A DNA stretch of 64,000 bases, taken from positions 1 through 64,000 of the forward strand of contig NZ_FNAM01000025.1 in NCBI RefSeq assembly GCF_900101845.1, written 5' to 3'. This DNA comes from Sporomusa acidovorans. GTDB lineage: Bacteria; Bacillota; Negativicutes; Sporomusales; Sporomusaceae. The notes under the pieces are model-generated. The model was not told the DNA's origin and made no database searches. It saw only the letters and a list, made by a program, of their open reading frames with translations. This document shows, in pieces, positions 1 through 64,000 of the stretch. Both the position numbers and the translations under genes were made by a program. Every line of letters starts with the position of its first letter. Position 1 is the first letter of the stretch.

Positions 1-70
<70 letters not shown>

Positions 71-257
71 GTATATTTATTGAAGCCATTTGTTGGCTCT
101 TACAATCTATTTGGAAATTGTTTTGGTTTTATATATCGCAAGCGATATATAACCGCACATCTGGCTTTTTGATGCATTACTTACATTGTTCAGTTTTCAG
201 GGAACGACGTGCATGGATGCACTAGTTGCCACATCGTCTGTTTTTGACGAATATTTA

Positions 258-286
258 TTCTTAGCATGTATCTTTCGTTATGTCAA
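258..286 (-). promoter_or_regulatory. rRNA promoter P2 (sigma-A)
   Basis: On the minus strand TTGACA (281-286) is followed after 17 bases by TAAGAA (258-263). It lies about 190 bases upstream of the 16S start and is the nearer of two tandem promoters, an arrangement usual for rrn operons. Confidence 0.7.
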
Positions 287-333
287 CAAAATTATTCATA
301 CCATTTATTACCGTTGCTCACAGCGACTTTTAT

Positions 334-362
334 ATGATATCATGTTGTTTGCGCCATGTCAA
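334..362 (-). promoter_or_regulatory. rRNA promoter P1 (sigma-A)
   Basis: On the minus strand TTGACA (357-362), a 17-base spacer and TATCAT (334-339). It is the upstream member of the tandem rrn promoter pair. The 71-523 stretch otherwise holds only the rRNA leader, including the palindrome ATATATCGC/GCGATATAT near 133-153, and a terminator. No gene is seen there. Confidence 0.65.
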
Positions 363-416
363 CTGTAACTTTTTGGATTTAATTTCTAATCTAAACTTAA
401 GAAAAGCTTTTTATAA

Positions 417-462
417 AAAATCAAGCCGGAAGTGATTTGTACCACCCATTCCGGCTTTATCT
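417..462 (-). terminator. Intrinsic terminator after the LctP-family permease
   Basis: The minus strand carries AAGCCGGAAT and its partner TTCCGGCTT around a loop, followed by a T-rich run. It sits 60 bases after the permease stop and before the rRNA promoters, insulating the two units. Confidence 0.75.
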
Positions 463-523
463 ATTATTAACAGGTATACCATTATCAAAACAAAATCATG
501 TCCTACAGTTATTAATTGTCAAA

Positions 524-2113
524 TCAAATAGCTGTCTTTAGCAGCACTAACACAAAAAGCGATGTAATCAGCGTGATAATCAGTGAAAATATAAAAGCGG
601 TACGAATAATTTGATTTTCCTGTCCCAGCTTGTCAATAGAAGCTGCCGCATTTTGCAGCTTGGCCGGAGATATCACACTTGCCAGTCCACCCCCAAAAGC
701 CAGGCCAGCCGTTATAATAATTGTTCCCACTAACGTCATATTAAGATTTTGGGCTGTTGTCATTGTATATTTGGCAAACATAGCAATGGTTGATGCCTCA
801 CTGCCGGTAATAAATCCGCCGAACAAACCAATAAACGCTACGACAGCCCCGTAGGTATCATGAAAATAGAGAGCGGAGTAATCTGCCAGTACTTTTACCA
901 TGCTGGCTGTTTCAAACTTGCCTGTCACCATACTATAACCTGACATATTCATAATTTCACCTATGGAAAAAAATATAGCCGCGGAAAAAACCGGTCTTGG
1001 AGCCCGCTGCCACCAAATGGCCAAAGTATTTTTAATCTGCTGACCAGTGGGGCGAATAAACGGAACTGACAAAACTGTACTGATAAATATCCAGGTATAG
1101 GCATTCCATAAAGCCCGCGTGTCAATAGCACTGCCATTCGCTGTAATGCCGGCAATCGGCAGTTTTAATGTCCTATATAGAAAATTAAACACATCTTTAG
1201 GTACATTTAAAAGCAAAATAAAAACAACCAATAAAATCCATGGAGTCAACGCCCGCCATAAAAAATATTGCCGTTCGTACGCAAGTTCTTCGGCCGTCAG
1301 TTTACTCTTATCAATGACTTTTTTTCCTGTTAAAATCAACAGCATGACCATGGCTATTATGACGGCAATCCCGCACAATACTCCTGTCAGCACGACCAGA
1401 TTATCATACTTATTGCTAAAATATGATACGACGCCAATGACCGTTCCGGTAAGCAAGCAAGGAATTATCCCTTCTTTAATTCCCCGCCATTTTCCTACAA
1501 TCCAGAGCATACATAAGCCTATTAGGGTAGAAACTACCGGCAAAAACAGATAAAAGGCCATTCCTGCCTGCGCCAGACTAATCTCGTGCCCTTTGCCGAA
1601 AAAACTGTTGGCTATATCGACAAATACAACAATGGGGGCACCTAAAAGCGCATACGTACACAATGAGTCATACCCTATTGCGGGCAAAGCAATAGCTACC
1701 TGAGTCGAGTAACCCATCGCCAACAGTATGGGCGGCAACAGGGAAACCGGCGTTGCCCCAACCGCTACCATTAAGGTGCCAAAGCCGATATTAATCAGCA
1801 TAATTTGAATTGCCCGGTTTTCACTGGCTATTGTTTTGATAAAAATTATAATTCGCTTAAGCGCCCCTGTTTGTTCCATAAAAGCCATTTGCAACAAGGA
1901 GGTCGCCACAATAAGCGAGACAGCAAAGGACCGTATAAACCCTGCCACTGTCGAACGCAATATGACCTCAATACTTGTCTGAAAAACAAAATAAGCAACC
2001 ACGGAAATCGTTAACCATCCTACAATGCCACTTACATCTGCTGCCTGTTTCCAAATGATCAGCATAGCCAAAATAACAACAATCGGCAACAGCGTGAATA
2101 GTAAGTTCTCCAT
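524..2113 (-). CDS. LctP-family permease behind a T-box
   Basis: A 529-residue polytopic membrane protein with about a dozen hydrophobic segments, the length and pattern of the L-lactate permease (LctP) family. Family members import lactate or glycolate with protons. The C-terminal signature region is present in altered form (GGFITGSEASTIAMF, against GS-rich segments in true lactate permeases), so the substrate may differ. The start has a clear GGAAGGAG site. The gene stands alone between an rRNA operon and a DoxX gene, and it is preceded by a full T-box leader. Since T-boxes sense uncharged tRNA, an amino acid or related acid is a likelier cargo than lactate. Family assignment is firm; substrate is inference. 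Confidence 0.8.
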   Translation of the reverse strand: MENLLFTLLPIVVILAMLIIWKQAADVSGIVGWLTISVVAYFVFQTSIEVILRSTVAGFIRSFAVSLIVATSLLQMAFMEQTGALKRIIIFIKTIASENRAIQIMLINIGFGTLMVAVGATPVSLLPPILLAMGYSTQVAIALPAIGYDSLCTYALLGAPIVVFVDIANSFFGKGHEISLAQAGMAFYLFLPVVSTLIGLCMLWIVGKWRGIKEGIIPCLLTGTVIGVVSYFSNKYDNLVVLTGVLCGIAVIIAMVMLLILTGKKVIDKSKLTAEELAYERQYFLWRALTPWILLVVFILLLNVPKDVFNFLYRTLKLPIAGITANGSAIDTRALWNAYTWIFISTVLSVPFIRPTGQQIKNTLAIWWQRAPRPVFSAAIFFSIGEIMNMSGYSMVTGKFETASMVKVLADYSALYFHDTYGAVVAFIGLFGGFITGSEASTIAMFAKYTMTTAQNLNMTLVGTIIITAGLAFGGGLASVISPAKLQNAAASIDKLGQENQIIRTAFIFSLIITLITSLFVLVLLKTAI

Positions 2114-2186
2114 GTTATTCTCCTTCCTACTTTTGCTACAATACTAGCAAATTCCTACAAAACCTCCTCCTAGAAATAGAATAGCG

Positions 2187-2266
2187 GAAAGACTTCGCTA
2201 TGCCAGGCTTTTTCGGATGCAGGCAAAGCTTAGTCGTGCTGTTCGGGCGGAAAGCCATCTTTCCGT
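2187..2266 (-). promoter_or_regulatory. Second leader hairpin region between T-box terminator and permease
   Basis: After the T-box terminator the minus strand holds a hairpin GGCGGAAAG/CTTTCC and the string CGACTAAG, then a small stem ATAGCG/CGCTAT before the permease RBS. Part of it resembles the leader element found before xdhA (about 52.43-52.53 kb). Function is unknown. Confidence 0.35.
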
Positions 2267-2267
2267 C

Positions 2268-2640
2268 CGGATAAAATAAAAACCCCCATCCCCTAATGGA
2301 ATAAGGGACGGGAGTAGATTCCCGCGATACCACCCTTGTAGAGTCATTAACCCAAACCAGCTATTGACTCCTCCTCTGTAGAGTACGGGCAAAGCATAAG
2401 CTTACCGATACCCCCTTCCCATAACGGCGGAAGTTCCGTCCACACCTACCAAGTTCAAAAAATAATCGTTGAACCCTTCAGCTAGCAACTCTGAGGTGTA
2501 CTTCACGAATCAACTCCAGTCCGGGCTTTCACCAACCGCCGGCTCTCTGCGCTGTAATCGAAGGCTACTCTCCTCTTCACAGTCTTTAGGATCGTTCTAT
2601 TTATTTTGTAATCACTGTATAATCCTTTGCATTTTCAGAT
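2268..2640 (-). promoter_or_regulatory. T-box riboswitch (tRNA-sensing leader)
   Basis: The minus strand carries the T-box core GGGTGGTATCGCGGG (2321-2335), which pairs with the acceptor end of uncharged tRNA. It is preceded by a stem I with GAGAGTAG, a distal GGCGGTTGGTGAAAGCC-type element and a specifier loop GTGAAGTACACCTC (about 2494-2507). A GC-rich terminator hairpin with a T tract follows (2272-2314). The specifier reads as UAC (Tyr) or GUA (Val), depending on the register after GAA, and I cannot settle which. High uncharged tRNA should favour antitermination and permease expression. Confidence 0.92.
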
Positions 2641-2661
2641 AGTCAATGTTTCATTGAGTAT

Positions 2662-2690
2662 AATATAGCAATACACATGTTTTTTGTCAA
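2662..2690 (-). promoter_or_regulatory. Sigma-A promoter of the T-box/permease transcript
   Basis: Minus strand TTGACA (2685-2690), 17-base spacer, TATATT (2662-2667), placed just upstream of the T-box stem I. Near-consensus, so expression is probably set mainly at the antitermination step. Confidence 0.75.
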
Positions 2691-2717
2691 GACTAACGCC
2701 TACAAATTATTGTACAG

Positions 2718-3200
2718 CTAGCGGATACTGCTGGTACGAAAGGATTTTTCTCCGAATTTTTCAATTCCCAGATAATAGTCCAAACTGTACTTACCCGGCC
2801 CGATAAAAGCGGCGGCGAAAAAGCTTAGCCCGTCTTCCAGAGACTGCGACGCTTTCTGCAATCCCTTGCCATCTGCCATTTGGCTGATGAATGCAACTAA
2901 CATATTGCTAAACAGCAAAAAACAGGCCGGACGATAAAACAGTCCAAGAGCAAACAGCAAGCCGCCGCCAAATTCGGCAAAGCTAGACATAAAGCCCCAA
3001 ATACCAGGTGCAAACTCAATCCCGAATGTGCCCATGGCTTTGCCAAGCCCCGCCCATGCTCCGGGCCCGCCAATAATCTTTGGCCAGCCATGCCACATAA
3101 ACATTCCGCCCAACCCCAGCCGAAACAACAACAATGCCGAATCCCGAAAGCGGTACAGTATCTCTGCAAATTGCCGCAAAAAATCTTTCAACAAGATCAC
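2718..3200 (-). CDS. DoxX family membrane protein
   Basis: A 160-residue protein with four hydrophobic segments. It has the DoxX hallmarks: an early RLGLGGMFMWHGWPKI segment, then a GGGLLFALG segment. DoxX proteins are small inner-membrane proteins found in terminal oxidase or thiosulfate-oxidising complexes and in redox-stress settings; the role of most is unknown. It follows the DUF1540 and rubrerythrin genes on the same strand, which suggests an oxidative-stress setting, but the spacing does not prove co-transcription. Confidence 0.8.
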   Translation of the reverse strand: MILLKDFLRQFAEILYRFRDSALLLFRLGLGGMFMWHGWPKIIGGPGAWAGLGKAMGTFGIEFAPGIWGFMSSFAEFGGGLLFALGLFYRPACFLLFSNMLVAFISQMADGKGLQKASQSLEDGLSFFAAAFIGPGKYSLDYYLGIEKFGEKSFRTSSIR

Positions 3201-3238
3201 GTCTCCAAAAATTATTTCTCCAGACAGTTATCCGCAAC

Positions 3239-3559
3239 TTATTCTCTATGTTTAAAACTGGCACACTTTGTTTGGGTGTAATATTCCACATTGTCGCCGC
3301 TTACTGTAATGGAACCTAACTGGCAAAGCTTGTTATCATTATACGAACAAGTTTCAACTACGCACTTCAAACAATCACAGGAACCGGAGCTTAACACATT
3401 ATTTGTCAACTCCGCATAATGCAGTTTGTTCAGATAAGTGCCGCAGTTAGTATGACAGTCCTTGGTGGCTGAATTGCCGACTATATCGATGCAATTTGCG
3501 TAACATATACCTGAATTATTGTGGGAACAGTTAATAACCTCACAATCAATTTTCGCCAT
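3239..3559 (-). CDS. DUF1540 cysteine-rich protein, two domains
   Basis: A 106-residue protein with two copies of the DUF1540 cysteine pattern, at roughly residues 4-40 and 59-102. The first begins CEVINCSHNNSGICYA and the second CVVETCSYNDNKLCQ. DUF1540 proteins are small probable metal-binding proteins common in spore-forming Firmicutes; function unknown. The RBS AGAGGAG lies well placed upstream. It is followed by the DoxX gene and preceded at 18 bases by rubrerythrin, so it is probably co-transcribed with rubrerythrin. Confidence 0.85.
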   Translation of the reverse strand: MAKIDCEVINCSHNNSGICYANCIDIVGNSATKDCHTNCGTYLNKLHYAELTNNVLSSGSCDCLKCVVETCSYNDNKLCQLGSITVSGDNVEYYTQTKCASFKHRE

Positions 3560-3577
3560 TTTCCAATGCTCCTCTTT

Positions 3578-4120
3578 TTATTTGAAGTATCGATCAAGCA
3601 AGCCTTTAAAGGCGCAGCCATGTCTGGCCTCGTCCTTACACATTTCGTGAACGGTATCATGAATAGCGTCCAGGTTATGCTGTTTAGCTAACGTAGCCAG
3701 TTGTTTTTTGCCGTCACAGGCGCCATATTCCGCTTCGACTCTGGCACTTAAATTGGCTTTGGTATCTGCCATCACTACTTCACCTAAAAGTTCCGCAAAT
3801 TTTGCGGCATGCTCGGCTTCTTCAAAGGCAATCCGTTTATAGGCTTCTGCTACCTCGGGATAACCCTGCCTGTCCGCTTGGCGGGACATAGCCAAATACA
3901 TGCCTACTTCCGTGCATTCCCCCATAAAATTAGCGCGTAATCCCTCTACAACCTCTACCGGAACATCTTTGGAAATTCCAATTCTGTGTTCATCCGCCCA
4001 AGCCAGGTCCCCGGTCATTTCTTTGAACTTATCCCGACTGGCTTTACAAACCGGGCATTTTTCAGGAGGTTCTTCTCCTTCGTGTACATACCCACATACG
4101 GTGCATACAAACTTTTTCAT
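3578..4120 (-). CDS. Reverse rubrerythrin (NADH peroxidase type)
   Basis: A 180-residue non-haem diiron protein that reduces hydrogen peroxide in the cytoplasm of anaerobes. The rubredoxin domain is N-terminal (CTVCGY at residue 6 and CPVCKA at residue 22), the 'reverse' order. A ferritin-like domain follows, with the iron ligands visible in [24 protein letters not shown] and DEARHG. The length matches clostridial reverse rubrerythrins. An RBS (GGAGGAAT) precedes the ATG. Confidence 0.92.
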
Positions 4121-4144
4121 TCTATTCCTCCAGCTTATGTAGAA

Positions 4145-4330
4145 TGGAAATAAAGTGAGACTTAATTCAGGTGGAGTTTTAACTCCTTCTGAATTTTAGT
4201 CGAAATTATCCAGGAGCTTAGCGCTGATTTATCTCCCGCTTAAAAAAGCGGGAATATTAGCGGCGGTTAGCTATCGGATAAACCTTTCAGAATTATAGTA
4301 TTTGAAATTTTTCTATAACAATACCTGTCA
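4145..4330. repeat. Large imperfect fold-back in the 4121-4610 intergenic region
   Basis: Nested inverted repeats: GACTTAATTCAG/CTGAATTTTAGTC around GAGTTTTAACTC, then TTATCC...GGATAA enclosing CCCGCTT/AAGCGGG. These could act as a terminator or be a degraded palindromic element. The rest of the gap contains one repeat-family copy and the sigma-54 activator's 5' region. Confidence 0.45.
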
Positions 4331-4400
4331 AATTTGTTTCACATTCAAAACCGGCATTCATCCCGTGAAGAAAGACTGCCTGATTGAACATAAATGGGGC

Positions 4401-4471
4401 AAGCCTGAACGCGGAAGACTGATAAGTGCCGCCCGCCTGCGCCGGCAGTATTCTTTAATGCGGAATATATA
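4401..4471. repeat. Palindromic repeat family, partial copy 1
   Basis: Ends with CTTTAATGCGGAATATATA, identical to the right end of the copies at 39.03-39.10 and 43.30-43.43 kb, and contains CCCGCCTGCGCC, matching their arm. The left half is diverged (GAACGCGGAAGACTGATAAG). It is the only copy not next to a stop codon on the minus strand. Confidence 0.65.
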
Positions 4472-4610
4472 GATCAATACTCTTGTTAAGTTAAAAAATT
4501 AACCTACTTTTTTAGGGGACAAAAACCCTTGCCATACTGTAAAATATAGGTAAACACACTTCCTTCATTCCTCTTTGGTCACAACTTAAATTATTTAGGG
4601 AGGCCAAACA

Positions 4611-6515
4611 ATGACGAAGATGACCGTAAAATTACAGGATCTCATTGATTCATTATTTCTTCAGCAATTCCAGGATAACTTCGCCTTGAGTGTGGGTGTT
4701 GCCAGCGTAATCGAAGATAACCAGGGCAATACCGTTACTTGTCCCAGCTGTTTTTCCAAGTTATGCAAAGAAATTATCCGGGCATCTCCCCTGGGATTGA
4801 AACGGTGTCTGGATGCCGATATCTACGGCGCAACAGAAGCGGTGCGGACTGGTAGACCCACAATCTATAGCTGCCATGCAGGGTTAATCGACTTTGCCGC
4901 TCCAATTTTACTGAATGGTCAGGTAATTGGGACAATTTTTGGCGGACAACTTCTGACAAAGGAGCCTGCCAAAGAGCACTGCCATAAAATAGCTCAGGAA
5001 ATAGGCGTCCAGGCAGATAACTATATGGCCGCAATACAAGAAATCCCTATTGTGGCCAAGGAAAAGGTTCAGGCTGCCGCCAGTGTCCTTTTTTCAGTAG
5101 CGAATACCTTATCGAAATACGCCTATCAATCGTTAATGCTAAAAAAAAGCAACCGCGAAATCGTGTTGTCTTATAATCGCTTGGAAAATATATTTAATAC
5201 CATGTCCGACGGCGTATTAATGATTGATGATCAAGGCATCGTGCAACAGCTCAATGTAATAGCGGAGGAAATTTTTGACCGCCCGGGCTGTGAACTTATT
5301 CATAAATCTATCACCGAACTTATGGGCAGTAATACGCCTTTTATCGAAAATGTTTACAAACGCCAAACTGCTTATAATGACTTTGAAATTTTTATTGACG
5401 CCAATGTAGGCCGTCTGCACTGCCTGTCCTCCGGCAGGCCAATAGTGGATGATGAAGGGATGCTTTCCGGCGGCGTTATTATTCTCCGCCCGATAAAAAA
5501 GGTTCGCAGCCTGATTAACCGCCTAAGCGGCGCCCAAGCCACCTTTCGCTTTAGTGACATTATCGGCCAGTGCCCCGCTATAAAAAAGACCGTACATCTG
5601 GCCTCGCAGGCCGCGGCAGGAATGGCCAGCATATTAATTGAGGGAGAAAGCGGCACCGGTAAAGAAGTTTTTGCTCAAGCCATTCACAACCAGAGTTCCC
5701 GGCGGGCGGGACCTTTTGTGGCTGTAAACTGCGGAGCGATTCCCCGCGAACTTATGATCAGCGAGTTGTTCGGGTATATAGAAGGCGCGTTTACCGGCGC
5801 CAAACGCGGCGGCAGGCCGGGGAAATTCGAGTTTGCTTCAGGCGGAACCATTTTTCTTGATGAAATCGGCGACACCCCGCTGGAACTGCAGGTTGCCCTA
5901 CTGAGAGTTATCCAGGAACGAAATATAACCCGCATGGGGGATAATAAAGTCATTCCCGTTGATCTGCGGATTATCTGCGCCACCAATAAAAATCTGGCAC
6001 AAGAAGTACAACAAGGTAATTTCCGCCAGGATTTATATTACCGTCTCAATGTCATCTCCTTAAAAATTCCGCCATTGCGCGAACGCCAGGAAGATATTCC
6101 CTTGATTTTCAAGTATATGTTGACTACAATGGGGCGGGAATGGGGAAAGATCTTTACAAAAATTGACCCCCGGGTAATGCCTATACTCCAAAAATATCAT
6201 TGGCCCGGTAATGTCCGCGAGTTACAGAATGCCGTCGAAAGAATCATTAGTGTTGCCGACGAGGATACGATTTTTCCTGAGCACCTGCCTGACCATATTG
6301 TCAATTATCAGTCATTTGCTATCCACCAGTCCAATTCGCCAGGAATACTTTGTGAACGAGAAAGAATCAAACAAAATTTAAACGAAAAAGAGCGTCTGCA
6401 GATCCTTGACTATTTGCTAAAAGCAAATGGCAATATCAGCCATGCCGCCAAACAGATGGGAATGGCCCGCAGTACCATGTATCGAAAAATGCGCCAATAT
6501 GATATTTCCTATTAA
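4611..6515 (+). CDS. PocR-PAS-AAA sigma-54-dependent activator
   Basis: A 634-residue enhancer-binding protein. Residues about 8-175 form a PocR sensory domain, with cysteines in TCPSCFSKLC and a GTIFGGQLL strand. Residues about 190-290 are a PAS domain (NTMSDGVLMIDDQG). About 315-550 is the AAA+ domain, with Walker A GESGTGKE, sigma-54 contact loop GAFTGA and Walker B GGTIFLDEIGD. The end is a Fis-type helix-turn-helix. PocR domains bind small diols or related metabolites in known cases. It converges on a butanediol dehydrogenase-like gene with a sigma-54 promoter, so that gene is the likely target (inference). RBS GGGAGG precedes the ATG. Confidence 0.92.
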   Translation: MTKMTVKLQDLIDSLFLQQFQDNFALSVGVASVIEDNQGNTVTCPSCFSKLCKEIIRASPLGLKRCLDADIYGATEAVRTGRPTIYSCHAGLIDFAAPILLNGQVIGTIFGGQLLTKEPAKEHCHKIAQEIGVQADNYMAAIQEIPIVAKEKVQAAASVLFSVANTLSKYAYQSLMLKKSNREIVLSYNRLENIFNTMSDGVLMIDDQGIVQQLNVIAEEIFDRPGCELIHKSITELMGSNTPFIENVYKRQTAYNDFEIFIDANVGRLHCLSSGRPIVDDEGMLSGGVIILRPIKKVRSLINRLSGAQATFRFSDIIGQCPAIKKTVHLASQAAAGMASILIEGESGTGKEVFAQAIHNQSSRRAGPFVAVNCGAIPRELMISELFGYIEGAFTGAKRGGRPGKFEFASGGTIFLDEIGDTPLELQVALLRVIQERNITRMGDNKVIPVDLRIICATNKNLAQEVQQGNFRQDLYYRLNVISLKIPPLRERQEDIPLIFKYMLTTMGREWGKIFTKIDPRVMPILQKYHWPGNVRELQNAVERIISVADEDTIFPEHLPDHIVNYQSFAIHQSNSPGILCERERIKQNLNEKERLQILDYLLKANGNISHAAKQMGMARSTMYRKMRQYDISY

Positions 6516-6525
6516 GATTCAATTT

Positions 6526-6575
6526 GGCCATAGACTAAAGATGTCTTGCTGTAGTCTATGGCCTGCTTTATTAGA
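6526..6575. terminator. Bidirectional terminator between activator and dehydrogenase
   Basis: A 12-bp stem GGCCATAGACTA/TAGTCTATGGCC (6526-6563) followed by a T-rich stretch, between two converging genes. It can serve both strands. Confidence 0.75.
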
Positions 6576-7626
6576 ACGGTTTTACCAAAATTTTAATGTT
6601 TTCTTCCTTGCGATTAATTAACTCTTCAAAACCTTTGCCAACAATGTCATCAAGATGAATCTTGCCGGTAATCAATGGCTCCACATCAATTCTGCCATCA
6701 GAAACCAATTGTATAGCCGGGGCAAATTCGCCATAATACCCCAGTGATCCGGTAACTTCTTTTTCTGTAAAGGACAGGGCATTGAAATTTAATGTCGATG
6801 CTTTTTCAAAAATACCGACAATCACCACCCGGCCTGCGGAACGGGCAAGTTCGATAGCGATCGGCGCCGTTTTATCACTGCCAATACACTCAAATACAAC
6901 ATCAGCGCCGCCGTTGGTCAAATCTTTTACAGCCTTTACTACATCTGTCTCAGTCGGGTCTAATACAGCCGTGGCACCGGCCTGTAAGGCGTATTCCTTC
7001 CTGGCTTTAGCCACTTCAATCGTATAGATCTTGCTTGCTCCGGCCGCTTTGGCGCACATCAGGGCGGAAAGGCCGATTGTACCCGCGCCCATAACGACAA
7101 CGGTATCCCCCTGCACCAGCGGTGCACGCCGAATGGCATGCATGGCCACTGCCAAAGGTTCAATGACCGCGCCAACCTCATATGACATCTTATCAGGAAT
7201 CTTATACATGGTGTAGGCCGGTACATTCACATATTCGGCAAACGCCCCATCCGTCATTAAGCCTGTAAAGGCCAGCTTGTCACACAGGCTATAGCGGTTC
7301 TCCCTGCAGCGCGCGCATTCCCAACACACCTGGCAAGCATCAGGGGCGACCCTGTCACCTACTTTTACGTTGGTAACATCCGGGCCAATTTCTACCACAT
7401 CGCCGGAAAACTCATGTCCCAGTATTAAAGGCGCCGTATTACCTGTCAATGGGTGCGGTTTATCAACAGGTATAAAAATCGGACCGGCAATATATTCGTG
7501 AAGATCCGAACCACAAATTCCGCACCACTGCACCTTAACCTTGACCCAGCCTTTTGGCGGGCTGGGCGGCTCAGGAACATCCATGACTCGCACATCTTTT
7601 TTGCCATACCAAACCGCTGCTTTCAT
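6571..7626 (-). CDS. Zinc alcohol dehydrogenase, 2,3-butanediol dehydrogenase-like
   Basis: A 351-residue medium-chain zinc dehydrogenase. Catalytic zinc ligands are in CGICGSDLHEY and GHEF. A structural zinc cluster CQVCWECARCRENRYSLC and a NAD-binding Rossmann motif VMGAGTIGLSA are visible. Sequence style and length match (R,R)-butanediol dehydrogenases, which interconvert acetoin and 2,3-butanediol with NAD. This fits with the acetoin dehydrogenase operon 17 kb away: butanediol would be oxidised to acetoin and then cleaved. L-threonine or sorbitol dehydrogenases are alternatives. A sigma-54 promoter lies 76 bases upstream, pointing to control by the neighbouring PocR activator. Confidence 0.82.
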   Translation of the reverse strand: MKAAVWYGKKDVRVMDVPEPPSPPKGWVKVKVQWCGICGSDLHEYIAGPIFIPVDKPHPLTGNTAPLILGHEFSGDVVEIGPDVTNVKVGDRVAPDACQVCWECARCRENRYSLCDKLAFTGLMTDGAFAEYVNVPAYTMYKIPDKMSYEVGAVIEPLAVAMHAIRRAPLVQGDTVVVMGAGTIGLSALMCAKAAGASKIYTIEVAKARKEYALQAGATAVLDPTETDVVKAVKDLTNGGADVVFECIGSDKTAPIAIELARSAGRVVIVGIFEKASTLNFNALSFTEKEVTGSLGYYGEFAPAIQLVSDGRIDVEPLITGKIHLDDIVGKGFEELINRKEENIKILVKPF

Positions 7627-7701
7627 CCAAATTCCCCCTCATTAAAAAATAAGAACTGAATACACAAAATTGCTATGTGTATTGCTCCCGCACTGTATTT
7701 A

Positions 7702-7717
7702 TGCAAAAAACGCGCCA
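7702..7717 (-). promoter_or_regulatory. Sigma-54 (-24/-12) promoter of the butanediol dehydrogenase-like gene
   Basis: Minus strand TGGCGCGTTTTTTGCA: the -24 GG and -12 GC elements have the fixed spacing of TGGCAC-N5-TTGCA. It lies 76 bases upstream of the dehydrogenase ATG. Confidence 0.85.
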
Positions 7718-7772
7718 ACGGGAAGTAAATTTTTCCTGTTTTGAAAAGTCAGATAATATAAGGCTGTTTGGT

Positions 7773-7840
7773 GTGTCCGGAACATATATGTGTTGTGTTT
7801 TTGTCCGATTATTAGCCAAAAATGTATCTTCACCGGACAC
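7773..7840. promoter_or_regulatory. Probable activator sites (GTGTCCGG inverted pair)
   Basis: GTGTCCGG (7773-7780) and its inverse CCGGACAC (7833-7840), 60 bases apart, with a half-like TTGTCCG at 7801. They sit 55-140 bases upstream of the -24 element, where enhancer-binding proteins normally bind. Confidence 0.6.
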
Positions 7841-7882
7841 CCCTGCTACATAATAAAAAGGCTTTCGCACTAAGAATAAGTA

Positions 7883-7943
7883 AGAAAGACTAAAGCTTGT
7901 GCCGACGTCAAAATGGGTTGGCACAAGCTTTAATCTTTCTTGT
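7883..7943. repeat. Long inverted repeat between the two transcription units
   Basis: AAGAAAGACTAAAGCTTGTGCC pairs with GGCACAAGCTTTAATCTTTCTT around a 17-base loop, arms of about 22 bases. It lies just past the terminator of the lipoyl operon and before the activator sites. Its GGCACAAGC core also occurs in the leader hairpins at 32.2 and 52.4 kb. Confidence 0.7.
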
Positions 7944-7944
7944 A

Positions 7945-7980
7945 AAAAGTAATCCCCGGACTCCAAAAAATCCGGGGAAT
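7945..7980 (-). terminator. Terminator of the lipoyl/acetoin gene string
   Basis: Minus strand CCCCGGA, a 10-base loop, TCCGGGG, then ATTACTTTTT, beginning 8 bases after the stop codon of the DUF116 gene. Confidence 0.85.
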
Positions 7981-7987
7981 GGTGTAA

Positions 7988-9553
7988 TTATGAAATGCCC
8001 TCCAAAAGCCGGCAAAGAAGTTGTTTTTTTAGTTTTGTTTGGTTTGCAAAATGCCCCTGATAAGCTTCTTGTTCTTGGCCAAGTTCATAACAGGTACTAT
8101 CATCCACATTTACCAGTATCCCCGGCAATCCTATCTGTTCAAAATCCCTGGCGTGTTTATTCCAAAAGGATTCACAGCAGGTGCCGATAAACAGCTTGCA
8201 GCCGCGTTTCTTCAAGTTTTTCAACGTCTCTTCCAGCATCTCGTAATTTTGAATCGTAATTGGTTCCAAACCATATTGATCCGCTAAGCTATAAGCCTCG
8301 CTTACATCACACCGTCCACACCGTCCGCAGCCCTCGGTATAACGATAGGGGCAATCTACGGCTTTGGCGCAATAAGGAATAAGCAGCGGCTTGTGTTTTC
8401 CCCCGGAAATATGGTTAAATACATTGCCAACCATGGTAAGATCAAGAATATCCTCCGGCTTAGCCCCCCACTGTAAAAATGCAAGCTTATCAACCGCTTT
8501 GCCTATCGTCCTCGTGAAAATTTCTGGCGAAACCAGTAAGACATGTGCTTGTTGGTTAGTAAAACAAGTGCTGATTGTTTGGCTGATACAGGCAACATCA
8601 GGGGGAAGACCAATTAATCCGGCTTCGATTTTTTCAATTATATTGGCGGGGTAAGCAGCAAAGTCACCCGTAATGGATACGCCTGTAATACAGCGTTGCT
8701 TCCTATCCAGGAAGACAGAAACGGTAATGAAAGTTCGTTTTGTATACGTATTTCGCAGTTGATAACTGTTGGACGGCAAAGCTGTTGCCCTATTAAACAC
8801 CCATTGCGGGGCTGCGACCTCCTGACAGGCGGTGTCCAAGTAGTCTTTACTTATTGGTAAATGATTGCTTACGGTAGAAATATCAAAAACTTGACAAAAC
8901 CCCAGGATCATTGCCGACTTCACCGTATTTAATGAGGGGACTTCACCAAGAGCATCAGCTAGACTGGTAAATTTCTTTCTATATTTATTAATGTCTTTGT
9001 TTTGTAATTTTTCTCTGGGAATACGCAAGGCACGCAGTAATGTGCTAACGTCAATATCCTTACTATAGATATAACCCTGATATAAAAAAGCCTGGCCGGT
9101 ACGCGTACCACAAAACCAGCCAATTTCACAGCCAGCCAGTTCGATTGTCGAGGGATATTGGTAACGCACATTCAGCCCCAGCATTTTCAAGCCACTGACT
9201 AGAGCGGCGCCAATTTTCCTCTGCAACGCTTCAATCTGCCGCGGAGTGACAACATCTTGCTGATACAGCACAACCTCCCAGCCCAAGGTTGCCTCTCTGT
9301 CCCAATAGATGGTTTTGCCACCGGTTAATCTGCGGCTGACCGTGATACCGTTATCTTTACAAAAGCTTAAACGCACTTCCTGCTCAGCTTTTTGATAATA
9401 ACCCAGGATAATACAATCAGCGTCATACTGAAAGAAGCGGATGGTATCAGCAACCACTTGCCGGCTACAGGCAGCTAATAATGTTTTATCTGTCGCAATG
9501 CCTTGAAAACATGTTTCATATCCTGAATCGATTACCTGCCAAACTTGCTTCAT
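7988..9553 (-). CDS. Degenerate lipoate ligase-like domain fused to DUF116
   Basis: A 521-residue two-part protein. Residues 1 to about 330 have the lipoate-protein ligase fold signature. However, the RRxxGGG motif reads RRLTGGK (74-80), and the catalytic-lysine motif, G(K/R)KI(S/A)G in the two paralogues here, reads GCEIGWFCG (141-149). So the ATP-dependent ligase reaction looks lost. The C-terminal part is DUF116, with cysteines in YCAKAVDCPYRYTEGCGRC and a TCYELG-type segment, probably an iron-sulfur or metal site. The start at 9553 is chosen because GGAGG lies 9 bases upstream; a longer frame to 9694 would overlap the previous gene by 110 bases. It is the last gene of the string. A scaffold, sulfur-handling or lipoyl-binding role in LipS-type assembly is inference. 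Confidence 0.8.
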   Translation of the reverse strand: MKQVWQVIDSGYETCFQGIATDKTLLAACSRQVVADTIRFFQYDADCIILGYYQKAEQEVRLSFCKDNGITVSRRLTGGKTIYWDREATLGWEVVLYQQDVVTPRQIEALQRKIGAALVSGLKMLGLNVRYQYPSTIELAGCEIGWFCGTRTGQAFLYQGYIYSKDIDVSTLLRALRIPREKLQNKDINKYRKKFTSLADALGEVPSLNTVKSAMILGFCQVFDISTVSNHLPISKDYLDTACQEVAAPQWVFNRATALPSNSYQLRNTYTKRTFITVSVFLDRKQRCITGVSITGDFAAYPANIIEKIEAGLIGLPPDVACISQTISTCFTNQQAHVLLVSPEIFTRTIGKAVDKLAFLQWGAKPEDILDLTMVGNVFNHISGGKHKPLLIPYCAKAVDCPYRYTEGCGRCGRCDVSEAYSLADQYGLEPITIQNYEMLEETLKNLKKRGCKLFIGTCCESFWNKHARDFEQIGLPGILVNVDDSTCYELGQEQEAYQGHFANQTKLKKQLLCRLLEGIS

Positions 9554-9584
9554 ATTGCCAATCCTCCAAAACGGCATCATTTTT

Positions 9585-10466
9585 TCAAAAAATACCGCAA
9601 CACATCTCCTGATAAGCAATTTTATAGCCGCACGAACTCGCATAATCCACCGTTTCCCTGGCTGGATAAGCGATAGCGTTGAAGCCGGCGTCAATGGCTA
9701 ATAATTCAACAGAACGCGAGTAGTGTCCCGGCGGACGGGCACACCCTAAAGCAATGGGGATGTCAGGCAAAAGCTTTCTTGCCTGCCGGAAGATTTCTCT
9801 CACTGCATAGAGCGGCGGAAAAGTTACATTACTCATCGGCGTATTTTTAAGAGGATTTAGTAGGACAAGAATCAAACTGTCGGCACCTTCAGCGGCTACC
9901 ATGTCAAGCGCTTTAAATTCCCCGCGAATTTCGCCATAGTGAAGGCCGATTACAATATGCGGCGATGTTTTCAAGCCGGCGTGACGGGCGGTCCGTAAAC
10001 TTATTTGATAATCGGCAGACGTATAGGGTAGATGATATACGTTACGAATGGTATCGTCATCACCAATTAAATCAAGAGCTACCCTGGTAATGTTGGCTCC
10101 GGCCAGCAAATGTGCCGTATCATCGCTCAACACGCCCGGATGAACCACGACCGCCAAGCCAAGCGCCGCAACCTGTTCGATCGCTTTCGCGAACGGACGC
10201 AATGGTACAGAACCGTCCGCGCAGGCACCGCCGCTAATGAGTACACCCTGACAACCTTGCTTGCGTAAATTCTTAGCCAACTCCACTAATTTTTCCGGCT
10301 CTGTTACGGATATCATACTATTTAGCAGTTTTCCCTGACAGTGTTCACACCGGCATTCACACGCAGCACCGGTTAAACTGATATTTACAAACGAATTGGC
10401 ATGATTTTGATACAGGCCGTTGTCATAGTATCTTGTGCCAGGCACATAAAACACAATATTACGCAT
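9585..10466 (-). CDS. Radical SAM protein, LipS-type lipoyl synthase component
   Basis: A 293-residue radical SAM protein. The cluster motif is ACECRCEHC (C36, C40 and C43, with an extra C38). A GVLISGG strand follows, and there is a cysteine pair near the C-terminus (MCCGIF). Two small radical SAM proteins, LipS1 and LipS2, jointly insert the two sulfurs of lipoate in archaea and some bacteria that use an sLpl-type ligase. This gene and the next upstream fit that pair, because they sit between LipT-like and ligase-like genes. Which is LipS1 and which LipS2 I do not assign. The ATG overlaps the upstream gene's stop in ATGCGTAA, so translation is coupled. Confidence 0.75.
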   Translation of the reverse strand: MRNIVFYVPGTRYYDNGLYQNHANSFVNISLTGAACECRCEHCQGKLLNSMISVTEPEKLVELAKNLRKQGCQGVLISGGACADGSVPLRPFAKAIEQVAALGLAVVVHPGVLSDDTAHLLAGANITRVALDLIGDDDTIRNVYHLPYTSADYQISLRTARHAGLKTSPHIVIGLHYGEIRGEFKALDMVAAEGADSLILVLLNPLKNTPMSNVTFPPLYAVREIFRQARKLLPDIPIALGCARPPGHYSRSVELLAIDAGFNAIAYPARETVDYASSCGYKIAYQEMCCGIF

Positions 10467-11529
10467 GCCAAATCTGTCCTTTGATAATTTCTAAATCGCT
10501 TTCTTCCGGGCTAAAGGGATAATTTTTCAATACCGTCCCCGGCCTTTCGTTGCCATACGGCCGGTTGCAAGCAACACAACCTTCGTGGTTAGGGCAACCG
10601 GAAGTCATAAACGGCTGACCTGCCGCCAGCTTATCGCCCAATAACTCCTCTAATGGTCTGCCGTAACTGATAATTTGTCCTTGGGAATTAAACGTAACAT
10701 CACGTAGCGTAATTTGTTTATGATTGAAAAAAAACGCTGCTAACTGGATACGCCGATATTGCCCGTAGGAAGGCGGCTGATGATTACTTAACTTACTGCC
10801 TGGCTCCGGACAGAAGGAAAATAGATGAGCCTGCGCTCCATATTGACCAGCCCTGGCGATGGTATGCACCATGTCCTGTTCGCTTTCCCCCAAGCCCACG
10901 ATTAAGTGTACACTGACTTTATCCCGGCCAAAAACCGTAACAGCCTGTTCAATTGACTGCCAGTACTTCTCCCAGCGGTGCGGCCCACCGGCTGCGCTGC
11001 CCCGCATGTTGGAAAATAGCTCCGGCGTCGCTGCGTCAACCGCAATCCCCACCATGTCTGCCCCGGCTGATTGTAACTGTTTAAAAAAGGAAGTGGCATC
11101 CTGCAGTACGGTTGGCGAAGCTAGAACACTAATCGGTAATTGTGTCGTCCGCAGCTGCTCAACCATAGAAATGCTATCTTGCGCCGCCTGAGGATGCGTA
11201 ATCATCGATATACAAATCCTGCCAAGCTTTTGAATTTTAACCGCCGCATGCTGCGGTGGCCGCATTAAGCGTTCCATGATCGTTGATAACTCATATGTCG
11301 GCCACTTTACTCTGATAAAGGTGCTCTTATCAGGTTCGATTTTTCGTTCTCTGGCAAGGCCGCAATAACCGCAGTTCGCACGGCAGCCATCTTGATAGGT
11401 CATAAGTAAATTTAAGCTTCCCGGATAAGCGTTACGATAAAAACTGCCTGGCTCCAACCCCAGGGCCATTGCGCCAGCCAGGCTGGTCTGCACAAAATCC
11501 GGACTTTCCTGTCTGCAAACAGTATCCAT
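10459..11529 (-). CDS. Radical SAM protein, LipS-type lipoyl synthase component (BioB-like)
   Basis: A 356-residue radical SAM protein. The primary cluster motif is CRANCGYC (C49, C53, C56). The C-terminus has a second cysteine set, SGCPNHEGCVACNRPYGNE, which could hold an auxiliary cluster used as sulfur donor, as in lipoyl and biotin synthases. Its partner gene overlaps its 3' end by 8 bases. The start at 11529 is chosen because GAGGGG lies 5 bases upstream; the frame extends to an ATG at 11547 lacking any RBS. Automatic annotation would probably say 'radical SAM' or 'biotin synthase-like'; the gene context argues for lipoate assembly. Confidence 0.77.
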   Translation of the reverse strand: MDTVCRQESPDFVQTSLAGAMALGLEPGSFYRNAYPGSLNLLMTYQDGCRANCGYCGLARERKIEPDKSTFIRVKWPTYELSTIMERLMRPPQHAAVKIQKLGRICISMITHPQAAQDSISMVEQLRTTQLPISVLASPTVLQDATSFFKQLQSAGADMVGIAVDAATPELFSNMRGSAAGGPHRWEKYWQSIEQAVTVFGRDKVSVHLIVGLGESEQDMVHTIARAGQYGAQAHLFSFCPEPGSKLSNHQPPSYGQYRRIQLAAFFFNHKQITLRDVTFNSQGQIISYGRPLEELLGDKLAAGQPFMTSGCPNHEGCVACNRPYGNERPGTVLKNYPFSPEESDLEIIKGQIWHA

Positions 11530-11561
11530 GACAGCCCCTCCCCCCATAAAATTGCCTGTTG

Positions 11562-12650
11562 CTATTGCGTATAATACTCCGGAAATGCAATCCAGCTGCG
11601 CCGGATCAGCGCCAAAAATTTTTCCGGATCATTGGTCCATTCCCGGTTGCGACTGTTTAACCGTTCGCGGGCAATGGCAAACTGCCTGCTATACTCCTCA
11701 TGTAATATACGCGGGTAATTTTCACTTACGAGATGTTCGTCCTTACTCTTTACCTGTCTGATAACCGCCATTGCCGCCAGGTGTCCGCTCCTCACAGCAT
11801 TCATAATCCCCGCGCCTGTTACCGGATGCGTACAACCGGCTGCGTCACCGGCCAAAAGCATATTTTTTTGGGCCAAACAGCCCGCTAACCCGCCGGTAGG
11901 GATAAAACCACCGGTTTTGGCCACAATCCTGTCCGATTGTACAACTTGCCGCTGCATAAGGCTGCGGCAAAATTCATGTAATAAGCAGTGTAACTGATTT
12001 TTAACCGAAGCGTGAATGGCTATCCCGGCATTAACAGTATTTCCTTTAGGAAAAGCCCAGGCATAGCCGCCGTAATAGTCCGGCTCAAAATAGATCTCAA
12101 CATGCGTCATCGGCTTATGAAGCAACAGCTCATATTGAAGGGCAACACAATTTTCCTGCCGCCCGTTTCCCAGTCGGCCACTGACTAAGGAATGCGGGCC
12201 GTCGCAGCCCAAAATAAATGTTGCGTAAATTTTTCCCCTTTCGGTTCCCTTTGTTATTGTCACGGCATGATCTCCGACGGCAACAGCACGGGTCGCGCTC
12301 ATAACGGTAACCCCCGCGTTTTTTGCCTCATCGGCCTGATACTTATCCCACAAATTGCGGTTAAGCGTATACCCGGGTGCAGCTAACGTATGGACCGGCT
12401 TACCGTTAATAAAGGTTTTAATGCCCTCAACCCGCTGGGCAATATCGCCCGCCCGGAGCGGCGCATACCGGGAAATCGGACGCGGCACAAATTCGGCACA
12501 TTGAATCTTGTTACCAATTTCCAAACGTTGATCCAGCAGAGCCACCTTAAGCCCTGCCTGACCAAGCCGTTTCGCCGCCGTACTGCCGGCCGGCCCGGCC
12601 CCGATGACAACAGCATCATAGTACTCATCTGGCGGCTTCACGGCAATCAC
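11562..12650 (-). CDS. LipT-like FAD oxidoreductase (geranylgeranyl reductase family)
   Basis: A 362-residue flavoprotein with an N-terminal dinucleotide fold VVIGAGPAGSTAAKRL and a later GDAAGCTHPVTGAG FAD motif, as in geranylgeranyl reductase-family proteins. In sLpl/LipS1/LipS2 loci a flavoprotein of this family, LipT, is a conserved partner, thought to supply electrons or handle intermediates. The start is GTG at 12650 or GTG at 12641, overlapping the ligase-like gene's end, so coupling is likely. Lipid reduction is less likely, because no isoprenoid genes are nearby. Confidence 0.72.
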   Translation of the reverse strand: MIAVKPPDEYYDAVVIGAGPAGSTAAKRLGQAGLKVALLDQRLEIGNKIQCAEFVPRPISRYAPLRAGDIAQRVEGIKTFINGKPVHTLAAPGYTLNRNLWDKYQADEAKNAGVTVMSATRAVAVGDHAVTITKGTERGKIYATFILGCDGPHSLVSGRLGNGRQENCVALQYELLLHKPMTHVEIYFEPDYYGGYAWAFPKGNTVNAGIAIHASVKNQLHCLLHEFCRSLMQRQVVQSDRIVAKTGGFIPTGGLAGCLAQKNMLLAGDAAGCTHPVTGAGIMNAVRSGHLAAMAVIRQVKSKDEHLVSENYPRILHEEYSRQFAIARERLNSRNREWTNDPEKFLALIRRSWIAFPEYYTQ

Positions 12651-13755
12651 TCATTTCCATTCGCTTCATTGCTTGGGCCTTATCGACGGCAAGCAATACG
12701 GCCGTGACAAAATGTTCAGGGAAAACACCCGGAATTTCGACCTGATTGGTTTGAAAAAAACGGGTAATAGCAGCCGCGATTCGTTGTTTGTCGATAGGTA
12801 GGTTTTTTAGCGTTGTTTCCAGGTCATTAATCGTTCTCGCTGGATAAGCAAAAAAATCGCCGCTGATTATCACATACTTGATTACCTGTACGGCTTCATC
12901 CAGGCGCATTTGCACCCGGATAAGCCCCCCCGGTGTCTTGTAGTTGGTTGTAGAATCTAGTGTATTAATCACGTGACCAACTTGGCCGAAAACCCAGGCA
13001 TCGCTGCGGAAATAGGGCAAGGTTTCCGCAAACATTCGTTCTTCCGGCAACGTTAATTCCCCGGGAAAAAAATCATACCCTAACGTTGCTTGCAGGTTTT
13101 TTAAAATTGCCTGCTTTATTACTTGCTGTTCGGGCACATACCCGAGCTGGTCTTGCAATGATGTCACCCGTTCCCGCATGGATTTGACGGCTTTATCATC
13201 CAGCTTTTCCAAAGGAAACCGTAAGACCCGGAGCATTTCATCAATATCGAAATCCACCAGTAAACTACATTGAAAGACAAAGGAATCCGCCAGTTCAGTG
13301 CCGCCGGTTCCCGCGATTTTACGCCCGTTTATTTCAATATCATTGACCGGACGGTAAGCGGCTTTTACTCCCATCGTTGTTAAACTTCGGGCCATGGCCT
13401 CGCATAATAAGCGGTACATGTTTTCCACTTTACGGGGGATACCCGGTGTCTTTTTACTGGCATACATTTCCCAGCCTAATTCTAAGCGTCCCCAGTAGAG
13501 GCTGCCGCCGCCGGTAATTCGCCGGTTGATATGAATACCGTGCTGGCGGCAATAGGGGACGTTCACTTCCAAAAATACATTTTGATGAATACCGACCAGC
13601 GCACAGGGTTTAAACTGCAGAAACCGTAAGGTATTAGGAATAAGTTCCCGGCTATGAGCTTCCATGATGACTTGGTCTAAGGCCATATGCTCGGCGGCGG
13701 TGCGCGGCGCTGAATCCAACACCCGGAAGACGGTATAGTTATCCTGATTACGCAT
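12625..13755 (-). CDS. Lipoate-protein ligase-like protein (sLplA type), copy 2
   Basis: A 376-residue protein of the lipoate/octanoate ligase family. RRITGGGSLYW carries the intact glycine-rich motif, and NGRKIAGTGG the expected catalytic lysine, so it should be an active ligase attaching lipoate or octanoate to a carrier lysine. The natural target is one of the two adjacent GcvH-like proteins. The ATG at 13755 lies inside the stop region of the GcvH-like gene (ATGCGTAA, 8-base overlap), which fixes the start better than the longer frame to 13797. Confidence 0.82.
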   Translation of the reverse strand: MRNQDNYTVFRVLDSAPRTAAEHMALDQVIMEAHSRELIPNTLRFLQFKPCALVGIHQNVFLEVNVPYCRQHGIHINRRITGGGSLYWGRLELGWEMYASKKTPGIPRKVENMYRLLCEAMARSLTTMGVKAAYRPVNDIEINGRKIAGTGGTELADSFVFQCSLLVDFDIDEMLRVLRFPLEKLDDKAVKSMRERVTSLQDQLGYVPEQQVIKQAILKNLQATLGYDFFPGELTLPEERMFAETLPYFRSDAWVFGQVGHVINTLDSTTNYKTPGGLIRVQMRLDEAVQVIKYVIISGDFFAYPARTINDLETTLKNLPIDKQRIAAAITRFFQTNQVEIPGVFPEHFVTAVLLAVDKAQAMKRMEMSDCREAAR

Positions 13756-14158
13756 CGGCTTTCTCATCTTCTGTAAGCCACGCGCATAACTCCGCAACCG
13801 TCATAAGGCCAGCGAATTCTCCAGGGTTGGTTATTTCAATTTCCGCAAACCAGCTATTATAGGGAAACTGGTTAATAAGTGCCGGCGTGGCAACAACATT
13901 CTCATTCACTTTGGTTACTCTACCGCTTACAGGTGAATACACACGTCCTACCCATTTGCCGGCTTCCAGCGATCCACAGGCATTGCCTCCTTCAACCTGT
14001 GTTCCGGCAGCCGGCAATGCCAGATAGAGAATATCGCCCGTGATCTCCAGCCCATAAGGAGTCAACCCAAAGTAAACTTTATTTTCGTCTTTCTTGACCC
14101 ATTGATAGTGCGTATCATAGAATAGGTTTTCAGGAAAATTCCGTTTATTAACTTCCAC
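13748..14158 (-). CDS. GcvH-like lipoyl carrier protein, copy 2
   Basis: A 136-residue protein with the glycine cleavage H-protein fold: YDTHYQWVKKDENKVYFGLT, ITGDILYLALP, and the lipoyl site EAGKWVGRVYSPVSG with K68 as the expected lipoylated lysine. No glycine cleavage P or T protein is in the window. The site (GKWVG) differs from the usual VKA of GcvH and is shared with the second copy at 16851-17270. It more resembles the lipoate-binding proteins (LbpA) tied to heterodisulfide reductase-like systems. GTG start with a GGGGGAG site. Translationally coupled to the ligase downstream. Confidence 0.85.
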   Translation of the reverse strand: MEVNKRNFPENLFYDTHYQWVKKDENKVYFGLTPYGLEITGDILYLALPAAGTQVEGGNACGSLEAGKWVGRVYSPVSGRVTKVNENVVATPALINQFPYNSWFAEIEITNPGEFAGLMTVAELCAWLTEDEKADA

Positions 14159-14184
14159 CTTATCTCCCCCCTTTGTGTTCCGGC

Positions 14185-15354
14185 TTACTCCTCCACGGCC
14201 ATTAACAGCAATTCGGCTATGTCCATAACCGTTAGCGGCAGTTTTTCCGTCCGGGCTGCTTTCTCCAGCATCTGCTCACATTGCTGACAAGCAGATACGA
14301 CAATCGCAGCACCGGTTGCCGCAGCCTCCCTGATACGTTTACAGGCAATAGCGTCCGCTAAACCGGGATCAGCCCCCTGCAGATTTCCCCCGCCGCCACA
14401 GCAGGTTGATTCCTCCCCATGGGTTGCCATTTCCACAAATGTTATTCCCGGGATGCTGTTGATGATCGTGCGCGGTATTTGAACAACACCGCTGTTGCGC
14501 CCTAAATCACAGGGATCATGATAGGTAACCGTCTCCTTCAACTCTTGGGGAACTAATTTGCCTTGCGCAATCAATTCTGCCAGTAATTCTGTTGCATGGA
14601 CCAGCCGGAAACCAAGATCTTCACCCAAAATTTCCGGATAAATATGACTCCAGACATGATAGCAGGAGGCACAACCGGTCACCAGTGTTTTTACTCCCAT
14701 TTCCCGTATCTTAGCAACATTGTGTCTGGCAAACTCCGTTATTGCCGCTGCCTGTCCGGCCGCCAGCAAAGGAAAACCGCAGCACCATTCTTCCGAGCCC
14801 AAGGTAGTAAAATTAACCTGTGCCTTCTGCAATAGCTGCACCATGGCAACAGGAATCTGGGCAGCCCGCGGGAAAAATGAGGATACGCAGCCGACAAAAT
14901 ACGCGACTTCCGCCCCCGGCTCTTGATCCAGACTGTCAGGTATCTCATCCAGATCCTCCGCCCAATCCAGCCGGGTTACATTATCAAAGCTGGAAATGTT
15001 TTTTCTGCTTTTTAAATTATCAGTCATGGCCTGATATGCTGCCGGCGCTTTGCCTTCAGCGACAAGCCGGCTCCGCAAATCCTTCCATAGTGACTGAAGG
15101 TCTATCCTGGCAGCGCATGCCCGGGTGCAGGCGCCGCATAGCGTACACTGCGTAACCCTTTTGGCATATTCGGGGCTTATCCCGCCCTGGCTGTTTCGGG
15201 CAAACAATTCGCGAGCCAGCGAAATCTTGGCCCGGGGTGTTGCCGATTCCCACCCGATCTCCCGGTAAACCGGACAATCGTTCCGGCAATTGCCGCAGCG
15301 TCCACATATAAGGGATTCATCGATTAGATTCTGATAAAAACTGGGCAAGCTCAT
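14185..15354 (-). CDS. Iron-sulfur protein with two CCG (HdrB-like) domains, GlcF-like
   Basis: A 389-residue protein. Residues 17-27 and 70-80 carry two CxxCxxCxxxC ferredoxin motifs for [4Fe-4S] clusters. Two complete CCG motifs follow: C156, C191-C192, C228xxC231; and C282, C318-C319, C356xxC359. The spacing matches the CX31-39CCX35-36CXXC pattern that holds the non-cubane clusters of HdrB, which split or form disulfides. GlcF and lactate utilisation proteins share this build. The start at 15354 overlaps the oxidase stop as ATGA, with GGGAGGGAGG upstream; the longer frame to 15384 is rejected. It likely forms a complex with the FAD oxidase, moving electrons between FAD and a disulfide such as lipoyl (inference). 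Confidence 0.87.
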   Translation of the reverse strand: MSLPSFYQNLIDESLICGRCGNCRNDCPVYREIGWESATPRAKISLARELFARNSQGGISPEYAKRVTQCTLCGACTRACAARIDLQSLWKDLRSRLVAEGKAPAAYQAMTDNLKSRKNISSFDNVTRLDWAEDLDEIPDSLDQEPGAEVAYFVGCVSSFFPRAAQIPVAMVQLLQKAQVNFTTLGSEEWCCGFPLLAAGQAAAITEFARHNVAKIREMGVKTLVTGCASCYHVWSHIYPEILGEDLGFRLVHATELLAELIAQGKLVPQELKETVTYHDPCDLGRNSGVVQIPRTIINSIPGITFVEMATHGEESTCCGGGGNLQGADPGLADAIACKRIREAAATGAAIVVSACQQCEQMLEKAARTEKLPLTVMDIAELLLMAVEE

Positions 15355-16808
15355 GGCTGATTCCTCCCTCCCCTGTACACCCACCGGGTAGCGGCCAAAA
15401 CATCCATTCCTACCGCAAATAAGGGGGGTTTAAGTAATAAAGGTGCCTCATACCGTTTTCCGGGATTCATGATGTTATGCGGATCAAGCAGTTGCTTGCG
15501 CCGCTTTAATTCGGCAAGTTCCTGATTGGTTTGGCATCTGGACAAATAAGGCGTATTCCAAAGGCCGATGCCGTACGGTACGCCACCATGTCTGGCACCA
15601 ATGTCATGCAGTTTTTTTACCAGGGCTAATCCCTGCAGATAGCCAACCGTATCCCGTTCATCTGCATTAAACATCGTCATAATCATGGCATATTGGGGAG
15701 ATATAATATGCCCGTAACTGTTTATTTTCAGCTTTTGTTTATCACCAAAGGCAGCAACAGCAGCCAAATAATCGGCAAGTTTTAGGATCGGCAGGCAAAT
15801 TTCCGCCCCTAATAACGAAGGCCCTTCCCGTTTTAAAACCAAAGAATAAAACCGGTGCCGCCATTCCTGGTTTCCCTCCGTCTCTCCCAACTCTCCTCCC
15901 TTTGCTGCCTGTAAACAGCGCTTAAAGGCTAAACGGGCTGTCTGCGTTTCCTCTGCCGAGCCGTCGGCATCAAAAGCAACCGTGTAAGCTTCTCCTGACT
16001 GCGATCCTGCCAGCCCCAGGCGCTGCCTGCGCGAATTGCAGCCCGGATCGCTAAAGTGCAGGTTGAAAGGCTTGTTTTTTAACTCTACAGCCTCTTCGAT
16101 AAAAGTCTGCATTTGCCCGGCATTCTCAAATACAGCTACGTTATGCCACTCAGTTTCCGGCTTGGAACGCACCTTGAGCTCAACTTCCATCACAATACCC
16201 AATGTTCCCTCCGAAGCGGCAAACCAGGTTAGCGGCGGCTTGCTGGTTTTATCCAGTTTTTTATTACTGCCGTCAGGCAAAACCACCTGCGCTGCAACGA
16301 CCTGGTCCATTACCGGACCATATTGTAAACTGCCAATGCCATATCCCATCATGACCAGCCAGCCGCCAATGGTAGCAGCCTGCGCGCTGCTGGGATATGA
16401 GCAGGTAGCCAGGCCAAACGGTTCAAGCCGCCGTTCAAGCTCCCACCAGGTCATGCCTGCCCCCACCCGGACAACACGATTTTCCGCGTCTACGGCTGTC
16501 AAACCGTTTACGCCGTTGATGTCAAGGATGATGCCGTTTTGTGTACAAACGGCGTTGAAATAAACAGTAGATCCCCCAGCCCGGGTTGTTACGGCAACCT
16601 TTTGTTCCTTGGCCAGTTTAACAAGGCAGGCAACTTCTTCTGTGGTTTGGGGTCTGACGACGATGTCCGGCAGCGTATGGGCCAGTGGCTTGACTAAAAA
16701 ATCCGGAATAGGCGCCAAATCCCGTTCATAAAAGCTACGTTCAAAGTCATCCGTTGTGGCGCGATTACCAAAGATACTTTTTACCTGTTCCACTGTCTGC
16801 GCATCCAT
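15351..16808 (-). CDS. FAD-binding oxidase, GlcD-like
   Basis: A 485-residue protein of the PCMH-type FAD family that includes the glycolate and D-lactate dehydrogenase subunit GlcD. The FAD domain has PDIVVRPQTTEEVACLVKLA, TRAGGSTVYFNAV and ATIGGWLVMMGYGIGS. The usual second glycine-rich segment (GGxxxTNAGG) is altered. A C-terminal FAD-linked oxidase domain ends KRRKQLLDPHNIMNPGKRY. Oxidises a 2-hydroxy acid or related donor in known relatives. Here it is fused in context, by a 4-base stop/start overlap, to the CCG iron-sulfur gene and flanked by lipoyl carriers, so the physiological partner may be dihydrolipoyl protein. The real substrate cannot be read from sequence. Confidence 0.85.
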   Translation of the reverse strand: MDAQTVEQVKSIFGNRATTDDFERSFYERDLAPIPDFLVKPLAHTLPDIVVRPQTTEEVACLVKLAKEQKVAVTTRAGGSTVYFNAVCTQNGIILDINGVNGLTAVDAENRVVRVGAGMTWWELERRLEPFGLATCSYPSSAQAATIGGWLVMMGYGIGSLQYGPVMDQVVAAQVVLPDGSNKKLDKTSKPPLTWFAASEGTLGIVMEVELKVRSKPETEWHNVAVFENAGQMQTFIEEAVELKNKPFNLHFSDPGCNSRRQRLGLAGSQSGEAYTVAFDADGSAEETQTARLAFKRCLQAAKGGELGETEGNQEWRHRFYSLVLKREGPSLLGAEICLPILKLADYLAAVAAFGDKQKLKINSYGHIISPQYAMIMTMFNADERDTVGYLQGLALVKKLHDIGARHGGVPYGIGLWNTPYLSRCQTNQELAELKRRKQLLDPHNIMNPGKRYEAPLLLKPPLFAVGMDVLAATRWVYRGGRNQP

Positions 16809-16850
16809 ATATTTCCCCCTTTCCTCACAAAAGCCGGTTTGATCATGCCA

Positions 16851-17270
16851 TTAGTCCTTTTTAGCATATTTGGCGTGTTCTTCCGTGAAAAATTTGTCGG
16901 CGTCTTCGCCGCAAATCAGACCCTTCAAACCTTCCTCCAGGTTATCGGCTTCCATAACACAAATCCAGCCTGCTCCATAGCAGTCGCTGTTTAACAGCTT
17001 CGGATTACCCGGTAATTCGGTATTGGCCTCAAGAATCTTGCCGGCTAAAGGCACCTGAATTTTCCCCGCCCATTTTCCTGATTGAATGGAACTCAGCGTT
17101 GCTCCGGCCGCCAATGTTTTACCCACCCGGGGAATCCGGATGAAGGTAATCTCCCCGGCCAACTTTTGCATAAAGTCGGTAATCCCAATACGAATCTTGT
17201 TTCCCTCCACTTTTACCCACGCATGATCATGCGTATAATATAAACTTTGCGGGCTATCATAAAGCGCCAC
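16851..17270 (-). CDS. GcvH-like lipoyl carrier protein, copy 1
   Basis: A 139-residue H-protein-like carrier: YYTHDHAWVKVEGNKIRIGIT, LAGEITFIRIPRVG, and lipoyl site IQSGKWAGKIQVPLAG with K66 as the predicted lipoylated lysine. It shares the GKW(A/V)G site with the copy at 13748 but is otherwise well diverged, so this is not a recent duplication. GTG start with AGGAGT upstream. Its C-terminus ends in a charged tail (EEHAKYAKKD). First gene after the palindromic repeat at 17.3 kb. Having two carriers fits either two partner enzymes or a donor/acceptor pair. Confidence 0.85.
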   Translation of the reverse strand: MALYDSPQSLYYTHDHAWVKVEGNKIRIGITDFMQKLAGEITFIRIPRVGKTLAAGATLSSIQSGKWAGKIQVPLAGKILEANTELPGNPKLLNSDCYGAGWICVMEADNLEEGLKGLICGEDADKFFTEEHAKYAKKD

Positions 17271-17295
17271 TTTGTTATCACTCCTATCGTAATAT

Positions 17296-17395
17296 AGTAT
17301 CCAATTTTACAGGCAGGGTGTTAGTACAAGCGGAAGTCAAGCGCCAGCGGTGGAGCGTTACTAACACCCTGACAGATGAAAATCTTTATTGGATT
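17296..17395. repeat. Palindromic repeat family, full copy 2
   Basis: Arms TACAGGCAGGGTGTTAGTA and TACTAACACCCTG enclose the core AAGCGGAAGTCAAGCGCCAG plus CGGTGGAGCGTT (17328-17359). The right end directly abuts the stop codon of the ligase-like gene at 17396. It lies inside the presumed long operon and may modulate read-through into the downstream lipoyl genes. Confidence 0.85.
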
Positions 17396-18493
17396 TCATC
17401 TAGCTAGTATCCAGTCGCTAAATATGTCCAGAAAAAGAGTTGCTTCGCCATCCTCCTGGTTTTGCGTCCACTTTTTTAGTGCCTGCGCAACAGCAAGCTC
17501 CTGCAAATAACAGCCGTTTAAAAATTGTGGCAGCGACTGAAGATTTACATTCTCCAGACATGAAAGTCCCTGAGATTCAAACTCAATAATCCGGTTGTTT
17601 TGCACAACCATAATGCCATAGCCGGAGCAGGGGCGGCCAAACCTGCCAGGGCAGCGGCTTTGGCCGTCAAGCGAAGATCTGATACACTGGGGAAAAGGAT
17701 GCAGCCGCACATAGGTTCCTTCGTTTATTTTTATTTGGCGGATCTTACTCCGTTTCCCGGGCAAATGTAAGAATTCCTGACTTGTTAGATAACCGGCTAT
17801 ACTGGCGGTGGCTTCTTTCATGTCCTCGGAATACACTCCCGGTTCCAGCTCCAGCCAGGCCGCAAAATGATCAGCCAGCTTTTTCTCCACTGCCTCAATC
17901 GCAGGCATATACCCCAATTCCTCACCCATGGTTGTTAAATATTTTTCCAGTGATAATTTTATCCACTCGCGATAACGACAACTGGCGGCATGGAGTACAT
18001 TGGCCATAACCGTGCGGTCAAACGCCAGTAAAATATTGCCGGTATAGACCGCGAAGCCATTTATGTCGCCGGCACCATTGCCGGAAATTTTTTTACCGTT
18101 AACAACAATATCGGCCGGCAGTTTAACCGCGGCGTTTATGCCAAAATCTGCTAAGGTTTTGATTGCCGGTTGGAGAAACCGGTGAAAAAACTGTTCTCTT
18201 TTACCTGTCAACAGCGGGTTGGTTGCCCGTAAAACAAGTTGAAAAAATAGCTGCCCCTCTGCCAGCAAAACCGTGCCGCCGCCAATATCCCGCCGAATCA
18301 GCGGGATATTATTTTCCTGGCAATACCGCTGGTCTAGTTCTTGCTGCAAATCATCATGCAATCCGAGGCAAACGCAGCGGGACAAGGGGCGGCAGAGTAC
18401 CAGCCCTTCCTGCCGCATTTGCGCCAGGGCATGATAGACGGCCTGTGTCTCATCCCAGGGTATAGCGCCCAGTCGATACAACTTCATCGGCAA
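17396..18493 (-). CDS. Lipoate-protein ligase-like protein, copy 3
   Basis: A 365-residue protein of the lipoate ligase family. RRDIGGGTVLL and NGKKISGNGAG carry the intact glycine motif and the catalytic lysine, so an active ligase or lipoyl/octanoyl transferase is expected. After about residue 250 there is a long C-terminal extension with four cysteines in LHPFPQCIRSS, SRCPGRFGRPCSGYG and LSCLEN, possibly a metal site; this extension is unusual. The start is TTG at 18493 (GAGG 6 bases upstream) or ATG at 18487, both overlapping lipB. Following lipB, it could load AcoC or a GcvH-like carrier. Confidence 0.78.
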   Translation of the reverse strand: MPMKLYRLGAIPWDETQAVYHALAQMRQEGLVLCRPLSRCVCLGLHDDLQQELDQRYCQENNIPLIRRDIGGGTVLLAEGQLFFQLVLRATNPLLTGKREQFFHRFLQPAIKTLADFGINAAVKLPADIVVNGKKISGNGAGDINGFAVYTGNILLAFDRTVMANVLHAASCRYREWIKLSLEKYLTTMGEELGYMPAIEAVEKKLADHFAAWLELEPGVYSEDMKEATASIAGYLTSQEFLHLPGKRSKIRQIKINEGTYVRLHPFPQCIRSSLDGQSRCPGRFGRPCSGYGIMVVQNNRIIEFESQGLSCLENVNLQSLPQFLNGCYLQELAVAQALKKWTQNQEDGEATLFLDIFSDWILAR

Positions 18494-19145
18494 AATTCAC
18501 CTCAAATATGTCGGCAAACTGGTTAAGTAAGGTCATACCAACCTCAGCAAGACTGACTTCGATGCCTAACTCCCGCATCGACACGACAGGCCGGTCCGTA
18601 ATCCCGCAGGGATTAATCATGTCGAAATAACTCATGTCAGGATTAATATTCAAGGAAAACCCGTGCATGGTGACCCAACTGCGCGCCCCAATACCAATGG
18701 CCGCTATTTTTCCTCGTTCAGTCCAGACACCTGTCAGCCCCGGTTCTCTAAAACTGTTTATCCGGTATTTGGCCAGCGTCCTGATAATAACTTCTTCCAG
18801 TTGGGTACTGTAATAATGCAGGTCTTGCCTGTATCCCCGCAGGTCCAGGATAGGATACCCAACCAGTTGACCGGGACCGTGATAAGTAATATCGCCGCCC
18901 CGGTCAACTTCAATCACTTCCAGCCCCCGTTTGCGCAGAACCTTGTCCGAAACCTTGATATTGTTCCTGCTGCCGCCGCGGCCTATGGTATATACCGGCA
19001 AGTGTTCAACAAACAACAGTGTGTCCTGCCCCGTGCCGCTGCGCCTTTTGGCGGCAAGTTCCTGTTGAAACTGCCAAGCTTCCTGATAGGGAAGCAGCCC
19101 TAAATGTAACAATTGGCAGGTTTTATAGCGTGTTTTATTTTTCAA
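18450..19145 (-). CDS. lipB: Octanoyltransferase LipB
   Basis: A 231-residue enzyme that moves the octanoyl group from acyl carrier protein to lipoyl domains, the first step of canonical lipoate synthesis. The signature RGGDITYHGPGQLVGYP, lysine region GKIAAIGIGARSWVTMHG and the catalytic cysteine in NPCGI are all present. The TTG start overlaps the DUF6506 stop (TTGA). With lipA three genes upstream it gives the acetoin dehydrogenase its own lipoylation supply. Confidence 0.95.
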   Translation of the reverse strand: MKNKTRYKTCQLLHLGLLPYQEAWQFQQELAAKRRSGTGQDTLLFVEHLPVYTIGRGGSRNNIKVSDKVLRKRGLEVIEVDRGGDITYHGPGQLVGYPILDLRGYRQDLHYYSTQLEEVIIRTLAKYRINSFREPGLTGVWTERGKIAAIGIGARSWVTMHGFSLNINPDMSYFDMINPCGITDRPVVSMRELGIEVSLAEVGMTLLNQFADIFEVNFADEVVSTGRYTLG

Positions 19146-19441
19146 AACAGCTCATCGCCGCTTTTACCGGCAAGCCCGGGATGGATATCAAACCGCACTA
19201 CCCCAACAACGGCTTTGTTGTTCGCAGCTTTTTTTACGGCAGCTACCCCTTCGTGGCCAAAACCGCCGCATAGTTCAATGGCGCCGATTCCTTGAGCAAC
19301 AAGTTCTTTTACTGTTGCTACCGCTGACAGGTAATCACTGACCCCGATAACCGTCAATTCTACCTGGGGCGTTGTTATCACCGACCGGTGTTGTTGACTG
19401 TTGGCCTCAGGGGCAATAAAAATAAAGGCCGCTTTCAGCAT
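19142..19441 (-). CDS. DUF6506 family protein
   Basis: A small protein of 99 residues (MLKAAFIFIAPEANSQQHR at the N-terminus) with the DUF6506 pattern, ending in GVVRFDIHPG. Function unknown. The start at 19441 follows a strong GGAGGG site; a longer frame to 19471 exists but lacks an RBS. It lies between lipA and lipB in the presumed operon and overlaps lipB by 4 bases, so a link to lipoyl or acetoin metabolism is plausible by context only. Confidence 0.7.
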   Translation of the reverse strand: MLKAAFIFIAPEANSQQHRSVITTPQVELTVIGVSDYLSAVATVKELVAQGIGAIELCGGFGHEGVAAVKKAANNKAVVGVVRFDIHPGLAGKSGDELF

Positions 19442-19543
19442 TTTTATCCCTCCTTCATTGCTATACAACATGCTAAAGATTTTGCCGATACACCGCCTGC
19501 CTGCGCCACCCAGCTTTTTGCCTGCGGAGTATAGGACAATAAA

Positions 19544-20434
19544 TTAAAGCATCCCGTTTTCCTTACTCATTTCGCTAAAAGAGAAATCGGCATGATAGGA
19601 ACTGCGGACCATCGGCCCTGCACTAACATGCAAAAAGCCCATCGACAACGCCTTTTGCCGCAGCCTGTCAAAAACAGCGGGACGGATATATTCCGCGACA
19701 GGTAAATGGTCCGGCGACGGACGGAGATATTGGCCCAGCGTCAGCATCTGGCAACCGGCCTGATATAAATCGCTCATCACGGCAACGACTTCCCCGATCC
19801 TCTCGCCCAGCCCCAGCATTAAACCTGATTTTGTCACGATCTCCCGGCTAGCCTGACGGGCCCGGCTAATAACTTCCAAAGAGCGGACATAACTGGCCTG
19901 GGGTCTGACAGACGAATACAGCCGGGGAACCGTTTCCATATTATGGTTTAGAATATCGGGTCCGGCCTGCAGCACTGTCTGCAACGCCGCCAGACTTCCC
20001 TGAAAATCGGGAATCAATACTTCAATACCAGCCTCCGGCAAATTTTTTCTTACGGCCTTGACCACGGCGGCAAACTGGCCTGCCCCGCCGTCGGCCAGGT
20101 CATCCCGGGTGACGGAAGTAATCACCACATGCCGGAGTCCTAAATGCTTAGCCGTAGCGGCCAGCATTGCCGGTTCGCTGTTATCAACCGCCGCGGGAAT
20201 TCCATGCGGCACCGCGCAAAAATGACAATTGCGGGTACAACTGTTGCCTAGAATCATAAACGTGCAGGTCTGTTTACTGAAACATTCACCGATATTGGGA
20301 CAATCAGCGCTTTCACATACCGTGTGCAGCCGGCCTTGATCTAACAATGCTTTCATCCTGTCAAGCGCGGCCGCCTCCGGGACAGGCAAAGTCAGCCAGG
20401 CTGGTCTGTCTGTGCGCATCGCCATAGCCGCCAT
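19544..20434 (-). CDS. lipA: Lipoyl synthase LipA
   Basis: A 296-residue radical SAM enzyme that inserts two sulfurs into protein-bound octanoyl. The auxiliary-cluster motif CESADCPNIGECF and the radical SAM motif CTRNCHFCAV are both intact, as is the C-terminal serine ligand region VRSSYHA. Length is normal. The ATG shares a base with the stop of the AhpD-like gene (TAATG), so it belongs to the acetoin operon. Together with LipB it is the canonical route, alongside the LipS-type route encoded 9 kb away. Confidence 0.96.
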   Translation of the reverse strand: MAAMAMRTDRPAWLTLPVPEAAALDRMKALLDQGRLHTVCESADCPNIGECFSKQTCTFMILGNSCTRNCHFCAVPHGIPAAVDNSEPAMLAATAKHLGLRHVVITSVTRDDLADGGAGQFAAVVKAVRKNLPEAGIEVLIPDFQGSLAALQTVLQAGPDILNHNMETVPRLYSSVRPQASYVRSLEVISRARQASREIVTKSGLMLGLGERIGEVVAVMSDLYQAGCQMLTLGQYLRPSPDHLPVAEYIRPAVFDRLRQKALSMGFLHVSAGPMVRSSYHADFSFSEMSKENGML

Positions 20435-20775
20435 TATTCAAAAGCGTCAAGCGCTTTCATAATCGTCGTTGACAAATAGGCCATTGCCGGTGAACCGCCA
20501 AAGGCAACTGCCACCGCCGCCGCTTCCAGAATTTCATCCCGGCTGGCGCCTTCGGCCAAGGCATTTTTAACATGAATGTTCATGCAGTATTCACAACGAA
20601 CGGCAAGCGCAATACCGATACCAATCAATTCCTTATACTTACGTTCCAGTTCTCCCTCGACATAAGCTGCCTGGTCCATCTGGACAAAGGCAGCCATTAA
20701 TTCCGGACTATCCGCCTGCAATTGATTCATGCCCTCTTGTAGTTCACTCAACAACTCCATGCTGTCTTCTGCCAT
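20434..20775 (-). CDS. AhpD-like carboxymuconolactone decarboxylase family protein
   Basis: A 113-residue all-helical protein with a redox CxxC: CEYCMNIH (C61, C64, H68), then an AxAFGGSPAMAY segment. This is the AhpD-type active site, not that of a true decarboxylase. In mycobacteria AhpD is reduced by the lipoyl domain of an E2 and passes electrons to a peroxiredoxin. Its place directly after acoC suggests it may likewise exchange thiol electrons with AcoC lipoamide (inference). RBS GGTGGGG upstream. Confidence 0.82.
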   Translation of the reverse strand: MAEDSMELLSELQEGMNQLQADSPELMAAFVQMDQAAYVEGELERKYKELIGIGIALAVRCEYCMNIHVKNALAEGASRDEILEAAAVAVAFGGSPAMAYLSTTIMKALDAFE

Positions 20776-20815
20776 TTTTTACCCCACCTTTTTTATTAAT
20801 AAATGTGACTCTTAT

Positions 20816-22009
20816 TTAAATAAAGATTCTATGCGGTTGTTCAATCAGTTTAATGAGTACTGCCAAAAACTCTGCTGCCGGCGCACCGTCAATCACGCGA
20901 TGATCAAAAGCGAGTGACAGCCCCATGATCGGCCTGATAACAATCTGTTCACCGGCTACAACCGGTTTTTTTACTGTCCGGCCAACGCCCAAAATAGCCG
21001 ATTCGGGTTGATTGATAATCGGTGTAAAGTAATCAACCGAACCATAACCTCCCAAATTGGTAACCGTAAACGTGCCTGCTGTCATTTCTTCAGGATCAAG
21101 CTTATTTTTCCGGGCGCGTTTGGCAAAATCCTTAATTTCCTTGCTTACGTCGGCGAGACTTTTCTTATTGGCATTCTTGACGACCGGAACGACCAAGCCA
21201 TCCGGAATGGCAATGGCCACACCGATGTTGATATCCTGCAAGACCAAAATTTCTTCACCATTTAATGTGGAATTGATTTTAGGATGTATTTCCAGCGCCT
21301 TGGCCACAGCCTTAACCAGAATATCGGTTACCGAAACTTTGTCGTTATCTTTAACGTCAGCATTGATCGTAGCGCGCAACGTCTGTAAGGCCGTTAAATC
21401 AACATCCGTATGGTGGGTAACCTTGGGGGCGATTGTCCAGCTGTTAGCCATATTCTCGCCAATGACCTGACGCATGCCTTCATACGGAATTACTTCAATG
21501 GTTGCGCGCCGATCCTTGGCAGCATTTTTATCCGCGATTGCCTGCTCAATGTCCTCTCTGACAATCCGCCCTTCCGGACCTGTTCCGGCAAGCTGGCTAT
21601 AATCAATGTCATTGGCCTCAGCCAGCACACGCGCAGCCGGTGAAATTTTAACCTTGGCGCCAGGCGCTTTCACGGTTGAGACTGTTACCGCCTTGCCGGC
21701 CGGCGCTTTGTCCGCCGCCGGAGCGGAATTACCGATATTGGCGGCTGCAATCAGCTCGCTGATATCTTCCCCGGTACTGCCGATAACGCCTAACAGACCG
21801 CCAACCGGTAGCTTGGCTTTTTTGGCCGCAATAATCTTCAGCAGTGTCCCGTCAGCGGGTGCTTCAATTTTATTGGAAATTTTATCAGTCATGACTTCCA
21901 ACAAAACATCGCCTTTTTTTACGGAATCGCCTTCATTTTTCAGCCACTTGCCGACAGTCCCTTCTTTCATGGACAAACCTAATTTCGGCATATTAATTGG
22001 TGTCGCCAT
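20816..22009 (-). CDS. acoC: Acetoin dehydrogenase E2, dihydrolipoamide acetyltransferase
   Basis: A 397-residue E2. Residues 1-75 are a lipoyl domain with the lipoylated lysine in EVMTDKISNKIEAPADG. Residues about 115-155 are the subunit-binding domain (ISPAARVLAEANDIDYSQLAG), and the C-terminal catalytic domain ends with the FDHRVIDGAPAAEFL active-site motif. It takes acetyl from the E1-bound acetoin cleavage product to CoA. The start at 22009 has AGGAGG 6 bases upstream; the frame extends further but overlaps acoX. The peripheral-subunit domain is retained, so an E3-type partner should exist somewhere, but none is in the window. Confidence 0.93.
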   Translation of the reverse strand: MATPINMPKLGLSMKEGTVGKWLKNEGDSVKKGDVLLEVMTDKISNKIEAPADGTLLKIIAAKKAKLPVGGLLGVIGSTGEDISELIAAANIGNSAPAADKAPAGKAVTVSTVKAPGAKVKISPAARVLAEANDIDYSQLAGTGPEGRIVREDIEQAIADKNAAKDRRATIEVIPYEGMRQVIGENMANSWTIAPKVTHHTDVDLTALQTLRATINADVKDNDKVSVTDILVKAVAKALEIHPKINSTLNGEEILVLQDINIGVAIAIPDGLVVPVVKNANKKSLADVSKEIKDFAKRARKNKLDPEEMTAGTFTVTNLGGYGSVDYFTPIINQPESAILGVGRTVKKPVVAGEQIVIRPIMGLSLAFDHRVIDGAPAAEFLAVLIKLIEQPHRIFI

Positions 22010-22034
22010 CATTGTCCTCCTCTTGACTATGTTT

Positions 22035-23042
22035 TCAATTATCTTTAATGCAACTGTAGCCTTGTGCAACCGCCGCCCGGAGGGCAGCAGCGGCATCGAC
22101 TACTTTAGGACCGTCAAAAGTCAATTGCACCTGCACCTTTTCGTCCTGACGGACTTCCACCTCGCGTTCACCGTCTAAAGCGATAACACAGGCTTCATTT
22201 ATTTCAATAACCTCACCGATCTTGATATACTTACCGTTTTGGATTGGCACACATTCAATCAACCCGGGGGCAATCGGCGCGCGGATCTGCAAACTTCCTG
22301 CGCCGATTGCAAGCTCAACCCCTCTGGCCTCTCCGGGTGTAACCGGCATGAAGTTGCCTACGATGGAAGATATGCCAATATTATGCGGCTCACCGCGAGT
22401 CACCAAAATACGCCGTATCTTGGCAACATCCCAAACTGCGCGGGAGCCAATAAACGTATCTTTCAGAACAACGGCATCCACAATAGCGCTATCAAGCGGC
22501 TGACCATTTTTGTAAATCACCAATTTTTTGCTGGGGTTGATCGCCGGTGCCGTCGCAACAAGTCCCCTGGCAACCACGGCTGCCGCCAAGCCGGCAATTG
22601 TCCCTTCAACTAATGTGGGAAACACATTATTAGTTCCCGTGGAAATAGGAAGAATGGGAACATCCCGGCAGCCTTTAGCCACAAGACGATTAGTGCCATC
22701 CCCGCCCAGAGTAATGATGCAGTTCACCCCGCTGCTGGCCATCGCGTCTGCCGCGTGAAAACTGTCCACCTGTGTCCCTGTCACACAAATATCCGCCGCG
22801 ACAAATTCCATGTCCGGCCGGTGCCGGCTGCAGATATTTTCCAACGCACCGGCAACAATCCCATAATACTCCGGCATATAAGTTACCTTTCTGACTCCCG
22901 CTGCGGCCAGACTTAAAATCACCCGCCGGACAATATTGACTTTTTCCAGATTATCCACAACCGTCCCGTAGGCCACAAGCCGCCTGATATCTTTACCCGA
23001 AGCCGGGTTGGCAATGATACCAACATGCCCCATACTTCCCAC
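22035..23042 (-). CDS. acoX: AcoX, ATP-NAD kinase family protein
   Basis: A 335-residue protein with the NAD/diacylglycerol kinase motif ITLGGDGTNR and an N-terminal GIIANPASGKDIRRL. AcoX occurs in acetoin dehydrogenase operons of many bacteria; its reaction is not established. It lies between acoB and acoC, 17 and 25 bases from each. The 3' coding end overlaps only a rejected longer frame of acoC. Confidence 0.88.
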   Translation of the reverse strand: MGSMGHVGIIANPASGKDIRRLVAYGTVVDNLEKVNIVRRVILSLAAAGVRKVTYMPEYYGIVAGALENICSRHRPDMEFVAADICVTGTQVDSFHAADAMASSGVNCIITLGGDGTNRLVAKGCRDVPILPISTGTNNVFPTLVEGTIAGLAAAVVARGLVATAPAINPSKKLVIYKNGQPLDSAIVDAVVLKDTFIGSRAVWDVAKIRRILVTRGEPHNIGISSIVGNFMPVTPGEARGVELAIGAGSLQIRAPIAPGLIECVPIQNGKYIKIGEVIEINEACVIALDGEREVEVRQDEKVQVQLTFDGPKVVDAAAALRAAVAQGYSCIKDN

Positions 23043-23059
23043 TCACCACCCTACGTTAC

Positions 23060-24028
23060 TTAAAACAGGCTTTTAACGGCAGCAATAATCTTTTCTTCAC
23101 TGGGAATTACGCTATTTTCCAATACCGGACTAAAAGGAATCGGTGTAAATGGCATCGCTACCCGTTTAATCGGCCCATCCAATAGATCCAGTCCTTCTTC
23201 GGCAACAAAAGCGGCAATTTCTCCGCCAAAGCCGCCTGTCTTAACCGCCTCATGGACAATGACCAATTTGCCGGTTTTTCCTACAGACTGTAAGATACTC
23301 TCGGTATCAAGCGGAACCAGGGTACGCGGATCAAGTACTTCGGCGGCGATTCCTTCCCGGGCAAGCGCCTCGGCTGCCGCCAGGGCTTTGTGAACCATCC
23401 AGGACCAGGCTATGATCGTAACGTCAGAGCCTTCTTTCTTGATGTCGGCTTTACCAAGCGGCACCATGTATTCGCCTTCCGGAACTTCCCCTTTAATGCC
23501 TAAAAGTTGTTTATGTTCAATATACACAACAGGATTATCATCACGTACAGCCGCCGCCATCAGGCCTTTGGCATCGGCCGGAGTTGACGGCATGACGGTT
23601 TTGATTCCGGGAATATGAGTAAACCAGGCTTCCATGGACTGCGAATGCTGGGCAGCCGCCCCCATGCCGGCACCGCAGGGTGTACGCAAAACCATCGGGA
23701 TTGTCGCTTTTCCGCCAAACATATATCTCATTTTGGCGGCCTGGTTAAACAACTCATCCATGCAGACACCCATAAAATCAACAAACATAATTTCGGCAAT
23801 CGGACGCAAACCTGCAGCAGCAGCCCCTACGGCGGCTCCAACTATAGCCGTCTCGCTAATCGGCGTATCGATCACTCTGCCGGGGAACTCCGCAACCAAC
23901 CCGCCTGTTACGCCAAAGCAGCCACCGAATTTTCCCACGTCCTCGCCCCAAATAAATACGTTTGGATCTCTTTTCAGTTCAACACGCATTCCATCCCGAA
24001 TAGCCTCGGCATATGTCATTTCCATCAT
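23060..24028 (-). CDS. acoB: Acetoin dehydrogenase E1 beta
   Basis: A 322-residue transketolase-like beta subunit of the thiamin diphosphate-dependent E1. It has EDVGKFGGCFGVTGGL, DTPISE and the C-terminal HEAVKTGGFGGEI segment typical of 2-oxoacid and acetoin dehydrogenases. It pairs with AcoA to cleave acetoin into acetaldehyde plus enzyme-bound acetyl. 22 bases separate it from acoA. Confidence 0.95.
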   Translation of the reverse strand: MMEMTYAEAIRDGMRVELKRDPNVFIWGEDVGKFGGCFGVTGGLVAEFPGRVIDTPISETAIVGAAVGAAAAGLRPIAEIMFVDFMGVCMDELFNQAAKMRYMFGGKATIPMVLRTPCGAGMGAAAQHSQSMEAWFTHIPGIKTVMPSTPADAKGLMAAAVRDDNPVVYIEHKQLLGIKGEVPEGEYMVPLGKADIKKEGSDVTIIAWSWMVHKALAAAEALAREGIAAEVLDPRTLVPLDTESILQSVGKTGKLVIVHEAVKTGGFGGEIAAFVAEEGLDLLDGPIKRVAMPFTPIPFSPVLENSVIPSEEKIIAAVKSLF

Positions 24029-24050
24029 TATGTCACCCTCTCCTAATTAG

Positions 24051-25007
24051 TTAACCTGCGTAAACATCTGTCAAAACATCTTCCGGATTGGGGTCCGGAC
24101 TTTCTTGGGAAAACTTAATGGCTGCCGCTATTTTGTCCTCAACCTTTGTCTTTATGGCCGCAATCTCCTGTGCATAGTTGATCTCAATAAGTTTTTTCTC
24201 AAATCTGGGTATCGGATCTTTCTTCAGCCATGCATCCTGTTCCGCCGGATCCTTATAGGCACCGGGGTCACCTTCAAAATGTCCGCGCCAGCGCCAGGTC
24301 TTGCACTCAATCAGACTGGGTCCGTCCCCTTTTCTCGCCCGTTTTACTGCCTCAGTCGCCGCTTCATAAACGGCTACAACATCATTGCCGTCAACCGTCA
24401 TCCCGGGTATCCCGTAAGCGGCGGCACGGTCGGAAACATCAGTTACCCGCATATGATCCCGTTGGCAATTGGAAATACCGTACATGTTATTTTCGCAAAC
24501 AAAAATAAGCGGTAATTTCCAGATAGAAGCCATATTCAAGGCTTCATGGAAGGTCCCCCGGTTGGAAGCGCCATCACCGAAAAAGCAAACCGTAACCGCA
24601 TCGGTTTGCTTATACTTGCAGGCAAATGCGGCCCCGGCGGCAATAGGCTGGCCGGCGCCCACAATCCCATTGGCTCCCAAAATGCCCAGTTCAATATCGG
24701 CGATATGCATGGAACCGCCTTTTCCCTTACAATAACCGGTGGCCTTGCCAAACAGTTCCGCCATCATTAAATCCACTTTGCCGCCCTTGGCGATTAAGTG
24801 TCCATGACCGCGGTGCGTACTGGTGATATAGTCCTTAACGTCTAAACTGCCGCAAACACCGGTGGCCACCGCTTCCTCACCAAGATACAGATGCACAAAC
24901 CCTGGCAGTTGATTGTCGGCAAACAGTTCCACGGCTTTACTTTCAAATGCTCTGATCGTCATCATGGTTTCATAAAAGCCAAGCAATTTCTCTTTCGTAA
25001 GTTCCAT
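24051..25007 (-). CDS. acoA: Acetoin dehydrogenase E1 alpha
   Basis: A 318-residue alpha subunit with the thiamin diphosphate motif GDGASNRGTFHEALNMA closing at ENNMYGIS, and an HRGHGHLIAKG active-site segment. The length and the acoX/Lin0512 neighbours identify it as the acetoin, not the pyruvate, enzyme. RBS GGGGAG upstream. Second gene after the sigma-54 promoter. Confidence 0.95.
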   Translation of the reverse strand: MELTKEKLLGFYETMMTIRAFESKAVELFADNQLPGFVHLYLGEEAVATGVCGSLDVKDYITSTHRGHGHLIAKGGKVDLMMAELFGKATGYCKGKGGSMHIADIELGILGANGIVGAGQPIAAGAAFACKYKQTDAVTVCFFGDGASNRGTFHEALNMASIWKLPLIFVCENNMYGISNCQRDHMRVTDVSDRAAAYGIPGMTVDGNDVVAVYEAATEAVKRARKGDGPSLIECKTWRWRGHFEGDPGAYKDPAEQDAWLKKDPIPRFEKKLIEINYAQEIAAIKTKVEDKIAAAIKFSQESPDPNPEDVLTDVYAG

Positions 25008-25063
25008 AATTCTCCCCCCATTTTCTCTTATGCTCTGAGCCTATAGATCCACTTGCGCTTAAC

Positions 25064-25426
25064 TTAGGGCACATCAATATAAACAGTAAGCGCCGCAACA
25101 GCTACGACAATCGTATCTCCCTCCCCAAGAGCCGGAAGTTTCAGGCCTTTTACATCAATCCCGCCTGCTACGGTTTCGACTGTCACCGAGCCAAAAGGTA
25201 CAGCCCGTTTGACCTCATCAATATTAACTTTTTCCGGTTGCGGGCAGCCAAGTTTCACCTCGACCTGCATCTGGCCGGGATCACGAATATTGACAATATC
25301 AAACAGTCCGCACAGGCAACTGCGCGACATGGCATCTTTTACTGCTTTTTGCGCCGCTTTAGTAACATTACCACCATGTAAATCAGCACCCATACCAAGT
25401 TCGACAATATAACGTTTGCGGTTCAC
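25064..25426 (-). CDS. Lin0512 family protein
   Basis: A 120-residue protein of the Lin0512 family (MNRKRYIVELGMGADLHG at the start, ending in an AALTVYIDVP strand). It is a small conserved protein found with acetoin dehydrogenase genes in Firmicutes; role unknown. It is the first gene of the operon, 56 bases from the sigma-54 start region, and an RBS-like GGGGTGATGGGG precedes it. Confidence 0.82.
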   Translation of the reverse strand: MNRKRYIVELGMGADLHGGNVTKAAQKAVKDAMSRSCLCGLFDIVNIRDPGQMQVEVKLGCPQPEKVNIDEVKRAVPFGSVTVETVAGGIDVKGLKLPALGEGDTIVVAVAALTVYIDVP

Positions 25427-25492
25427 CCCATCACCCCCAATTCCTAAAAATTCTGCTCTTGTATGATAAATAACCCTGTGCCTTGATTACTT

Positions 25493-25508
25493 TGCAAATC
25501 TCATGCCA
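25493..25508 (-). promoter_or_regulatory. Sigma-54 (-24/-12) promoter of the acetoin operon
   Basis: Minus strand TGGCATGAGATTTGCA, matching TGGCAC-N5-TTGCA at the -24 GG and -12 GC. It lies directly after the acoR terminator and about 65 bases upstream of the first operon gene. It presumably drives the whole string down to 7.95 kb. Confidence 0.92.
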
Positions 25509-25511
25509 ATA

Positions 25512-25562
25512 ATAAAAAAAAGAACTGTCACTCTTCTTTTTAAGAGCAACAGTCCTTTTTTT
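25512..25562 (-). terminator. Terminator after acoR
   Basis: Minus strand GGACTGTTGCTCTT pairs with AAGAGTGACAGTTC around AAAAAG, followed by eight T. A run of A on the other side would let it work on the plus strand too. Confidence 0.88.
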
Positions 25563-25629
25563 GTCAGTATTCAGAAATCTTGTTCTTTTCAAAAAATAAA
25601 TTGTTTTATTATCCAACTGCACCGGTTTA

Positions 25630-25678
25630 TGTAGCGTTACCTGTAGCACCCTGTAGCATCAGCGTATTACCCGCTACA
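25630..25678. promoter_or_regulatory. Probable AcoR enhancer sites (TGTAGC repeats)
   Basis: Three direct TGTAGC (25630, 25642, 25652) and one inverted GCTACA (25673-25678) in 49 bases. They lie 120-170 bases upstream of the -24 element and just past the acoR stop. The position and repetition fit an enhancer for the adjacent activator. Confidence 0.7.
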
Positions 25679-25698
25679 CTATGCAACAGTCTGAAACA

Positions 25699-27681
25699 CT
25701 AGAAAATCGAATATTTTTTCATCTTGCGATACAGTGTACTTCGTGCAATACCTAACTGGCTTGCCACCCGGCTTATATTCCCACGTTCTGCTTCCAGCAA
25801 TGCCCGTATTTTCTCAAATTCCTGTTCTTCAATCCGTTTTTTAATCTTCTTATTGTCCATTGCGGTTTCCTGGCATCTGCCTGCCTTAGGGCAACATAGC
25901 TCCGGCGGCAGACATGCCAGGGAAATACGATTGGCCTCCGCTATTGTACAGGCTCGTTCAGCTATGTTATGCAACTCGCGAACATTTCCCGGCCAGGAAT
26001 ATTGGCGTAAATACTCTATCACAGTCGCATCAACTGTATAATCGCGTCCCTGCTCTTGGCCGAACTTATCCACAAAGTGACAGAACAATAATTCAATATC
26101 CCCCTGTCGCTCGCGCAGCGGCGGAATGTCTATCTTGAAAACATTTAACCGGTAATACAAATCTTGCCGGAATGCTCCGCTTGCAACAAGTTGGTTCAGG
26201 TCTTTATTGGTCGCACAGATAATGCGGACATCAACAGGTATAACCTTATTGCCACCGATACGGGGAACCATTTTCTCCTGCAGCACCCGCAGCAAGGCTA
26301 CCTGCTGTTCTAAAGGCATATCGCCTATTTCATCCAGAAACAACGTTCCGCCGGAAGCCAATTCAAACTTTCCGGGCTTACCGCCGCGTTTGGCCCCGGT
26401 AAAAGCACCGTCCTCATAACCAAAGAGTTCACTGCCAACCAATTCCCGGGGAATAGCGCCGCAATTCAGGGCAACAAACGGGCCGCTGCGCCGGGAACTC
26501 TTATTATGAATAGCCTGGGCAAACATTTCTTTGCCAGTGCCGCTTTCCCCCTGCAAAATAATATTTGACGATGTAACTGCAGCGGCTGATGCCTGCCGCA
26601 CAGCTTCTGAAATGGCAGCGCTGTTGCCTAATATGTCATTGAATTGAAAAGTTGTATAATGACCGCTCAGCCTGCTTGGCAACGCATAAACCGGTTCGAC
26701 AGGCCGCAAAATAATGATTCCGCCATTTACATCTCCCTGTTTGTCAACAATCGTTTCACCGGATAAAATACAATGCTTGGCGCCGGTATGGTCGTCAAAC
26801 TGAAACTCTATATCGGTATAAGAATTTTTTCTATCCAGCAGCCGGTGGATCAGTTGGCTGTTATTCTTAAAAATTGTCTGAATGGGAATTCCATTAAAAA
26901 TTTTACTGCTTTTACCCAGTATCTTTTGCACATTTTGATTATATTCTTTTACTTTGCCAAACCGGTCAAATAAGATAACCCCGTCCGATACCGCATTAAA
27001 TATTCCGGACAACCGTTTATTCAGCAGCGACAACTCATAATTTTTCTGTTGCATGCCAAGCTGCGTGGTAACGGCATCTGCCGCGGCGACGACCATGCCT
27101 AAGGTATGCGAATAAGCCGCCTGCGCGGGGCCGGATACATCAAGAAATGCCACGATTTCCCCCTCAGAGTTAAAAATCGGTGCAGCCGAACAAGTCCACC
27201 AATGATGCTTGCGACAATAATGCTCCGCTCCCGAAACCTGCACTGGCTTGCCGGTCATCAAACCCACAGCAATCGCGTTGGTACCCACATCACCTTCCCG
27301 CCAGCTTGCCCCGGGTACAAAGTGGATTTTCCGGGCGCTGGTCAGTGAACTCCGATCGCCGAAGCACTCCATAACATACCCATGGACATCAGCTAATACA
27401 ACAATAAATCCTGAATTGTAAAAAAACTGATAGAGATTGGCCATAAAGGGTTTCGCAATGTTAATAATATCCTGGTTTTTTTCCAACAGTATACGAATGT
27501 CGGCACGCTCCAAAATATTTTGCGCACAGCCATCTTCTGGATTAAGAGCAAGTTGGGAACATCTCATCCATGAGTCTGCAATTTGCGGCAAAATGACTTG
27601 ATCGTTTATTTTACCATTACTGATAAACTCCTTCCAGGTTCCAGCTTTACCAGGCTTGTTTGTCCGCTTATCTCTGGCCAT
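25699..27681 (-). CDS. acoR: AcoR, sigma-54-dependent activator of acetoin catabolism
   Basis: A 660-residue enhancer-binding protein. Residues about 60-200 are a GAF-type sensor (SWREGDVGTNAIAVG, HHWWTCSAAPI), a known AcoR feature. About 225-320 is a PAS domain, and about 340-570 the AAA+ domain with GESGTGKE, GAFTGA and GGTLFLDEIGD. The end is a Fis-type helix-turn-helix. It faces the acetoin operon's sigma-54 promoter and TGTAGC repeats immediately downstream, so it is the probable regulator. AAA+ and PAS parts resemble the PocR activator at 4.6 kb, suggesting a shared ancestor. Confidence 0.92.
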   Translation of the reverse strand: MARDKRTNKPGKAGTWKEFISNGKINDQVILPQIADSWMRCSQLALNPEDGCAQNILERADIRILLEKNQDIINIAKPFMANLYQFFYNSGFIVVLADVHGYVMECFGDRSSLTSARKIHFVPGASWREGDVGTNAIAVGLMTGKPVQVSGAEHYCRKHHWWTCSAAPIFNSEGEIVAFLDVSGPAQAAYSHTLGMVVAAADAVTTQLGMQQKNYELSLLNKRLSGIFNAVSDGVILFDRFGKVKEYNQNVQKILGKSSKIFNGIPIQTIFKNNSQLIHRLLDRKNSYTDIEFQFDDHTGAKHCILSGETIVDKQGDVNGGIIILRPVEPVYALPSRLSGHYTTFQFNDILGNSAAISEAVRQASAAAVTSSNIILQGESGTGKEMFAQAIHNKSSRRSGPFVALNCGAIPRELVGSELFGYEDGAFTGAKRGGKPGKFELASGGTLFLDEIGDMPLEQQVALLRVLQEKMVPRIGGNKVIPVDVRIICATNKDLNQLVASGAFRQDLYYRLNVFKIDIPPLRERQGDIELLFCHFVDKFGQEQGRDYTVDATVIEYLRQYSWPGNVRELHNIAERACTIAEANRISLACLPPELCCPKAGRCQETAMDNKKIKKRIEEQEFEKIRALLEAERGNISRVASQLGIARSTLYRKMKKYSIF

Positions 27682-27978
27682 TTTAATCCACCTACCTGCT
27701 ACTTACTTTTTGTTATTGGCGTACACAGGTCTTCCCTCCACAAACTCTTACCCGGATAAATATATTTTAAAGATTTCGAAAAATGTTTTTAAATTCCTGC
27801 AATATTTTTTTATTGGCATACAGGATTTATATCTAAATTTGACAGTATAAGAAAAGTAACCTAACGGCATTTGAGATGTTATTAATAAACTATTATTCCT
27901 TGCAAAAAATAAACAAAAGTTTTAAGTAAAACTACACTTATGATACAATAAAGTCATTACCACTTGGGGAGGCAAATT

Positions 27979-28401
27979 ATGACAGATCTTTCGCTGTTAA
28001 AAACTCAGTTGCATAAAATCTACGAAGCTAATCCATTTGTCAACTTACTGCAGATGAAGATTATTGAAGTATCGGCCGGCAAAGCCATACTGTCAATGCC
28101 TGTACAAAACCAGTACACCAATTTCTATAATTCGGCCCATGGCGGCGCCCTGGCTTCCCTTGCCGATACTTCTATGGGAATGGCCTGTATCACTACCGGT
28201 AAAAAGGTAGTTACCCTTGATATGAATTTGAATTATATTCGGGACGTTCCCTGCCGGGAGGCTCTTACCGCCGTAGGAACGCTTATTCATAATGGCAGTA
28301 GAACCATGGTTGCCGAGACAGAAATTTTTAACAATCTCCAGCAACTGGTTGTTGCCGCCAGAGCTACTTTTTTTGTAACAGGTAAAATTTCTCTTGAATA
28401 A
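27979..28401 (+). CDS. PaaI-family hotdog thioesterase
   Basis: A 140-residue hotdog-fold protein with the HGGALASLADTSMG motif of PaaI-type acyl-CoA thioesterases. These hydrolyse aromatic or medium-chain acyl-CoA; the substrate cannot be told. The ATG at 27979 has a GGGGAGG site. It diverges from acoR; the 297-base gap between is AT-rich with no other feature seen. Confidence 0.85.
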   Translation: MTDLSLLKTQLHKIYEANPFVNLLQMKIIEVSAGKAILSMPVQNQYTNFYNSAHGGALASLADTSMGMACITTGKKVVTLDMNLNYIRDVPCREALTAVGTLIHNGSRTMVAETEIFNNLQQLVVAARATFFVTGKISLE

Positions 28402-28451
28402 TGTGGGGGTATCGTTCTTACTTATTATCAGAAGGGTTATACTTGCTGATA

Positions 28452-28491
28452 ATGTAGAAAAAAAGCCCTGGTTAATACCAAGGGCTTTTAC
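28452..28491. terminator. Bidirectional terminator between thioesterase and amidase
   Basis: AAAAAGCCCTGG and CCAAGGGCTTTT form a hairpin with A and T tracts on the two sides, between converging genes. Confidence 0.85.
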
Positions 28492-28501
28492 TAGTTCTGA
28501 T

Positions 28502-29089
28502 TTAACTGCTTAATTCGGCATAATAATCGCTGATTCCTCTGGCGATTGCCCGGGACATTTCTTTTTGCCAATTAGAATCTGCCAATTTCTTGGCTTCTGC
28601 GGAATTGGAAATAAAGGCCATTTCCAAAAGCACGGCCGGCGCATCCGTATAGCGCAATACATAAAAATTCTCTTCCTTGTCCGGATCCCCGTCGTCCCAG
28701 TCAGCCCTGAGCTTGATGTCGGGAAACGTATCTGTCACCTGGTTAATAATACAAGTAGCCAACTGATCACCTGCTGTTTCGCCTAATGTTGTATAAATTT
28801 CTGTGCCGTTAGCTTTCCCACTGGCAGCCGAATTGCAATGAATAGAAACTACCACTTCGGCCCCCCAATGATTTGCTAGTTCACAGCGATACGCCAGACT
28901 GTCGGTTTCTGCCTGTTCAGCCTTTGTTCTGGTCATTAATACCTCATAGCCAACGGCCTCAAGATATTTTTTTACCTGGCTGGCAACTGCTAAATTTACT
29001 GCCGCCTCCTGCAACCCGGTTTTGGCATTCACTGCTCCCGGATCAATATCTCCGCCAGCGTGCCCGGGATCTAAACATACCTTGGCCAC
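28502..29089 (-). CDS. N-acetylmuramoyl-L-alanine amidase (amidase_3), no signal peptide
   Basis: A 195-residue zinc amidase with LDPGHAGGDIDPGAV (first histidine), the later SIHCNSAASG histidine and LEMAFISNSAEA glutamate. It cleaves the amide bond between muramic acid and the peptide stem. There is no signal sequence and no wall-binding domain, so it may act on lysis or in the mother cell, like spore-associated CwlD-type or phage-like amidases, or be exported by another route. Confidence 0.88.
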   Translation of the reverse strand: MAKVCLDPGHAGGDIDPGAVNAKTGLQEAAVNLAVASQVKKYLEAVGYEVLMTRTKAEQAETDSLAYRCELANHWGAEVVVSIHCNSAASGKANGTEIYTTLGETAGDQLATCIINQVTDTFPDIKLRADWDDGDPDKEENFYVLRYTDAPAVLLEMAFISNSAEAKKLADSNWQKEMSRAIARGISDYYAELSS

Positions 29090-29330
29090 TGCTATTCCCT
29101 CCCTTCTACTTTACTATAATATATTCTCAAAACAGTATAACGTTAAATGACAATAAGATAATTAGAAATTAATAGATTAAATTACTTTACTTTTTTTAGA
29201 TATGATAGTATACTTAATTTGCCCGTATAGGCCCGAGGAATTTTCCATTAGTCCTTCTCATTTAGAGAAGCCCAATGAGTAAATCTTCTAAAGCTAAGTC
29301 AGGGTAATCTTTATGAGGAGGTCATATATA

Positions 29331-29636
29331 ATGGCCGAAGACAAAACTTTAACATGCCGCGATTGTGGCGCTGAATTCGTATTCTCAGCTTCTGAACAGG
29401 ATTTCTTTGCAGAAAAGGGATTCACCAACGAACCTGGACGCTGTCCGGCATGCCGCGCTGCCCGCAAACAACAAAACCGTGGCGGATTTGGCCGCAACAA
29501 TTATCAACAGCGCGAAATGTATGATGTAACTTGCGCTGCTTGCGGTTGCCAAACCCAAGTACCGTTCCGTCCCAGCAATGATCGTCCTGTTTACTGCCGA
29601 GATTGCTTTACTCAACAAAACGGTAAACGTTATTAA
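29331..29636 (+). CDS. Zinc-ribbon protein (CxxC-x17-CxxC type)
   Basis: A 101-residue cytoplasmic protein with two zinc-ribbon-like modules: CRDCG (near residue 9) with CPACR, then CAACGC with CRDCF. The family is small, abundant and widespread in anaerobic Firmicutes; function unknown. The start at 29331 is fixed by AGGAGG 8 bases upstream. Confidence 0.8.
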   Translation: MAEDKTLTCRDCGAEFVFSASEQDFFAEKGFTNEPGRCPACRAARKQQNRGGFGRNNYQQREMYDVTCAACGCQTQVPFRPSNDRPVYCRDCFTQQNGKRY

Positions 29637-29642
29637 GATTTT

Positions 29643-29676
29643 AACTCCTTTGCCTAGGCAAGGGAGTTTTCTTTTT
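29643..29676 (+). terminator. Terminator after the zinc-ribbon gene
   Basis: AACTCCTTTGCC and GGCAAGGGAGTT form a hairpin followed by TTCTTTTT, starting 7 bases after the stop. Confidence 0.9.
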
Positions 29677-29685
29677 ATTAAGCAG

Positions 29686-29728
29686 GGAAAGGCTAAGTTT
29701 ACTCCGACCGGGTAAACTTAGCCTTTCC
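29686..29728. repeat. Perfect 17-bp inverted repeat
   Basis: GGAAAGGCTAAGTTTAC and its exact inverse GTAAACTTAGCCTTTCC around a 9-base loop. There is no long T tract, so it may be a weak terminator of the DUF1294 gene or a processing hairpin. Confidence 0.7.
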
Positions 29729-29764
29729 GCTATTAGGTTCACAAATATAGGAATTTCCCACTTC

Positions 29765-30052
29765 TTATTTCCACAACATGTATAAACAGAAAATATTAAT
29801 AAAAAATAGTATAGGAATCCCGATGACGAAATTTTGATGCAGGGTCTTATGACGATGAACATACATGCCGATAAGTACACCTGCCGCACCAAATAGCAAG
29901 GCTATTAAAAAAAATGTTCTCTCGCGAATTCTTCGAGCTTGGATGCGGGCAAAGCACTTGTCAGCCCAAACTGTAACAAACGCAATCAAATTCCAGCAAA
30001 AATATAACGCAAGCTCTATATTCAAAGCCTTATGAATAAAATCAACTACCAT
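29765..30052 (-). CDS. DUF1294 membrane protein
   Basis: A 95-residue protein with three hydrophobic segments and the DUF1294 pattern (ADKCFARIQARRIRERTFF, then GAAGVLIGMYVHRHKT). Family members are small inner-membrane proteins of unknown function, often linked to cold-shock proteins; no such partner is visible here. Confidence 0.85.
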   Translation of the reverse strand: MVVDFIHKALNIELALYFCWNLIAFVTVWADKCFARIQARRIRERTFFLIALLFGAAGVLIGMYVHRHKTLHQNFVIGIPILFFINIFCLYMLWK

Positions 30053-30094
30053 AAAATACTTTACCTTTAAAAAAATTTCATAATCTTATATTTG

Positions 30095-30964
30095 CTAAAT
30101 ATATTTGGTAGGCAGACTATCCCGCTTCACTTCCGGGGGAATAACAATTTTATCTACCTGGTTAAATTTAGAAAAAGTAACAGTGGTATTTAACCTAGCT
30201 TGATTAAACATTTCCCTGATAGCTGCTTTTTGTCCGGAAGGAATTTCCTGCAAGTTTGCAATATTTTCACCAACTGCGGCCAGAAAGCCTGACATATCCA
30301 TATCCATTTTAGAAATGGTTGCGGTTTTTTTATCAATTGTCACCGTATACGTAAAATTCCCCAAACCGTTAAATAAACTTTCCGGTAATTTAATATTTTT
30401 CATGCCGGAGGAGACAATCGCCTGTTCAATATTTTTCCTTAAATAACTTCCATCCATGGTAACGGAGAAAACTTGGGATCCCGCTGTTTCGCCGATGAGT
30501 TCCACGCCGATAATAGCCTGAGAGTAGTTTGCATATTCATCAATCGGGTTATAATAGGGCATGCTTTGCTTTATCCAATGATTATCAGCATTTGTGTAAA
30601 CAGTAAGCTGATCCTTCGATTCTTCGATATATTGTATAACCTTTTGTTCATTTTTTTGCGAAGCATTGGCCAGTGAAATATTCATCACATTTTTGATTAC
30701 CATTGGCTTGGTTTGCGCATCACATTCGCCGCTCACCATAATATCCATTTTGTTGCCTTGTATCGACATAGAACCGGTTGTGTTGATTGTCATATGATAG
30801 TTATCTTGTGCGTGTAATTTTTCATAGGCTTGGGTCACAAATGTTTTATAGTCCGTAATTTCTGCCGGTACTGCGGGAGCGGCACCACAGATTGAGGACC
30901 ATATTGTAATCAGCAAGACAGGTATCATCATCGCCCAATACTTCATCCTAAGCATGTTATTCAT
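30095..30964 (-). CDS. Secreted protein, probable DUF6612-like
   Basis: A 289-residue exported protein. Residues 1-28 form a signal peptide (basic start, hydrophobic core, cut after a GAA/APA region). The rest is a beta-rich domain with TGSMSIQGNKMDIMVSG, resembling LppX/LprAFG-fold proteins such as DUF6612, which may bind lipids. The signal has no lipobox cysteine. RBS GGAAGGAA upstream. Role not known. Confidence 0.6.
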   Translation of the reverse strand: MNNMLRMKYWAMMIPVLLITIWSSICGAAPAVPAEITDYKTFVTQAYEKLHAQDNYHMTINTTGSMSIQGNKMDIMVSGECDAQTKPMVIKNVMNISLANASQKNEQKVIQYIEESKDQLTVYTNADNHWIKQSMPYYNPIDEYANYSQAIIGVELIGETAGSQVFSVTMDGSYLRKNIEQAIVSSGMKNIKLPESLFNGLGNFTYTVTIDKKTATISKMDMDMSGFLAAVGENIANLQEIPSGQKAAIREMFNQARLNTTVTFSKFNQVDKIVIPPEVKRDSLPTKYI

Positions 30965-31067
30965 TCCTTCCTTTTCTATGATCTTGATCTCGGTATTGCC
31001 CTATCTGATCCTTTTTCTACCATAAACGAAAATTTCCTTTAAATTAAATTAACTTTCACCTATAATA

Positions 31068-31098
31068 CAAAAGCCACTCTTCAGTGGCTTTTGTTATT
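31068..31098. terminator. Bidirectional terminator
   Basis: AAAAGCCACT and AGTGGCTTTT stem with a 4-6 base loop, lying 16 bases beyond the stop of the 31114-32172 gene on the minus strand. Confidence 0.82.
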
Positions 31099-31113
31099 TG
31101 ACATTTTCTGTAG

Positions 31114-32172
31114 TTACTGGGGTAAAGCGATAATCCTTACCGGCAAATTCGATGCTCCCGGCGGACTGAAAGTCAGTGATAATGGGTCTCCACCTTCAAA
31201 AGTACCTAAAAAAGCAAAATCTTTCTTTTTACTGTCACCAAAGTACAGCTTATCGCGTGGTATCGGCAACGGACTCCAATATACCTCCGGGTGGTTTATT
31301 TTTATGGCACCGGCAAACTCGCCTCCCATTGGCGCCAAGTAGTAAGAAATTCTGCCGCCTTTTTTTGATGGGAGTAAAACCTGGTAGACAACGCCATAAT
31401 TGCCATAATTAACGACTTCTGACCCGTCAGTAGCATCAATTCCTTTTAAATAAGAATCAATCGCATTATCAGCCAGGGTTAAGCCAATAGCGCCATCATG
31501 AACCGGATCATATGGCTCAATTGGCGAAACAATGCGGTTTGCTCCGGCAAAAGTACCCCGCAAATGCCAGCGGTCAGCCGGCAGTACCGCCAATCTTTGG
31601 GAAAACGTAATACTATTTTCATTTACAGGCAGCATTATCACTTTAACAGTAATCGGGCCATCCACCGTAAAATCGTAAATACCGTTAATCAGCATATTCG
31701 GCATCATAATGGCTTTTTCTATATTTGCCGATAAAGGTATGGTGCCTCCTGGAGGAACATTGACCGTGTATGTATTTTTCTCAGCAAAGTAAGCCCGCTG
31801 TGTTTCTTTTCCTACTTCAAACCAGGAATATCCCGGTCCCCCCAATACGGCTTGCCTAACCGCAACATGCGCTGGTTTATTTTCCCTGTTCTCCAATAAT
31901 ACAGACATCTTTTTTACATCATTGGTATCATTTACATGGTAAAAAAAGAGACGCGCACTGCCAGCGATCTTATCTTGATATAAAATTCCATCATGATTTA
32001 CCATTTCCGGACTATCGGAGAACAAAAGTTTACCACCGTTAGATTGGCTTATTGCCGGCCACTCCGGGAGATTTTCTATGTCCAAGCCGCTAGGTCCATC
32101 GGCTGCAGTCGCCTCACTGCCCAGATTCACAACTAACAGTATAAGATACACTATCCACGTTATCGGTTTCAT
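31114..32172 (-). CDS. Secreted protein of unknown function
   Basis: A 352-residue protein with a cleavable signal peptide (residues 1-23). No catalytic motif is recognised. The mature part is beta-rich, with PGGTIPLSANIEKA and VPPGG-type turns that resemble cell-surface or copper amine oxidase-associated domains in sporomusal proteins. Its 5' leader contains the terminator-like element shared with xdhA (32194-32262). I do not assign a role. Confidence 0.7.
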   Translation of the reverse strand: MKPITWIVYLILLVVNLGSEATAADGPSGLDIENLPEWPAISQSNGGKLLFSDSPEMVNHDGILYQDKIAGSARLFFYHVNDTNDVKKMSVLLENRENKPAHVAVRQAVLGGPGYSWFEVGKETQRAYFAEKNTYTVNVPPGGTIPLSANIEKAIMMPNMLINGIYDFTVDGPITVKVIMLPVNENSITFSQRLAVLPADRWHLRGTFAGANRIVSPIEPYDPVHDGAIGLTLADNAIDSYLKGIDATDGSEVVNYGNYGVVYQVLLPSKKGGRISYYLAPMGGEFAGAIKINHPEVYWSPLPIPRDKLYFGDSKKKDFAFLGTFEGGDPLSLTFSPPGASNLPVRIIALPQ

Positions 32173-32193
32173 TCATTTCCTCCCCATAAAAAT

Positions 32194-32262
32194 AAGACTG
32201 GGCTTGTGCCAAGTCTTTTAGGACACATGTAGACAAACGTCTTAACCGTTTTCAGATTCGCC
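32194..32262 (-). promoter_or_regulatory. Candidate leader RNA element, copy before the secreted-protein gene
   Basis: Minus strand GTTAAGACGTTTGTCT hairpin, then GTCC, then GACTTGGCACAAGCCCAGTC with a T tract just before the RBS. The last part is shared with the leader before xdhA. The 3' hairpin can act as a terminator, so an attenuation role is possible. Confidence 0.5.
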
Positions 32263-32434
32263 ATTAAATGTCAAATTCCTTTAAATTTAGCTAACTTTCA
32301 ACTTCAAATATTATAATTCATAAAAAATGTACTTTTAAGGCTATTCTAACTTCTCCTCATTATGTTACAATGCTCATAGAAAATCAATGAGGCCGCCTCA
32401 AAACGTGCGGTAAAACCAGTGGGAGGTACGGCGC

Positions 32435-32788
32435 ATGCATAAAAGAAGAGCCGCATGGAGTGTTTTTTTTCTTGCCATTAGTTTATTTATGCTCTGTATG
32501 CCCCTAGAAGCGGCCGGAGCAAAAACCACAGCCAAAGCACCTGGCAGCCAGCAATCCCTTTCTCAACGTGCGGGCAATCCAAAAGTAATGCAGTTGCAGC
32601 AACTGTTAGCCGATACCGGATTTTATCCAGGCTCGATGACCGGCATTTTGGATCATTCCACCAAAGAGGCAATTTCCCGGGCACAGGCAAAATTCAAGTT
32701 AAAACAAACCGGCAATTATGATCAAAAGCTAGCTAATATACTAGCCCGTGAAGCTAAAAGTAAACCCCAGCGATATCGTAAAATATAG
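32435..32788 (+). CDS. Secreted peptidoglycan-binding protein
   Basis: A 117-residue protein with a signal peptide (cut near residue 27, before KTTAKAPGS) and a single PG_binding_1 domain (VMQLQQLLADTGFYPGSMTG). It probably anchors to the cell wall. It converges on the FapA gene with 1 base between stops. RBS GGGAGG upstream of the ATG. Confidence 0.82.
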   Translation: MHKRRAAWSVFFLAISLFMLCMPLEAAGAKTTAKAPGSQQSLSQRAGNPKVMQLQQLLADTGFYPGSMTGILDHSTKEAISRAQAKFKLKQTGNYDQKLANILAREAKSKPQRYRKI

Positions 32789-32789
32789 A

Positions 32790-34826
32790 TTATCGAAGTG
32801 AACTACATTTTATTTCGCCATCCAATACATAAAGAGCGACAAACTGTACTGGATCATTGACCACCTTGGTTAGTGACCCAATAGCAACTTTTGTGCCAGG
32901 ATACATGCAGCCACAAACACGGACTCTGCCAGGTTTGGCAATTTTAAGGATACTTTCCATATTTTCAACGTGTTGTCTCAATTCTTCCATCTGGTCAGGC
33001 AAGGCCTCGCACTCTGCCTTGTATTTTTCGTACCTTTCCCTTTTTTCACTCGAAAGCTGCTCAATACCCTGCGCATGAAAATAGGCCAGTGCTTGCTCCA
33101 ATTCACTATAAGTAGCTTCCGCCTTTTTAATTTCCTGGCGAAACTTAAGCAGTTCATCCTTAAGCAATGTATTTGCCGCTACATCAATTTCGGTAATAAC
33201 ACCGGATTGATTCCCAATAATCCTGGCGGTCACTAATTCACCGGCCGATACGCAACCACCGCGAATAAGTCCCCGCCCCCCTTCGACAATCACTCGTGAA
33301 CCTGCATATACTGCACTATTCAAAATGAAGTCATTAACAATAATATCTGTGTCAGCGTACACTGTGGCATTCTCAACAAAATTGGCCACAAGACGCTCGC
33401 GGGCTTTAATAATGCTGCGCCTCATTCCCTGAATTCCCTTGTGAACAATGATGTTGTTAGCCTCTACCATCCCCCCGGAAATTGTACCGGCTACTTCGAC
33501 ATTACCACCAGCTTTTATAGAAAAATCTTGTTGCACGGAACCTCGCACAATGACGCTCCCTTTAAAATCGATATTTCCGGTTGAATAGTCAATATCTCCG
33601 TCAATTACAATTATGGGTATAACATTAATACGCTTGTCCAAGAAAACCGACAAGTGACCAGGAATAGCCGCATAAAGGCGCCAGTCCTCAACATTAATAA
33701 CATTCTTGCCGGTAGGCATTCTGATATCCTTGCCAGGTTTTGGCGGAAGTGGCAAGCCGTATACATCTGTCCCGGGGATACCAGGTGTTGCCGGAACCTT
33801 TTCAACGAGTAACTGGCCTTCCTCCACACAAAGAAAGTGATTGGTTTCTTTAAAGTCAACCCGGCCGTCCGCCAGTTCAACCGGACGCCCTTGGCTGTCA
33901 GGATCAATCGCGTATTTCAGATAAGCGTCCTCACCCCTGCAAGGCGGAATACCGCGTGCGCAAACAACATTGGCGATGGAATTGGTTTTTGTAAGCATGG
34001 CAATAGCTTGTTCATCAATGCCATGAACAACCCCAGCAGCATTCAATTCCTCTAAAATATCCGAGCGAGTAGCGGTAGGCCTGTCTGCAGGAATAGTAAT
34101 ACTTACCCTTGCTTCCAGCCGCTCAAAGCCAACCTTGACTTTGATATATTTATTTTTTGGCGGCAAAGCCGCTGCCTGCGAATTATTAATGATAAGTACC
34201 GGTGAGCCAATGGCCTCTCTGATTACCTGAGATATAAAGTCACTCTCAAAGTTAGTACAATTGCGATTCATTAAGTCTTTGATAATTGTCGCCTTTAATA
34301 CAGGCCAGCCGCCAATTCCAGGCGCCCATACGCTAAGATATACGCCGGTATCATTGGCACTGATTTCATACCGGCCAGCTATCCTCGGCTGGGCATTAAC
34401 GATAAGTACCGGCGTGCCTGTGGCTTCTCTGATTACCTTGGAAATAAAATTGCTGTCAAAATCAGTAACGTTTCGGTCGGTTAAGTCTTTGATAATTGTC
34501 GTCTTTGCTACAGGCCACCCGCCATTGCCGGGAGCCCATACAGTTAGATACACGCCAGTATCATTGGCGCTGATTTCATACCGGCCAGCCACCCTCGGCT
34601 GAGTATTGACAATAAGCACCGGCGTCCCTGTGGCTTCCCGAATTATTTGAGAAATAAATTCACTGTCAAAGTTAGTAAAATTCCGTTCGGTTAACTCCTG
34701 AATAATTACTGCTTTTGCTACAGGCCATCCTCCTTTGCCAGGCGCCCACACACTAAGATAAACACCAACATCATTTGCAGTAATTTGGTAATGGCCGGCC
34801 TGCTTAACGGGAAGTGTTTCTTCCAT
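32790..34826 (-). CDS. FapA family (DUF342) protein with three tandem N-terminal repeats
   Basis: A 678-residue cytoplasmic protein. Residues 10-219 are three near-identical 70-residue repeats, each starting with GYxV-like ITANDVGVYLSVWAPG and ending GTPVLIVN. The rest is a FapA/DUF342 beta-helix domain (GDIDYSTGNIDFKGSVIVRG, then KAGGNVEVAGTISGG) with a coiled coil (EIKKAEATYSELEQALAYF) near 590. FapA-type proteins are thought to be polymer-like scaffold proteins linked to chemotaxis or wall features. The start at 34826 has GGTGGTGAG upstream. The repeated N-terminus is not typical of the family. Confidence 0.85.
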   Translation of the reverse strand: MEETLPVKQAGHYQITANDVGVYLSVWAPGKGGWPVAKAVIIQELTERNFTNFDSEFISQIIREATGTPVLIVNTQPRVAGRYEISANDTGVYLTVWAPGNGGWPVAKTTIIKDLTDRNVTDFDSNFISKVIREATGTPVLIVNAQPRIAGRYEISANDTGVYLSVWAPGIGGWPVLKATIIKDLMNRNCTNFESDFISQVIREAIGSPVLIINNSQAAALPPKNKYIKVKVGFERLEARVSITIPADRPTATRSDILEELNAAGVVHGIDEQAIAMLTKTNSIANVVCARGIPPCRGEDAYLKYAIDPDSQGRPVELADGRVDFKETNHFLCVEEGQLLVEKVPATPGIPGTDVYGLPLPPKPGKDIRMPTGKNVINVEDWRLYAAIPGHLSVFLDKRINVIPIIVIDGDIDYSTGNIDFKGSVIVRGSVQQDFSIKAGGNVEVAGTISGGMVEANNIIVHKGIQGMRRSIIKARERLVANFVENATVYADTDIIVNDFILNSAVYAGSRVIVEGGRGLIRGGCVSAGELVTARIIGNQSGVITEIDVAANTLLKDELLKFRQEIKKAEATYSELEQALAYFHAQGIEQLSSEKRERYEKYKAECEALPDQMEELRQHVENMESILKIAKPGRVRVCGCMYPGTKVAIGSLTKVVNDPVQFVALYVLDGEIKCSSLR
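34170..34799 (-). repeat. Three 210-bp in-frame tandem repeats within the FapA gene
   Basis: The same 210-base unit occurs three times (for instance TAAGTCTTTGATAATTGTC at 34271 and 34481), encoding the 70-residue protein repeats. Substitutions are mostly synonymous or conservative, so selection for protein sequence is likely. Such tracts can gain or lose units by slippage. Confidence 0.85.
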
Positions 34827-34865
34827 GAAACTCACCACCAAATCAATAATTAATTGACAACTATT

Positions 34866-34913
34866 AAAAACCACGATTTTCCTTCGAATAAGATAAGGAA
34901 ATCGTGGTTTTAC
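34866..34913. terminator. Terminator after the HD-GYP gene
   Basis: Arms AACCACGATTTTCCTT and AAGGAAATCGTGGTTTT, with a T run on the minus strand, beginning 18 bases past the HD-GYP stop. Confidence 0.85.
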
Positions 34914-34930
34914 TATTACAAAGTCACCAG

Positions 34931-36073
34931 TTAAACAGACATTGCTTTGGGATTAAAAGCAGGTACATAATCAGCGTATGCTTGAATATGGCCGGCATAA
35001 ATCTCTTCAAAATCCACAATAAAAAGTCCCGGATTCTTTACAAGATCAAGTTCTACAAGCTGGTTGACTTGGCTGCCATCTTCACTGGCAATAATGCGAA
35101 CGACAGGCGTGTTTACGCTTTTTACGCCAACACCAAGAATCAAGCCGCTCTGCCGGTTATTGAGCCGTACTGTTTTCCCCATAGGATAAATGGCTACATT
35201 CTGGTTAAATTTTTCTACAAGAGCCGGATTAAAGTACTCGCCCGCCGCTTTGTTGAGTATCGCGGCCGCATAATAAACAGGAGTCGGCCGGCGATGCGGC
35301 ATTCCTGCAATCAGCCGATCATAGACATCGGCAATGCTAACAATCTGTGCATATTCAGAAATGGTATCCCCTGCAAGTCCCATGGGATAGCCGCTGCCAT
35401 TCCAACGCTCATGATGCTGGAAGCAGGCATTTACAACATCAATGGATATGGCTTGATTTTTTTTCAATATTTCCAGCGAATAAAAGGGATGTTGTTTATA
35501 TTCTTCCCTGCTGTTGGTTGATAAATATTTAGGATATTGCTGCGTTAAATTGCAGGAAAATCGAATTTTCCCTACGTCATGCAATAAAGCGGCCAAGCCT
35601 ACCTCATATAACTGCTTTGCATCATATCCTTGCGCAAGCCCGGTCATAACGGATAAAATGCACGTATTTATCGCATGAGAAAACATATATTCTTCTTTGC
35701 GGCGTATATCCAGCAAATGAATCATATTTTCGGGTTTTTGAGTTAATTGACTGATGAAGCCGCTGACAATATTTTTCACCCTGTCCAGTTGTATACCCTT
35801 CCCAACACGAAACTGATTAATGACCTCCCGCGCAGCCGTTACAGTTTCCTGCCCTTGTTGGGAATCATAGGTGTCCTCTTCCGCCTCCAAAACAGTACCC
35901 TCGATTTCGGGCTCTCCAATATACAAGGACGTAATCCCTTTATGAAGAAGATACTTAATGTATCGGTCCTTTATTTCTATGCCTTCATGGAGTAAAACGG
36001 CGCCATCGGCTGTCAGGAGCGGTTTTGATAAATACATACCCGGCTTTATTTCCTCTAACGATATGCGCTGCAT
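34931..36073 (-). CDS. HD-GYP domain protein, probable cyclic-di-GMP phosphodiesterase
   Basis: A 380-residue protein. The N-terminal part is a short DUF3391-like sensor. The HD-GYP domain has HDVGK, a later HHERWNGSGYP (the GYP motif) and a conserved aspartate (ADVYDRL), so c-di-GMP hydrolysis is expected, lowering c-di-GMP and favouring motility. The poly-G RBS (GGGGGG) precedes the ATG. It is not obviously in an operon. Confidence 0.9.
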   Translation of the reverse strand: MQRISLEEIKPGMYLSKPLLTADGAVLLHEGIEIKDRYIKYLLHKGITSLYIGEPEIEGTVLEAEEDTYDSQQGQETVTAAREVINQFRVGKGIQLDRVKNIVSGFISQLTQKPENMIHLLDIRRKEEYMFSHAINTCILSVMTGLAQGYDAKQLYEVGLAALLHDVGKIRFSCNLTQQYPKYLSTNSREEYKQHPFYSLEILKKNQAISIDVVNACFQHHERWNGSGYPMGLAGDTISEYAQIVSIADVYDRLIAGMPHRRPTPVYYAAAILNKAAGEYFNPALVEKFNQNVAIYPMGKTVRLNNRQSGLILGVGVKSVNTPVVRIIASEDGSQVNQLVELDLVKNPGLFIVDFEEIYAGHIQAYADYVPAFNPKAMSV

Positions 36074-36381
36074 AGAACCCCCCCCTCTTACATAAATATG
36101 TTGTTATTCTATTATATATATCGAAAATAACGCAAAATACTTAATGAAATAAGGACAATATTGGCAAAAACTCATGTTTTTATTTACTGCGGCTTAAATA
36201 ATCACTTTTGCCGGCCTAACCAGCATCCGCCTGTAGCTTCCCCAGCAACCACTTTTCTGTTGATTTTTTGCGTCAGCTTGTTGTAAACTTTTTATTATGA
36301 GAGTATTCTCTCTAAAATAAGTTTTGGACTCGTATTATACATAAATCATCCCGCTTTACGGGAAAACGGTTAGGAGGAACT

Positions 36382-37569
36382 ATGCTTTCACAAAATATTT
36401 CTAGCAAACTTGCTAAATCGTCCTGGATACGGGCTATGTTTGAAGAGGGAGAAAAACTGCGAAAACGTTACGGAGCCGATAACGTATATGACTTTAGCCT
36501 GGGCAACCCGGATTATGAACCACCTACAGAAGTAAAAGGCGCCCTAAAAAAATATGCCTGCGGCAACGACTTGGGCCTTCATCGTTATATGAGCAACGCC
36601 GGCTATCCGGATGTAAGAGAGAAGATTGCCAAAAAAATGAATGAAGAGGGCAACTTATCCTTAACGTCGAATAACATCATTATGACTTCCGGAGCAGCCG
36701 GTGGACTAAATGTTGTCTTAAAAGCCATTTTAAATCCGGACGATGAAGTTGTCGTGCTTGCGCCATTTTTCGTTGAGTATCTGTTTTATATTGAGAATCA
36801 TGGTGGAAAACCTGTCACTGTCCCAACAGATGTAACTACTTTTGAACCGTCTTTGGAAACCCTTGAACAAAGCATCACCGCAAAATGCAAGGCCATCATT
36901 ATAAACTCGCCCAACAATCCGACAGGCGTAATCTACAGTGAAGAAAAATTACGCCAGCTAGCCACGCTGTTAGAAAGCAAAGAAAAACAGTTTAGTTCAA
37001 AAATTCTTGTCATATCAGATGAACCCTACAGCAAAATTGTCTACGACAATGCCAAAATTCCCAATATATTAAAGATCTTCAAACATTCCGTAATCGTAAA
37101 TTCCTATAGCAAATCACTGGCTATTCCTGGCGAGCGGATTGGCTATATCGCCGTAAATCCGGCCATTGAAAATGCTGAATTATTGATAAACGGTTTAATT
37201 TTTTCCCATCGTACACTTGGGTTCGTCAACGCTCCCGCATTGTTTCAAAAAATTGTCGGCGATGCACTGGATGCTGCTGTCAATACGGATGAATATAAGC
37301 GAAGACGGGACTATTTGTATAACCACCTGATTGAACTTGGCTACTCCTGTGTCAAACCGCAGGGAGCCTTCTATCTTTTCCCTAAAACCTTTATTCCCGA
37401 TGATATTGAGTTTACCAAGCGGGCGTTGAAGTACAATCTTTTACTAGTCCCCGGCAGCGGATTCGGCTGCCCGGGCTTCGTCCGGATTGCGTATTGCGTT
37501 GATTTTGCAACCATTAAGAACTCCATTCCGGCCTTCGAAAAATTGGCCGGCGAGTTTAGGCAAAAATAA
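36382..37569 (+). CDS. PLP-dependent class I aminotransferase
   Basis: A 395-residue fold-type I aminotransferase. PNNPTGV and DEPYS lie on the PLP side, and the Schiff-base lysine is in NSYSKSLAIPGERIG. Alignment style is that of aspartate/alanine aminotransferases, but the amino acid used cannot be told. RBS AGGAGG lies 6 bases before the ATG. The 308-base gap to the HD-GYP gene contains an AT-rich region, with GAGAGTATTCTCTC near 36300 and no other feature seen. Confidence 0.88.
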   Translation: MLSQNISSKLAKSSWIRAMFEEGEKLRKRYGADNVYDFSLGNPDYEPPTEVKGALKKYACGNDLGLHRYMSNAGYPDVREKIAKKMNEEGNLSLTSNNIIMTSGAAGGLNVVLKAILNPDDEVVVLAPFFVEYLFYIENHGGKPVTVPTDVTTFEPSLETLEQSITAKCKAIIINSPNNPTGVIYSEEKLRQLATLLESKEKQFSSKILVISDEPYSKIVYDNAKIPNILKIFKHSVIVNSYSKSLAIPGERIGYIAVNPAIENAELLINGLIFSHRTLGFVNAPALFQKIVGDALDAAVNTDEYKRRRDYLYNHLIELGYSCVKPQGAFYLFPKTFIPDDIEFTKRALKYNLLLVPGSGFGCPGFVRIAYCVDFATIKNSIPAFEKLAGEFRQK

Positions 37570-37594
37570 ATCGACAACCGGCAATTGTGACACA

Positions 37595-37644
37595 AAAGAA
37601 CTCCGAATCACGATAATGGTGATTTTCGGAGTTCTTCTTTTATT
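37595..37644. terminator. Bidirectional terminator between aminotransferase and guaD
   Basis: AAGAACTCCGAATCAC and GTGATTTTCGGAGTTCTT form a long stem with A and T tracts, between converging genes. Confidence 0.9.
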
Positions 37645-37692
37645 TGCTCGCCGATCACTTCTGCACATGGTTAATCTTATTGTTGGGATATC

Positions 37693-38982
37693 CTAGAACT
37701 GAGGCTGTTCCATTTTTTTGCCGGCTACATATCTGGCAACAATATTGTGATAATCACCAATATAAATAAACCGGCTCAACCGTTCTGCCAGTGAATATCT
37801 GTTGATGGTTGAAACATTCAGACCGGTATCGTCAATCACTAACGCATCAAATTCATAGCCTTCTTCAAAACTGCCAACCTTGCCAAAGAAACTTCCTCCC
37901 CCTTTTGTTGCCATAAAAAAGACTTCCGGAATAGTAAAAAAGGGAGCTTTTTTATCGCTTGCCAGCCATTTCAATTTAGAAACTTGTACGGCAGCCGCCA
38001 TGACTTTGGCAATAGATATTTCATGCCCGCCGGCTATGTCAGATCCCAAACCTACGGCCACTCCCAAATCAATCAGTTTCCTGACAGGCGCTATCCCGCT
38101 GGCTAAGTTATTGTTTGAGTAAGGACAGTGGGCAACCGTCACTTTGTTTTTTGCCATTAACTCAATTTCCGCAGCATCATTATAGATACAATGAGCCATA
38201 ATTGTGGGCTGTTGCCCAAACAGGCCGAATTTCTGATACACGTTCGCATAATTTAGGCAATCAGGGTGCAGTTCTTTTACCCAGGCAATTTCTCCGGTAT
38301 TTTCCGATAAATGCGATTGGACGGGCAAATTATACTTGCCGGCAAGCCTTGCTAAACCGCTCATTAAATCCCCTGTGCAGCTAGGTACAAACCTCGGCGT
38401 TATAATTGGCTTCACCAGTCCATACCTGTCAATTGTATTTTTTATAAAATCCTCCGTATCGGCAAGTGACTGCTCTGTTGTCTCCAGTAAACTGTCAGAA
38501 GAATTCCTGTCCATATTGACTTTACCGACATAGCCGCCAAGACCGGCCAGGGCAAGCATCTCCATTAAATGGGCTGTTGCTTCTTTATGAATCGTGCCAA
38601 ACAGGGCCACGCGGGTTGTCCCCCACTTCCAGAGCTCAGTTACCACCTGTTTATAAATTTCTGCTGCATAAGCATTATCTTTGAATTTTGCTTCTTCCGG
38701 GAAAGTGTACTGTTCCAGCCAGGGCAGCAATTCCAGATCAAGCCCCAGCCCCCTGTTGGCAAACTGCGGTGCATGAAAATGCAAATCGACAAATCCGGGA
38801 ATAATTAAGGCGTCCCCATAATCTGTTATAGCCAGATTGTTGTATTGCGCCGGCAGTTCGCGATAGGTCCCCTTAATCTTTTTCCCTTCAATAATCACAT
38901 AGCTATTTGCTAAAGTTTCCAGCTGTCCAAAGCTTGGGGCAAATACCATATTTCCTTTTATGATTTTTAAGTGATTTTCCAT
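37693..38982 (-). CDS. guaD: Guanine deaminase
   Basis: A 429-residue metal-dependent amidohydrolase that converts guanine to xanthine plus ammonia. FVDLHFHAPQFANRGLGLD, QSHLSENTGE, AHCIYND and GLGSDIAGG carry the zinc ligands and the guanine-site residues typical of GuaD. It follows an AzgA permease whose leader has a guanine-class riboswitch, so import and deamination of guanine appear co-regulated. The palindromic repeat lies in the gap between the two. Confidence 0.94.
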   Translation of the reverse strand: MENHLKIIKGNMVFAPSFGQLETLANSYVIIEGKKIKGTYRELPAQYNNLAITDYGDALIIPGFVDLHFHAPQFANRGLGLDLELLPWLEQYTFPEEAKFKDNAYAAEIYKQVVTELWKWGTTRVALFGTIHKEATAHLMEMLALAGLGGYVGKVNMDRNSSDSLLETTEQSLADTEDFIKNTIDRYGLVKPIITPRFVPSCTGDLMSGLARLAGKYNLPVQSHLSENTGEIAWVKELHPDCLNYANVYQKFGLFGQQPTIMAHCIYNDAAEIELMAKNKVTVAHCPYSNNNLASGIAPVRKLIDLGVAVGLGSDIAGGHEISIAKVMAAAVQVSKLKWLASDKKAPFFTIPEVFFMATKGGGSFFGKVGSFEEGYEFDALVIDDTGLNVSTINRYSLAERLSRFIYIGDYHNIVARYVAGKKMEQPQF

Positions 38983-39030
38983 AATCCGATCCCCTCCATA
39001 GCATACAGTTCAGACAATTGCCATTTGCTA

Positions 39031-39099
39031 CATACAACGTGCGAGTTTTGCAGGCGGGTGGTGTGTTGGCCTGCAAACTTCTTTAATGCGGAATATATA
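39031..39099. repeat. Palindromic repeat family, deleted copy 3
   Basis: Arms TTTTGCAGGCGGGTGGTGTG and GCCTGCAAACTTCTTTAATG, with the internal core missing. The terminal CGGAATATATA touches the stop codon of the AzgA permease at 39101. Confidence 0.85.
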
Positions 39100-39100
39100 G

Positions 39101-40450
39101 TTATTTCATATAGAGATGAATGGCAAATACAATTGATAAAACATACATTAAAGGATGTATTTCCTTTGTCCTGCCGGCAACCATTTTGAGCAGCGTAAAC
39201 GCAATGAAACCGAACGCCATCCCTTCCACAATACTACAGGTTAACGGCATTAAAATAATTGTTAAAAACGCCGGCAGGCCGTTAGTAAAATCAGTAAAAT
39301 CAAGATGCACAATCTCGCTGATCATTAAAGCGCCTAAAATAATGAGAACAGGCGCTGTGGCCGCTCCGGGAACCAAACCAGCCAATGGCGTTAGAAATAA
39401 AGTTGCTAAGAATAACATGCCTGTCGTAACTGAGGTTAATCCGGTTTTACCGCCTTCAGCAACACCAACCGCACTTTCTAAATAAGAAGTAACTGTACAG
39501 GAACCAAAAAAACCGCCAATCATTGTGGCCGCAGAGCCGGCCAGCAATGCTTTGTTAATATCCGGCAAATTATTATTTTCATCAAGCAACCCCGCCTTGC
39601 CGGAAACCGCAATTAAAGTGCCGATATTATCAAATAAATCAACAATGGTAATGGTAAAAATAATAGACACCAGACCATAGCCGACTGCAGCTACAACATC
39701 CAGTTGGCCAATAGTAGCAACCGGCATGGGTGGAACGAAAGCAATTATGTCACTCATAGTTGCCGGCACCTTCGTAACTCCCATAAACATACCAATAACA
39801 GTTGTAGACAAAATTCCCAGTAAGAAAGCACCTTTTATATTTTTGGCCAAAAGCAAACTGGTTATAACTAGCCCAATTATAGCTAATATCACATTGGGCT
39901 GCTTTAAACTGCCTAACGTTACAATCGTACCCGATGCGGATACGATTATGCCTGCACCTTTAAAGCCAATGAAGGCGATAAACAACCCCAGACCTACGCC
40001 AATAGCTGATTTTAAAAGCGCCGGAATCGCTTCGATCACGGCCTTTGTTATATTAGTAATCGCCAAAATAAAAAACAGAACTCCCGAAATAAACACCGCA
40101 CCTAAGGCAGTTTGCCAGCTTAAGCCCATACTGCCAACCATAATAAAAGTAAAAACAGCACCAAGTCCCAAACCTGAACCCATAGCAATAGGTAAATTAG
40201 CATAGATCCCCATAAGCAACGTTGCTATCGCCGTGGAAATAATGGTCGCCGCCGTAGCGCTTGCCGGTGGTATTCCGGCTGCAATTAAAAACTGACCGGG
40301 AATGACAAAAATCAAATACGACATGGCAATAAAGGTAGTTAAGCCTGCCATAACTTCTGTCCGCAGATTGGTCTTTCTTTGGGATAATTTGAAATACCGG
40401 TCTAAAAATCCTTCTTCACAATAATTTTTTTGAATCTCTGCTTCTAACAT
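39101..40450 (-). CDS. AzgA/NCS2-family purine permease 1
   Basis: A 449-residue polytopic protein of the AzgA branch of NCS2 nucleobase transporters. It has GLTTFIAMSYLIFVIPGQF, PIAMGSGLGLGAVF, FDNIGTLIAVSG and GSCTVTSYLESAVGVAEGGKTG. It most likely imports guanine and hypoxanthine. It is read from a leader with a guanine-class riboswitch and followed by guaD. RBS AAGGAGA upstream. Confidence 0.9.
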   Translation of the reverse strand: MLEAEIQKNYCEEGFLDRYFKLSQRKTNLRTEVMAGLTTFIAMSYLIFVIPGQFLIAAGIPPASATAATIISTAIATLLMGIYANLPIAMGSGLGLGAVFTFIMVGSMGLSWQTALGAVFISGVLFFILAITNITKAVIEAIPALLKSAIGVGLGLFIAFIGFKGAGIIVSASGTIVTLGSLKQPNVILAIIGLVITSLLLAKNIKGAFLLGILSTTVIGMFMGVTKVPATMSDIIAFVPPMPVATIGQLDVVAAVGYGLVSIIFTITIVDLFDNIGTLIAVSGKAGLLDENNNLPDINKALLAGSAATMIGGFFGSCTVTSYLESAVGVAEGGKTGLTSVTTGMLFLATLFLTPLAGLVPGAATAPVLIILGALMISEIVHLDFTDFTNGLPAFLTIILMPLTCSIVEGMAFGFIAFTLLKMVAGRTKEIHPLMYVLSIVFAIHLYMK

Positions 40451-40493
40451 TACAGCACTCTCCTTTTAGGTATTTTTTACATTCTGTTAGAAC

Positions 40494-40550
40494 TAAAAAA
40501 ACCTGACTATAAAAATAGGCGCAAAGAGAGCCTATTCTTATAGTCAGGTT
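40494..40550 (-). terminator. Riboswitch-controlled terminator before the AzgA permease
   Basis: Arms AACCTGACTATAAGAATAGGC-like (20 shown bases AACCTGACTATAAGAATAGG) and GCCTATTTTTATAGTCAGGT form a 21-bp stem with one G-U pair, followed by TTTTTTTAG. The 5' arm includes the 3' half of riboswitch helices P3 and P1. Confidence 0.92.
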
Positions 40551-40606
40551 ATTTACGGCAACCTGGTAGAAACAGTTGACCCCTATTGTCAACGATATAC
40601 AAGAAT
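40534..40606 (-). promoter_or_regulatory. Purine riboswitch, guanine-class aptamer
   Basis: Minus strand P1 ATTCTTGTA/TATAAGAAT; P2 GTTGAC-AATAGGG-GTCAAC; J2/3 TGTTTCTACC; P3 AGGTTG-CCGTAAA-TAACCT; J3/1 GACTA. The cytosine in GACTA is the specificity base, pairing with guanine or hypoxanthine, whereas adenine aptamers have GATTA. J1/2 (TATC) appears one base shorter than in xpt. The 3' side of P1 and P3 is also the 5' arm of the terminator, so ligand binding should prevent termination. Confidence 0.93.
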
Positions 40607-40632
40607 ATTGCGAATCTTGATGAAACACTTAT

Positions 40633-41685
40633 TTAAAATTTTCCATTTTCCCGTGCCGCTCTGGCTTTAATTAATTCGGCGACAATGCTTACTGCAATTT
40701 CTTCCGGGGTTTCGGCCTGAATAGCAAGACCAATCGGTGAATGAACCCGCGCTATATTGTCAGGACTTACCCCCTTTTCCTGTAATGTTTTAAATACCAA
40801 ATCTCTTTTTCTTTTGCTGCCGATCATACCAATATAGGCAGCGTCTGTCTGCAACGCCTGCTCTAATACAATAAGATCGGCAAGATGCCCTCTGGTCACA
40901 ATAACAAGATAGCTGTCCTGGGTTACCGCTAATTTCGGCATACAGGCAAAATTATCAACAACAACTACTTCCGCCTGGGGAAACCTTTCTCGATTGGCAA
41001 AAGCCGCCCGGTCGTCAATAACCACCGTGATAAAGCCTACCATGTCTGTCAGTCTGGCGATTTGCTGCGAAACATGACCTGCTCCAAACAAGTACACCAC
41101 ACCGGTAGGCCGGATAGGCTCAACAATAAAGCTTCTATTACCTTTAGTTTCAGCATGAATAGAAATTTTGGCAGGACCGGCAGACAGTTTTTCCATAAAC
41201 GCCGGTTCACACTGAAAATTACCAATGACGGCGCCATCCCTCATAACCAAACATTGCTGTCTGCGCAGCTTTTTCTCACCCTCATAGGCTATTTCGGTAA
41301 CCAGCCAAGCCTTTTCCGCCTTACGAATGGCAGCAGCAATGGCTTCATAAACCTGCCGGTTACCAACATCTGCCGCATCAAGATAATCAAGTAGAATTTT
41401 TCCTGACCCGCCACAGATCATGCCGGTTCCGGCAGCATCCGAGTTTGTCAAATCAAAGGCGTATATCAACGATTGGCGATTTGTCCAAACTTTTTTGGCA
41501 AGTTCCATTGTGTCCGCTTCCACGCGTCCCCCGCCGATGGTTCCCATAATGGAACCATCGGCACGGATAATCATTTTGGCACCGGCTGAACGCGGCGCTG
41601 ATCCGGAACTTTGAAAGATAGTAGCCAGAACAATGCTTTCCCCTGCTGCAAGTAATTGAACTACGCTTTGATAAAGATTTTTCAC
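40633..41685 (-). CDS. XdhC/CoxI family molybdoenzyme maturation protein
   Basis: A 350-residue XdhC-type protein. It has SSGSAPRSAGAKMII and GTIGGGRVE at the N-terminus and a Rossmann fold VYLFGAGHVSQQIA from about residue 200, with GMIGSKRKRD. XdhC proteins bind the molybdenum cofactor, help sulfurate it, and load xanthine dehydrogenases. Here it sits in the purine permease block rather than beside the dehydrogenase genes. The next gene's riboswitch begins 28 bases after the stop codon. Confidence 0.87.
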   Translation of the reverse strand: MKNLYQSVVQLLAAGESIVLATIFQSSGSAPRSAGAKMIIRADGSIMGTIGGGRVEADTMELAKKVWTNRQSLIYAFDLTNSDAAGTGMICGGSGKILLDYLDAADVGNRQVYEAIAAAIRKAEKAWLVTEIAYEGEKKLRRQQCLVMRDGAVIGNFQCEPAFMEKLSAGPAKISIHAETKGNRSFIVEPIRPTGVVYLFGAGHVSQQIARLTDMVGFITVVIDDRAAFANRERFPQAEVVVVDNFACMPKLAVTQDSYLVIVTRGHLADLIVLEQALQTDAAYIGMIGSKRKRDLVFKTLQEKGVSPDNIARVHSPIGLAIQAETPEEIAVSIVAELIKARAARENGKF

Positions 41686-41765
41686 CTATCTCCCCCCAGT
41701 TTTGGGCAATTTCATCGCTGCATATAGTGTGCTGCTGGGAAAATCATCCTCTGCCAAAATAGCAG

Positions 41766-43163
41766 CTATTCACTATACGCCTTCATACAGAAGGGCTTAC
41801 GCCGGACAAACTGTCCTTGAGGGGATGCTGTACACAGCTTTCCGTCTCTTACGACGTGCCGGCCTCTGAGAAAAACGTGAATAGCCTGTCCCTGCTGCTC
41901 CATGCCTTCATAAGCACTATAATCTACATTATGAGCATGACTTACGGCACCAAGAGTAACCTGCCGCCGCTCATCCCAAATCACCAAATCGGCATCGCTG
42001 CCTGGCGCTATCGTCCCTTTTTTGGGGAAGAGCCCAAACAATTTTGCCGGCTGGGTTGCTACTTTGTCAACAAATTGGGTAAGACTAATCTTCCTGGTCT
42101 TAACACCGTAGGTATATAAAAGTCCTAACCGATGCTCTACGCCGGGAGCACCATTAGGTATCTTACTAAAATCGTCACACCCCGTTTCTTTTTGTCCATG
42201 ATAGTTAAAGGAGCAATGGTCGGTGGCAACCGTATCCAAAATATCGGTTTTCAAGCCGTTCCACAAATACTCCTGGTGTTCCCTGGCCCGCAGCGGGGGC
42301 GACATCACGTATTTTGCACAATTAAATGTAGTGTCCTGATACACACTGTCATCCAGCACCAGGTATTGCGGACAGGTTTCAGCCCATATCCGGACGCCCC
42401 GGGCCTTGGCCTGAGCTACCGTCTCCAAAGCTTCCCGGCAGCTTAAATGGACAACCAGCACGGGAGCACCCGTAACCTCAGCCAGTGCCGCCAGCCTGTT
42501 AACCGCTTCCTGTTCAACCCGCGGCGGCCGGGTTAGGTAATGATAAGCCGGCGCCATTTTACCCTGACGGCGAAACTGCCTGATCAAATTATCAATAATA
42601 TCGCCATTTTCGCAGTGAACGCAGGTTAGCATTCCATTGTCCCGGCTGCGCTCCAACACTTGAAATAAGGCGCTGTCGTCAACCTGCATGATGTGTTTAT
42701 AGGCCATATATAGCTTTACCGAGGATACGCCGGCTTCCCGGCTGAGCCAGGGGATTTCGCCGGCAACGTTCTCATTCCAGTCGGTAATTGCCATATGAAA
42801 GCCATAGTCACAATAACATTTGCCTTCGGCCCGCCGATGCCAGTTTGCCAGCCCTTGCTGCAGGGATTCACCGCTAAACTGGGTGGCATAATCAATAATT
42901 GTCGTCGTACCGCCAAGAATGGCCGCCCGGGTGCCACTTAAAAAATCATCGGCTGTTGCCATACTGCCAACCGGCAAGTCAAAATGAGTATGGGCATCAA
43001 TCCCACCCGGGAAAATATAACAACCGTCGGCCATAAGCACGGTATCGCCGCTCTGCATGACTCCGTCACCAACGGCAGCAATTGTCTCCCCCTGAATACG
43101 AACATCGGCCTGATAGCAATTATTTTCTGTCACTATCGTCCCGCCACGCACAACAATTCCCAT
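41766..43163 (-). CDS. Hydantoinase/dihydropyrimidinase (HyuA-like)
   Basis: A 465-residue amidohydrolase: metal ligands in GGIDAHTHFDLP and VKLYMAYK (the carboxylated lysine), with TCVHCENGDII histidines and a C-terminal GSDADLVIWDE. Opens cyclic ureides such as dihydropyrimidines and hydantoins. In the anaerobic purine clusters of gut bacteria and E. coli this position is taken by hyuA, thought to act on a ring-opened purine intermediate. The start at 43163 has AGGGGG upstream; a longer frame to 43187 is rejected. Confidence 0.9.
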   Translation of the reverse strand: MGIVVRGGTIVTENNCYQADVRIQGETIAAVGDGVMQSGDTVLMADGCYIFPGGIDAHTHFDLPVGSMATADDFLSGTRAAILGGTTTIIDYATQFSGESLQQGLANWHRRAEGKCYCDYGFHMAITDWNENVAGEIPWLSREAGVSSVKLYMAYKHIMQVDDSALFQVLERSRDNGMLTCVHCENGDIIDNLIRQFRRQGKMAPAYHYLTRPPRVEQEAVNRLAALAEVTGAPVLVVHLSCREALETVAQAKARGVRIWAETCPQYLVLDDSVYQDTTFNCAKYVMSPPLRAREHQEYLWNGLKTDILDTVATDHCSFNYHGQKETGCDDFSKIPNGAPGVEHRLGLLYTYGVKTRKISLTQFVDKVATQPAKLFGLFPKKGTIAPGSDADLVIWDERRQVTLGAVSHAHNVDYSAYEGMEQQGQAIHVFLRGRHVVRDGKLCTASPQGQFVRRKPFCMKAYSE

Positions 43164-43301
43164 AAAAGCACCCCCTGTCGTGTGCAAACCAATACCTTAA
43201 CCTCCCTTTTTATCCGGAAGTTTCGGCCCTATATTCATAATAACCACAAATTCCCGCAATTTATTCTAAATCCTGCCGGATAACGGGTAAAATAGATAAA
43301 C

Positions 43302-43433
43302 TATATACAACGTGCTAAAGAATTTTGCAGGCGGGTGGTGTATTGGCAAAAGCGGAAGTCAAACGCCAGTGGTGGAGCGTTGTCAATACATCACCCGCCT
43401 GTGCCTGCAAATTTCTTTAATGCGGAATATATA
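43302..43433. repeat. Palindromic repeat family, full copy 4 (type copy)
   Basis: A 132-base element with arms TATATACAACGTGCTAAAGA... and ...TTTAATGCGGAATATATA. The arms carry TTGCAGGCGGGTGGTGTATT and its inverse around the core at 43350-43381 (AAGCGGAAGTCAAACGCCAG, then TGGTGGAGCGTT). The right end is 2 bases from the stop codon of the xanthine permease. Confidence 0.9.
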
Positions 43434-43435
43434 CC

Positions 43436-44770
43436 TTACATGGCGACATCTTTTTTCTCTGTTACGTCCTGTGTTGCCGCTTTACCGTTTAACAACAGAT
43501 TTAAGAGAATCGCAGCCAAGCTGCCGGCGGTAATACCGCTATGCAAAATAACCTGCAGCCAGTTGGGAAAGCCATGATAAAAGTTCGGTACGGCTAAGGT
43601 AATCATACCAATACCGATGCTAACCCCAACCACCAAAATATTATGGGTTCCTTCAAAGCTGACTTTGGACAGGGTCTTAATGCCGCTGGCAGCTACCATG
43701 CCAAACATAACAATGCCCGCCCCGCCTAATACCGGATGAGGTATAGCCGCAATCACCGCCGCCAGTTTGGGAATCAACCCCAGAACAATTAAAATAACGC
43801 CGGCGGCAGCCACCACAAAGCGGCTTCTTACCCTGGTCAAGCCTACCAGGCCTACATTTTGAGCAAAAGCCGTATAGGGGAAACTATTTAAAATACCGCC
43901 CAGAACGGTGGAAAAGCCATCGGCCCGCAACCCTCTGGCCAAGTCCTCTTTATGAATCGGTTTTTCGATAATTTCACCGATAGCAATACAGTCCCCGGTT
44001 GTTTCTGTCATAACAACAAGCATAACCAGCACCATCGCAACAATAGAAGCAATATCAAAAGTCGGGAAACCAAACCAGAAAGGTGTAGTAATACCAATCC
44101 AGCCGGCAGTGCCTACCTGGCTGAAATTAACCATTCCCAAAGGAATTGCAATGATTGTGCCGCTGATCAGTCCCAACAGCACGGCAATATTACTCCAAAA
44201 GCCGGTAAAGCACTTATAAAAAAACAGCACCAGTATCAGAACGACAAACGCCAGAGCAATATATTCGGGACTGGCAAAATCCTTGGCAGTCGGATTACCG
44301 CCTGCCGCCCACATAACAGCGACCGGCATCAAAGTTACGCCAATAATGGTGATAATGCTGCCGGTAACAACCGGTGGAAAAAATCGAATCAGCTTGCTGA
44401 AATAAGGAGCTGCCAAGTATGTTACCAGCCCGGCAATAATGATGGCTCCGTAAATGGCCGTCATGCCGTTGGTTTTGCCAATAATAATCATGGGTGTAAC
44501 GGCGGCAAAAGTAACACCCTGGATCAGGGGGATCCGAATGCCCATATTGCCAAAGCCCAACGTCTGAATCAATGTAGCGATGCCGCAGGTAAACAAATCG
44601 GCGTTAATCAAAAAAATCAATTGTTCCCTGGTTAGGCCGATGGCATTGGCAATAATCAGCGGAACGGCAACCGCACCGGCATACATCGCCAAAACATGCT
44701 GCAAACCATACACAAACAACTGTCCCAGGGGTAGCATTTCATCCACCGGATGACGCGTATTCTCTGTCAT
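43436..44770 (-). CDS. Xanthine/uric acid permease (NCS2)
   Basis: A 444-residue transporter of the NCS2 uracil-xanthine family. It has the QHVLAMYAGAVAVPLIIANA start, the QGVTFAAVTPMI segment and the PxxTAFAQNVGLVGLTRVRS motif (here FPYTAFAQNVGLVGLT) typical of the xanthine and urate branch. It brings xanthine or urate into the cell for the dehydrogenase. The first residues lack a clear RBS start alternative; GGTGAT upstream. Confidence 0.9.
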   Translation of the reverse strand: MTENTRHPVDEMLPLGQLFVYGLQHVLAMYAGAVAVPLIIANAIGLTREQLIFLINADLFTCGIATLIQTLGFGNMGIRIPLIQGVTFAAVTPMIIIGKTNGMTAIYGAIIIAGLVTYLAAPYFSKLIRFFPPVVTGSIITIIGVTLMPVAVMWAAGGNPTAKDFASPEYIALAFVVLILVLFFYKCFTGFWSNIAVLLGLISGTIIAIPLGMVNFSQVGTAGWIGITTPFWFGFPTFDIASIVAMVLVMLVVMTETTGDCIAIGEIIEKPIHKEDLARGLRADGFSTVLGGILNSFPYTAFAQNVGLVGLTRVRSRFVVAAAGVILIVLGLIPKLAAVIAAIPHPVLGGAGIVMFGMVAASGIKTLSKVSFEGTHNILVVGVSIGIGMITLAVPNFYHGFPNWLQVILHSGITAGSLAAILLNLLLNGKAATQDVTEKKDVAM

Positions 44771-44806
44771 TTACTATCACCTCGTTTATATTTCCATTGC
44801 GTTTTC

Positions 44807-46537
44807 TTACACAATGTTTTCGCTTAGTACCGAGACAGGCATTAGTTGAAAATTTACTACATCGATGAGACCTGCGTCTGTCAATTTTAAGGCAGGAATG
44901 ACCGGCAGGCTTAAAAAAGCCAAAGTCATAAACGGGTCATAATCCGCTTTTACACCAAGACTGCGGGCAATTTTGTGAAGAGCGGCCAGTTTTTCCTGTA
45001 CCTCGCCGATATCCCGATCAGTCATTAGTCCGGTCAGCGGCAAAGGCAACGTACCTAATATTTCTCTGTCACCGGCGATAACCAGACCGCCCTGAATATG
45101 TTCAATTTCTTTTACAGCCAACATAATGGCATCATCATCAGTTCCCACTACGACAAGATTATGAGAATCATGAGCAATGGTCGACGCTATAGCCCCCCGC
45201 TTAAGGCCCAACCCCTGCAGCAGCCCCACACCTACATTGCCGGTGCCTTTATGCCGTTCCCATACTACCAGTTTCAGAATATCCCGGCTGACATCGGGAA
45301 CAAACTCTCCCCTAACCACCGGCACCGGCAGTTCTAAAGCCTCTGTTACCAGTTGATGGGGCACTAGGCCAATCACTCTGGCAACAGAAGAATGGGCAGG
45401 GAGCCGCAGCTTATCCCGGCTGAGTTCTCCCAGGCACAACGTGTTGCGCACCCATTTATCGTCAACGAAAAAGTTCATAAACATTGATTTCCCGTTTTCC
45501 GCTGCCAGCTGCCCATCTTTAAAGACCATGACAGGCCGCCATTCTTCCAGATTATCGAACACCAGCAAATCAGCCCGGTAACCGGGGGCAATGGCCCCCA
45601 AATCGTCAAGCCGGAAGTAACTGGCCACATTGATGGTAGCCATCTGCAATACCCAGGCCGGGTCCGCACCGGCGGCAATGGCCAAACGGACCATGTGATT
45701 GATGTGGCCTTCGGCAATTAAATCCGCCGGATGGCGGTCATCAGTGGCAAACAGACAGCGTTTTACCGTATATTGGTTTACGGCCGGCAACAGCTTTACC
45801 AGGTTATGAGCCGCCGAACCTTCCCTAAGCATGACATACATACCCTGCTCCAGGCGTTCTGTCGCTTCTTCCGGCGTCACACATTCGTGGTCGGAGCGAA
45901 TTCCGGCAGCGATATAGCCGGTTAACTCTCTGCCGGTTAAACCGGGAGCATGCCCATCCACCAGCTTTCCCTCAGCTAAGCGGATTTTTTCATAAATGGC
46001 GGCTTCTTTCTGAAGTACGCCGGGATAATCCATCATTTCTCCCAAGCCCAGTATTCTTGGATGATGGATAAAATCGGCCAATTCTTTTGCCTTCAGTGTG
46101 GCTCCCGCGTGCTCCAGCCGGGTAGCAGGCACACAGGAAGGCAGCATCATGTATACGTTTAGGGGAAGCTGTTCAGTAGCCTTCAACATATAGCGAATGC
46201 CCTCCAGACCTGCCACATTGGCAATTTCATGGGGATCAGCAATCACGGTGGTTGTACCGCTGGGTACTACGGCACAGGCAAATTGTGCGGGGCTTACCAT
46301 CGCACTTTCAAGATGAACATGACCGTCAATAAAGCCTGGTGTTATAAATTTTCCTGTGCCATCGATTTCTTTACGGCCGCTGTATGAGCCAACTCCGGCT
46401 ATATAGCCGTTGACAATGGCCACATCGCCTGTTGTAAACCGGCCTGTAAATACATTAAATACCCGGGCATTTTTCAGTACCAGATCAGCATCCGAGCGCC
46501 CTAATGCCGTATCAACCAATTCCTGTACCCGCTTCAT
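44807..46537 (-). CDS. ade: Adenine deaminase
   Basis: A 576-residue amidohydrolase-fold adenine deaminase, converting adenine to hypoxanthine and ammonia. ITPGFIDGHVHLESAMVSP, ATDDRHPADLIAEGHI and SHNLVVVGTDDDAIM are characteristic. The length is normal. It lies between the AzgA permease (38 bases upstream) and the xanthine permease (36 bases downstream), so one transcript is likely. RBS AAGGGGAG upstream of the ATG. Confidence 0.95.
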   Translation of the reverse strand: MKRVQELVDTALGRSDADLVLKNARVFNVFTGRFTTGDVAIVNGYIAGVGSYSGRKEIDGTGKFITPGFIDGHVHLESAMVSPAQFACAVVPSGTTTVIADPHEIANVAGLEGIRYMLKATEQLPLNVYMMLPSCVPATRLEHAGATLKAKELADFIHHPRILGLGEMMDYPGVLQKEAAIYEKIRLAEGKLVDGHAPGLTGRELTGYIAAGIRSDHECVTPEEATERLEQGMYVMLREGSAAHNLVKLLPAVNQYTVKRCLFATDDRHPADLIAEGHINHMVRLAIAAGADPAWVLQMATINVASYFRLDDLGAIAPGYRADLLVFDNLEEWRPVMVFKDGQLAAENGKSMFMNFFVDDKWVRNTLCLGELSRDKLRLPAHSSVARVIGLVPHQLVTEALELPVPVVRGEFVPDVSRDILKLVVWERHKGTGNVGVGLLQGLGLKRGAIASTIAHDSHNLVVVGTDDDAIMLAVKEIEHIQGGLVIAGDREILGTLPLPLTGLMTDRDIGEVQEKLAALHKIARSLGVKADYDPFMTLAFLSLPVIPALKLTDAGLIDVVNFQLMPVSVLSENIV

Positions 46538-46574
46538 GCTTTTCTCCCCTTTCCCTTGGCTGCCTTACAGGAGA

Positions 46575-47897
46575 CTAATGTAAACGCATATAAAAGTTAG
46601 CAAGGAAGGCCAGACTGACAAGCCACATTACCAGACTGACTTCTTTGGCTCTGCCGGATAGAACTTTAACAAAGGTATAGCTTACAAAACCAAACGCAAA
46701 CCCATTGGCAATACTATAAGTTAAAGGCATCATAATAATCGTCATAAATGCAGGAAACCCATCGGTAAAATCACTAAAATCCACATGCACGATTTCCGCC
46801 ATCATCAGTGCCCCCACCAGGATTAACGCCGGTGCCGTAGCAAAGCCGGGCACCAGACCGATAAGCGGCGCAAAAAACAGGGAAACAATAAATAAGGCGG
46901 CAATTGTCAGAGCAGTCAGACCGGTTTTACCGCCTTCCGCAATACCGGCGGCACTTTCCACATACGAAGTGACCGTAGACGTGCCAAATACGGCGCTGGC
47001 CAGCGTTCCAACCGCATCAGTGGTTAACGCTTTATCGAGATTTTCAATTTCACCCTTGTCATCCATTAATTTAGCCTTGCGTGTTAACCCGATCAATGTT
47101 CCCATATTGTCAAACAGTTCAACAATGGTAAACGTAAAAATAATGGAGAATATGCCAAACTGCCAGGCACCAGCCAGGTCTAACTGCATAAAAGTAGGCG
47201 TTATGTCAGGCAGTTTAAAACTGATAATATCATCAATTCCTTTAGGTGTCGGTACCGCCCCAAAGATCATTCCCAGGACAGTTGTGGTAATAATCCCGAT
47301 AAGAATAGAGCCTTTGACGTTTCTGGCCATGAAAACAGCGGTAATAATGAGCCCCGCGCAGGCCAGCAGCGGTTCGGCAGTGATCAAATGCCCCAGCGTT
47401 ACAAAGGTAGCTTTATCCGCGATAATGATGCCGGCATTTTTCAAACCGATAAAAGCGATAAACAAACCAATGCCTACGCCAATTGCACATTTTAGATTCA
47501 TGGGAACCGACTTGATGATCGCTTGGCGAATACCGCCAAGGGTTAGAATTAAGAATAAGATACCGGAGCAGAACACTGCGCCCAAAGCGACCTGCCAGGA
47601 TAAGTGCAGCACACCTACCACATAGTAGGCAAAAAATGCATTCAGCCCCATGCCGGGTGCTACGGCTATGGGAAAGTTAGCCCATACGGCCATTAGGGTT
47701 GTGGCCAAAGCAGTGGCCCAGATTGTCGACGCAATGGCCGCCTCCTTGGGGATTCCCGCATCTGCCAGAATATTAGGGTTTACAAAGATGATATAGGCTA
47801 AGGCCACGAAAGTAGTTAAACCTGCCAACAGCTCTGTCTTGACATCAGTTTCCTTTTGAGTAAGTTTAAACAGCCTGTCAAGTAACCCTTGATTCAT
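46575..47897 (-). CDS. AzgA/NCS2-family purine permease 2
   Basis: A 440-residue AzgA-type permease, close in order and sequence to permease 1 (GLTTFVALAYIIFVNPNIL, PIAVAPGMGLNAFF, FDNMGTLIGLT). First gene of the sigma-54-controlled purine block, followed by ade, so adenine or hypoxanthine import is the likely task. Start RBS AGGAGGG. Confidence 0.9.
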   Translation of the reverse strand: MNQGLLDRLFKLTQKETDVKTELLAGLTTFVALAYIIFVNPNILADAGIPKEAAIASTIWATALATTLMAVWANFPIAVAPGMGLNAFFAYYVVGVLHLSWQVALGAVFCSGILFLILTLGGIRQAIIKSVPMNLKCAIGVGIGLFIAFIGLKNAGIIIADKATFVTLGHLITAEPLLACAGLIITAVFMARNVKGSILIGIITTTVLGMIFGAVPTPKGIDDIISFKLPDITPTFMQLDLAGAWQFGIFSIIFTFTIVELFDNMGTLIGLTRKAKLMDDKGEIENLDKALTTDAVGTLASAVFGTSTVTSYVESAAGIAEGGKTGLTALTIAALFIVSLFFAPLIGLVPGFATAPALILVGALMMAEIVHVDFSDFTDGFPAFMTIIMMPLTYSIANGFAFGFVSYTFVKVLSGRAKEVSLVMWLVSLAFLANFYMRLH

Positions 47898-48010
47898 TCT
47901 TATCCCTCCTAGAATTTTTATTGGAAATCCATCTTACTGATGGCATTTTCCCCAGCAACTCCCTTTCGGTTTATCTTTCGTAACTTCGTTCCGTTTTTTT
48001 CTTAATATTG

Positions 48011-48026
48011 TGCAAATCCTATGCCA
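48011..48026 (-). promoter_or_regulatory. Sigma-54 (-24/-12) promoter of the purine import block
   Basis: Minus strand TGGCATAGGATTTGCA matches TGGCAC-N5-TTGCA. It lies 115 bases upstream of the AzgA permease 2 ATG. Of the window's three sigma-54 promoters it is the one without a nearby activator gene. Confidence 0.92.
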
Positions 48027-48169
48027 AATTTTCTAAAAATACACAAAATAATAAGTTTATTATGATAATAGACCGTACATCTGCTTATATCACTTATCTG
48101 GCGCACTTACAAACTTTATTTCATTCCCAAATTATTTGCTTTTTAACGATAATTACGGATTTGACTTCC

Positions 48170-48293
48170 TATCAAATTGATAATTTATATCATTTTGATA
48201 GAAAAGTGAATTTCAATCATGCTATCCAACAATAATTGTTCTTTTCGACCTTTTAAAGTTCTTACGAAATGCTGCTATTCTATCAAATTGATA
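48170..48293. promoter_or_regulatory. Probable enhancer sites (three TATCA...TGATA palindromes)
   Basis: TATCAAATTGATA (48170-48182), TATCATTTTGATA (48188-48200) and TATCAAATTGATA (48281-48293). The first two are 18 bases apart centre to centre; the third is 93 bases further. All lie 145-265 bases upstream of the -24 element. The regulator that binds them is not in this window. Confidence 0.75.
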
Positions 48294-48482
48294 AAGAAAC
48301 TATTTGTATAGCTTTTCTGCTAAAGGCAGTCAATTCGCATGTTATTGTTTATTCTTTTTTATTGCCTGTAGCACATTAATTCTATATTATCGCAAAATTC
48401 GTACCAAATTCAGTCTAGACAACACAACCGTTCCTGTAAAGTCTCGTCTTTTGAACAGTCAGGTTGTTTTCCCCATTCAATA

Positions 48483-48515
48483 AATATCCCCCAGCCTAGC
48501 CGGGGGGTCTTGAAC
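48483..48515. repeat. Short GC-rich palindrome
   Basis: CCCCCAGCCTAGCCGGGGGG, arms of five C and G around GC/GC. The 47898-48960 gap otherwise holds the sigma-54 promoter and enhancers, one repeat core and the xdh terminator, with no gene. Confidence 0.5.
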
Positions 48516-48540
48516 AGGCGTAGCCCTTTATTACTCCTGA

Positions 48541-48590
48541 ATGTTATGCATAAGCGGAGGTTAAGCGCCAGCGGCGGAGCGTTGTATGAC
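48541..48590. repeat. Palindromic repeat family, core copy 5
   Basis: The core at 48552-48583 begins AAGCGGAGGTTAAGCGCCAG and ends CGGCGGAGCGTT. It is flanked by short inverted GTTATGCAT and GTATGAC in place of the long arms seen elsewhere. It shows the core can move or persist without the GCAGGC arms. Confidence 0.75.
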
Positions 48591-48683
48591 GGCTGCCCGC
48601 GCCGGGCCTTGTACCCGACACCCTTTGTTTTATAAGGTTTCAGCACCGCGCAAAACTTATAATTTCTATTGTATGATATAGTG

Positions 48684-48726
48684 AAAAAAAAGACCTCCCG
48701 AACCAGCAGAGCTCGGAAGGTCTTCA
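48684..48726 (-). terminator. Terminator distal to the xdh operon
   Basis: Minus strand AAGACCTTCCGA and TCGGGAGGTCTT around a loop, followed by TTTTTTTTC. It is 235 bases after the xdhB stop, so the 3' region is long. Confidence 0.8.
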
Positions 48727-48960
48727 TTGACCATAAATCCTAAATTTGTCTTATTTTAACATGGAAATTCCACTTTTTCAAGAGCAAATTTGAAAATTCA
48801 CGAATACAGAACCCTCATCCCCGGTATTTCCAACCTATCTTACACCATAATCATCCTCCATACGCGGGACCATGGATAATTCAGTTCCGGCCATTTTTCG
48901 GGCAAGCAGGTAAAACCAAAAAATAATCTATTCATCCATTTCTTTTAATTCCAGGCAACG

Positions 48961-49782
48961 TCAAATTCCGTTAGTTTCAAGAAAATCGCGCAGCAAATTC
49001 ATACACACTGTTTTTCTGTATTCTGCCGAAACTCTGCCTTTGATAGGAACAATCGCCTTGTCATAGGCTGCCAGATACTCGGCCTTAACCGCTTTGGCCT
49101 CAGCAATCGTTTTACCAATCAGCAGGGCATCAATTTCTGCCCGGCTGATCACAATGTCACTGACGGCGCCAAAGGCAGTCCGGCAATTCATAATCTTTCC
49201 TGCCGCCACGTCAAGAATAGCACCGAAAGACACGCGGGAAATGGCTAAGGCACCTCTGGCCCCTACTTTCTTATAATAGTAATTGCTAAGGCCGTTTTTA
49301 TTTATAAGAATCTCGGCAAGCAGTTCACCCGCCTGCAAGGCTGTTTTCTTCCGTCCCAGATAAAAATCTGCAATCGGTATGACCCGTTCACCATGGCTGC
49401 TGACTAAACGCAGTTTAGCCCCTGTAACAAAAAACACCATCGCACTGTCCGCCTTGGGCGAACCGTTGCAAATATTACCGCCAACAGTCCCGAGGTTGCG
49501 GATAGCCGGCGCAGCAATCTGTGACACCGCTTCTTTAATAATAGCAGGCGTCAGCTCGCTTTCCAGCACTTCGGTGAACGTACAGGCCGCACCAATGCGA
49601 ATATACGCCTCATCTTCTACAATCTGTTTTATTTCGGGAATTTTACTAAGAAATAAATAGGTGGCGTCTTCCTTTGCCTCAATCATTAGATCGGTTCCGC
49701 CGCCATAAGGAATTACCGCAGGATCCTTTGCCAGGATAGTTAATGCTGCTTGCAGCGATTTAGCCTGATAACCATTTACCAT
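48961..49782 (-). CDS. xdhB: Xanthine dehydrogenase FAD subunit
   Basis: A 273-residue FAD subunit of the molybdenum hydroxylase family (LTILAKDPAVIPYGGGTDLM and TVGGNICNGSPKADS). It takes electrons from the [2Fe-2S] subunit and passes them to NAD or another acceptor. Third gene of the xdhA-C-B operon; starts overlap by 7 bases with the Fe-S subunit gene. Confidence 0.93.
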   Translation of the reverse strand: MVNGYQAKSLQAALTILAKDPAVIPYGGGTDLMIEAKEDATYLFLSKIPEIKQIVEDEAYIRIGAACTFTEVLESELTPAIIKEAVSQIAAPAIRNLGTVGGNICNGSPKADSAMVFFVTGAKLRLVSSHGERVIPIADFYLGRKKTALQAGELLAEILINKNGLSNYYYKKVGARGALAISRVSFGAILDVAAGKIMNCRTAFGAVSDIVISRAEIDALLIGKTIAEAKAVKAEYLAAYDKAIVPIKGRVSAEYRKTVCMNLLRDFLETNGI

Positions 49783-50246
49783 AAACCTTTTCCCTCCTTT
49801 GCAGCAATACCAATCGCTTTAACGATAGCAGTATAGCCGGTACAGCGGCAAAGATTGCCGGAAATGCCTGTACGAATCTCGTCTTCAGAAGGATTCGGAT
49901 TTTTAGCAAGAATACATTCGGATGCAAGTATCATACCCGGAATACAGAAACCGCACTGTACAGCACTGACAGAAGCGTAAGCTTCTTCCAGCACGGCAAA
50001 ACGCTTTGTTTCCCGGTAACCCTCCAAGGTCATAACATGACTGCCGGCAACATGCCCCATAGCCACCATACAGGAGTTAGCCAGCCGGCCGTCAAGAATA
50101 ACCGAACAGGCGCCGCATTCGCCTTCTTTACAGCCGCACTTTACACTGGTAAGTCTAAACTCACTGCGCAGAACATCCAGCAGCCGCTCGTTTGCTTTCG
50201 CTGCTGATGCAACCTCCTGCCCGTTCAGAATAAACTTTATCATCAC
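49776..50246 (-). CDS. xdhC: Xanthine dehydrogenase [2Fe-2S] subunit
   Basis: A 156-residue subunit with both [2Fe-2S] clusters: CGCKEGECGACSVILDG in the plant-type fold and CGFC...CRCTGYTAIV in the helical fold. Its ATG overlaps the xdhA stop by 4 bases, indicating coupling. Confidence 0.95.
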   Translation of the reverse strand: MMIKFILNGQEVASAAKANERLLDVLRSEFRLTSVKCGCKEGECGACSVILDGRLANSCMVAMGHVAGSHVMTLEGYRETKRFAVLEEAYASVSAVQCGFCIPGMILASECILAKNPNPSEDEIRTGISGNLCRCTGYTAIVKAIGIAAKEGKGLW

Positions 50247-52357
50247 GCGTTCTCCTCCTGTAAAATTTTCATTGCTTCCTCTGTTGTAAAGGGCAGTTTA
50301 TTGACAATGGTATCAAGGGCATTTTCTATTGCCGCCACATAAGCGGGCGCTCCGCCGACAGCCGGCAGTTCGCCTGCCCCTTTAGCGCCATAAGGGCCGT
50401 CTTTATAGGGATTGTCGATGATTTCCGTTACTAGATTCGGTACATCAACCGCTGTCGGAATGATATAATCGCTGAATTTATTATTGCGGATCATACCTTT
50501 ATCATTATAATTCATTTGCTCCATCGAAGCGGCGCCAATTCCTTGCAGGAAACCGCCCTGCATCTGTCCCTGGATAATATTCATATCAATAGCAACACCT
50601 ACGTCATAAATCCCCCATGCACCCAGAACCTTCGTGGTGGCTGTAAGTGTGTCCACTTCTATTTCAACGGCATTAATCGCCCAGGAATAGGTCGGGTAAG
50701 CATCCCCCTTAAATTTTTGAATATCAAACGGAATAATAAAATCAGGTTCGACGAAACGTTCTTCGACAATTTGTTCTTCGCCGGGTTTCCACTCTTTTTT
50801 AAGTCTCTCGGAAGCACGCCGGAGTAATTCGCCCACCACCATCAACGAGCGGCTGGCTACTGTCGGACCTGAATCAGGTACCAGATCCGTATCCGGATTG
50901 TTAAGGTTTACCCGGTCATAATCTATGCCCAGAGTATCCGCTACGATCTTACAGAAAGTCGTTTTTAAACCCTGCCCCATATCGGTATTGCTGGCGAGAA
51001 TTTCCACAGTATCATCAGCGTTTTTTCTTATTTTTGTAACCGCTTTAATGATGTCGCGTTCACCGCTGCCGGTAAAACCACAACCATGGAAAAACAGGGA
51101 CATGCCAATTCCTTTACGGAAACGTCCGGTTTGCTGTTCATAGCGCTTGCGTTTTTCCCGGTAATCGCAAAGCTCGTCAATGCGTTTAATCATCTCCGGC
51201 AAAGGTACGTGGAAATGATATTTACCGCTGGTGGAAGTAGCATCCCCCTGTTTAACAAGATGCTTTTCCTTAAATTCAAGTGCGTCTACACCCATTTCTT
51301 TAGCGATATGATTCATCATCATTTCAATGGCAAAGAAAGTTTGCGGCGCACCAAAGCCACGGTAAGCACCGTTTGGTACCGTATTGGTCTTTACCGCCCG
51401 TCCGGCAACTCGCAGGTTATCTACGCGATATACACCGTTTGCACCGATCATGCCACGTTGTAAAACAACCAGCGAAAGCGTGGTGTAGGCACCGCTATTG
51501 TAGATGATATCAATATCCATACCGGTAATTTCACCGTTTTTTACGGCTACTTTATACGTACAAACAGATGGATGACGTTTCGAAGTAAACTCCATATCTT
51601 CCTGACGTCCGAATACAACTTTAACCGGTTTATTTGCTTTTTTGGCCGCTACCGCCGTCTGGCAGGCAAGAATAGAGGGAAATGCCTCCTTGCCGCCAAA
51701 GCCGCCGCCGGTAACATCCTGCACAACCTGAATATTCTTTGCATCATAACCTAATGCTTTGGTCAGAGCACCATGTACATAATAGGGACACTGCATCGAT
51801 CCGCGTACCGTCATGCGCTCCTTATGCGGATAAGCGACCATTCCTTGGGTTTCGAGATAAGCCTGCTCCTGGTGCCCGGTCTCAAAGGTTTCAATAAAAA
51901 CCCGGTCTGCTTCCGCCAGCGCCTTATCGATATCACCTTTTTCGTATTTGATATCAAAAAAAGCTGTGTCCGCTTTACGCATGTCAAGAATCGGCACTTG
52001 TTCTTCGTATACTACAACAATTTCCTGCAAAATTCTCTCTACTGCTTTTAGCTCCGGACCAACAACCATGAGAATCGGCTCGCCAACATATTCCACGGTA
52101 TCCTCAGCAAAGACAGGCGTATCGGCAAGTACAATCTGCACGCGGTTCTCACCGGTTACGTCGTTCTTATCAACAACAAAATACCCTTCAGGCAAGTCCG
52201 GGAGGATAATGTTGCTGATGCGTGCTTTTGCTTTCGTAGAATGCAGCAGCCTGCCGTAAAGCATTCCGTCTATCACAACATCATCCACATAAAGAGCACG
52301 CCCGCTTACCTTCGCTGTATGATCCTTTTTTCTTATTGATTTACTGATCTTTTCCAT
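50243..52357 (-). CDS. xdhA: Xanthine dehydrogenase molybdenum subunit
   Basis: A 704-residue molybdopterin subunit. It has GGGFGGKEAFPS and AYRGFGAPQ, with the C-terminal GVGEIP-like GAKGAGELPAVGGAPAYV glutamate motif. It oxidises hypoxanthine or xanthine at a molybdenum centre. A good sigma-A promoter, a palindromic operator and a structured leader precede it. RBS AGGAGG in the upstream run. Confidence 0.94.
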   Translation of the reverse strand: MEKISKSIRKKDHTAKVSGRALYVDDVVIDGMLYGRLLHSTKAKARISNIILPDLPEGYFVVDKNDVTGENRVQIVLADTPVFAEDTVEYVGEPILMVVGPELKAVERILQEIVVVYEEQVPILDMRKADTAFFDIKYEKGDIDKALAEADRVFIETFETGHQEQAYLETQGMVAYPHKERMTVRGSMQCPYYVHGALTKALGYDAKNIQVVQDVTGGGFGGKEAFPSILACQTAVAAKKANKPVKVVFGRQEDMEFTSKRHPSVCTYKVAVKNGEITGMDIDIIYNSGAYTTLSLVVLQRGMIGANGVYRVDNLRVAGRAVKTNTVPNGAYRGFGAPQTFFAIEMMMNHIAKEMGVDALEFKEKHLVKQGDATSTSGKYHFHVPLPEMIKRIDELCDYREKRKRYEQQTGRFRKGIGMSLFFHGCGFTGSGERDIIKAVTKIRKNADDTVEILASNTDMGQGLKTTFCKIVADTLGIDYDRVNLNNPDTDLVPDSGPTVASRSLMVVGELLRRASERLKKEWKPGEEQIVEERFVEPDFIIPFDIQKFKGDAYPTYSWAINAVEIEVDTLTATTKVLGAWGIYDVGVAIDMNIIQGQMQGGFLQGIGAASMEQMNYNDKGMIRNNKFSDYIIPTAVDVPNLVTEIIDNPYKDGPYGAKGAGELPAVGGAPAYVAAIENALDTIVNKLPFTTEEAMKILQEENA

Positions 52358-52429
52358 GCTGCGCCTCCTGTATATAAAATTCCAGGCTATCTGATTTCAG
52401 TCTTAAGCAACGTAACAAATCATAAGAAA

Positions 52430-52530
52430 AGACTTGGCTTGTGCCAAGTCCCTCAGGACGCCGGCAGAAGCCTTAGTCGTTCTATCCAGGGAAAGTTATA
52501 CTTTCCATCTGGAAAATAAAATAACCGCCA
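52430..52530 (-). promoter_or_regulatory. Candidate leader RNA element before xdhA
   Basis: Minus strand GGAAAGTATAACTTTCC hairpin, then CGACTAAGGCTTCTGCC, GTCCTGAGGGAC, and GACTTGGCACAAGCCAAGTC followed by TTTTC. The last hairpin is terminator-like and lies between promoter and xdhA. A related element precedes the secreted-protein gene at 32.17 kb; a weaker match lies before the permease at 2.1 kb. Confidence 0.6.
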
Positions 52531-52545
52531 ATTTTATAAATAAAC

Positions 52546-52562
52546 CTAACAATTATTGTTAG
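52546..52562. promoter_or_regulatory. Palindromic operator CTAACAATTATTGTTAG at the xdhA promoter
   Basis: A perfect 17-base palindrome with 8-base arms, placed directly after the -10 box so it covers the transcription start. Typical position for a repressor. The HTH fusion encoded next to it is a possible binder. Confidence 0.75.
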
Positions 52563-52566
52563 AATT

Positions 52567-52595
52567 ATTATAAAATGGAGGTTATTTTTCATCAA
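52567..52595 (-). promoter_or_regulatory. Sigma-A promoter of the xdhACB operon
   Basis: Minus strand TTGATG (52590-52595), 17 bases, TATAAT (52567-52572): a perfect -10 at optimal spacing. It makes a leader of about 200 bases containing the structured element. Confidence 0.8.
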
Positions 52596-52637
52596 ATTCT
52601 TTCTCAAAAGAACTTGCTTGCTATAAAATTCGGATTT

Positions 52638-53573
52638 TTACAATAATAGTAACCGATTAAACTCATCCCGCGCATACTGGCGGACATTCTCTTCAAACTG
52701 CTGAAATTTTTCTAAAAAGGCGGCACCCTCTTCTGTCAAATAAGTTTTGCCACCCCTGCTGCCGCCATGCTTTCTTTCCACAACGGCATACCCCAGTTCT
52801 TTTTCTAGCTGGTTGAGCATATTCCAGGCTTTGCTGTAAGACAACGCAATATGCTTGCAGGCACTGCTTACCGAATGAGTATCTTGAATCAGCAGCAACA
52901 ATAGTTTCGTTCTTGAATTGAAAAATAAGGATTCTTTTTCAATACTAATCCTGACAAAAGGATGCAGAATATGCTGGTTGTGTCTTTTTATCAAATAATC
53001 TAACCGGTCAATATCATCAAGATCATGAAGAACACCTTCATCTTCTATGTCCAGCCACTGCCTCTCGATCCCGAGATTTTGAATGGCGCCGCGCATTCCC
53101 CCGTTTCCGGTATACGTCAGGATTTTCGGAATCAAATCAGCAGAAAGCAAGAGCGGATGTCCGGATTTTCCGCGATAAGACGGCGAAATCAAGTCTTTGC
53201 CGCATTCCATCATTTTTTGTATGGTTTCAGGCGTAAACATCGGAATATTGACCGGATTGAATATGATCTGATCACATTTGCTTTGCAAAAACTGTAATCC
53301 AATCTTGGCAGAATCAAACATTTGGGAATTCTCGTATTGTTCGTTCCGCAAAAAAATAACCCCGTAATCCGCCAGCTCATGTTCGATTTCTTCCGCCCTG
53401 CAGCCGGTAATAACCACAATCGGCGAAATTCCCACTTGCTGAAAAGTTAAAACTATCCGTTTAACGACTGAGATCGAGCCGATTTTTAATAACGGATTGG
53501 ATGCCCCTTTTTCCGATAGTTTGCCTGCCGCAACAATTAAACCACCTGTTACCTTTGCTTTCTTTTCCTTCAT
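52638..53573 (-). CDS. Nucleotidyltransferase (MobA/MocA-like) fused to a ModE-like HTH
   Basis: A 311-residue fusion. Residues 1 to about 200 are a MobA-type nucleotidyltransferase fold (GGLIVAAGKLSEKGASNPLL, then PVNIPMFTPETI) as used to make molybdenum cytosine or guanine dinucleotide cofactors; the usual RMGxxK is altered. From about residue 215 there is a LysR/ModE-type winged helix-turn-helix (AWNMLNQLEKELGYAVVERK and GGSRGGKTYLTEEG). It is separated from xdhA by the operator-bearing gap, so it might link cofactor status to xdhA expression. Function by family and context only. Confidence 0.82.
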   Translation of the reverse strand: MKEKKAKVTGGLIVAAGKLSEKGASNPLLKIGSISVVKRIVLTFQQVGISPIVVITGCRAEEIEHELADYGVIFLRNEQYENSQMFDSAKIGLQFLQSKCDQIIFNPVNIPMFTPETIQKMMECGKDLISPSYRGKSGHPLLLSADLIPKILTYTGNGGMRGAIQNLGIERQWLDIEDEGVLHDLDDIDRLDYLIKRHNQHILHPFVRISIEKESLFFNSRTKLLLLLIQDTHSVSSACKHIALSYSKAWNMLNQLEKELGYAVVERKHGGSRGGKTYLTEEGAAFLEKFQQFEENVRQYARDEFNRLLLL

Positions 53574-53769
53574 GTCTACCTCTTACCTTGTCCGGGCACC
53601 GTTACAATGACACGCTCATGTTTATTTGAGCGTTAACGGAGCTCCGTAATATTTATAAAATTAATTCCTGTAAACTGTTCAATATCCTGCCAATTTATCT
53701 GCAAGTCTTGCAGTATTTTCCTCATTTATATTTATTTTTCTTCTTGTTGCCGGCAGCGCCTATACACAA

Positions 53770-53812
53770 AACGCGACCGAGTCAGTTTCTCCTGATTCAG
53801 CCGCGTCTTTTC
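53770..53812 (-). terminator. Terminator after ssnA
   Basis: Minus strand GACGCGGCTGAATCAG and CTGACTCGGTCGCGTTTTG form a stem, 40-80 bases past the ssnA stop, closing the large purine operon. The 53574-53853 gap also holds small palindromes such as ACGGAGCTCCGT, but no gene. Confidence 0.7.
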
Positions 53813-53853
53813 AAACTCTAAAATAAAGAATATATTGTGATTAAACGTATCTT

Positions 53854-55182
53854 TTATGGCAGTTTATCCATTTTATCCCACAGACTCTGGGCAGCCTTGC
53901 GCGCTTTTTCATAAATCGGTTTTACATCAAACGTGAACTGGCGGTCTGCCAACACAATATTGCCATTAATAATCACATCACTTACATCACGAGCTCCCAT
54001 ACCAAAGACAAAATGACCGCCGATATTGTCTGACACAAGTGGCGTGGGAGACTGATAGTCAAGTACTGTCAAATCGGCTTTATAGCCGGCAGCTACCCGG
54101 CCGAAGTCGGCGGCAAAGTATCGTCTTAATAGTTCATTGCCGTTGTGCAGGAATTTCAGATAACTGTCAGGCCACATGGGTCCCCCGGCATCCTTATGTT
54201 TAAAATAGGCAAATTTCATTTCTTCCCACATGTCACTGCCAATGCCGTCAGTGCCAAGCACCAGGTTCTTGAACAACGATAATTTACTATTGTAGCCCAC
54301 GGCGTTATTCATATTGGAACGGGCGTTATGCGCCAGAAAAGCATCCTTGTCATTAATAATCTCAATTTCCCGTTCAGATAAACACACACCATGCACTAAG
54401 AGAGCCTTGTCATTGATTAGACCGGCCTCATTCAGGCGTACGATAATGTCTTTGCCGTATACATGATGACTATGTGATACATCATACCGGTCCTCAGCTA
54501 CATGAATGTGCATACCGCGGCCGGTTTCATATACCGCATCAGCCATAAGTTTGAGGGCAGCGTCAGGCAAGGTAACCGGTGCATGACCGCCAATCATAGC
54601 TTCTACCAGATGATTTTCGCCTTTTGCCTGTTTATCATTTTCGCACAGTCTGGCAAAATCGATATTTTCCTGAATGCCGGCTTCAACTTCGCTCATGCCG
54701 TGGTTACGGTCAGTAGTCTCATAGCAGGTAATACCACGCAGACCGGTTTGCTCAAAAGCTTGCTTAAGCGTTTTTAGCGAGCCTTTAATAAATGCCGGCG
54801 ACGCGTGATGGTCAATTACCGCGGTTGTCCCGCAGCGGATAGCTTCCAGGGAACACACCAGGCCGCTATAATACAGGCTTTCCTCATCAAGCGCCAAATC
54901 CAGCCGCCACCAGAGGTTCTTAAGTATGGAAATAAAATCCGGGCTGGGAGCGATATTGGCCATGATACCCCGTGATAGACCGGAGTAAAAATGGTTGTGG
55001 CCGCAAACAATTCCCGAGATAACGACTTTTCCGTTAAGATCAATGGTGCGCTCGGCCTGGTAATTCGCAGCAATTCCTGGACCGACGGCAGCAATTTTGC
55101 TGCCGTCAATCACGATATCGACCCCGGAAATTACCGCTGCCGGCTGAAATTCAACAATCGTGGCGTTTTTTAATACTAACAC
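53854..55182 (-). CDS. ssnA: SsnA, putative aminohydrolase
   Basis: A 442-residue amidohydrolase with VCGHNHFYSGLSRGIM, HIHVAEDRYDV, VHGVCLSEREI and GTDGIGSDM metal-site motifs. SsnA is a conserved member of the E. coli-type anaerobic purine and selenium-related clusters; its substrate is not fixed. It starts 12 bases after ygfK and ends in a terminator. Confidence 0.92.
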   Translation of the reverse strand: MLVLKNATIVEFQPAAVISGVDIVIDGSKIAAVGPGIAANYQAERTIDLNGKVVISGIVCGHNHFYSGLSRGIMANIAPSPDFISILKNLWWRLDLALDEESLYYSGLVCSLEAIRCGTTAVIDHHASPAFIKGSLKTLKQAFEQTGLRGITCYETTDRNHGMSEVEAGIQENIDFARLCENDKQAKGENHLVEAMIGGHAPVTLPDAALKLMADAVYETGRGMHIHVAEDRYDVSHSHHVYGKDIIVRLNEAGLINDKALLVHGVCLSEREIEIINDKDAFLAHNARSNMNNAVGYNSKLSLFKNLVLGTDGIGSDMWEEMKFAYFKHKDAGGPMWPDSYLKFLHNGNELLRRYFAADFGRVAAGYKADLTVLDYQSPTPLVSDNIGGHFVFGMGARDVSDVIINGNIVLADRQFTFDVKPIYEKARKAAQSLWDKMDKLP

Positions 55183-55194
55183 AACGGTCCCTCC

Positions 55195-58100
55195 TTACTC
55201 CTCTACGCGGCCAAACAGGACAGGCCGGTTCGTGTATAAGCAATTAAACACCCGGGCCATTTGGTCAAAAGCATCGTTTCCTGTTGCCGCAAGCCGTCCG
55301 TTTGCCAGATCATGGGCAAAAACTTTGCCATTCGTACGAACCAGCACGGTATTGCCGTCTACAAAAAAGCCATTATTTTGGCTATGCTCAAAATCATCGC
55401 GGCGGCTAAATACGGTGACTTTATCGGTAAACGGCCGTCCTTCCCAGGGACAGAAATTGGCGCAGTTGCCGCATTCGTTGCAAAAAGCATCCAGGTGGAT
55501 AATCTGATTATAGTTGACAAAGCCCTGATTAATGTGTACGGCTAAGTTAGCGCGGTTAGGGCAAACCTCTATACATTTATTGCAAACATAGTTACATTCT
55601 AAACAGCGTCCGGCCTCTCGCCCGCCGGTAGCGGCCTCAACTTTAGCAACACCTTCGCCAGTCAGCTTGGAAGCCATTGTCAGGCCAAATTTCTTGCCAA
55701 GGATTTCTTCCGCCTGCTTACTTGCCGCTTTCCCTGTCTTAGCGGCAGTAACTTCGAACCCGGGCAGTTCCTGTTGGCAAATGGCGTCAGCCGCCCTGCG
55801 CCCATCGGCAATACATTTTACAATTGAGGAAGCTCCCTGACGGGCATCTCCGGCTAAATATACGTTATCCAGATTGGTCGCCTGCTCACCTTGTGTTGTA
55901 ATCCCCAGTTTGGCAAGCAGACCGGTATTGATCTCTTCGCCAATTGCAATGATAATCGTGTCGGCTGCAAAGGTCTGAACCTGACCGGTAGGTTCCGGTC
56001 TGCGGCGACCACTGGCATCCGGTTGGCCTAACCGCATAACCTGACAGACAAGGTTGCCCTGATTATCGATTTTTTCCGGGCTAACCAGGAAATTAAACCC
56101 GACCCGCTCGGCAACAGCCAGCTTGTATTCAGCCTGATCGGCAGGCATTTCATTGATCGAACGGCGATACACAACAGCGCTTGTTTCCACACCTTTTACC
56201 CGGAGGGCTGTACGGCTGACATCCATAGCCGTATTACCGGCACCAATGGTTACAACTGTTTTACCTAAGTTGAGAGCGGACGCGTCTTTGTTAAATTGCT
56301 CCAGAAACTTAAGTGCCGGCATGATTTGCGGCTTCCCGCCTGCAGCTTTAAGCTCAAACGGTTTTTCAGCACCTGCGCCTACAGCAACAATTACGTATTT
56401 ATATCCTTGTTTTTTTAGCTCTGCCGGGGTAAGTTCCGGGCTGGAATTAAAAACAAATTCCACGCCATGCTCTTTAATAAAATTGATATCGCTGTCAATG
56501 GTTTCACGGCTAATACGAAAATGAGGGATCACATACCGTACCGTGCCGCCGGCGCTTTCCCGGGTCTCGAACACGGTTACGCTAAATCCCTGCCGGGCTA
56601 GGAAGTATGCGGCAGCAAGTCCGGCCGGGCCTGCCCCCATAACCGCTACCTTGATGCCGTTTTTATTTTGGGGTAAACAATAGTTTTTACTGAATTCGTC
56701 CCAGCCTTGTTCAACAGCCAGGCGCTTAACTTCCCGGATCTGTACACAGCCTTCATAGTCTAAGCGGGTGCAATGATACTGACAGGCATGGTCGCAGATT
56801 GTGCCGGTAATGCCGGGCAAAGCATTTTTCTCATAGATAAGCGCCAAAGCTGCCGCATAGCGTTTCTGGCCCACCAGCCGGATATATTCAGGAATATCCT
56901 GGTGAATCGGGCAAGCTGTTTTACACGGTGCCGCCGCACAATCAAACAAGGGCAGCGGAGCTTTGACGGCGGCTTTGGCATAGCCGCGGAAATCCTTTTG
57001 CGAATAATCGGCGGTCAGGGCTTTCTTCGCCAGCGTTTGCAGTTTGACAACATCAATTTTGTCACATTCCCAGCCGTCAGCTGTTTCAAGTTTAGCCGCA
57101 ATTGCCGCCATGCGGGCATAGCCGCCAGGTTTTAAGAGCTCGGTTGCCATAGTAACAGGCTTAATGCCTGTAGCAAAAACGTCTAAAACATTATGCCCGG
57201 TAATGCCGCCGGAGAAGGAAATCGGCATTTGGCCGTCAAATTCCGCCGAAATCTTAGCAGCCAAGTTAATTGACAAGGGGAATAAAGCCCGGCCCGACAT
57301 ATACATTTCATCACCAGGCAGCTTTCTTTTAAAGTTAACTGACCCCAGTGTATTTGTCAGCTTAACGCCAAAAAAGCGTCCCTGCCCGTCAGCCAGCTTT
57401 TTTAACCTTGTCAGCATCGGAATAGCATCTGCATATTGCAAGTCATGGTCAAACGCTTCTTCCGACAATTGCACGTAATGAAAGCCGGTACTGTCAAGAA
57501 TCGAACGTACACCCTGGTAAGTCAGCAACGTCGGATTCAGCTTGACATACAGGTTCATTTTCTTTTCTGTCAGGAGATATACGCAAATTCTTTCAATTTC
57601 GGCAGGCGGGCAGCCATGCATGGTGGACAACGTCATTGACTGGCAAATATTGCCCGAGATTCGCCTGGATAAACCTGTAAGCATGGGCAGCCGCGCTTCT
57701 AAGCCGGTGCCTTTTAGAAAGCTGCCGTCAGCAATGAGTTCTTCCACTTCGTTCAGGCAGCGTTTAAAGTAAGGATGCTGCGTGGCGTCCATCATATTGT
57801 TCAGATAGGCATCCATGCGTGGCGAACTGATTCCTTCCAGGTTGTAACCGGCACTCATATTGAAGATAAAAGACCGTTTACCGCTTTTGCTAAGCCCCAG
57901 CGTTTCTTCTACAACATGCAGCAATACCCAGGCTTTGCTATATTCTTCGTAGGCTTTTTCTACCGAATATTCGCTTGACCATTCGGTGTTGAAGCCTTCA
58001 TCATCCGCATCGATGCACGGTTTGGCAACAGGCGGCTCATGCTCCTGCACGGTCTTAAGTTCAATAAAGCGGGCCCCCGCTAGGTAGGAAACAAGAATGT

Positions 58101-58302
58101 TCTGGGCTAATTGGGTATGGGGGCCGGCAGCCGGACCTACGGCTGTCTCAATAGTTTCGCCAAACAGCGAAAAAGTTTGGTCACTTTGTTTATGAAAAAA
58201 GTGGCTTGCCAGATAGCCAAAAATGGCATGATCGGCTGCGTACTCTTCAAAAACCCGCGCAATAAGCTCACGCAGGGGAACAGGTCTCATCAAATCGCCC
58301 AT
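55195..58302 (-). CDS. ygfK: YgfK, putative selenate reductase-type flavoprotein
   Basis: A 1035-residue multidomain oxidoreductase. The N-terminal third is dihydropyrimidine dehydrogenase/dihydroorotate dehydrogenase-like (SGRALFPLSIN, SFSGGITGHNVLDV). The middle is a glutamate synthase small-subunit-like FAD/NADPH domain (VAVMGAGPAGLAAAYFLARQ, VVTIGAGNTAMDVSRTA). The C-terminus has two ferredoxin-like clusters (CLECNYVCNKCIEVCPNRAN and CNECGNCANFCPW). Annotated as putative selenate reductase, but in the purine cluster it is more likely to pass NADPH electrons to a ring intermediate. 12 bases to ssnA and 44 to xdhD. Confidence 0.94.
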   Translation of the reverse strand: MGDLMRPVPLRELIARVFEEYAADHAIFGYLASHFFHKQSDQTFSLFGETIETAVGPAAGPHTQLAQNILVSYLAGARFIELKTVQEHEPPVAKPCIDADDEGFNTEWSSEYSVEKAYEEYSKAWVLLHVVEETLGLSKSGKRSFIFNMSAGYNLEGISSPRMDAYLNNMMDATQHPYFKRCLNEVEELIADGSFLKGTGLEARLPMLTGLSRRISGNICQSMTLSTMHGCPPAEIERICVYLLTEKKMNLYVKLNPTLLTYQGVRSILDSTGFHYVQLSEEAFDHDLQYADAIPMLTRLKKLADGQGRFFGVKLTNTLGSVNFKRKLPGDEMYMSGRALFPLSINLAAKISAEFDGQMPISFSGGITGHNVLDVFATGIKPVTMATELLKPGGYARMAAIAAKLETADGWECDKIDVVKLQTLAKKALTADYSQKDFRGYAKAAVKAPLPLFDCAAAPCKTACPIHQDIPEYIRLVGQKRYAAALALIYEKNALPGITGTICDHACQYHCTRLDYEGCVQIREVKRLAVEQGWDEFSKNYCLPQNKNGIKVAVMGAGPAGLAAAYFLARQGFSVTVFETRESAGGTVRYVIPHFRISRETIDSDINFIKEHGVEFVFNSSPELTPAELKKQGYKYVIVAVGAGAEKPFELKAAGGKPQIMPALKFLEQFNKDASALNLGKTVVTIGAGNTAMDVSRTALRVKGVETSAVVYRRSINEMPADQAEYKLAVAERVGFNFLVSPEKIDNQGNLVCQVMRLGQPDASGRRRPEPTGQVQTFAADTIIIAIGEEINTGLLAKLGITTQGEQATNLDNVYLAGDARQGASSIVKCIADGRRAADAICQQELPGFEVTAAKTGKAASKQAEEILGKKFGLTMASKLTGEGVAKVEAATGGREAGRCLECNYVCNKCIEVCPNRANLAVHINQGFVNYNQIIHLDAFCNECGNCANFCPWEGRPFTDKVTVFSRRDDFEHSQNNGFFVDGNTVLVRTNGKVFAHDLANGRLAATGNDAFDQMARVFNCLYTNRPVLFGRVEE

Positions 58303-58346
58303 TTATTTATTCCTCCTAGTCATTTGGTTTTATTTCCTAAAAACAG

Positions 58347-60902
58347 TTATTTTTTTCGGCTGTAGGGCGTTGCCGATAGTGGTAACTCGGTTCGTACTTT
58401 GCCGTCTTTTCTCATATAGGCGCCGGCAACAGCCGGCGCGATCGGAATGGCCGTTATTTCGCCCACACCCTTAGCTCCATAAGCCAGTTCTGCCTGATTT
58501 TTACCTACAATGATGCTTTCAATTTCCGGTACATTGCCGGCCCGGAAAAGTCCCAATGTTCCGAATTTAACTTGCGGTATGCCGTCTTTTAAGGGGAAAT
58601 CTTCAGTCAGAGCATATCCTAAGCCCATTACAATACCGCCTTCAATCTGTCCTTCAACCCCTGTCGGGTTTATCGCTTTACCGACATCATGGGCTGCCAC
58701 TACTTTGACCAGTTTGCCGGCTTCGTCAAGAATAACTACATGAGTGGCGTAACCATAGGCAACATGGCTGACCGGATTGGGTTTATCAGAACCCATGGGA
58801 TCGGTGACTCCTGAATATTCACCATAAAATTCCCGGCCTTCCAGTTCGTCCAGCGAAGCTGTTGCCAGTTCCTCCCGCAGCTTAAGCGCCGCCCGGCGGG
58901 TAGCCTCGCCGGTAAATACCGTCTGCCGGGATGCTGTGGTGGTACCGGAGTCGGGAGTAAGATCGGTATCGGGTTCAACTGCGGCGATCTGCGATGAGGC
59001 AATTCCCGTCGTTTCCGATAAAATTTGAATCATAACGGTAACTAATCCCTGGCCGATGCAGGCAGCTCCTGTATAAATAACGGCTTTGCCATTTTCAATT
59101 TTAATTTTTACCCGGCCAATGTCGGGCAGCCCAACGCCAATGCCGGCATTTTTCATCGCACAGGCCAGACCGGCATACGGACTTGCTTCAAAAACCTTTC
59201 TGACGGCCAACAGGGTTTCTTTTAGAGCCGTGCCTTGGTCGGCAATTTGGCCGTTAGGCAATATTTTATCCGGTTCAATGGCATTGCGCCAGCGCATCTC
59301 CCACTGAGAAATGCCGACTTTAGCTGCCATTATGTTAATATTATTTTCCATAGCAAAGCAGGACTGCGTCACCCCAAAGCCCCGGAAAGCCCCGGCCGGT
59401 GGATTATTGGTATACACTCCCAAACCAACGATATCCACATTGGGAATTTGATAAGGTCCGGCAGCATGCGTACAGGCCCGCTGCAATACCGGGCCGCCCA
59501 GTGAGGCATAAGCGCCGGTGTCGGCAGTAATTTCCGCTTTCATAGCAGTAATAATGCCATTTTCGTCACAGGCGGTTGTAAAATTCATTTCCATTGCATG
59601 CCGCTTGGGATGAACCTTGATGCTCTCCTGGCGGGACAGCGTATTCTTTACCGGTTTTTTTGTATGCCAGGCCAGCAAAGCGGCATGATGCTGTACTGTA
59701 AGATCTTCCTTGCCGCCAAAACCGCCGCCTACCATTTTACTGACAACCCGCACGTCCTTTTCCTTTACGCCAAGCAGTGAGACTATACCGTGGTAATCGT
59801 CATAGACATTCTGACTGCTGATGTATACTGTCAGCGTACCGTCAGGCTGTGGGACAGCCAAAGCACTCTCCGGTTCCAGGAAAGCATGCTCTGTAAAGGG
59901 CGTCTTATAACAGTGGGTTACAACCTGTTTGGCTTTGGCAATCGCTTTTTCGACATTGCCACGTTTGAGAACTGTTCTCGCCAATATATTCCCTTGGGGA
60001 TGGAGCCGGGGCGCATCTTCCGCCAGCGCCTGACGAGGCGAAGTCAGCGGCGTTAATTCTTCATAATCTACCTTTATCAATCTAACAGCCTCTTGCGCTA
60101 TTTGTTTGCTTGTGGCAGCGACAGCGGCCAAGGCATCGCCGATATAACGGGTTTCCTCCCCTTCAGCAATAAAAGCCGGCCAGTCGGGAATTATATGCCC
60201 CTGATGACGCCGCCCGGGAATATCCTTGGCAGTAATTACGGCTTCAACACCCGGCAATGCCAGTGCCGCCGCAGTATCAATCTTTTTAATGAGGGCCCGG
60301 GCAGTGGGCGCCCGTAAGATGGCGGCGTGCAGCATCCCCTCAACATACATATCATCAACATATTCGGCAGTGCCTAAGGTCTTAGCTTTGGCATCAACCC
60401 GCGGCATTCTGTCGCCGACTTTATACGTAAGACCTGCCGGCGGCGTAAAGCCTTCGCGCAGAGCTTTGGCAGCCATTAACACCGCTTTTTCAATTTTTAC
60501 ATAGCCGGTACAGCGGCATACATTACCGTGTAATGCCTTTTTTACCTGGTCGGAGGCAGGCTCAGGAGTTGTATCAATCAGCCCCTTGGCGCTAATAACC
60601 ATGCCGGGAATGCAAAAACCGCACTGTACGGCGCCCGCTGTCGCAAACGCCCAGCTATAAATGTTCTTCTCCTGCTCGGACAAACCTTCCACAGTTAGTA
60701 ACTTTTTGCCGTTGACTTTGGCGGTTGTCAGCAGGCAGGCCCGCGTTGCTTTTCCGTCCAGAAGCACCATACAGGCGCCGCAGGCACCCTCGGCGCAACC
60801 GTTTTTTACCGAGGTTAGCCGGGCATAATCCCGCAGGTACTCCAGTAAGTTTATTTCCTTATCACAAACAGTCGGTTGTCCGTTCAGTATAAAACTGTAC
60901 AT
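58347..60902 (-). CDS. xdhD: XdhD, selenium-type xanthine dehydrogenase (Fe-S plus Mo fusion)
   Basis: An 851-residue molybdenum hydroxylase with both [2Fe-2S] domains at residues 1-165 (CAEGACGACMV and CGFC...CRCTGYVKIE), fused directly to a molybdopterin domain (GGGFGGKEDLTVQ, AFRGFG). There is no FAD domain, unlike the xdhABC enzyme. XdhD-type proteins are named selenium-dependent because a labile selenium is part of the cofactor in related enzymes. It probably oxidises xanthine or a purine intermediate, giving electrons to YgfK or another carrier. Confidence 0.93.
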   Translation of the reverse strand: MYSFILNGQPTVCDKEINLLEYLRDYARLTSVKNGCAEGACGACMVLLDGKATRACLLTTAKVNGKKLLTVEGLSEQEKNIYSWAFATAGAVQCGFCIPGMVISAKGLIDTTPEPASDQVKKALHGNVCRCTGYVKIEKAVLMAAKALREGFTPPAGLTYKVGDRMPRVDAKAKTLGTAEYVDDMYVEGMLHAAILRAPTARALIKKIDTAAALALPGVEAVITAKDIPGRRHQGHIIPDWPAFIAEGEETRYIGDALAAVAATSKQIAQEAVRLIKVDYEELTPLTSPRQALAEDAPRLHPQGNILARTVLKRGNVEKAIAKAKQVVTHCYKTPFTEHAFLEPESALAVPQPDGTLTVYISSQNVYDDYHGIVSLLGVKEKDVRVVSKMVGGGFGGKEDLTVQHHAALLAWHTKKPVKNTLSRQESIKVHPKRHAMEMNFTTACDENGIITAMKAEITADTGAYASLGGPVLQRACTHAAGPYQIPNVDIVGLGVYTNNPPAGAFRGFGVTQSCFAMENNINIMAAKVGISQWEMRWRNAIEPDKILPNGQIADQGTALKETLLAVRKVFEASPYAGLACAMKNAGIGVGLPDIGRVKIKIENGKAVIYTGAACIGQGLVTVMIQILSETTGIASSQIAAVEPDTDLTPDSGTTTASRQTVFTGEATRRAALKLREELATASLDELEGREFYGEYSGVTDPMGSDKPNPVSHVAYGYATHVVILDEAGKLVKVVAAHDVGKAINPTGVEGQIEGGIVMGLGYALTEDFPLKDGIPQVKFGTLGLFRAGNVPEIESIIVGKNQAELAYGAKGVGEITAIPIAPAVAGAYMRKDGKVRTELPLSATPYSRKK

Positions 60903-60972
60903 TCTTATCCCTCCTATTATAGGAAAGGGTTTATGATGCAGAAATACTCCCGGAAGGAATATCTCTGTTTTT

Positions 60973-61923
60973 TTATTTAAAAATATGTGTTCCTGTTTTT
61001 CCGGCTATAGCCTCTTTCAACGACTCCGGATTGGTAATAATGGCTTTGCGGCCGCCATTTTCTAAAAAGCGGATTACAGCTTCTATCTTAGGCAGCATAC
61101 TGCCCGGCGCAAAGTGATTTTGCTGTACATATTCCTTTAGCTCAGCGAGCGTAACTTGATCTAATGCCTGTTCGTCAGGTTTGCCGTAATTTAAATAGAC
61201 TTTCGGCACACCGGTGGAAATTATTAATTCATCGGCCTGTATTTCCGCTGCCAGCAAACTGGAGGCAAAGTCCTTATCAATAACAGCATCAACACCTTTA
61301 AAACTGCCGTCTTGCTGACGGATGACCGGAATGCCGCCGCCTCCTACAGCAATCATACAATAACCTTCCCGGACTAACTTATGAATGACATTTTTTTCGA
61401 CAATTTCCCGGGGACGCGGTGAAGCTACTACCCGGCGATACCCCCGTCCGGAATCGTTCACCATGACCCAGTCCGGATGAGCACTTTGGATCTTTGCTGC
61501 TTGTTCCTGTGTATAAAAAGATCCTATTGGCTTAGTTGGTTTGGCGAAAGCCGGGTCGTCGGCAGCTACCACCACCTGGGTAACCAACGCTACGGCCGTT
61601 TTATCCAAACCTCTTTTTTTAAATTCATTATCCATAGCCTGCTGAATCTGGTAACCAAGCGCCCCTTGCGTATCAGCCCCGCAGGCCACCAACGGCACAC
61701 TATGCATCCCTGCCGCTTCGCTGGCAATCTCTGAGCGTCTAAGAATAAACCCTACCTGAGGCCCGTTACCATGAGTGATAACGACATCATACTCCTGTTC
61801 AATCATCCCAACAATGTGTTTTGCGGTCTCACAGACAGCATCGTACTGGTCTTCCACCGTCTGTCGACTGTTATCTCTAATTAAAGAGTTTCCTCCAATG
61901 GCGATAACAGCTAGCCTAGACAT
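60973..61923 (-). CDS. arcC: Carbamate kinase (YqeA type)
   Basis: A 316-residue carbamate kinase with IAIGGNSLIRD, THGNGPQVGFILRRSEI, VVASPRPREIVE and the C-terminal ITNPESLKEAI signature. It uses carbamoyl phosphate to make ATP, so it can recover energy from purine breakdown. In E. coli yqeA lies in the same cluster. 2 bases separate its start from ygeW. RBS in the ygeW end. Confidence 0.94.
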   Translation of the reverse strand: MSRLAVIAIGGNSLIRDNSRQTVEDQYDAVCETAKHIVGMIEQEYDVVITHGNGPQVGFILRRSEIASEAAGMHSVPLVACGADTQGALGYQIQQAMDNEFKKRGLDKTAVALVTQVVVAADDPAFAKPTKPIGSFYTQEQAAKIQSAHPDWVMVNDSGRGYRRVVASPRPREIVEKNVIHKLVREGYCMIAVGGGGIPVIRQQDGSFKGVDAVIDKDFASSLLAAEIQADELIISTGVPKVYLNYGKPDEQALDQVTLAELKEYVQQNHFAPGSMLPKIEAVIRFLENGGRKAIITNPESLKEAIAGKTGTHIFK

Positions 61924-61925
61924 GC

Positions 61926-62930
61926 TTATCTGCCACCCATTAATAAGGTCATGACCGCTTTAGCCGTATGCAGCCGGTTTTCGGCTTCGTCATATACGAT
62001 AGAGTGCGATCCGTCGATGACAGAGTCTTCCACTTCGTTATTGCGGTCAGCAGGCAACGCATGCATATATAGTACGTTTTTATCAGCGGTTGCCATCTTG
62101 GCTTCCGTGCATTTCCAGGATTTATGGGCTTTCAGTTTGTCGTCAACTACAGCCACGGCACCAGAAGCAGCAACACCGGTCTGGTCGGTTACCCAGTTGC
62201 CCCAGTTTTTCGGAATAACGATCTGGGCGCCTTCATAAGCCTCGGCTTCATTGTCGGTAACGGTTACGCTGCCGCCGTATTTTTCCGCGTTGGCTTTGGC
62301 CTGGGCAATAACCCAGTCAGGCAATTCCCAGCCTTTGGGATGAGCCAGCACAACATCCATGCCATAGCGAGGGAAAAGCAGCACTTGAGAGACCGGTACA
62401 GATATCGGTTTTTTATGGCTTTCGGCATAAGCCCAAATAATGGATACTTTTACCTGTTTCAAATCACCAATTTTTTCTTTCATGGTCATCAGGTCAGCCA
62501 GCGCCTGGAACGGATGATACAGGTCGCATTGCAAATTCATGATCGGTTTGGTTGACCATTTAGCCATTTCGGTTAAGTATTTGTTGCCATATCCCCAGTT
62601 ACAGTAGCGGCAGGCAATGGCATGACCGAAACGCGACAGAATGATGGCCGTGTCTTTGGCACTTTCGCCATGCGCAATCTGCATGCTGCTGGAATCCAGG
62701 AAGCCGGCATGGCCGCCCAATTGAGCAAACCCGGCTTCCATTGAGTTTCTGGTACGGGTGGACTGTTCAAAAAACATCAGAAACATCGATTGGTGCAGCA
62801 AATAGGGGGTCGGAACACCCATGGCAAATTTTTTCTTTAAATCAAAAGCGACTTCCAGCATTGTATCTACTTCTTCTTTGGTGAAATCTTCCAGATTGAT
62901 AAAATGTCTTCCTCTAAAAACTGATTGCAT
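61926..62930 (-). CDS. ygeW: YgeW, knotted carbamoyltransferase
   Basis: A 334-residue carbamoyltransferase-fold protein: the carbamoyl phosphate loop FFEQSTRTRNSMEAGF and C-terminal MHALPADRNNEVED. Thought to form carbamoyl phosphate from a ureido intermediate of purine decay, feeding the carbamate kinase next door. Somewhat shorter than the E. coli protein. RBS AGGAGG upstream. Confidence 0.92.
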   Translation of the reverse strand: MQSVFRGRHFINLEDFTKEEVDTMLEVAFDLKKKFAMGVPTPYLLHQSMFLMFFEQSTRTRNSMEAGFAQLGGHAGFLDSSSMQIAHGESAKDTAIILSRFGHAIACRYCNWGYGNKYLTEMAKWSTKPIMNLQCDLYHPFQALADLMTMKEKIGDLKQVKVSIIWAYAESHKKPISVPVSQVLLFPRYGMDVVLAHPKGWELPDWVIAQAKANAEKYGGSVTVTDNEAEAYEGAQIVIPKNWGNWVTDQTGVAASGAVAVVDDKLKAHKSWKCTEAKMATADKNVLYMHALPADRNNEVEDSVIDGSHSIVYDEAENRLHTAKAVMTLLMGGR

Positions 62931-62970
62931 TGCAAATTCCTCCTAAAATTTAACTATTTATTATCTATAG

Positions 62971-63012
62971 AGTATCCAATAAAGATTTACAGGCAGGGTG
63001 TTAGTAAGTTAC
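62971..63012. repeat. Palindromic repeat family, deleted copy 6
   Basis: AGTATCCAATAAAGATTTAC then AGGCAGGGTGTTAGTAA, the arm of the 17.3 kb copy without the core. It ends at the stop codon of ygeY (63012). Confidence 0.8.
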
Positions 63013-64000
63013 TAAACCAGGTTTTTGGTTCGATCAGTCATTTTTCCCGCATATTCTTTGGCATAAATCATCGGAATAGCCGCATACATGGCTGCACAAT
63101 TTACCAATTCCTTTTTCCAGGTCCGTTCGTTGGGAGCATGGGCCTGGTCTTCATGTCCGGGGCCAAAACCGATGCAAGGAATACCAAAGCGGCCCATAAT
63201 AGAAACACCGTTTGTTGAGAAGGTCCATTTATCAACTTGGGGCGCTTCTTTGAACAAGCCCCGGTAAGCATCGACTAAGGTATGGCATACAGGATGTTCA
63301 TTTTCAATAAGCCATGTGGGGAAATAACATTCGGTAGGATAAACCAAACCGGTATAAGCAGGCCTTTCATACAGGTACATGGTAACTTCAGCATTCGCTG
63401 CTTTTACAGAAGGAAGATTCTTGATTTGCTGAATGGCATAGTCGCCGGTTTCTCCGGCTGTTAACCGTCTGTCAATAGATATCCAGCAACTATCGGCAAC
63501 AGCACAACGGGAAGGTGAAGTATGGAAAATTTCTGAAACTGTCAAACTGCCTTTTCCCAGAAAGTCATGATCCATTAAGTTTTCGTGAAGGGCTTTTAGG
63601 TCACTCAGAATTGGCCCCATTTTATAGATTGCGTTATCACCCCGTTCGGGTGCCGAACCATGGCAGCTCACACCGGTTGTTTTTACCCGGATTTCCATGC
63701 GTCCTCTTTGTCCCCGGTAAATTTTGCCGTCTGTCGGTTCCGTGCTTACCACAAACTCAGGACGCAACTTGTCTTCCTGGATAATGTACTGCCAGCACAG
63801 CCCGTCACAATCTTCTTCCTGTACAGAACCAACTATAACTAAAGTATAGTCAGCTTCTAAACCAAGCTCTTTAATGATTTTTCCGGCATATACCATGGAA
63901 GCCATACCGCCTTCCTGGTCACTGGCACCCCGGCCGACAATAATTTCATCATCCTCATACCCTTTATAAGGGTCATACTTCCAGTTTTCCGGATTACCTA
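63012..64000 (-). CDS. ygeY: YgeY, M20 family peptidase/hydrolase (partial, runs off the right edge)
   Basis: The visible 329 residues are the C-terminal part of an M20 metallo-hydrolase. [18 protein letters not shown] is the metal-binding region and [10 protein letters not shown] the catalytic glutamate region; [12 protein letters not shown] lies near the end. Members of the ygeY group act on the purine ring-opened intermediate in the recently described anaerobic purine pathway. Known ygeY proteins are about 400 residues, so roughly 70 more lie beyond base 64000. The ATG at 63905 is internal and is not the start. Confidence 0.9.

What the first reader, a model, noticed from the sequence alone, without database searches (positions are those of the whole stretch)
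7945..17270. A lipoyl-carrier redox module with a CCG iron-sulfur protein and its own lipoate assembly genes
Seen: two GcvH-like proteins with a shared GKW(A/V)G lipoylation site (K66, K68), a GlcD-like FAD oxidase and an iron-sulfur protein with two complete HdrB-type CCG motifs (4-base overlap between these two), a ligase-like protein with intact motifs, a LipT-like flavoprotein, two radical SAM proteins and a DUF116 fusion, all in one direction to one terminator. Known: HdrB-type CCG clusters handle disulfides; LbpA carriers work with heterodisulfide reductase-like (sHdr) systems; LipS1/LipS2/LipT/sLpl make lipoate for them. Here the sHdr set is absent and a GlcDF-like pair takes its place. 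Inference: a lipoyl-dependent oxidoreductase not matching the described sHdr or glycine cleavage systems, with lipoyl as the swinging disulfide.
Basis: partly seen in the sequence, partly recalled or inferred. Interest (0 to 1): 0.93.

Follow-up and report, generated by a model that had tools for sequence, protein, structure and literature searches.

The report
Acetoin dehydrogenase with replaced E3
A bacterial operon for breaking down acetoin lacks the usual last enzyme (E3) and carries in its place small lipoyl carrier proteins, a thiol adaptor and a flavin/iron-sulfur pair that probably take the electrons away by another route.

Summary
The genes are there as described, but the frame was too small. 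The stretch is the second half of one acetoin-dehydrogenase-type operon (25426->7988) with a sigma-54-like promoter: E1alpha, E1beta, AcoX-like, E2, AhpD, LipA, LipB, ligase, GcvH1, GlcD-like, CCG protein, GcvH2, ligase, LipT, LipS2, LipS1, ligase-DUF116. It contains no lipoamide dehydrogenase (E3).

Of 22 such loci with GlcD-CCG, 19 lack E3 and all 19 carry AhpD, free or fused to E2; the 3 with E3 lack AhpD. In 75 loci AhpD and E3 never occur together. Sporomusa sp. KB1 keeps the operon with no E3 and no glycine-cleavage P-protein detected. One relative has HdrABC-MvhD in place of GlcD-CCG; four have a haem protein with GcvH-CCG, and E3. The GlcD-like protein has lost the hydroxyacid catalytic pair. 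The carriers are neither canonical GcvH nor LbpA by the features tested.

Best reading: dihydrolipoyl-E2 is re-oxidised through AhpD and lipoyl-GcvH by the CCG/flavin pair, in place of E3. Electron steps and acceptor are inferred; E3 acting in trans is not excluded outside KB1. New variant of a known kind.

The parts
25494..25508 (-). sigma-54 type -24/-12 promoter-like site upstream of the operon
   Evidence: one mismatch to TGGCACN5TTGC; 12 such matches in the window, 6.2 expected by chance; a like site lies near the start of the same first gene in 18 of 19 related loci examined
25064..25426 (-). Lin0512-family protein, first gene of the operon
   Evidence: Pfam PF09585 6.3e-40
24051..25007 (-). 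AcoA-like E1 alpha
   Evidence: Pfam E1_dh 1.6e-92
23060..24028 (-). AcoB-like E1 beta
   Evidence: Pfam Transket_pyr and Transketolase_C
22035..23042 (-). AcoX-like protein (NAD-kinase family; the name AcoX is recalled)
   Evidence: Pfam NAD_kinase 3.8e-13; no NCBIfam hit; acoX is stated to be typical of acetoin clusters in PMC3543383 (passages)
20816..22096 (-). E2 with lipoyl, E3_binding and acyltransferase domains
   Evidence: Pfam
20434..20775 (-). AhpD-family protein, CxxC (C61, C64) and H68; proposed thiol adaptor
   Evidence: Pfam CMD 2.9e-22; TIGR00778 AhpD core domain 44 bits, cut-off 27.8
19544..20434 (-). LipA lipoyl synthase
   Evidence: TIGR00510 375 bits, cut-off 310
19142..19471 (-). 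DUF6506 protein
   Evidence: Pfam PF20116 2.1e-36
18450..19145 (-). LipB octanoyltransferase
   Evidence: TIGR00214 175 bits, cut-off 84
17396..18493 (-). lipoate-protein-ligase-like protein (Lpl3), lysine motif present
   Evidence: Pfam LplA-B_cat 4.9e-31; motif alignment of 22
16851..17270 (-). lipoyl carrier GcvH1, site QSGK66WAG
   Evidence: Pfam GCV_H; QSGKWAG in 23 of 23 rows of its set
15351..16808 (-). GlcD-like FAD protein without the hydroxyacid catalytic pair
   Evidence: Pfam, model pLDDT 89 with D-lactate-dehydrogenase/LctD fold, site lost
14185..15384 (-). CCG iron-sulfur protein (two 4Fe-4S motifs, two CCG motifs); proposed site of lipoyl dithiol oxidation
   Evidence: Pfam CCG 1.2e-32, two stretches; 18 Cys invariant in 26 of 26; nearest folds EtfD, LutA, HdrB
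13748..14158 (-). lipoyl carrier GcvH2, site EAGK68WVG
   Evidence: Pfam GCV_H; GKWVG in 24 of 24 rows of its set
12625..13797 (-). LplAB-type lipoate-protein ligase
   Evidence: Pfam LplA-B_cat 8e-45 and Lip_prot_lig_C
11562..12650 (-). LipT-like flavoprotein (geranylgeranyl-reductase superfamily)
   Evidence: TIGR02032 196 bits, cut-off 158.8; the name LipT rests on position between ligase and LipS2
10459..11547 (-). LipS2-like radical SAM lipoyl synthase
   Evidence: NF053743 9.3e-69, full length, below cut-off
9585..10466 (-). LipS1-like radical SAM lipoyl synthase
   Evidence: NF053742 1.1e-62, full length, below cut-off
7988..9694 (-). ligase-DUF116 fusion; ligase lysine motif degenerate, DUF116 cysteines kept
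   Evidence: Pfam LplA-B_cat 5.9e-24, DUF116 1.5e-12; alignment of 14
7953..7978 (-). terminator-like hairpin after the last gene
   Evidence: 11-pair stem with T-rich tail
6571..7626 (-). zinc alcohol dehydrogenase, probable butanediol dehydrogenase (inferred), separate unit
   Evidence: Pfam ADH_N and ADH_zinc_N; sigma-54-like site at 7703-7717 minus
25699..27681 (-). AcoR-type sigma-54 activator (name recalled)
   Evidence: sequence and place; like proteins at the same place in related loci
4611..6515 (+). second sigma-54 activator of AcoR type (name recalled)

Best explanation
The operon encodes an acetoin-type dehydrogenase complex whose E3 (NAD-linked lipoamide dehydrogenase) is replaced by a lipoyl-carrier and iron-sulfur/flavin route. 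E1 and E2 cleave acetoin to acetaldehyde and acetyl-CoA, leaving dihydrolipoyl-E2. AhpD (CxxC), encoded next to E2 or fused to it, takes the two electrons by thiol-disulfide exchange and passes them to the lipoyl arm of the GcvH-like carrier(s). The CCG protein, a HdrD/TfrB-like subunit, oxidises the carrier dithiol at its non-cubane cluster(s) and sends single electrons through two 4Fe-4S clusters to the FAD of the GlcD-like subunit, which hands them to a non-NAD acceptor (ETF, ferredoxin/flavodoxin or quinone; not identified). LipB/LipA probably lipoylate E2 and GcvH1, and LplAB-LipT-LipS2-LipS1 probably GcvH2. Shown: gene content, absence of E3 in the cluster, conservation of sites, loss of the hydroxyacid site, swaps in relatives. 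Inferred: the acetoin substrate, every electron-transfer step, its direction, the acceptor, and which machinery lipoylates which carrier.
For: (1) E3 is missing from the operon; the genome's two lipoamide dehydrogenases lie elsewhere. (2) 75 loci with E1a, E1b and E2: AhpD with E3 0, AhpD only 25, E3 only 31, neither 19 (Fisher p 3e-8, loci not independent). In the AcoX survey of the window's phylum alone (25 loci): 0, 9, 10, 6 (p 0.003). (3) Of 22 such loci with GlcD-CCG (21 plus G701), 3 have E3 and the other 19 have AhpD; none has both. (4) E2-AhpD fusions in 3 loci with the module and 2 without (L045 and L117 confirmed by Pfam). (5) Sporomusa sp. KB1 (G006): operon present, no E3, no GcvP, no GcvH-type match at E <= 1e-10 besides the two carriers. 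(6) Gene swap: HdrC-, HdrB- and HdrA/MvhD-like genes in place of GlcD-CCG behind AhpD and GcvH in L120. (7) CCG beside GlcD in 36 of 36 GlcD rows, a carrier in 33 of 36. (8) The E-H pair of GlcD is lost in 27 of 27. (9) Best named relative of the CCG protein is TfrB. (10) AhpD is reported to be reduced by a lipoamide-containing E2 (PMC8945050, passages).
Against: E2 keeps an E3_binding domain, though it may serve E1. The window's genome has two E3 genes that could act in trans, and G401, the HdrABC case, also has two elsewhere. Three GlcD-CCG loci carry E3 as well (L070, G639, G701), and four loci have GcvH and CCG near a haem protein together with E3 (haem protein checked by Pfam in two), so the module is not tied to loss of E3. 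Two loci with E2-AhpD fusion have no GlcD or carrier (L117, L118), and six loci of the AcoX survey have neither E3 nor AhpD. In three of the 25 AhpD loci (L229, L231, L234) the AhpD gene is on the other strand from the E1/E2 genes. GlcD-CCG-GcvH also occurs without E1/E2 genes in the stretch seen (L049, L051-L054, L079, L080), so its role is wider. Two of eight same-genus genomes lack the GlcD gene, one of them 99% complete. No acceptor gene was found. Nothing was measured.
Confidence: 0.55

Rival explanations
1. E3 is supplied in trans. The lipoamide dehydrogenase of the glycine cleavage cluster or the lipoyl-E3 fusion elsewhere serves the acetoin complex, and the carrier/CCG/GlcD module is a side branch that gives dihydrolipoyl electrons a second exit.
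For: Two E3 genes in the genome; E2 retains the E3_binding domain; 22 of 26 genome handles examined (two of them, G200 and G411, look like one genome) have an E3-family match at E <= 1e-60, 21 above the curated cut-off; loci with both E3 and the module exist.
Against: Sporomusa sp. KB1 has no E3 found by three searches and keeps the operon. AhpD and E3 never share a locus among 75.
Confidence: 0.2
2. The module serves lipoate assembly. The GcvH-like proteins are octanoyl/lipoyl relays towards E2, as GcvH is in the LipM/LipL route, and GlcD-CCG supplies electrons for LipS1/LipS2.
For: Carriers stand among LipA, LipB, ligases, LipT, LipS1 and LipS2; relay through GcvH is described for Bacillus subtilis (PMC10332631, passages).
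Against: GcvH1-GlcD-CCG occurs with LipA but no LipS1/LipS2, LipB or ligase (L043), and with one ligase-like gene and no LipA or LipS (L053, L054) in the stretches seen. LipB is described as an all-purpose transferase (PMC10332631), so no relay is needed. The HdrABC swap fits redox use of the carrier better.
Confidence: 0.13
3. GlcD-CCG is an ordinary 2-hydroxyacid dehydrogenase (lactate or glycolate) that happens to stand in the operon.
For: Fold of D-lactate dehydrogenase and LctD; GlcD-type Pfam and NCBIfam hits.
Against: Far below the curated GlcD cut-off (130 of 568 bits); the E-H of EHGIG is replaced by P411 (27 of 27) and Y412 (25 of 27), and an invariant W417-N418 follows; a lipoyl carrier stands beside it in 33 of 36 GlcD rows.
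Confidence: 0.04
4. The carriers bear a substrate-derived group (as H-protein bears an aminomethyl group) and the pair oxidises that adduct rather than the dithiol.
For: The carriers are GcvH folds; an unusual site (GKW) and two carrier types occur side by side.
Against: No P- or T-protein domain among the operon proteins scanned; CCG subunits are known for thiol/disulfide chemistry (recalled; TfrB and HdrB are the named relatives).
Confidence: 0.05

Closest known systems
Acetoin dehydrogenase cluster acoABCSL of Pelobacter carbinolicus (PMC3543383, passages)
   Same: E1alpha, E1beta, E2, AcoX, a lipoyl synthase, LipB, AcoR-type regulators and butanediol dehydrogenase
   Different: AcoL (E3) is absent here; AhpD, two GcvH-like carriers, GlcD-like and CCG proteins and a second lipoylation set are present
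LarG lipoyl carrier proposed in P. carbinolicus (same paper, passages)
   Same: A GcvH-like lipoyl protein proposed as a disulfide electron carrier
   Different: There beside the Act complex and re-oxidised by lipoamide dehydrogenase; no CCG/GlcD pair and no acetoin E2 in that proposal as seen in the passages
sHdr-LbpA sulfur oxidation system (PMC6067878, passages and one section)
   Same: GcvH-like lipoyl carrier with CCG-type disulfide proteins and sLpl/LipS1/LipS2/LipT-type maturation genes; a Firmicutes/Actinobacteria arrangement with EtfBA is described there
   Different: No shdr set in this operon; carriers lack the paired cysteines reported for LbpA; proposed donor is an acetoin E2; CCG paired with a GlcD-like flavoprotein
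HdrABC-MvhD type heterodisulfide reductase
   Same: Takes the place of GlcD-CCG in one relative's acetoin-type operon (L120)
   Different: Different flavoprotein; bifurcation not implied for GlcD-CCG
Thiol:fumarate reductase TfrAB (TfrB model NF004898)
   Same: CCG protein is nearest to TfrB by score; thiol oxidation coupled to a flavoprotein (function recalled)
   Different: Below the TfrB cut-off; the flavoprotein is VAO-type, not TfrA-like
LctD of the Acetobacterium woodii Ldh-EtfAB complex (7qh2) and mammalian D-lactate dehydrogenase
   Same: Fold of the GlcD-like protein
   Different: Hydroxyacid catalytic E-H pair lost; no ETF genes in the operon
AhpD fed by a lipoyl E2 in mycobacteria (Bryk 2002, seen only as a citation in PMC8945050)
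   Same: AhpD-family CxxC protein linked to a lipoyl E2
   Different: Here linked to a catabolic operon and to absence of E3, not to a peroxiredoxin

Membership tests
Acetoin dehydrogenase complex | E1alpha, E1beta and lipoyl E2 encoded together | tested here: met
   Pfam hits
Acetoin dehydrogenase complex | E3 (lipoamide dehydrogenase) in the cluster | tested here: not met
   no Lpd hit in window 3001-28500; genome copies lie elsewhere
Acetoin dehydrogenase complex | acts on acetoin | not testable with these tools
   inferred from AcoX-like, AcoR-like, sigma-54-like promoter and butanediol-dehydrogenase-like neighbours; NCBIfam E1/E2 hits are mainly PDH-type and mostly below cut-off
LbpA (sHdr lipoyl carrier) | strictly conserved lipoylation lysine | tested here: met
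   60 of 60 rows
LbpA (sHdr lipoyl carrier) | two conserved cysteines, near the N and C termini (PMC6067878 section 6) | tested here: not met
   no column before GcvH1 position 59 has 3 or more Cys in GcvH1 (23), GcvH2 (24) or others (13); the most frequent Cys columns reach 8 of 23, 11 of 24 and 6 of 13. No LbpA sequence was compared directly
LbpA (sHdr lipoyl carrier) | encoded with shdr genes | tested here: not met
   no shdr set among the operon genes; the rest of the genome was not searched for it; Hdr-type genes only in relative L120
Canonical GcvH (TIGR00527) | score above curated cut-off 115.85 | tested here: not met
   104.6 (GcvH1) and 84.3 (GcvH2) bits; GcvH1 does pass the broader NF002270 subfamily model, 119.3 of 117
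Canonical GcvH (TIGR00527) | glycine cleavage genes near, ESVK lipoyl site | tested here: not met
   GKW site instead; the genome's own gcv cluster with its H-protein is elsewhere
GlcD / D-2-hydroxyacid dehydrogenase | VAO-type FAD fold | tested here: met
GlcD / D-2-hydroxyacid dehydrogenase | catalytic E-H of the EHGIG motif | tested here: not met
   P411 27 of 27, Y412 25 of 27; aligned to EHGVG of 9qgz; role of the His is recalled, and H405A is a mutant named
HdrD/TfrB-type CCG protein | two 4Fe-4S motifs and two complete CCG motifs | tested here: met
   8 + 10 Cys invariant in 26 of 26
HdrD/TfrB-type CCG protein | TfrB equivalog cut-off | tested here: not met
   178 of 385 bits
AhpD | AhpD core domain with CxxC | tested here: met
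   TIGR00778 44 of 27.8 bits; CEYC at 61-64
AhpD | reduced by a dihydrolipoyl protein | not testable with these tools
   needs purified proteins
LipS1/LipS2 lipoyl synthase | NCBIfam equivalog cut-offs (230, 270) | tested here: inconclusive
   full-length hits of 212 and 232 bits, below both

The most novel reading that the evidence does not exclude
A general E3-independent way of running lipoyl dehydrogenases: soluble lipoyl proteins act as a redox currency between dihydrolipoyl donors (via AhpD) and interchangeable CCG-based oxidases (GlcD-CCG, HdrABC-MvhD, CCG with a multihaem cytochrome), so that acetoin oxidation bypasses NAD and may be coupled to quinone reduction or flavin-based bifurcation; the same module serves other donors in loci without acetoin genes.
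Probability: 0.3. Interest if true: 0.88.

Novelty: new variant of a known kind. Interest (0 to 1): 0.74.

Why it matters
E3 is regarded as the common, NAD-linked end of lipoyl-dependent dehydrogenases. A complex whose E3 is replaced by a thiol adaptor, a lipoyl carrier and an Hdr-like oxidase would change the energetics of acetoin and butanediol growth in acetogens and syntrophs, would give AhpD a role outside oxidative defence, and would show that the LbpA-type carrier principle reaches beyond sulfur oxidation. It can be tested in named species that carry the genes (Sporomusa ovata, Sporomusa sp. KB1, Desulfoluna limicola).

Tried and rejected
GlcD-CCG as a hydroxyacid dehydrogenase: rejected on the lost catalytic pair and context. 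A GlcD-CCG gene fusion in G639 (994-aa ORF in L265), noted as possible: rejected, because Pfam finds no FAD domain in that ORF and the GlcD hit lies in another frame. 'Lpd' in L120 (50% over 48 aa): rejected, it is an HdrA/FlpD-type protein. Strict exclusion of E3 by GlcD-CCG: rejected, 3 of 22 loci have both; AhpD, not GlcD-CCG, is what never meets E3. LipL-type relay: not excluded; Lpl3 keeps the ligase lysine motif, and no conserved cysteine stands where I recall that of LipM/LipL. Rfam scan of 4000-28500: no match. VIA-align was not available. Ten literature searches (PMC open-licence library only, no bioRxiv) gave in their listings no paper that I could recognise as describing an E3-less acetoin dehydrogenase with carrier and CCG protein. 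Of five papers I saw passages (PMC3543383, PMC10332631, PMC6067878 with one section, PMC8945050, PMC3551663); the other listed papers were not opened. PMC10332631 mentions canonical genes linked with lipS1/S2 in several Sporomusa species.

Rows dropped before counts: L083 and L085 (26-30% identity) and duplicate records of the same contigs were left out's module list (L242 repeats L082); the 3 AcoX hits without E1/E2 (L135, L137, L138) and L139 were not units; of its 83 units 8 were dropped for lacking E1a, E1b or E2 (L042, L047, L064, L065, L124, L255, L260, L264), several of them at contig ends. G701 was moved from GlcD-minus to GlcD-plus. Of the 41 best E1b places, 40 were fetched as regions and one lay inside a fetched region; lower places of that call were not examined.

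Full report
WHAT IS THERE. The listed genes are confirmed. They are the downstream part of one run on the minus strand from 25426 to 7988, with gaps of at most 125 bases and many overlaps, ending at a terminator-like hairpin (7978-7953). Upstream of the first gene is a sigma-54-type site (25494-25508; 12 such matches in the window against 6.2 expected). A like site lies near the start of the same first gene in 18 of 19 related loci examined (14 of 15 with the module, 4 of 4 without; about 0.03 expected per stretch; in two of them the site falls at or inside the predicted start). Two sigma-54 activators of AcoR type (name recalled) lie on either side. The upstream part encodes a Lin0512 protein, E1alpha, E1beta, an AcoX-like NAD-kinase-family protein, E2, an AhpD-family protein, LipA, DUF6506, LipB and a ligase. 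This is an acetoin-type dehydrogenase operon; the substrate is inferred from these neighbours and from likeness to the Pelobacter carbinolicus cluster (PMC3543383, passages), not proven: the NCBIfam hits of E1/E2 are mainly PDH-type and mostly below cut-off. Six of eight same-genus genomes have the GlcD gene, and all six have the operon; G007 (58% complete) and G008 (99%) lack it. Named loci are Sporomusa malonica, S. ovata, S. silvacetica and Sporomusa sp. KB1.

NO E3. No lipoamide dehydrogenase lies in the operon. The genome has two elsewhere: one in the glycine cleavage cluster, which has its own H-protein and LipS1/LipS2-like genes, and one fused to a lipoyl domain.

THE PARTS. GlcD-like protein: D-lactate-dehydrogenase/LctD fold (model pLDDT 89), but the E-H pair of the EHGIG motif is P411-Y412 (27 of 27 and 25 of 27) followed by an invariant W417-N418. 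CCG protein: 8 ferredoxin-type and 10 CCG-type cysteines invariant in 26 of 26, best named relative TfrB, nearest folds Mycobacterium EtfD, LutA and HdrB. Carriers: lipoyl lysine in 60 of 60 rows (59 genes); in sets labelled by best BLAST hit, GcvH1 has QSGKWAG in 23 of 23 and GcvH2 has GKWVG in 24 of 24, while the two genuine GcvH have ESVK. In the tree the 23 GcvH1 rows form one clade (99/88) and 23 of the 24 GcvH2 rows another (94/97, just under the tool's mark); the carriers of L070, L120 and the haem-protein loci stand outside both. The paired cysteines reported for LbpA are not conserved here.

COMPARISON. A scan of genome contigs with a GlcD profile gave 30 loci, in Sporomusaceae, Syntrophomonadaceae, Syntrophaceae/Smithella, Desulfoluna, Chloroflexota and others. 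Surveys found the GlcD type in 15 of 398 genomes of the window's phylum and 6 of 395 of the phylum of Desulfoluna, of which three are of the close kind (E below 1e-100); AcoX in 31 of 398. In one search, 36 rows carry GlcD (some are fragments or close kin); CCG is present in 36 of 36 and a carrier in 33 of 36. Of 83 locus units, 75 have E1a, E1b and E2. AhpD and E3 co-occur in 0, AhpD alone in 25 (three of them with AhpD on the other strand), E3 alone in 31, neither in 19. Fisher p is 3e-8, but loci share ancestry; with one Sporomusa only and loci of 12 kb or more (62 units) it is 0, 19, 30, 13; in the AcoX survey alone 0, 9, 10, 6 (p 0.003). Of 22 loci with GlcD-CCG, 19 have AhpD and no E3, and 3 have E3 and no AhpD. 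AhpD is fused to the C terminus of E2 in five loci (L045, L047, L048, L117, L118), two of them checked with Pfam. AhpD is reported to be reduced by a lipoamide-containing E2 (PMC8945050, passages).

SWAPS. In L120 the genes behind E2-AhpD-DUF6506-GcvH are HdrC-, HdrB- and HdrA/MvhD-like, then ligase-DUF116, LipT, LipS2, LipS1; this genome (G401) has two E3 genes elsewhere. So GcvH-CCG looks like the constant part and the flavoprotein or cytochrome the exchangeable exit.

SPOROMUSA SP. KB1. The genome G006 (two contigs, completeness 100, contamination 10; its contig of 5,218,573 bases has the length of NZ_VLKC01000002.1) has the whole operon (L040). It has no E3 at E <= 1e-60 by family or 1e-40 by protein; with every candidate scored, the best E3-family matches are partial (3e-39, model positions 115-435) and of a kind also found in the window's genome beside its true E3. 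It has no GcvP match, and its only GcvH-type matches at E <= 1e-10 are the two carriers. If the assembly is complete, its acetoin complex runs without a classical E3.

MODEL. Dihydrolipoyl-E2 -> AhpD -> lipoyl-GcvH -> CCG clusters -> 4Fe-4S -> FAD -> acceptor. Arrows are inference. The acceptor is unknown: no ETF or ferredoxin gene is in the operon, and the exit differs between relatives. Two lipoylation sets are present. L043, with GcvH1 only, has LipA but no LipB, ligase or LipS1/LipS2, which suggests that LipS1/LipS2 go with GcvH2; this is a weak inference.

AGAINST. E2 keeps its E3_binding domain; E3 exists in trans in 22 of 26 genome handles; the module coexists with E3 in some loci; it also occurs without E1/E2 genes in sight, beside a molybdopterin oxidoreductase (L052), SAH/MTA-recycling-like genes (L053, L054; names recalled from sequence) and MtrH/RACo genes (L079). 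Hence the wider reading: a general lipoyl-carrier oxidase recruited by several pathways.

VERDICT. Real, conserved, and by its promoter-like site part of a sigma-54 acetoin regulon; a new combination of known parts. Confidence that it re-oxidises dihydrolipoyl-E2 in place of E3: 0.55.

Noticed in passing
7988-9694: In the window the ligase half of the ligase-DUF116 fusion has lost the lysine motif (GCEIG), and in three Sporomusa relatives (L039-L041) only the DUF116 half remains, while 8 DUF116-side cysteines are invariant in 14 of 14: DUF116 seems to be the kept part, perhaps an Fe-S or sulfur protein for LipS1/LipS2. One relative (L036) shows no such gene.
   Followed up: partly
L118 (G354) and L117 (G189): Acetoin-type loci with an E2-AhpD fusion but no carrier, GlcD or E3 in the locus; G354 has no E3 above cut-off, no GcvP and no GcvH match in the genome, while G189 has an E3 elsewhere. 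How G354 re-oxidises dihydrolipoyl-E2 is unexplained.
   Followed up: partly
L012:4653-6344: A lipoyl domain fused to lipoamide dehydrogenase, followed by a ligase-like gene, with no E1/E2 genes in the 16 kb seen.
   Followed up: no
L013: The glycine cleavage cluster of this genome carries its own LipS1/LipS2-like pair, ligase and E3, so the genome has two LipS1/LipS2-like sets plus LipA/LipB.
   Followed up: no
L052 (G053): GlcD-CCG-GcvH with ligase-LipT-LipS2-LipS1 beside a molybdopterin oxidoreductase and a pyridine-nucleotide-type FAD protein; this genome has GcvP but no E3 above cut-off.
   Followed up: partly
L053, L054 (G036, G118): GlcD-CCG-GcvH-Lpl3 beside genes that look like SAH and methylthioadenosine recycling (names recalled), with no lipoyl synthase in the stretch seen.
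   Followed up: no
L079: An actinobacterial contig with a GcvH-like protein, ligase, LipA, GlcD and CCG among MtrH and RACo-type genes.
   Followed up: no
17396-18493: Ligase-like Lpl3 has three N-terminal cysteines conserved in 22, 22 and 21 of 22 relatives; their role is unknown.
   Followed up: no
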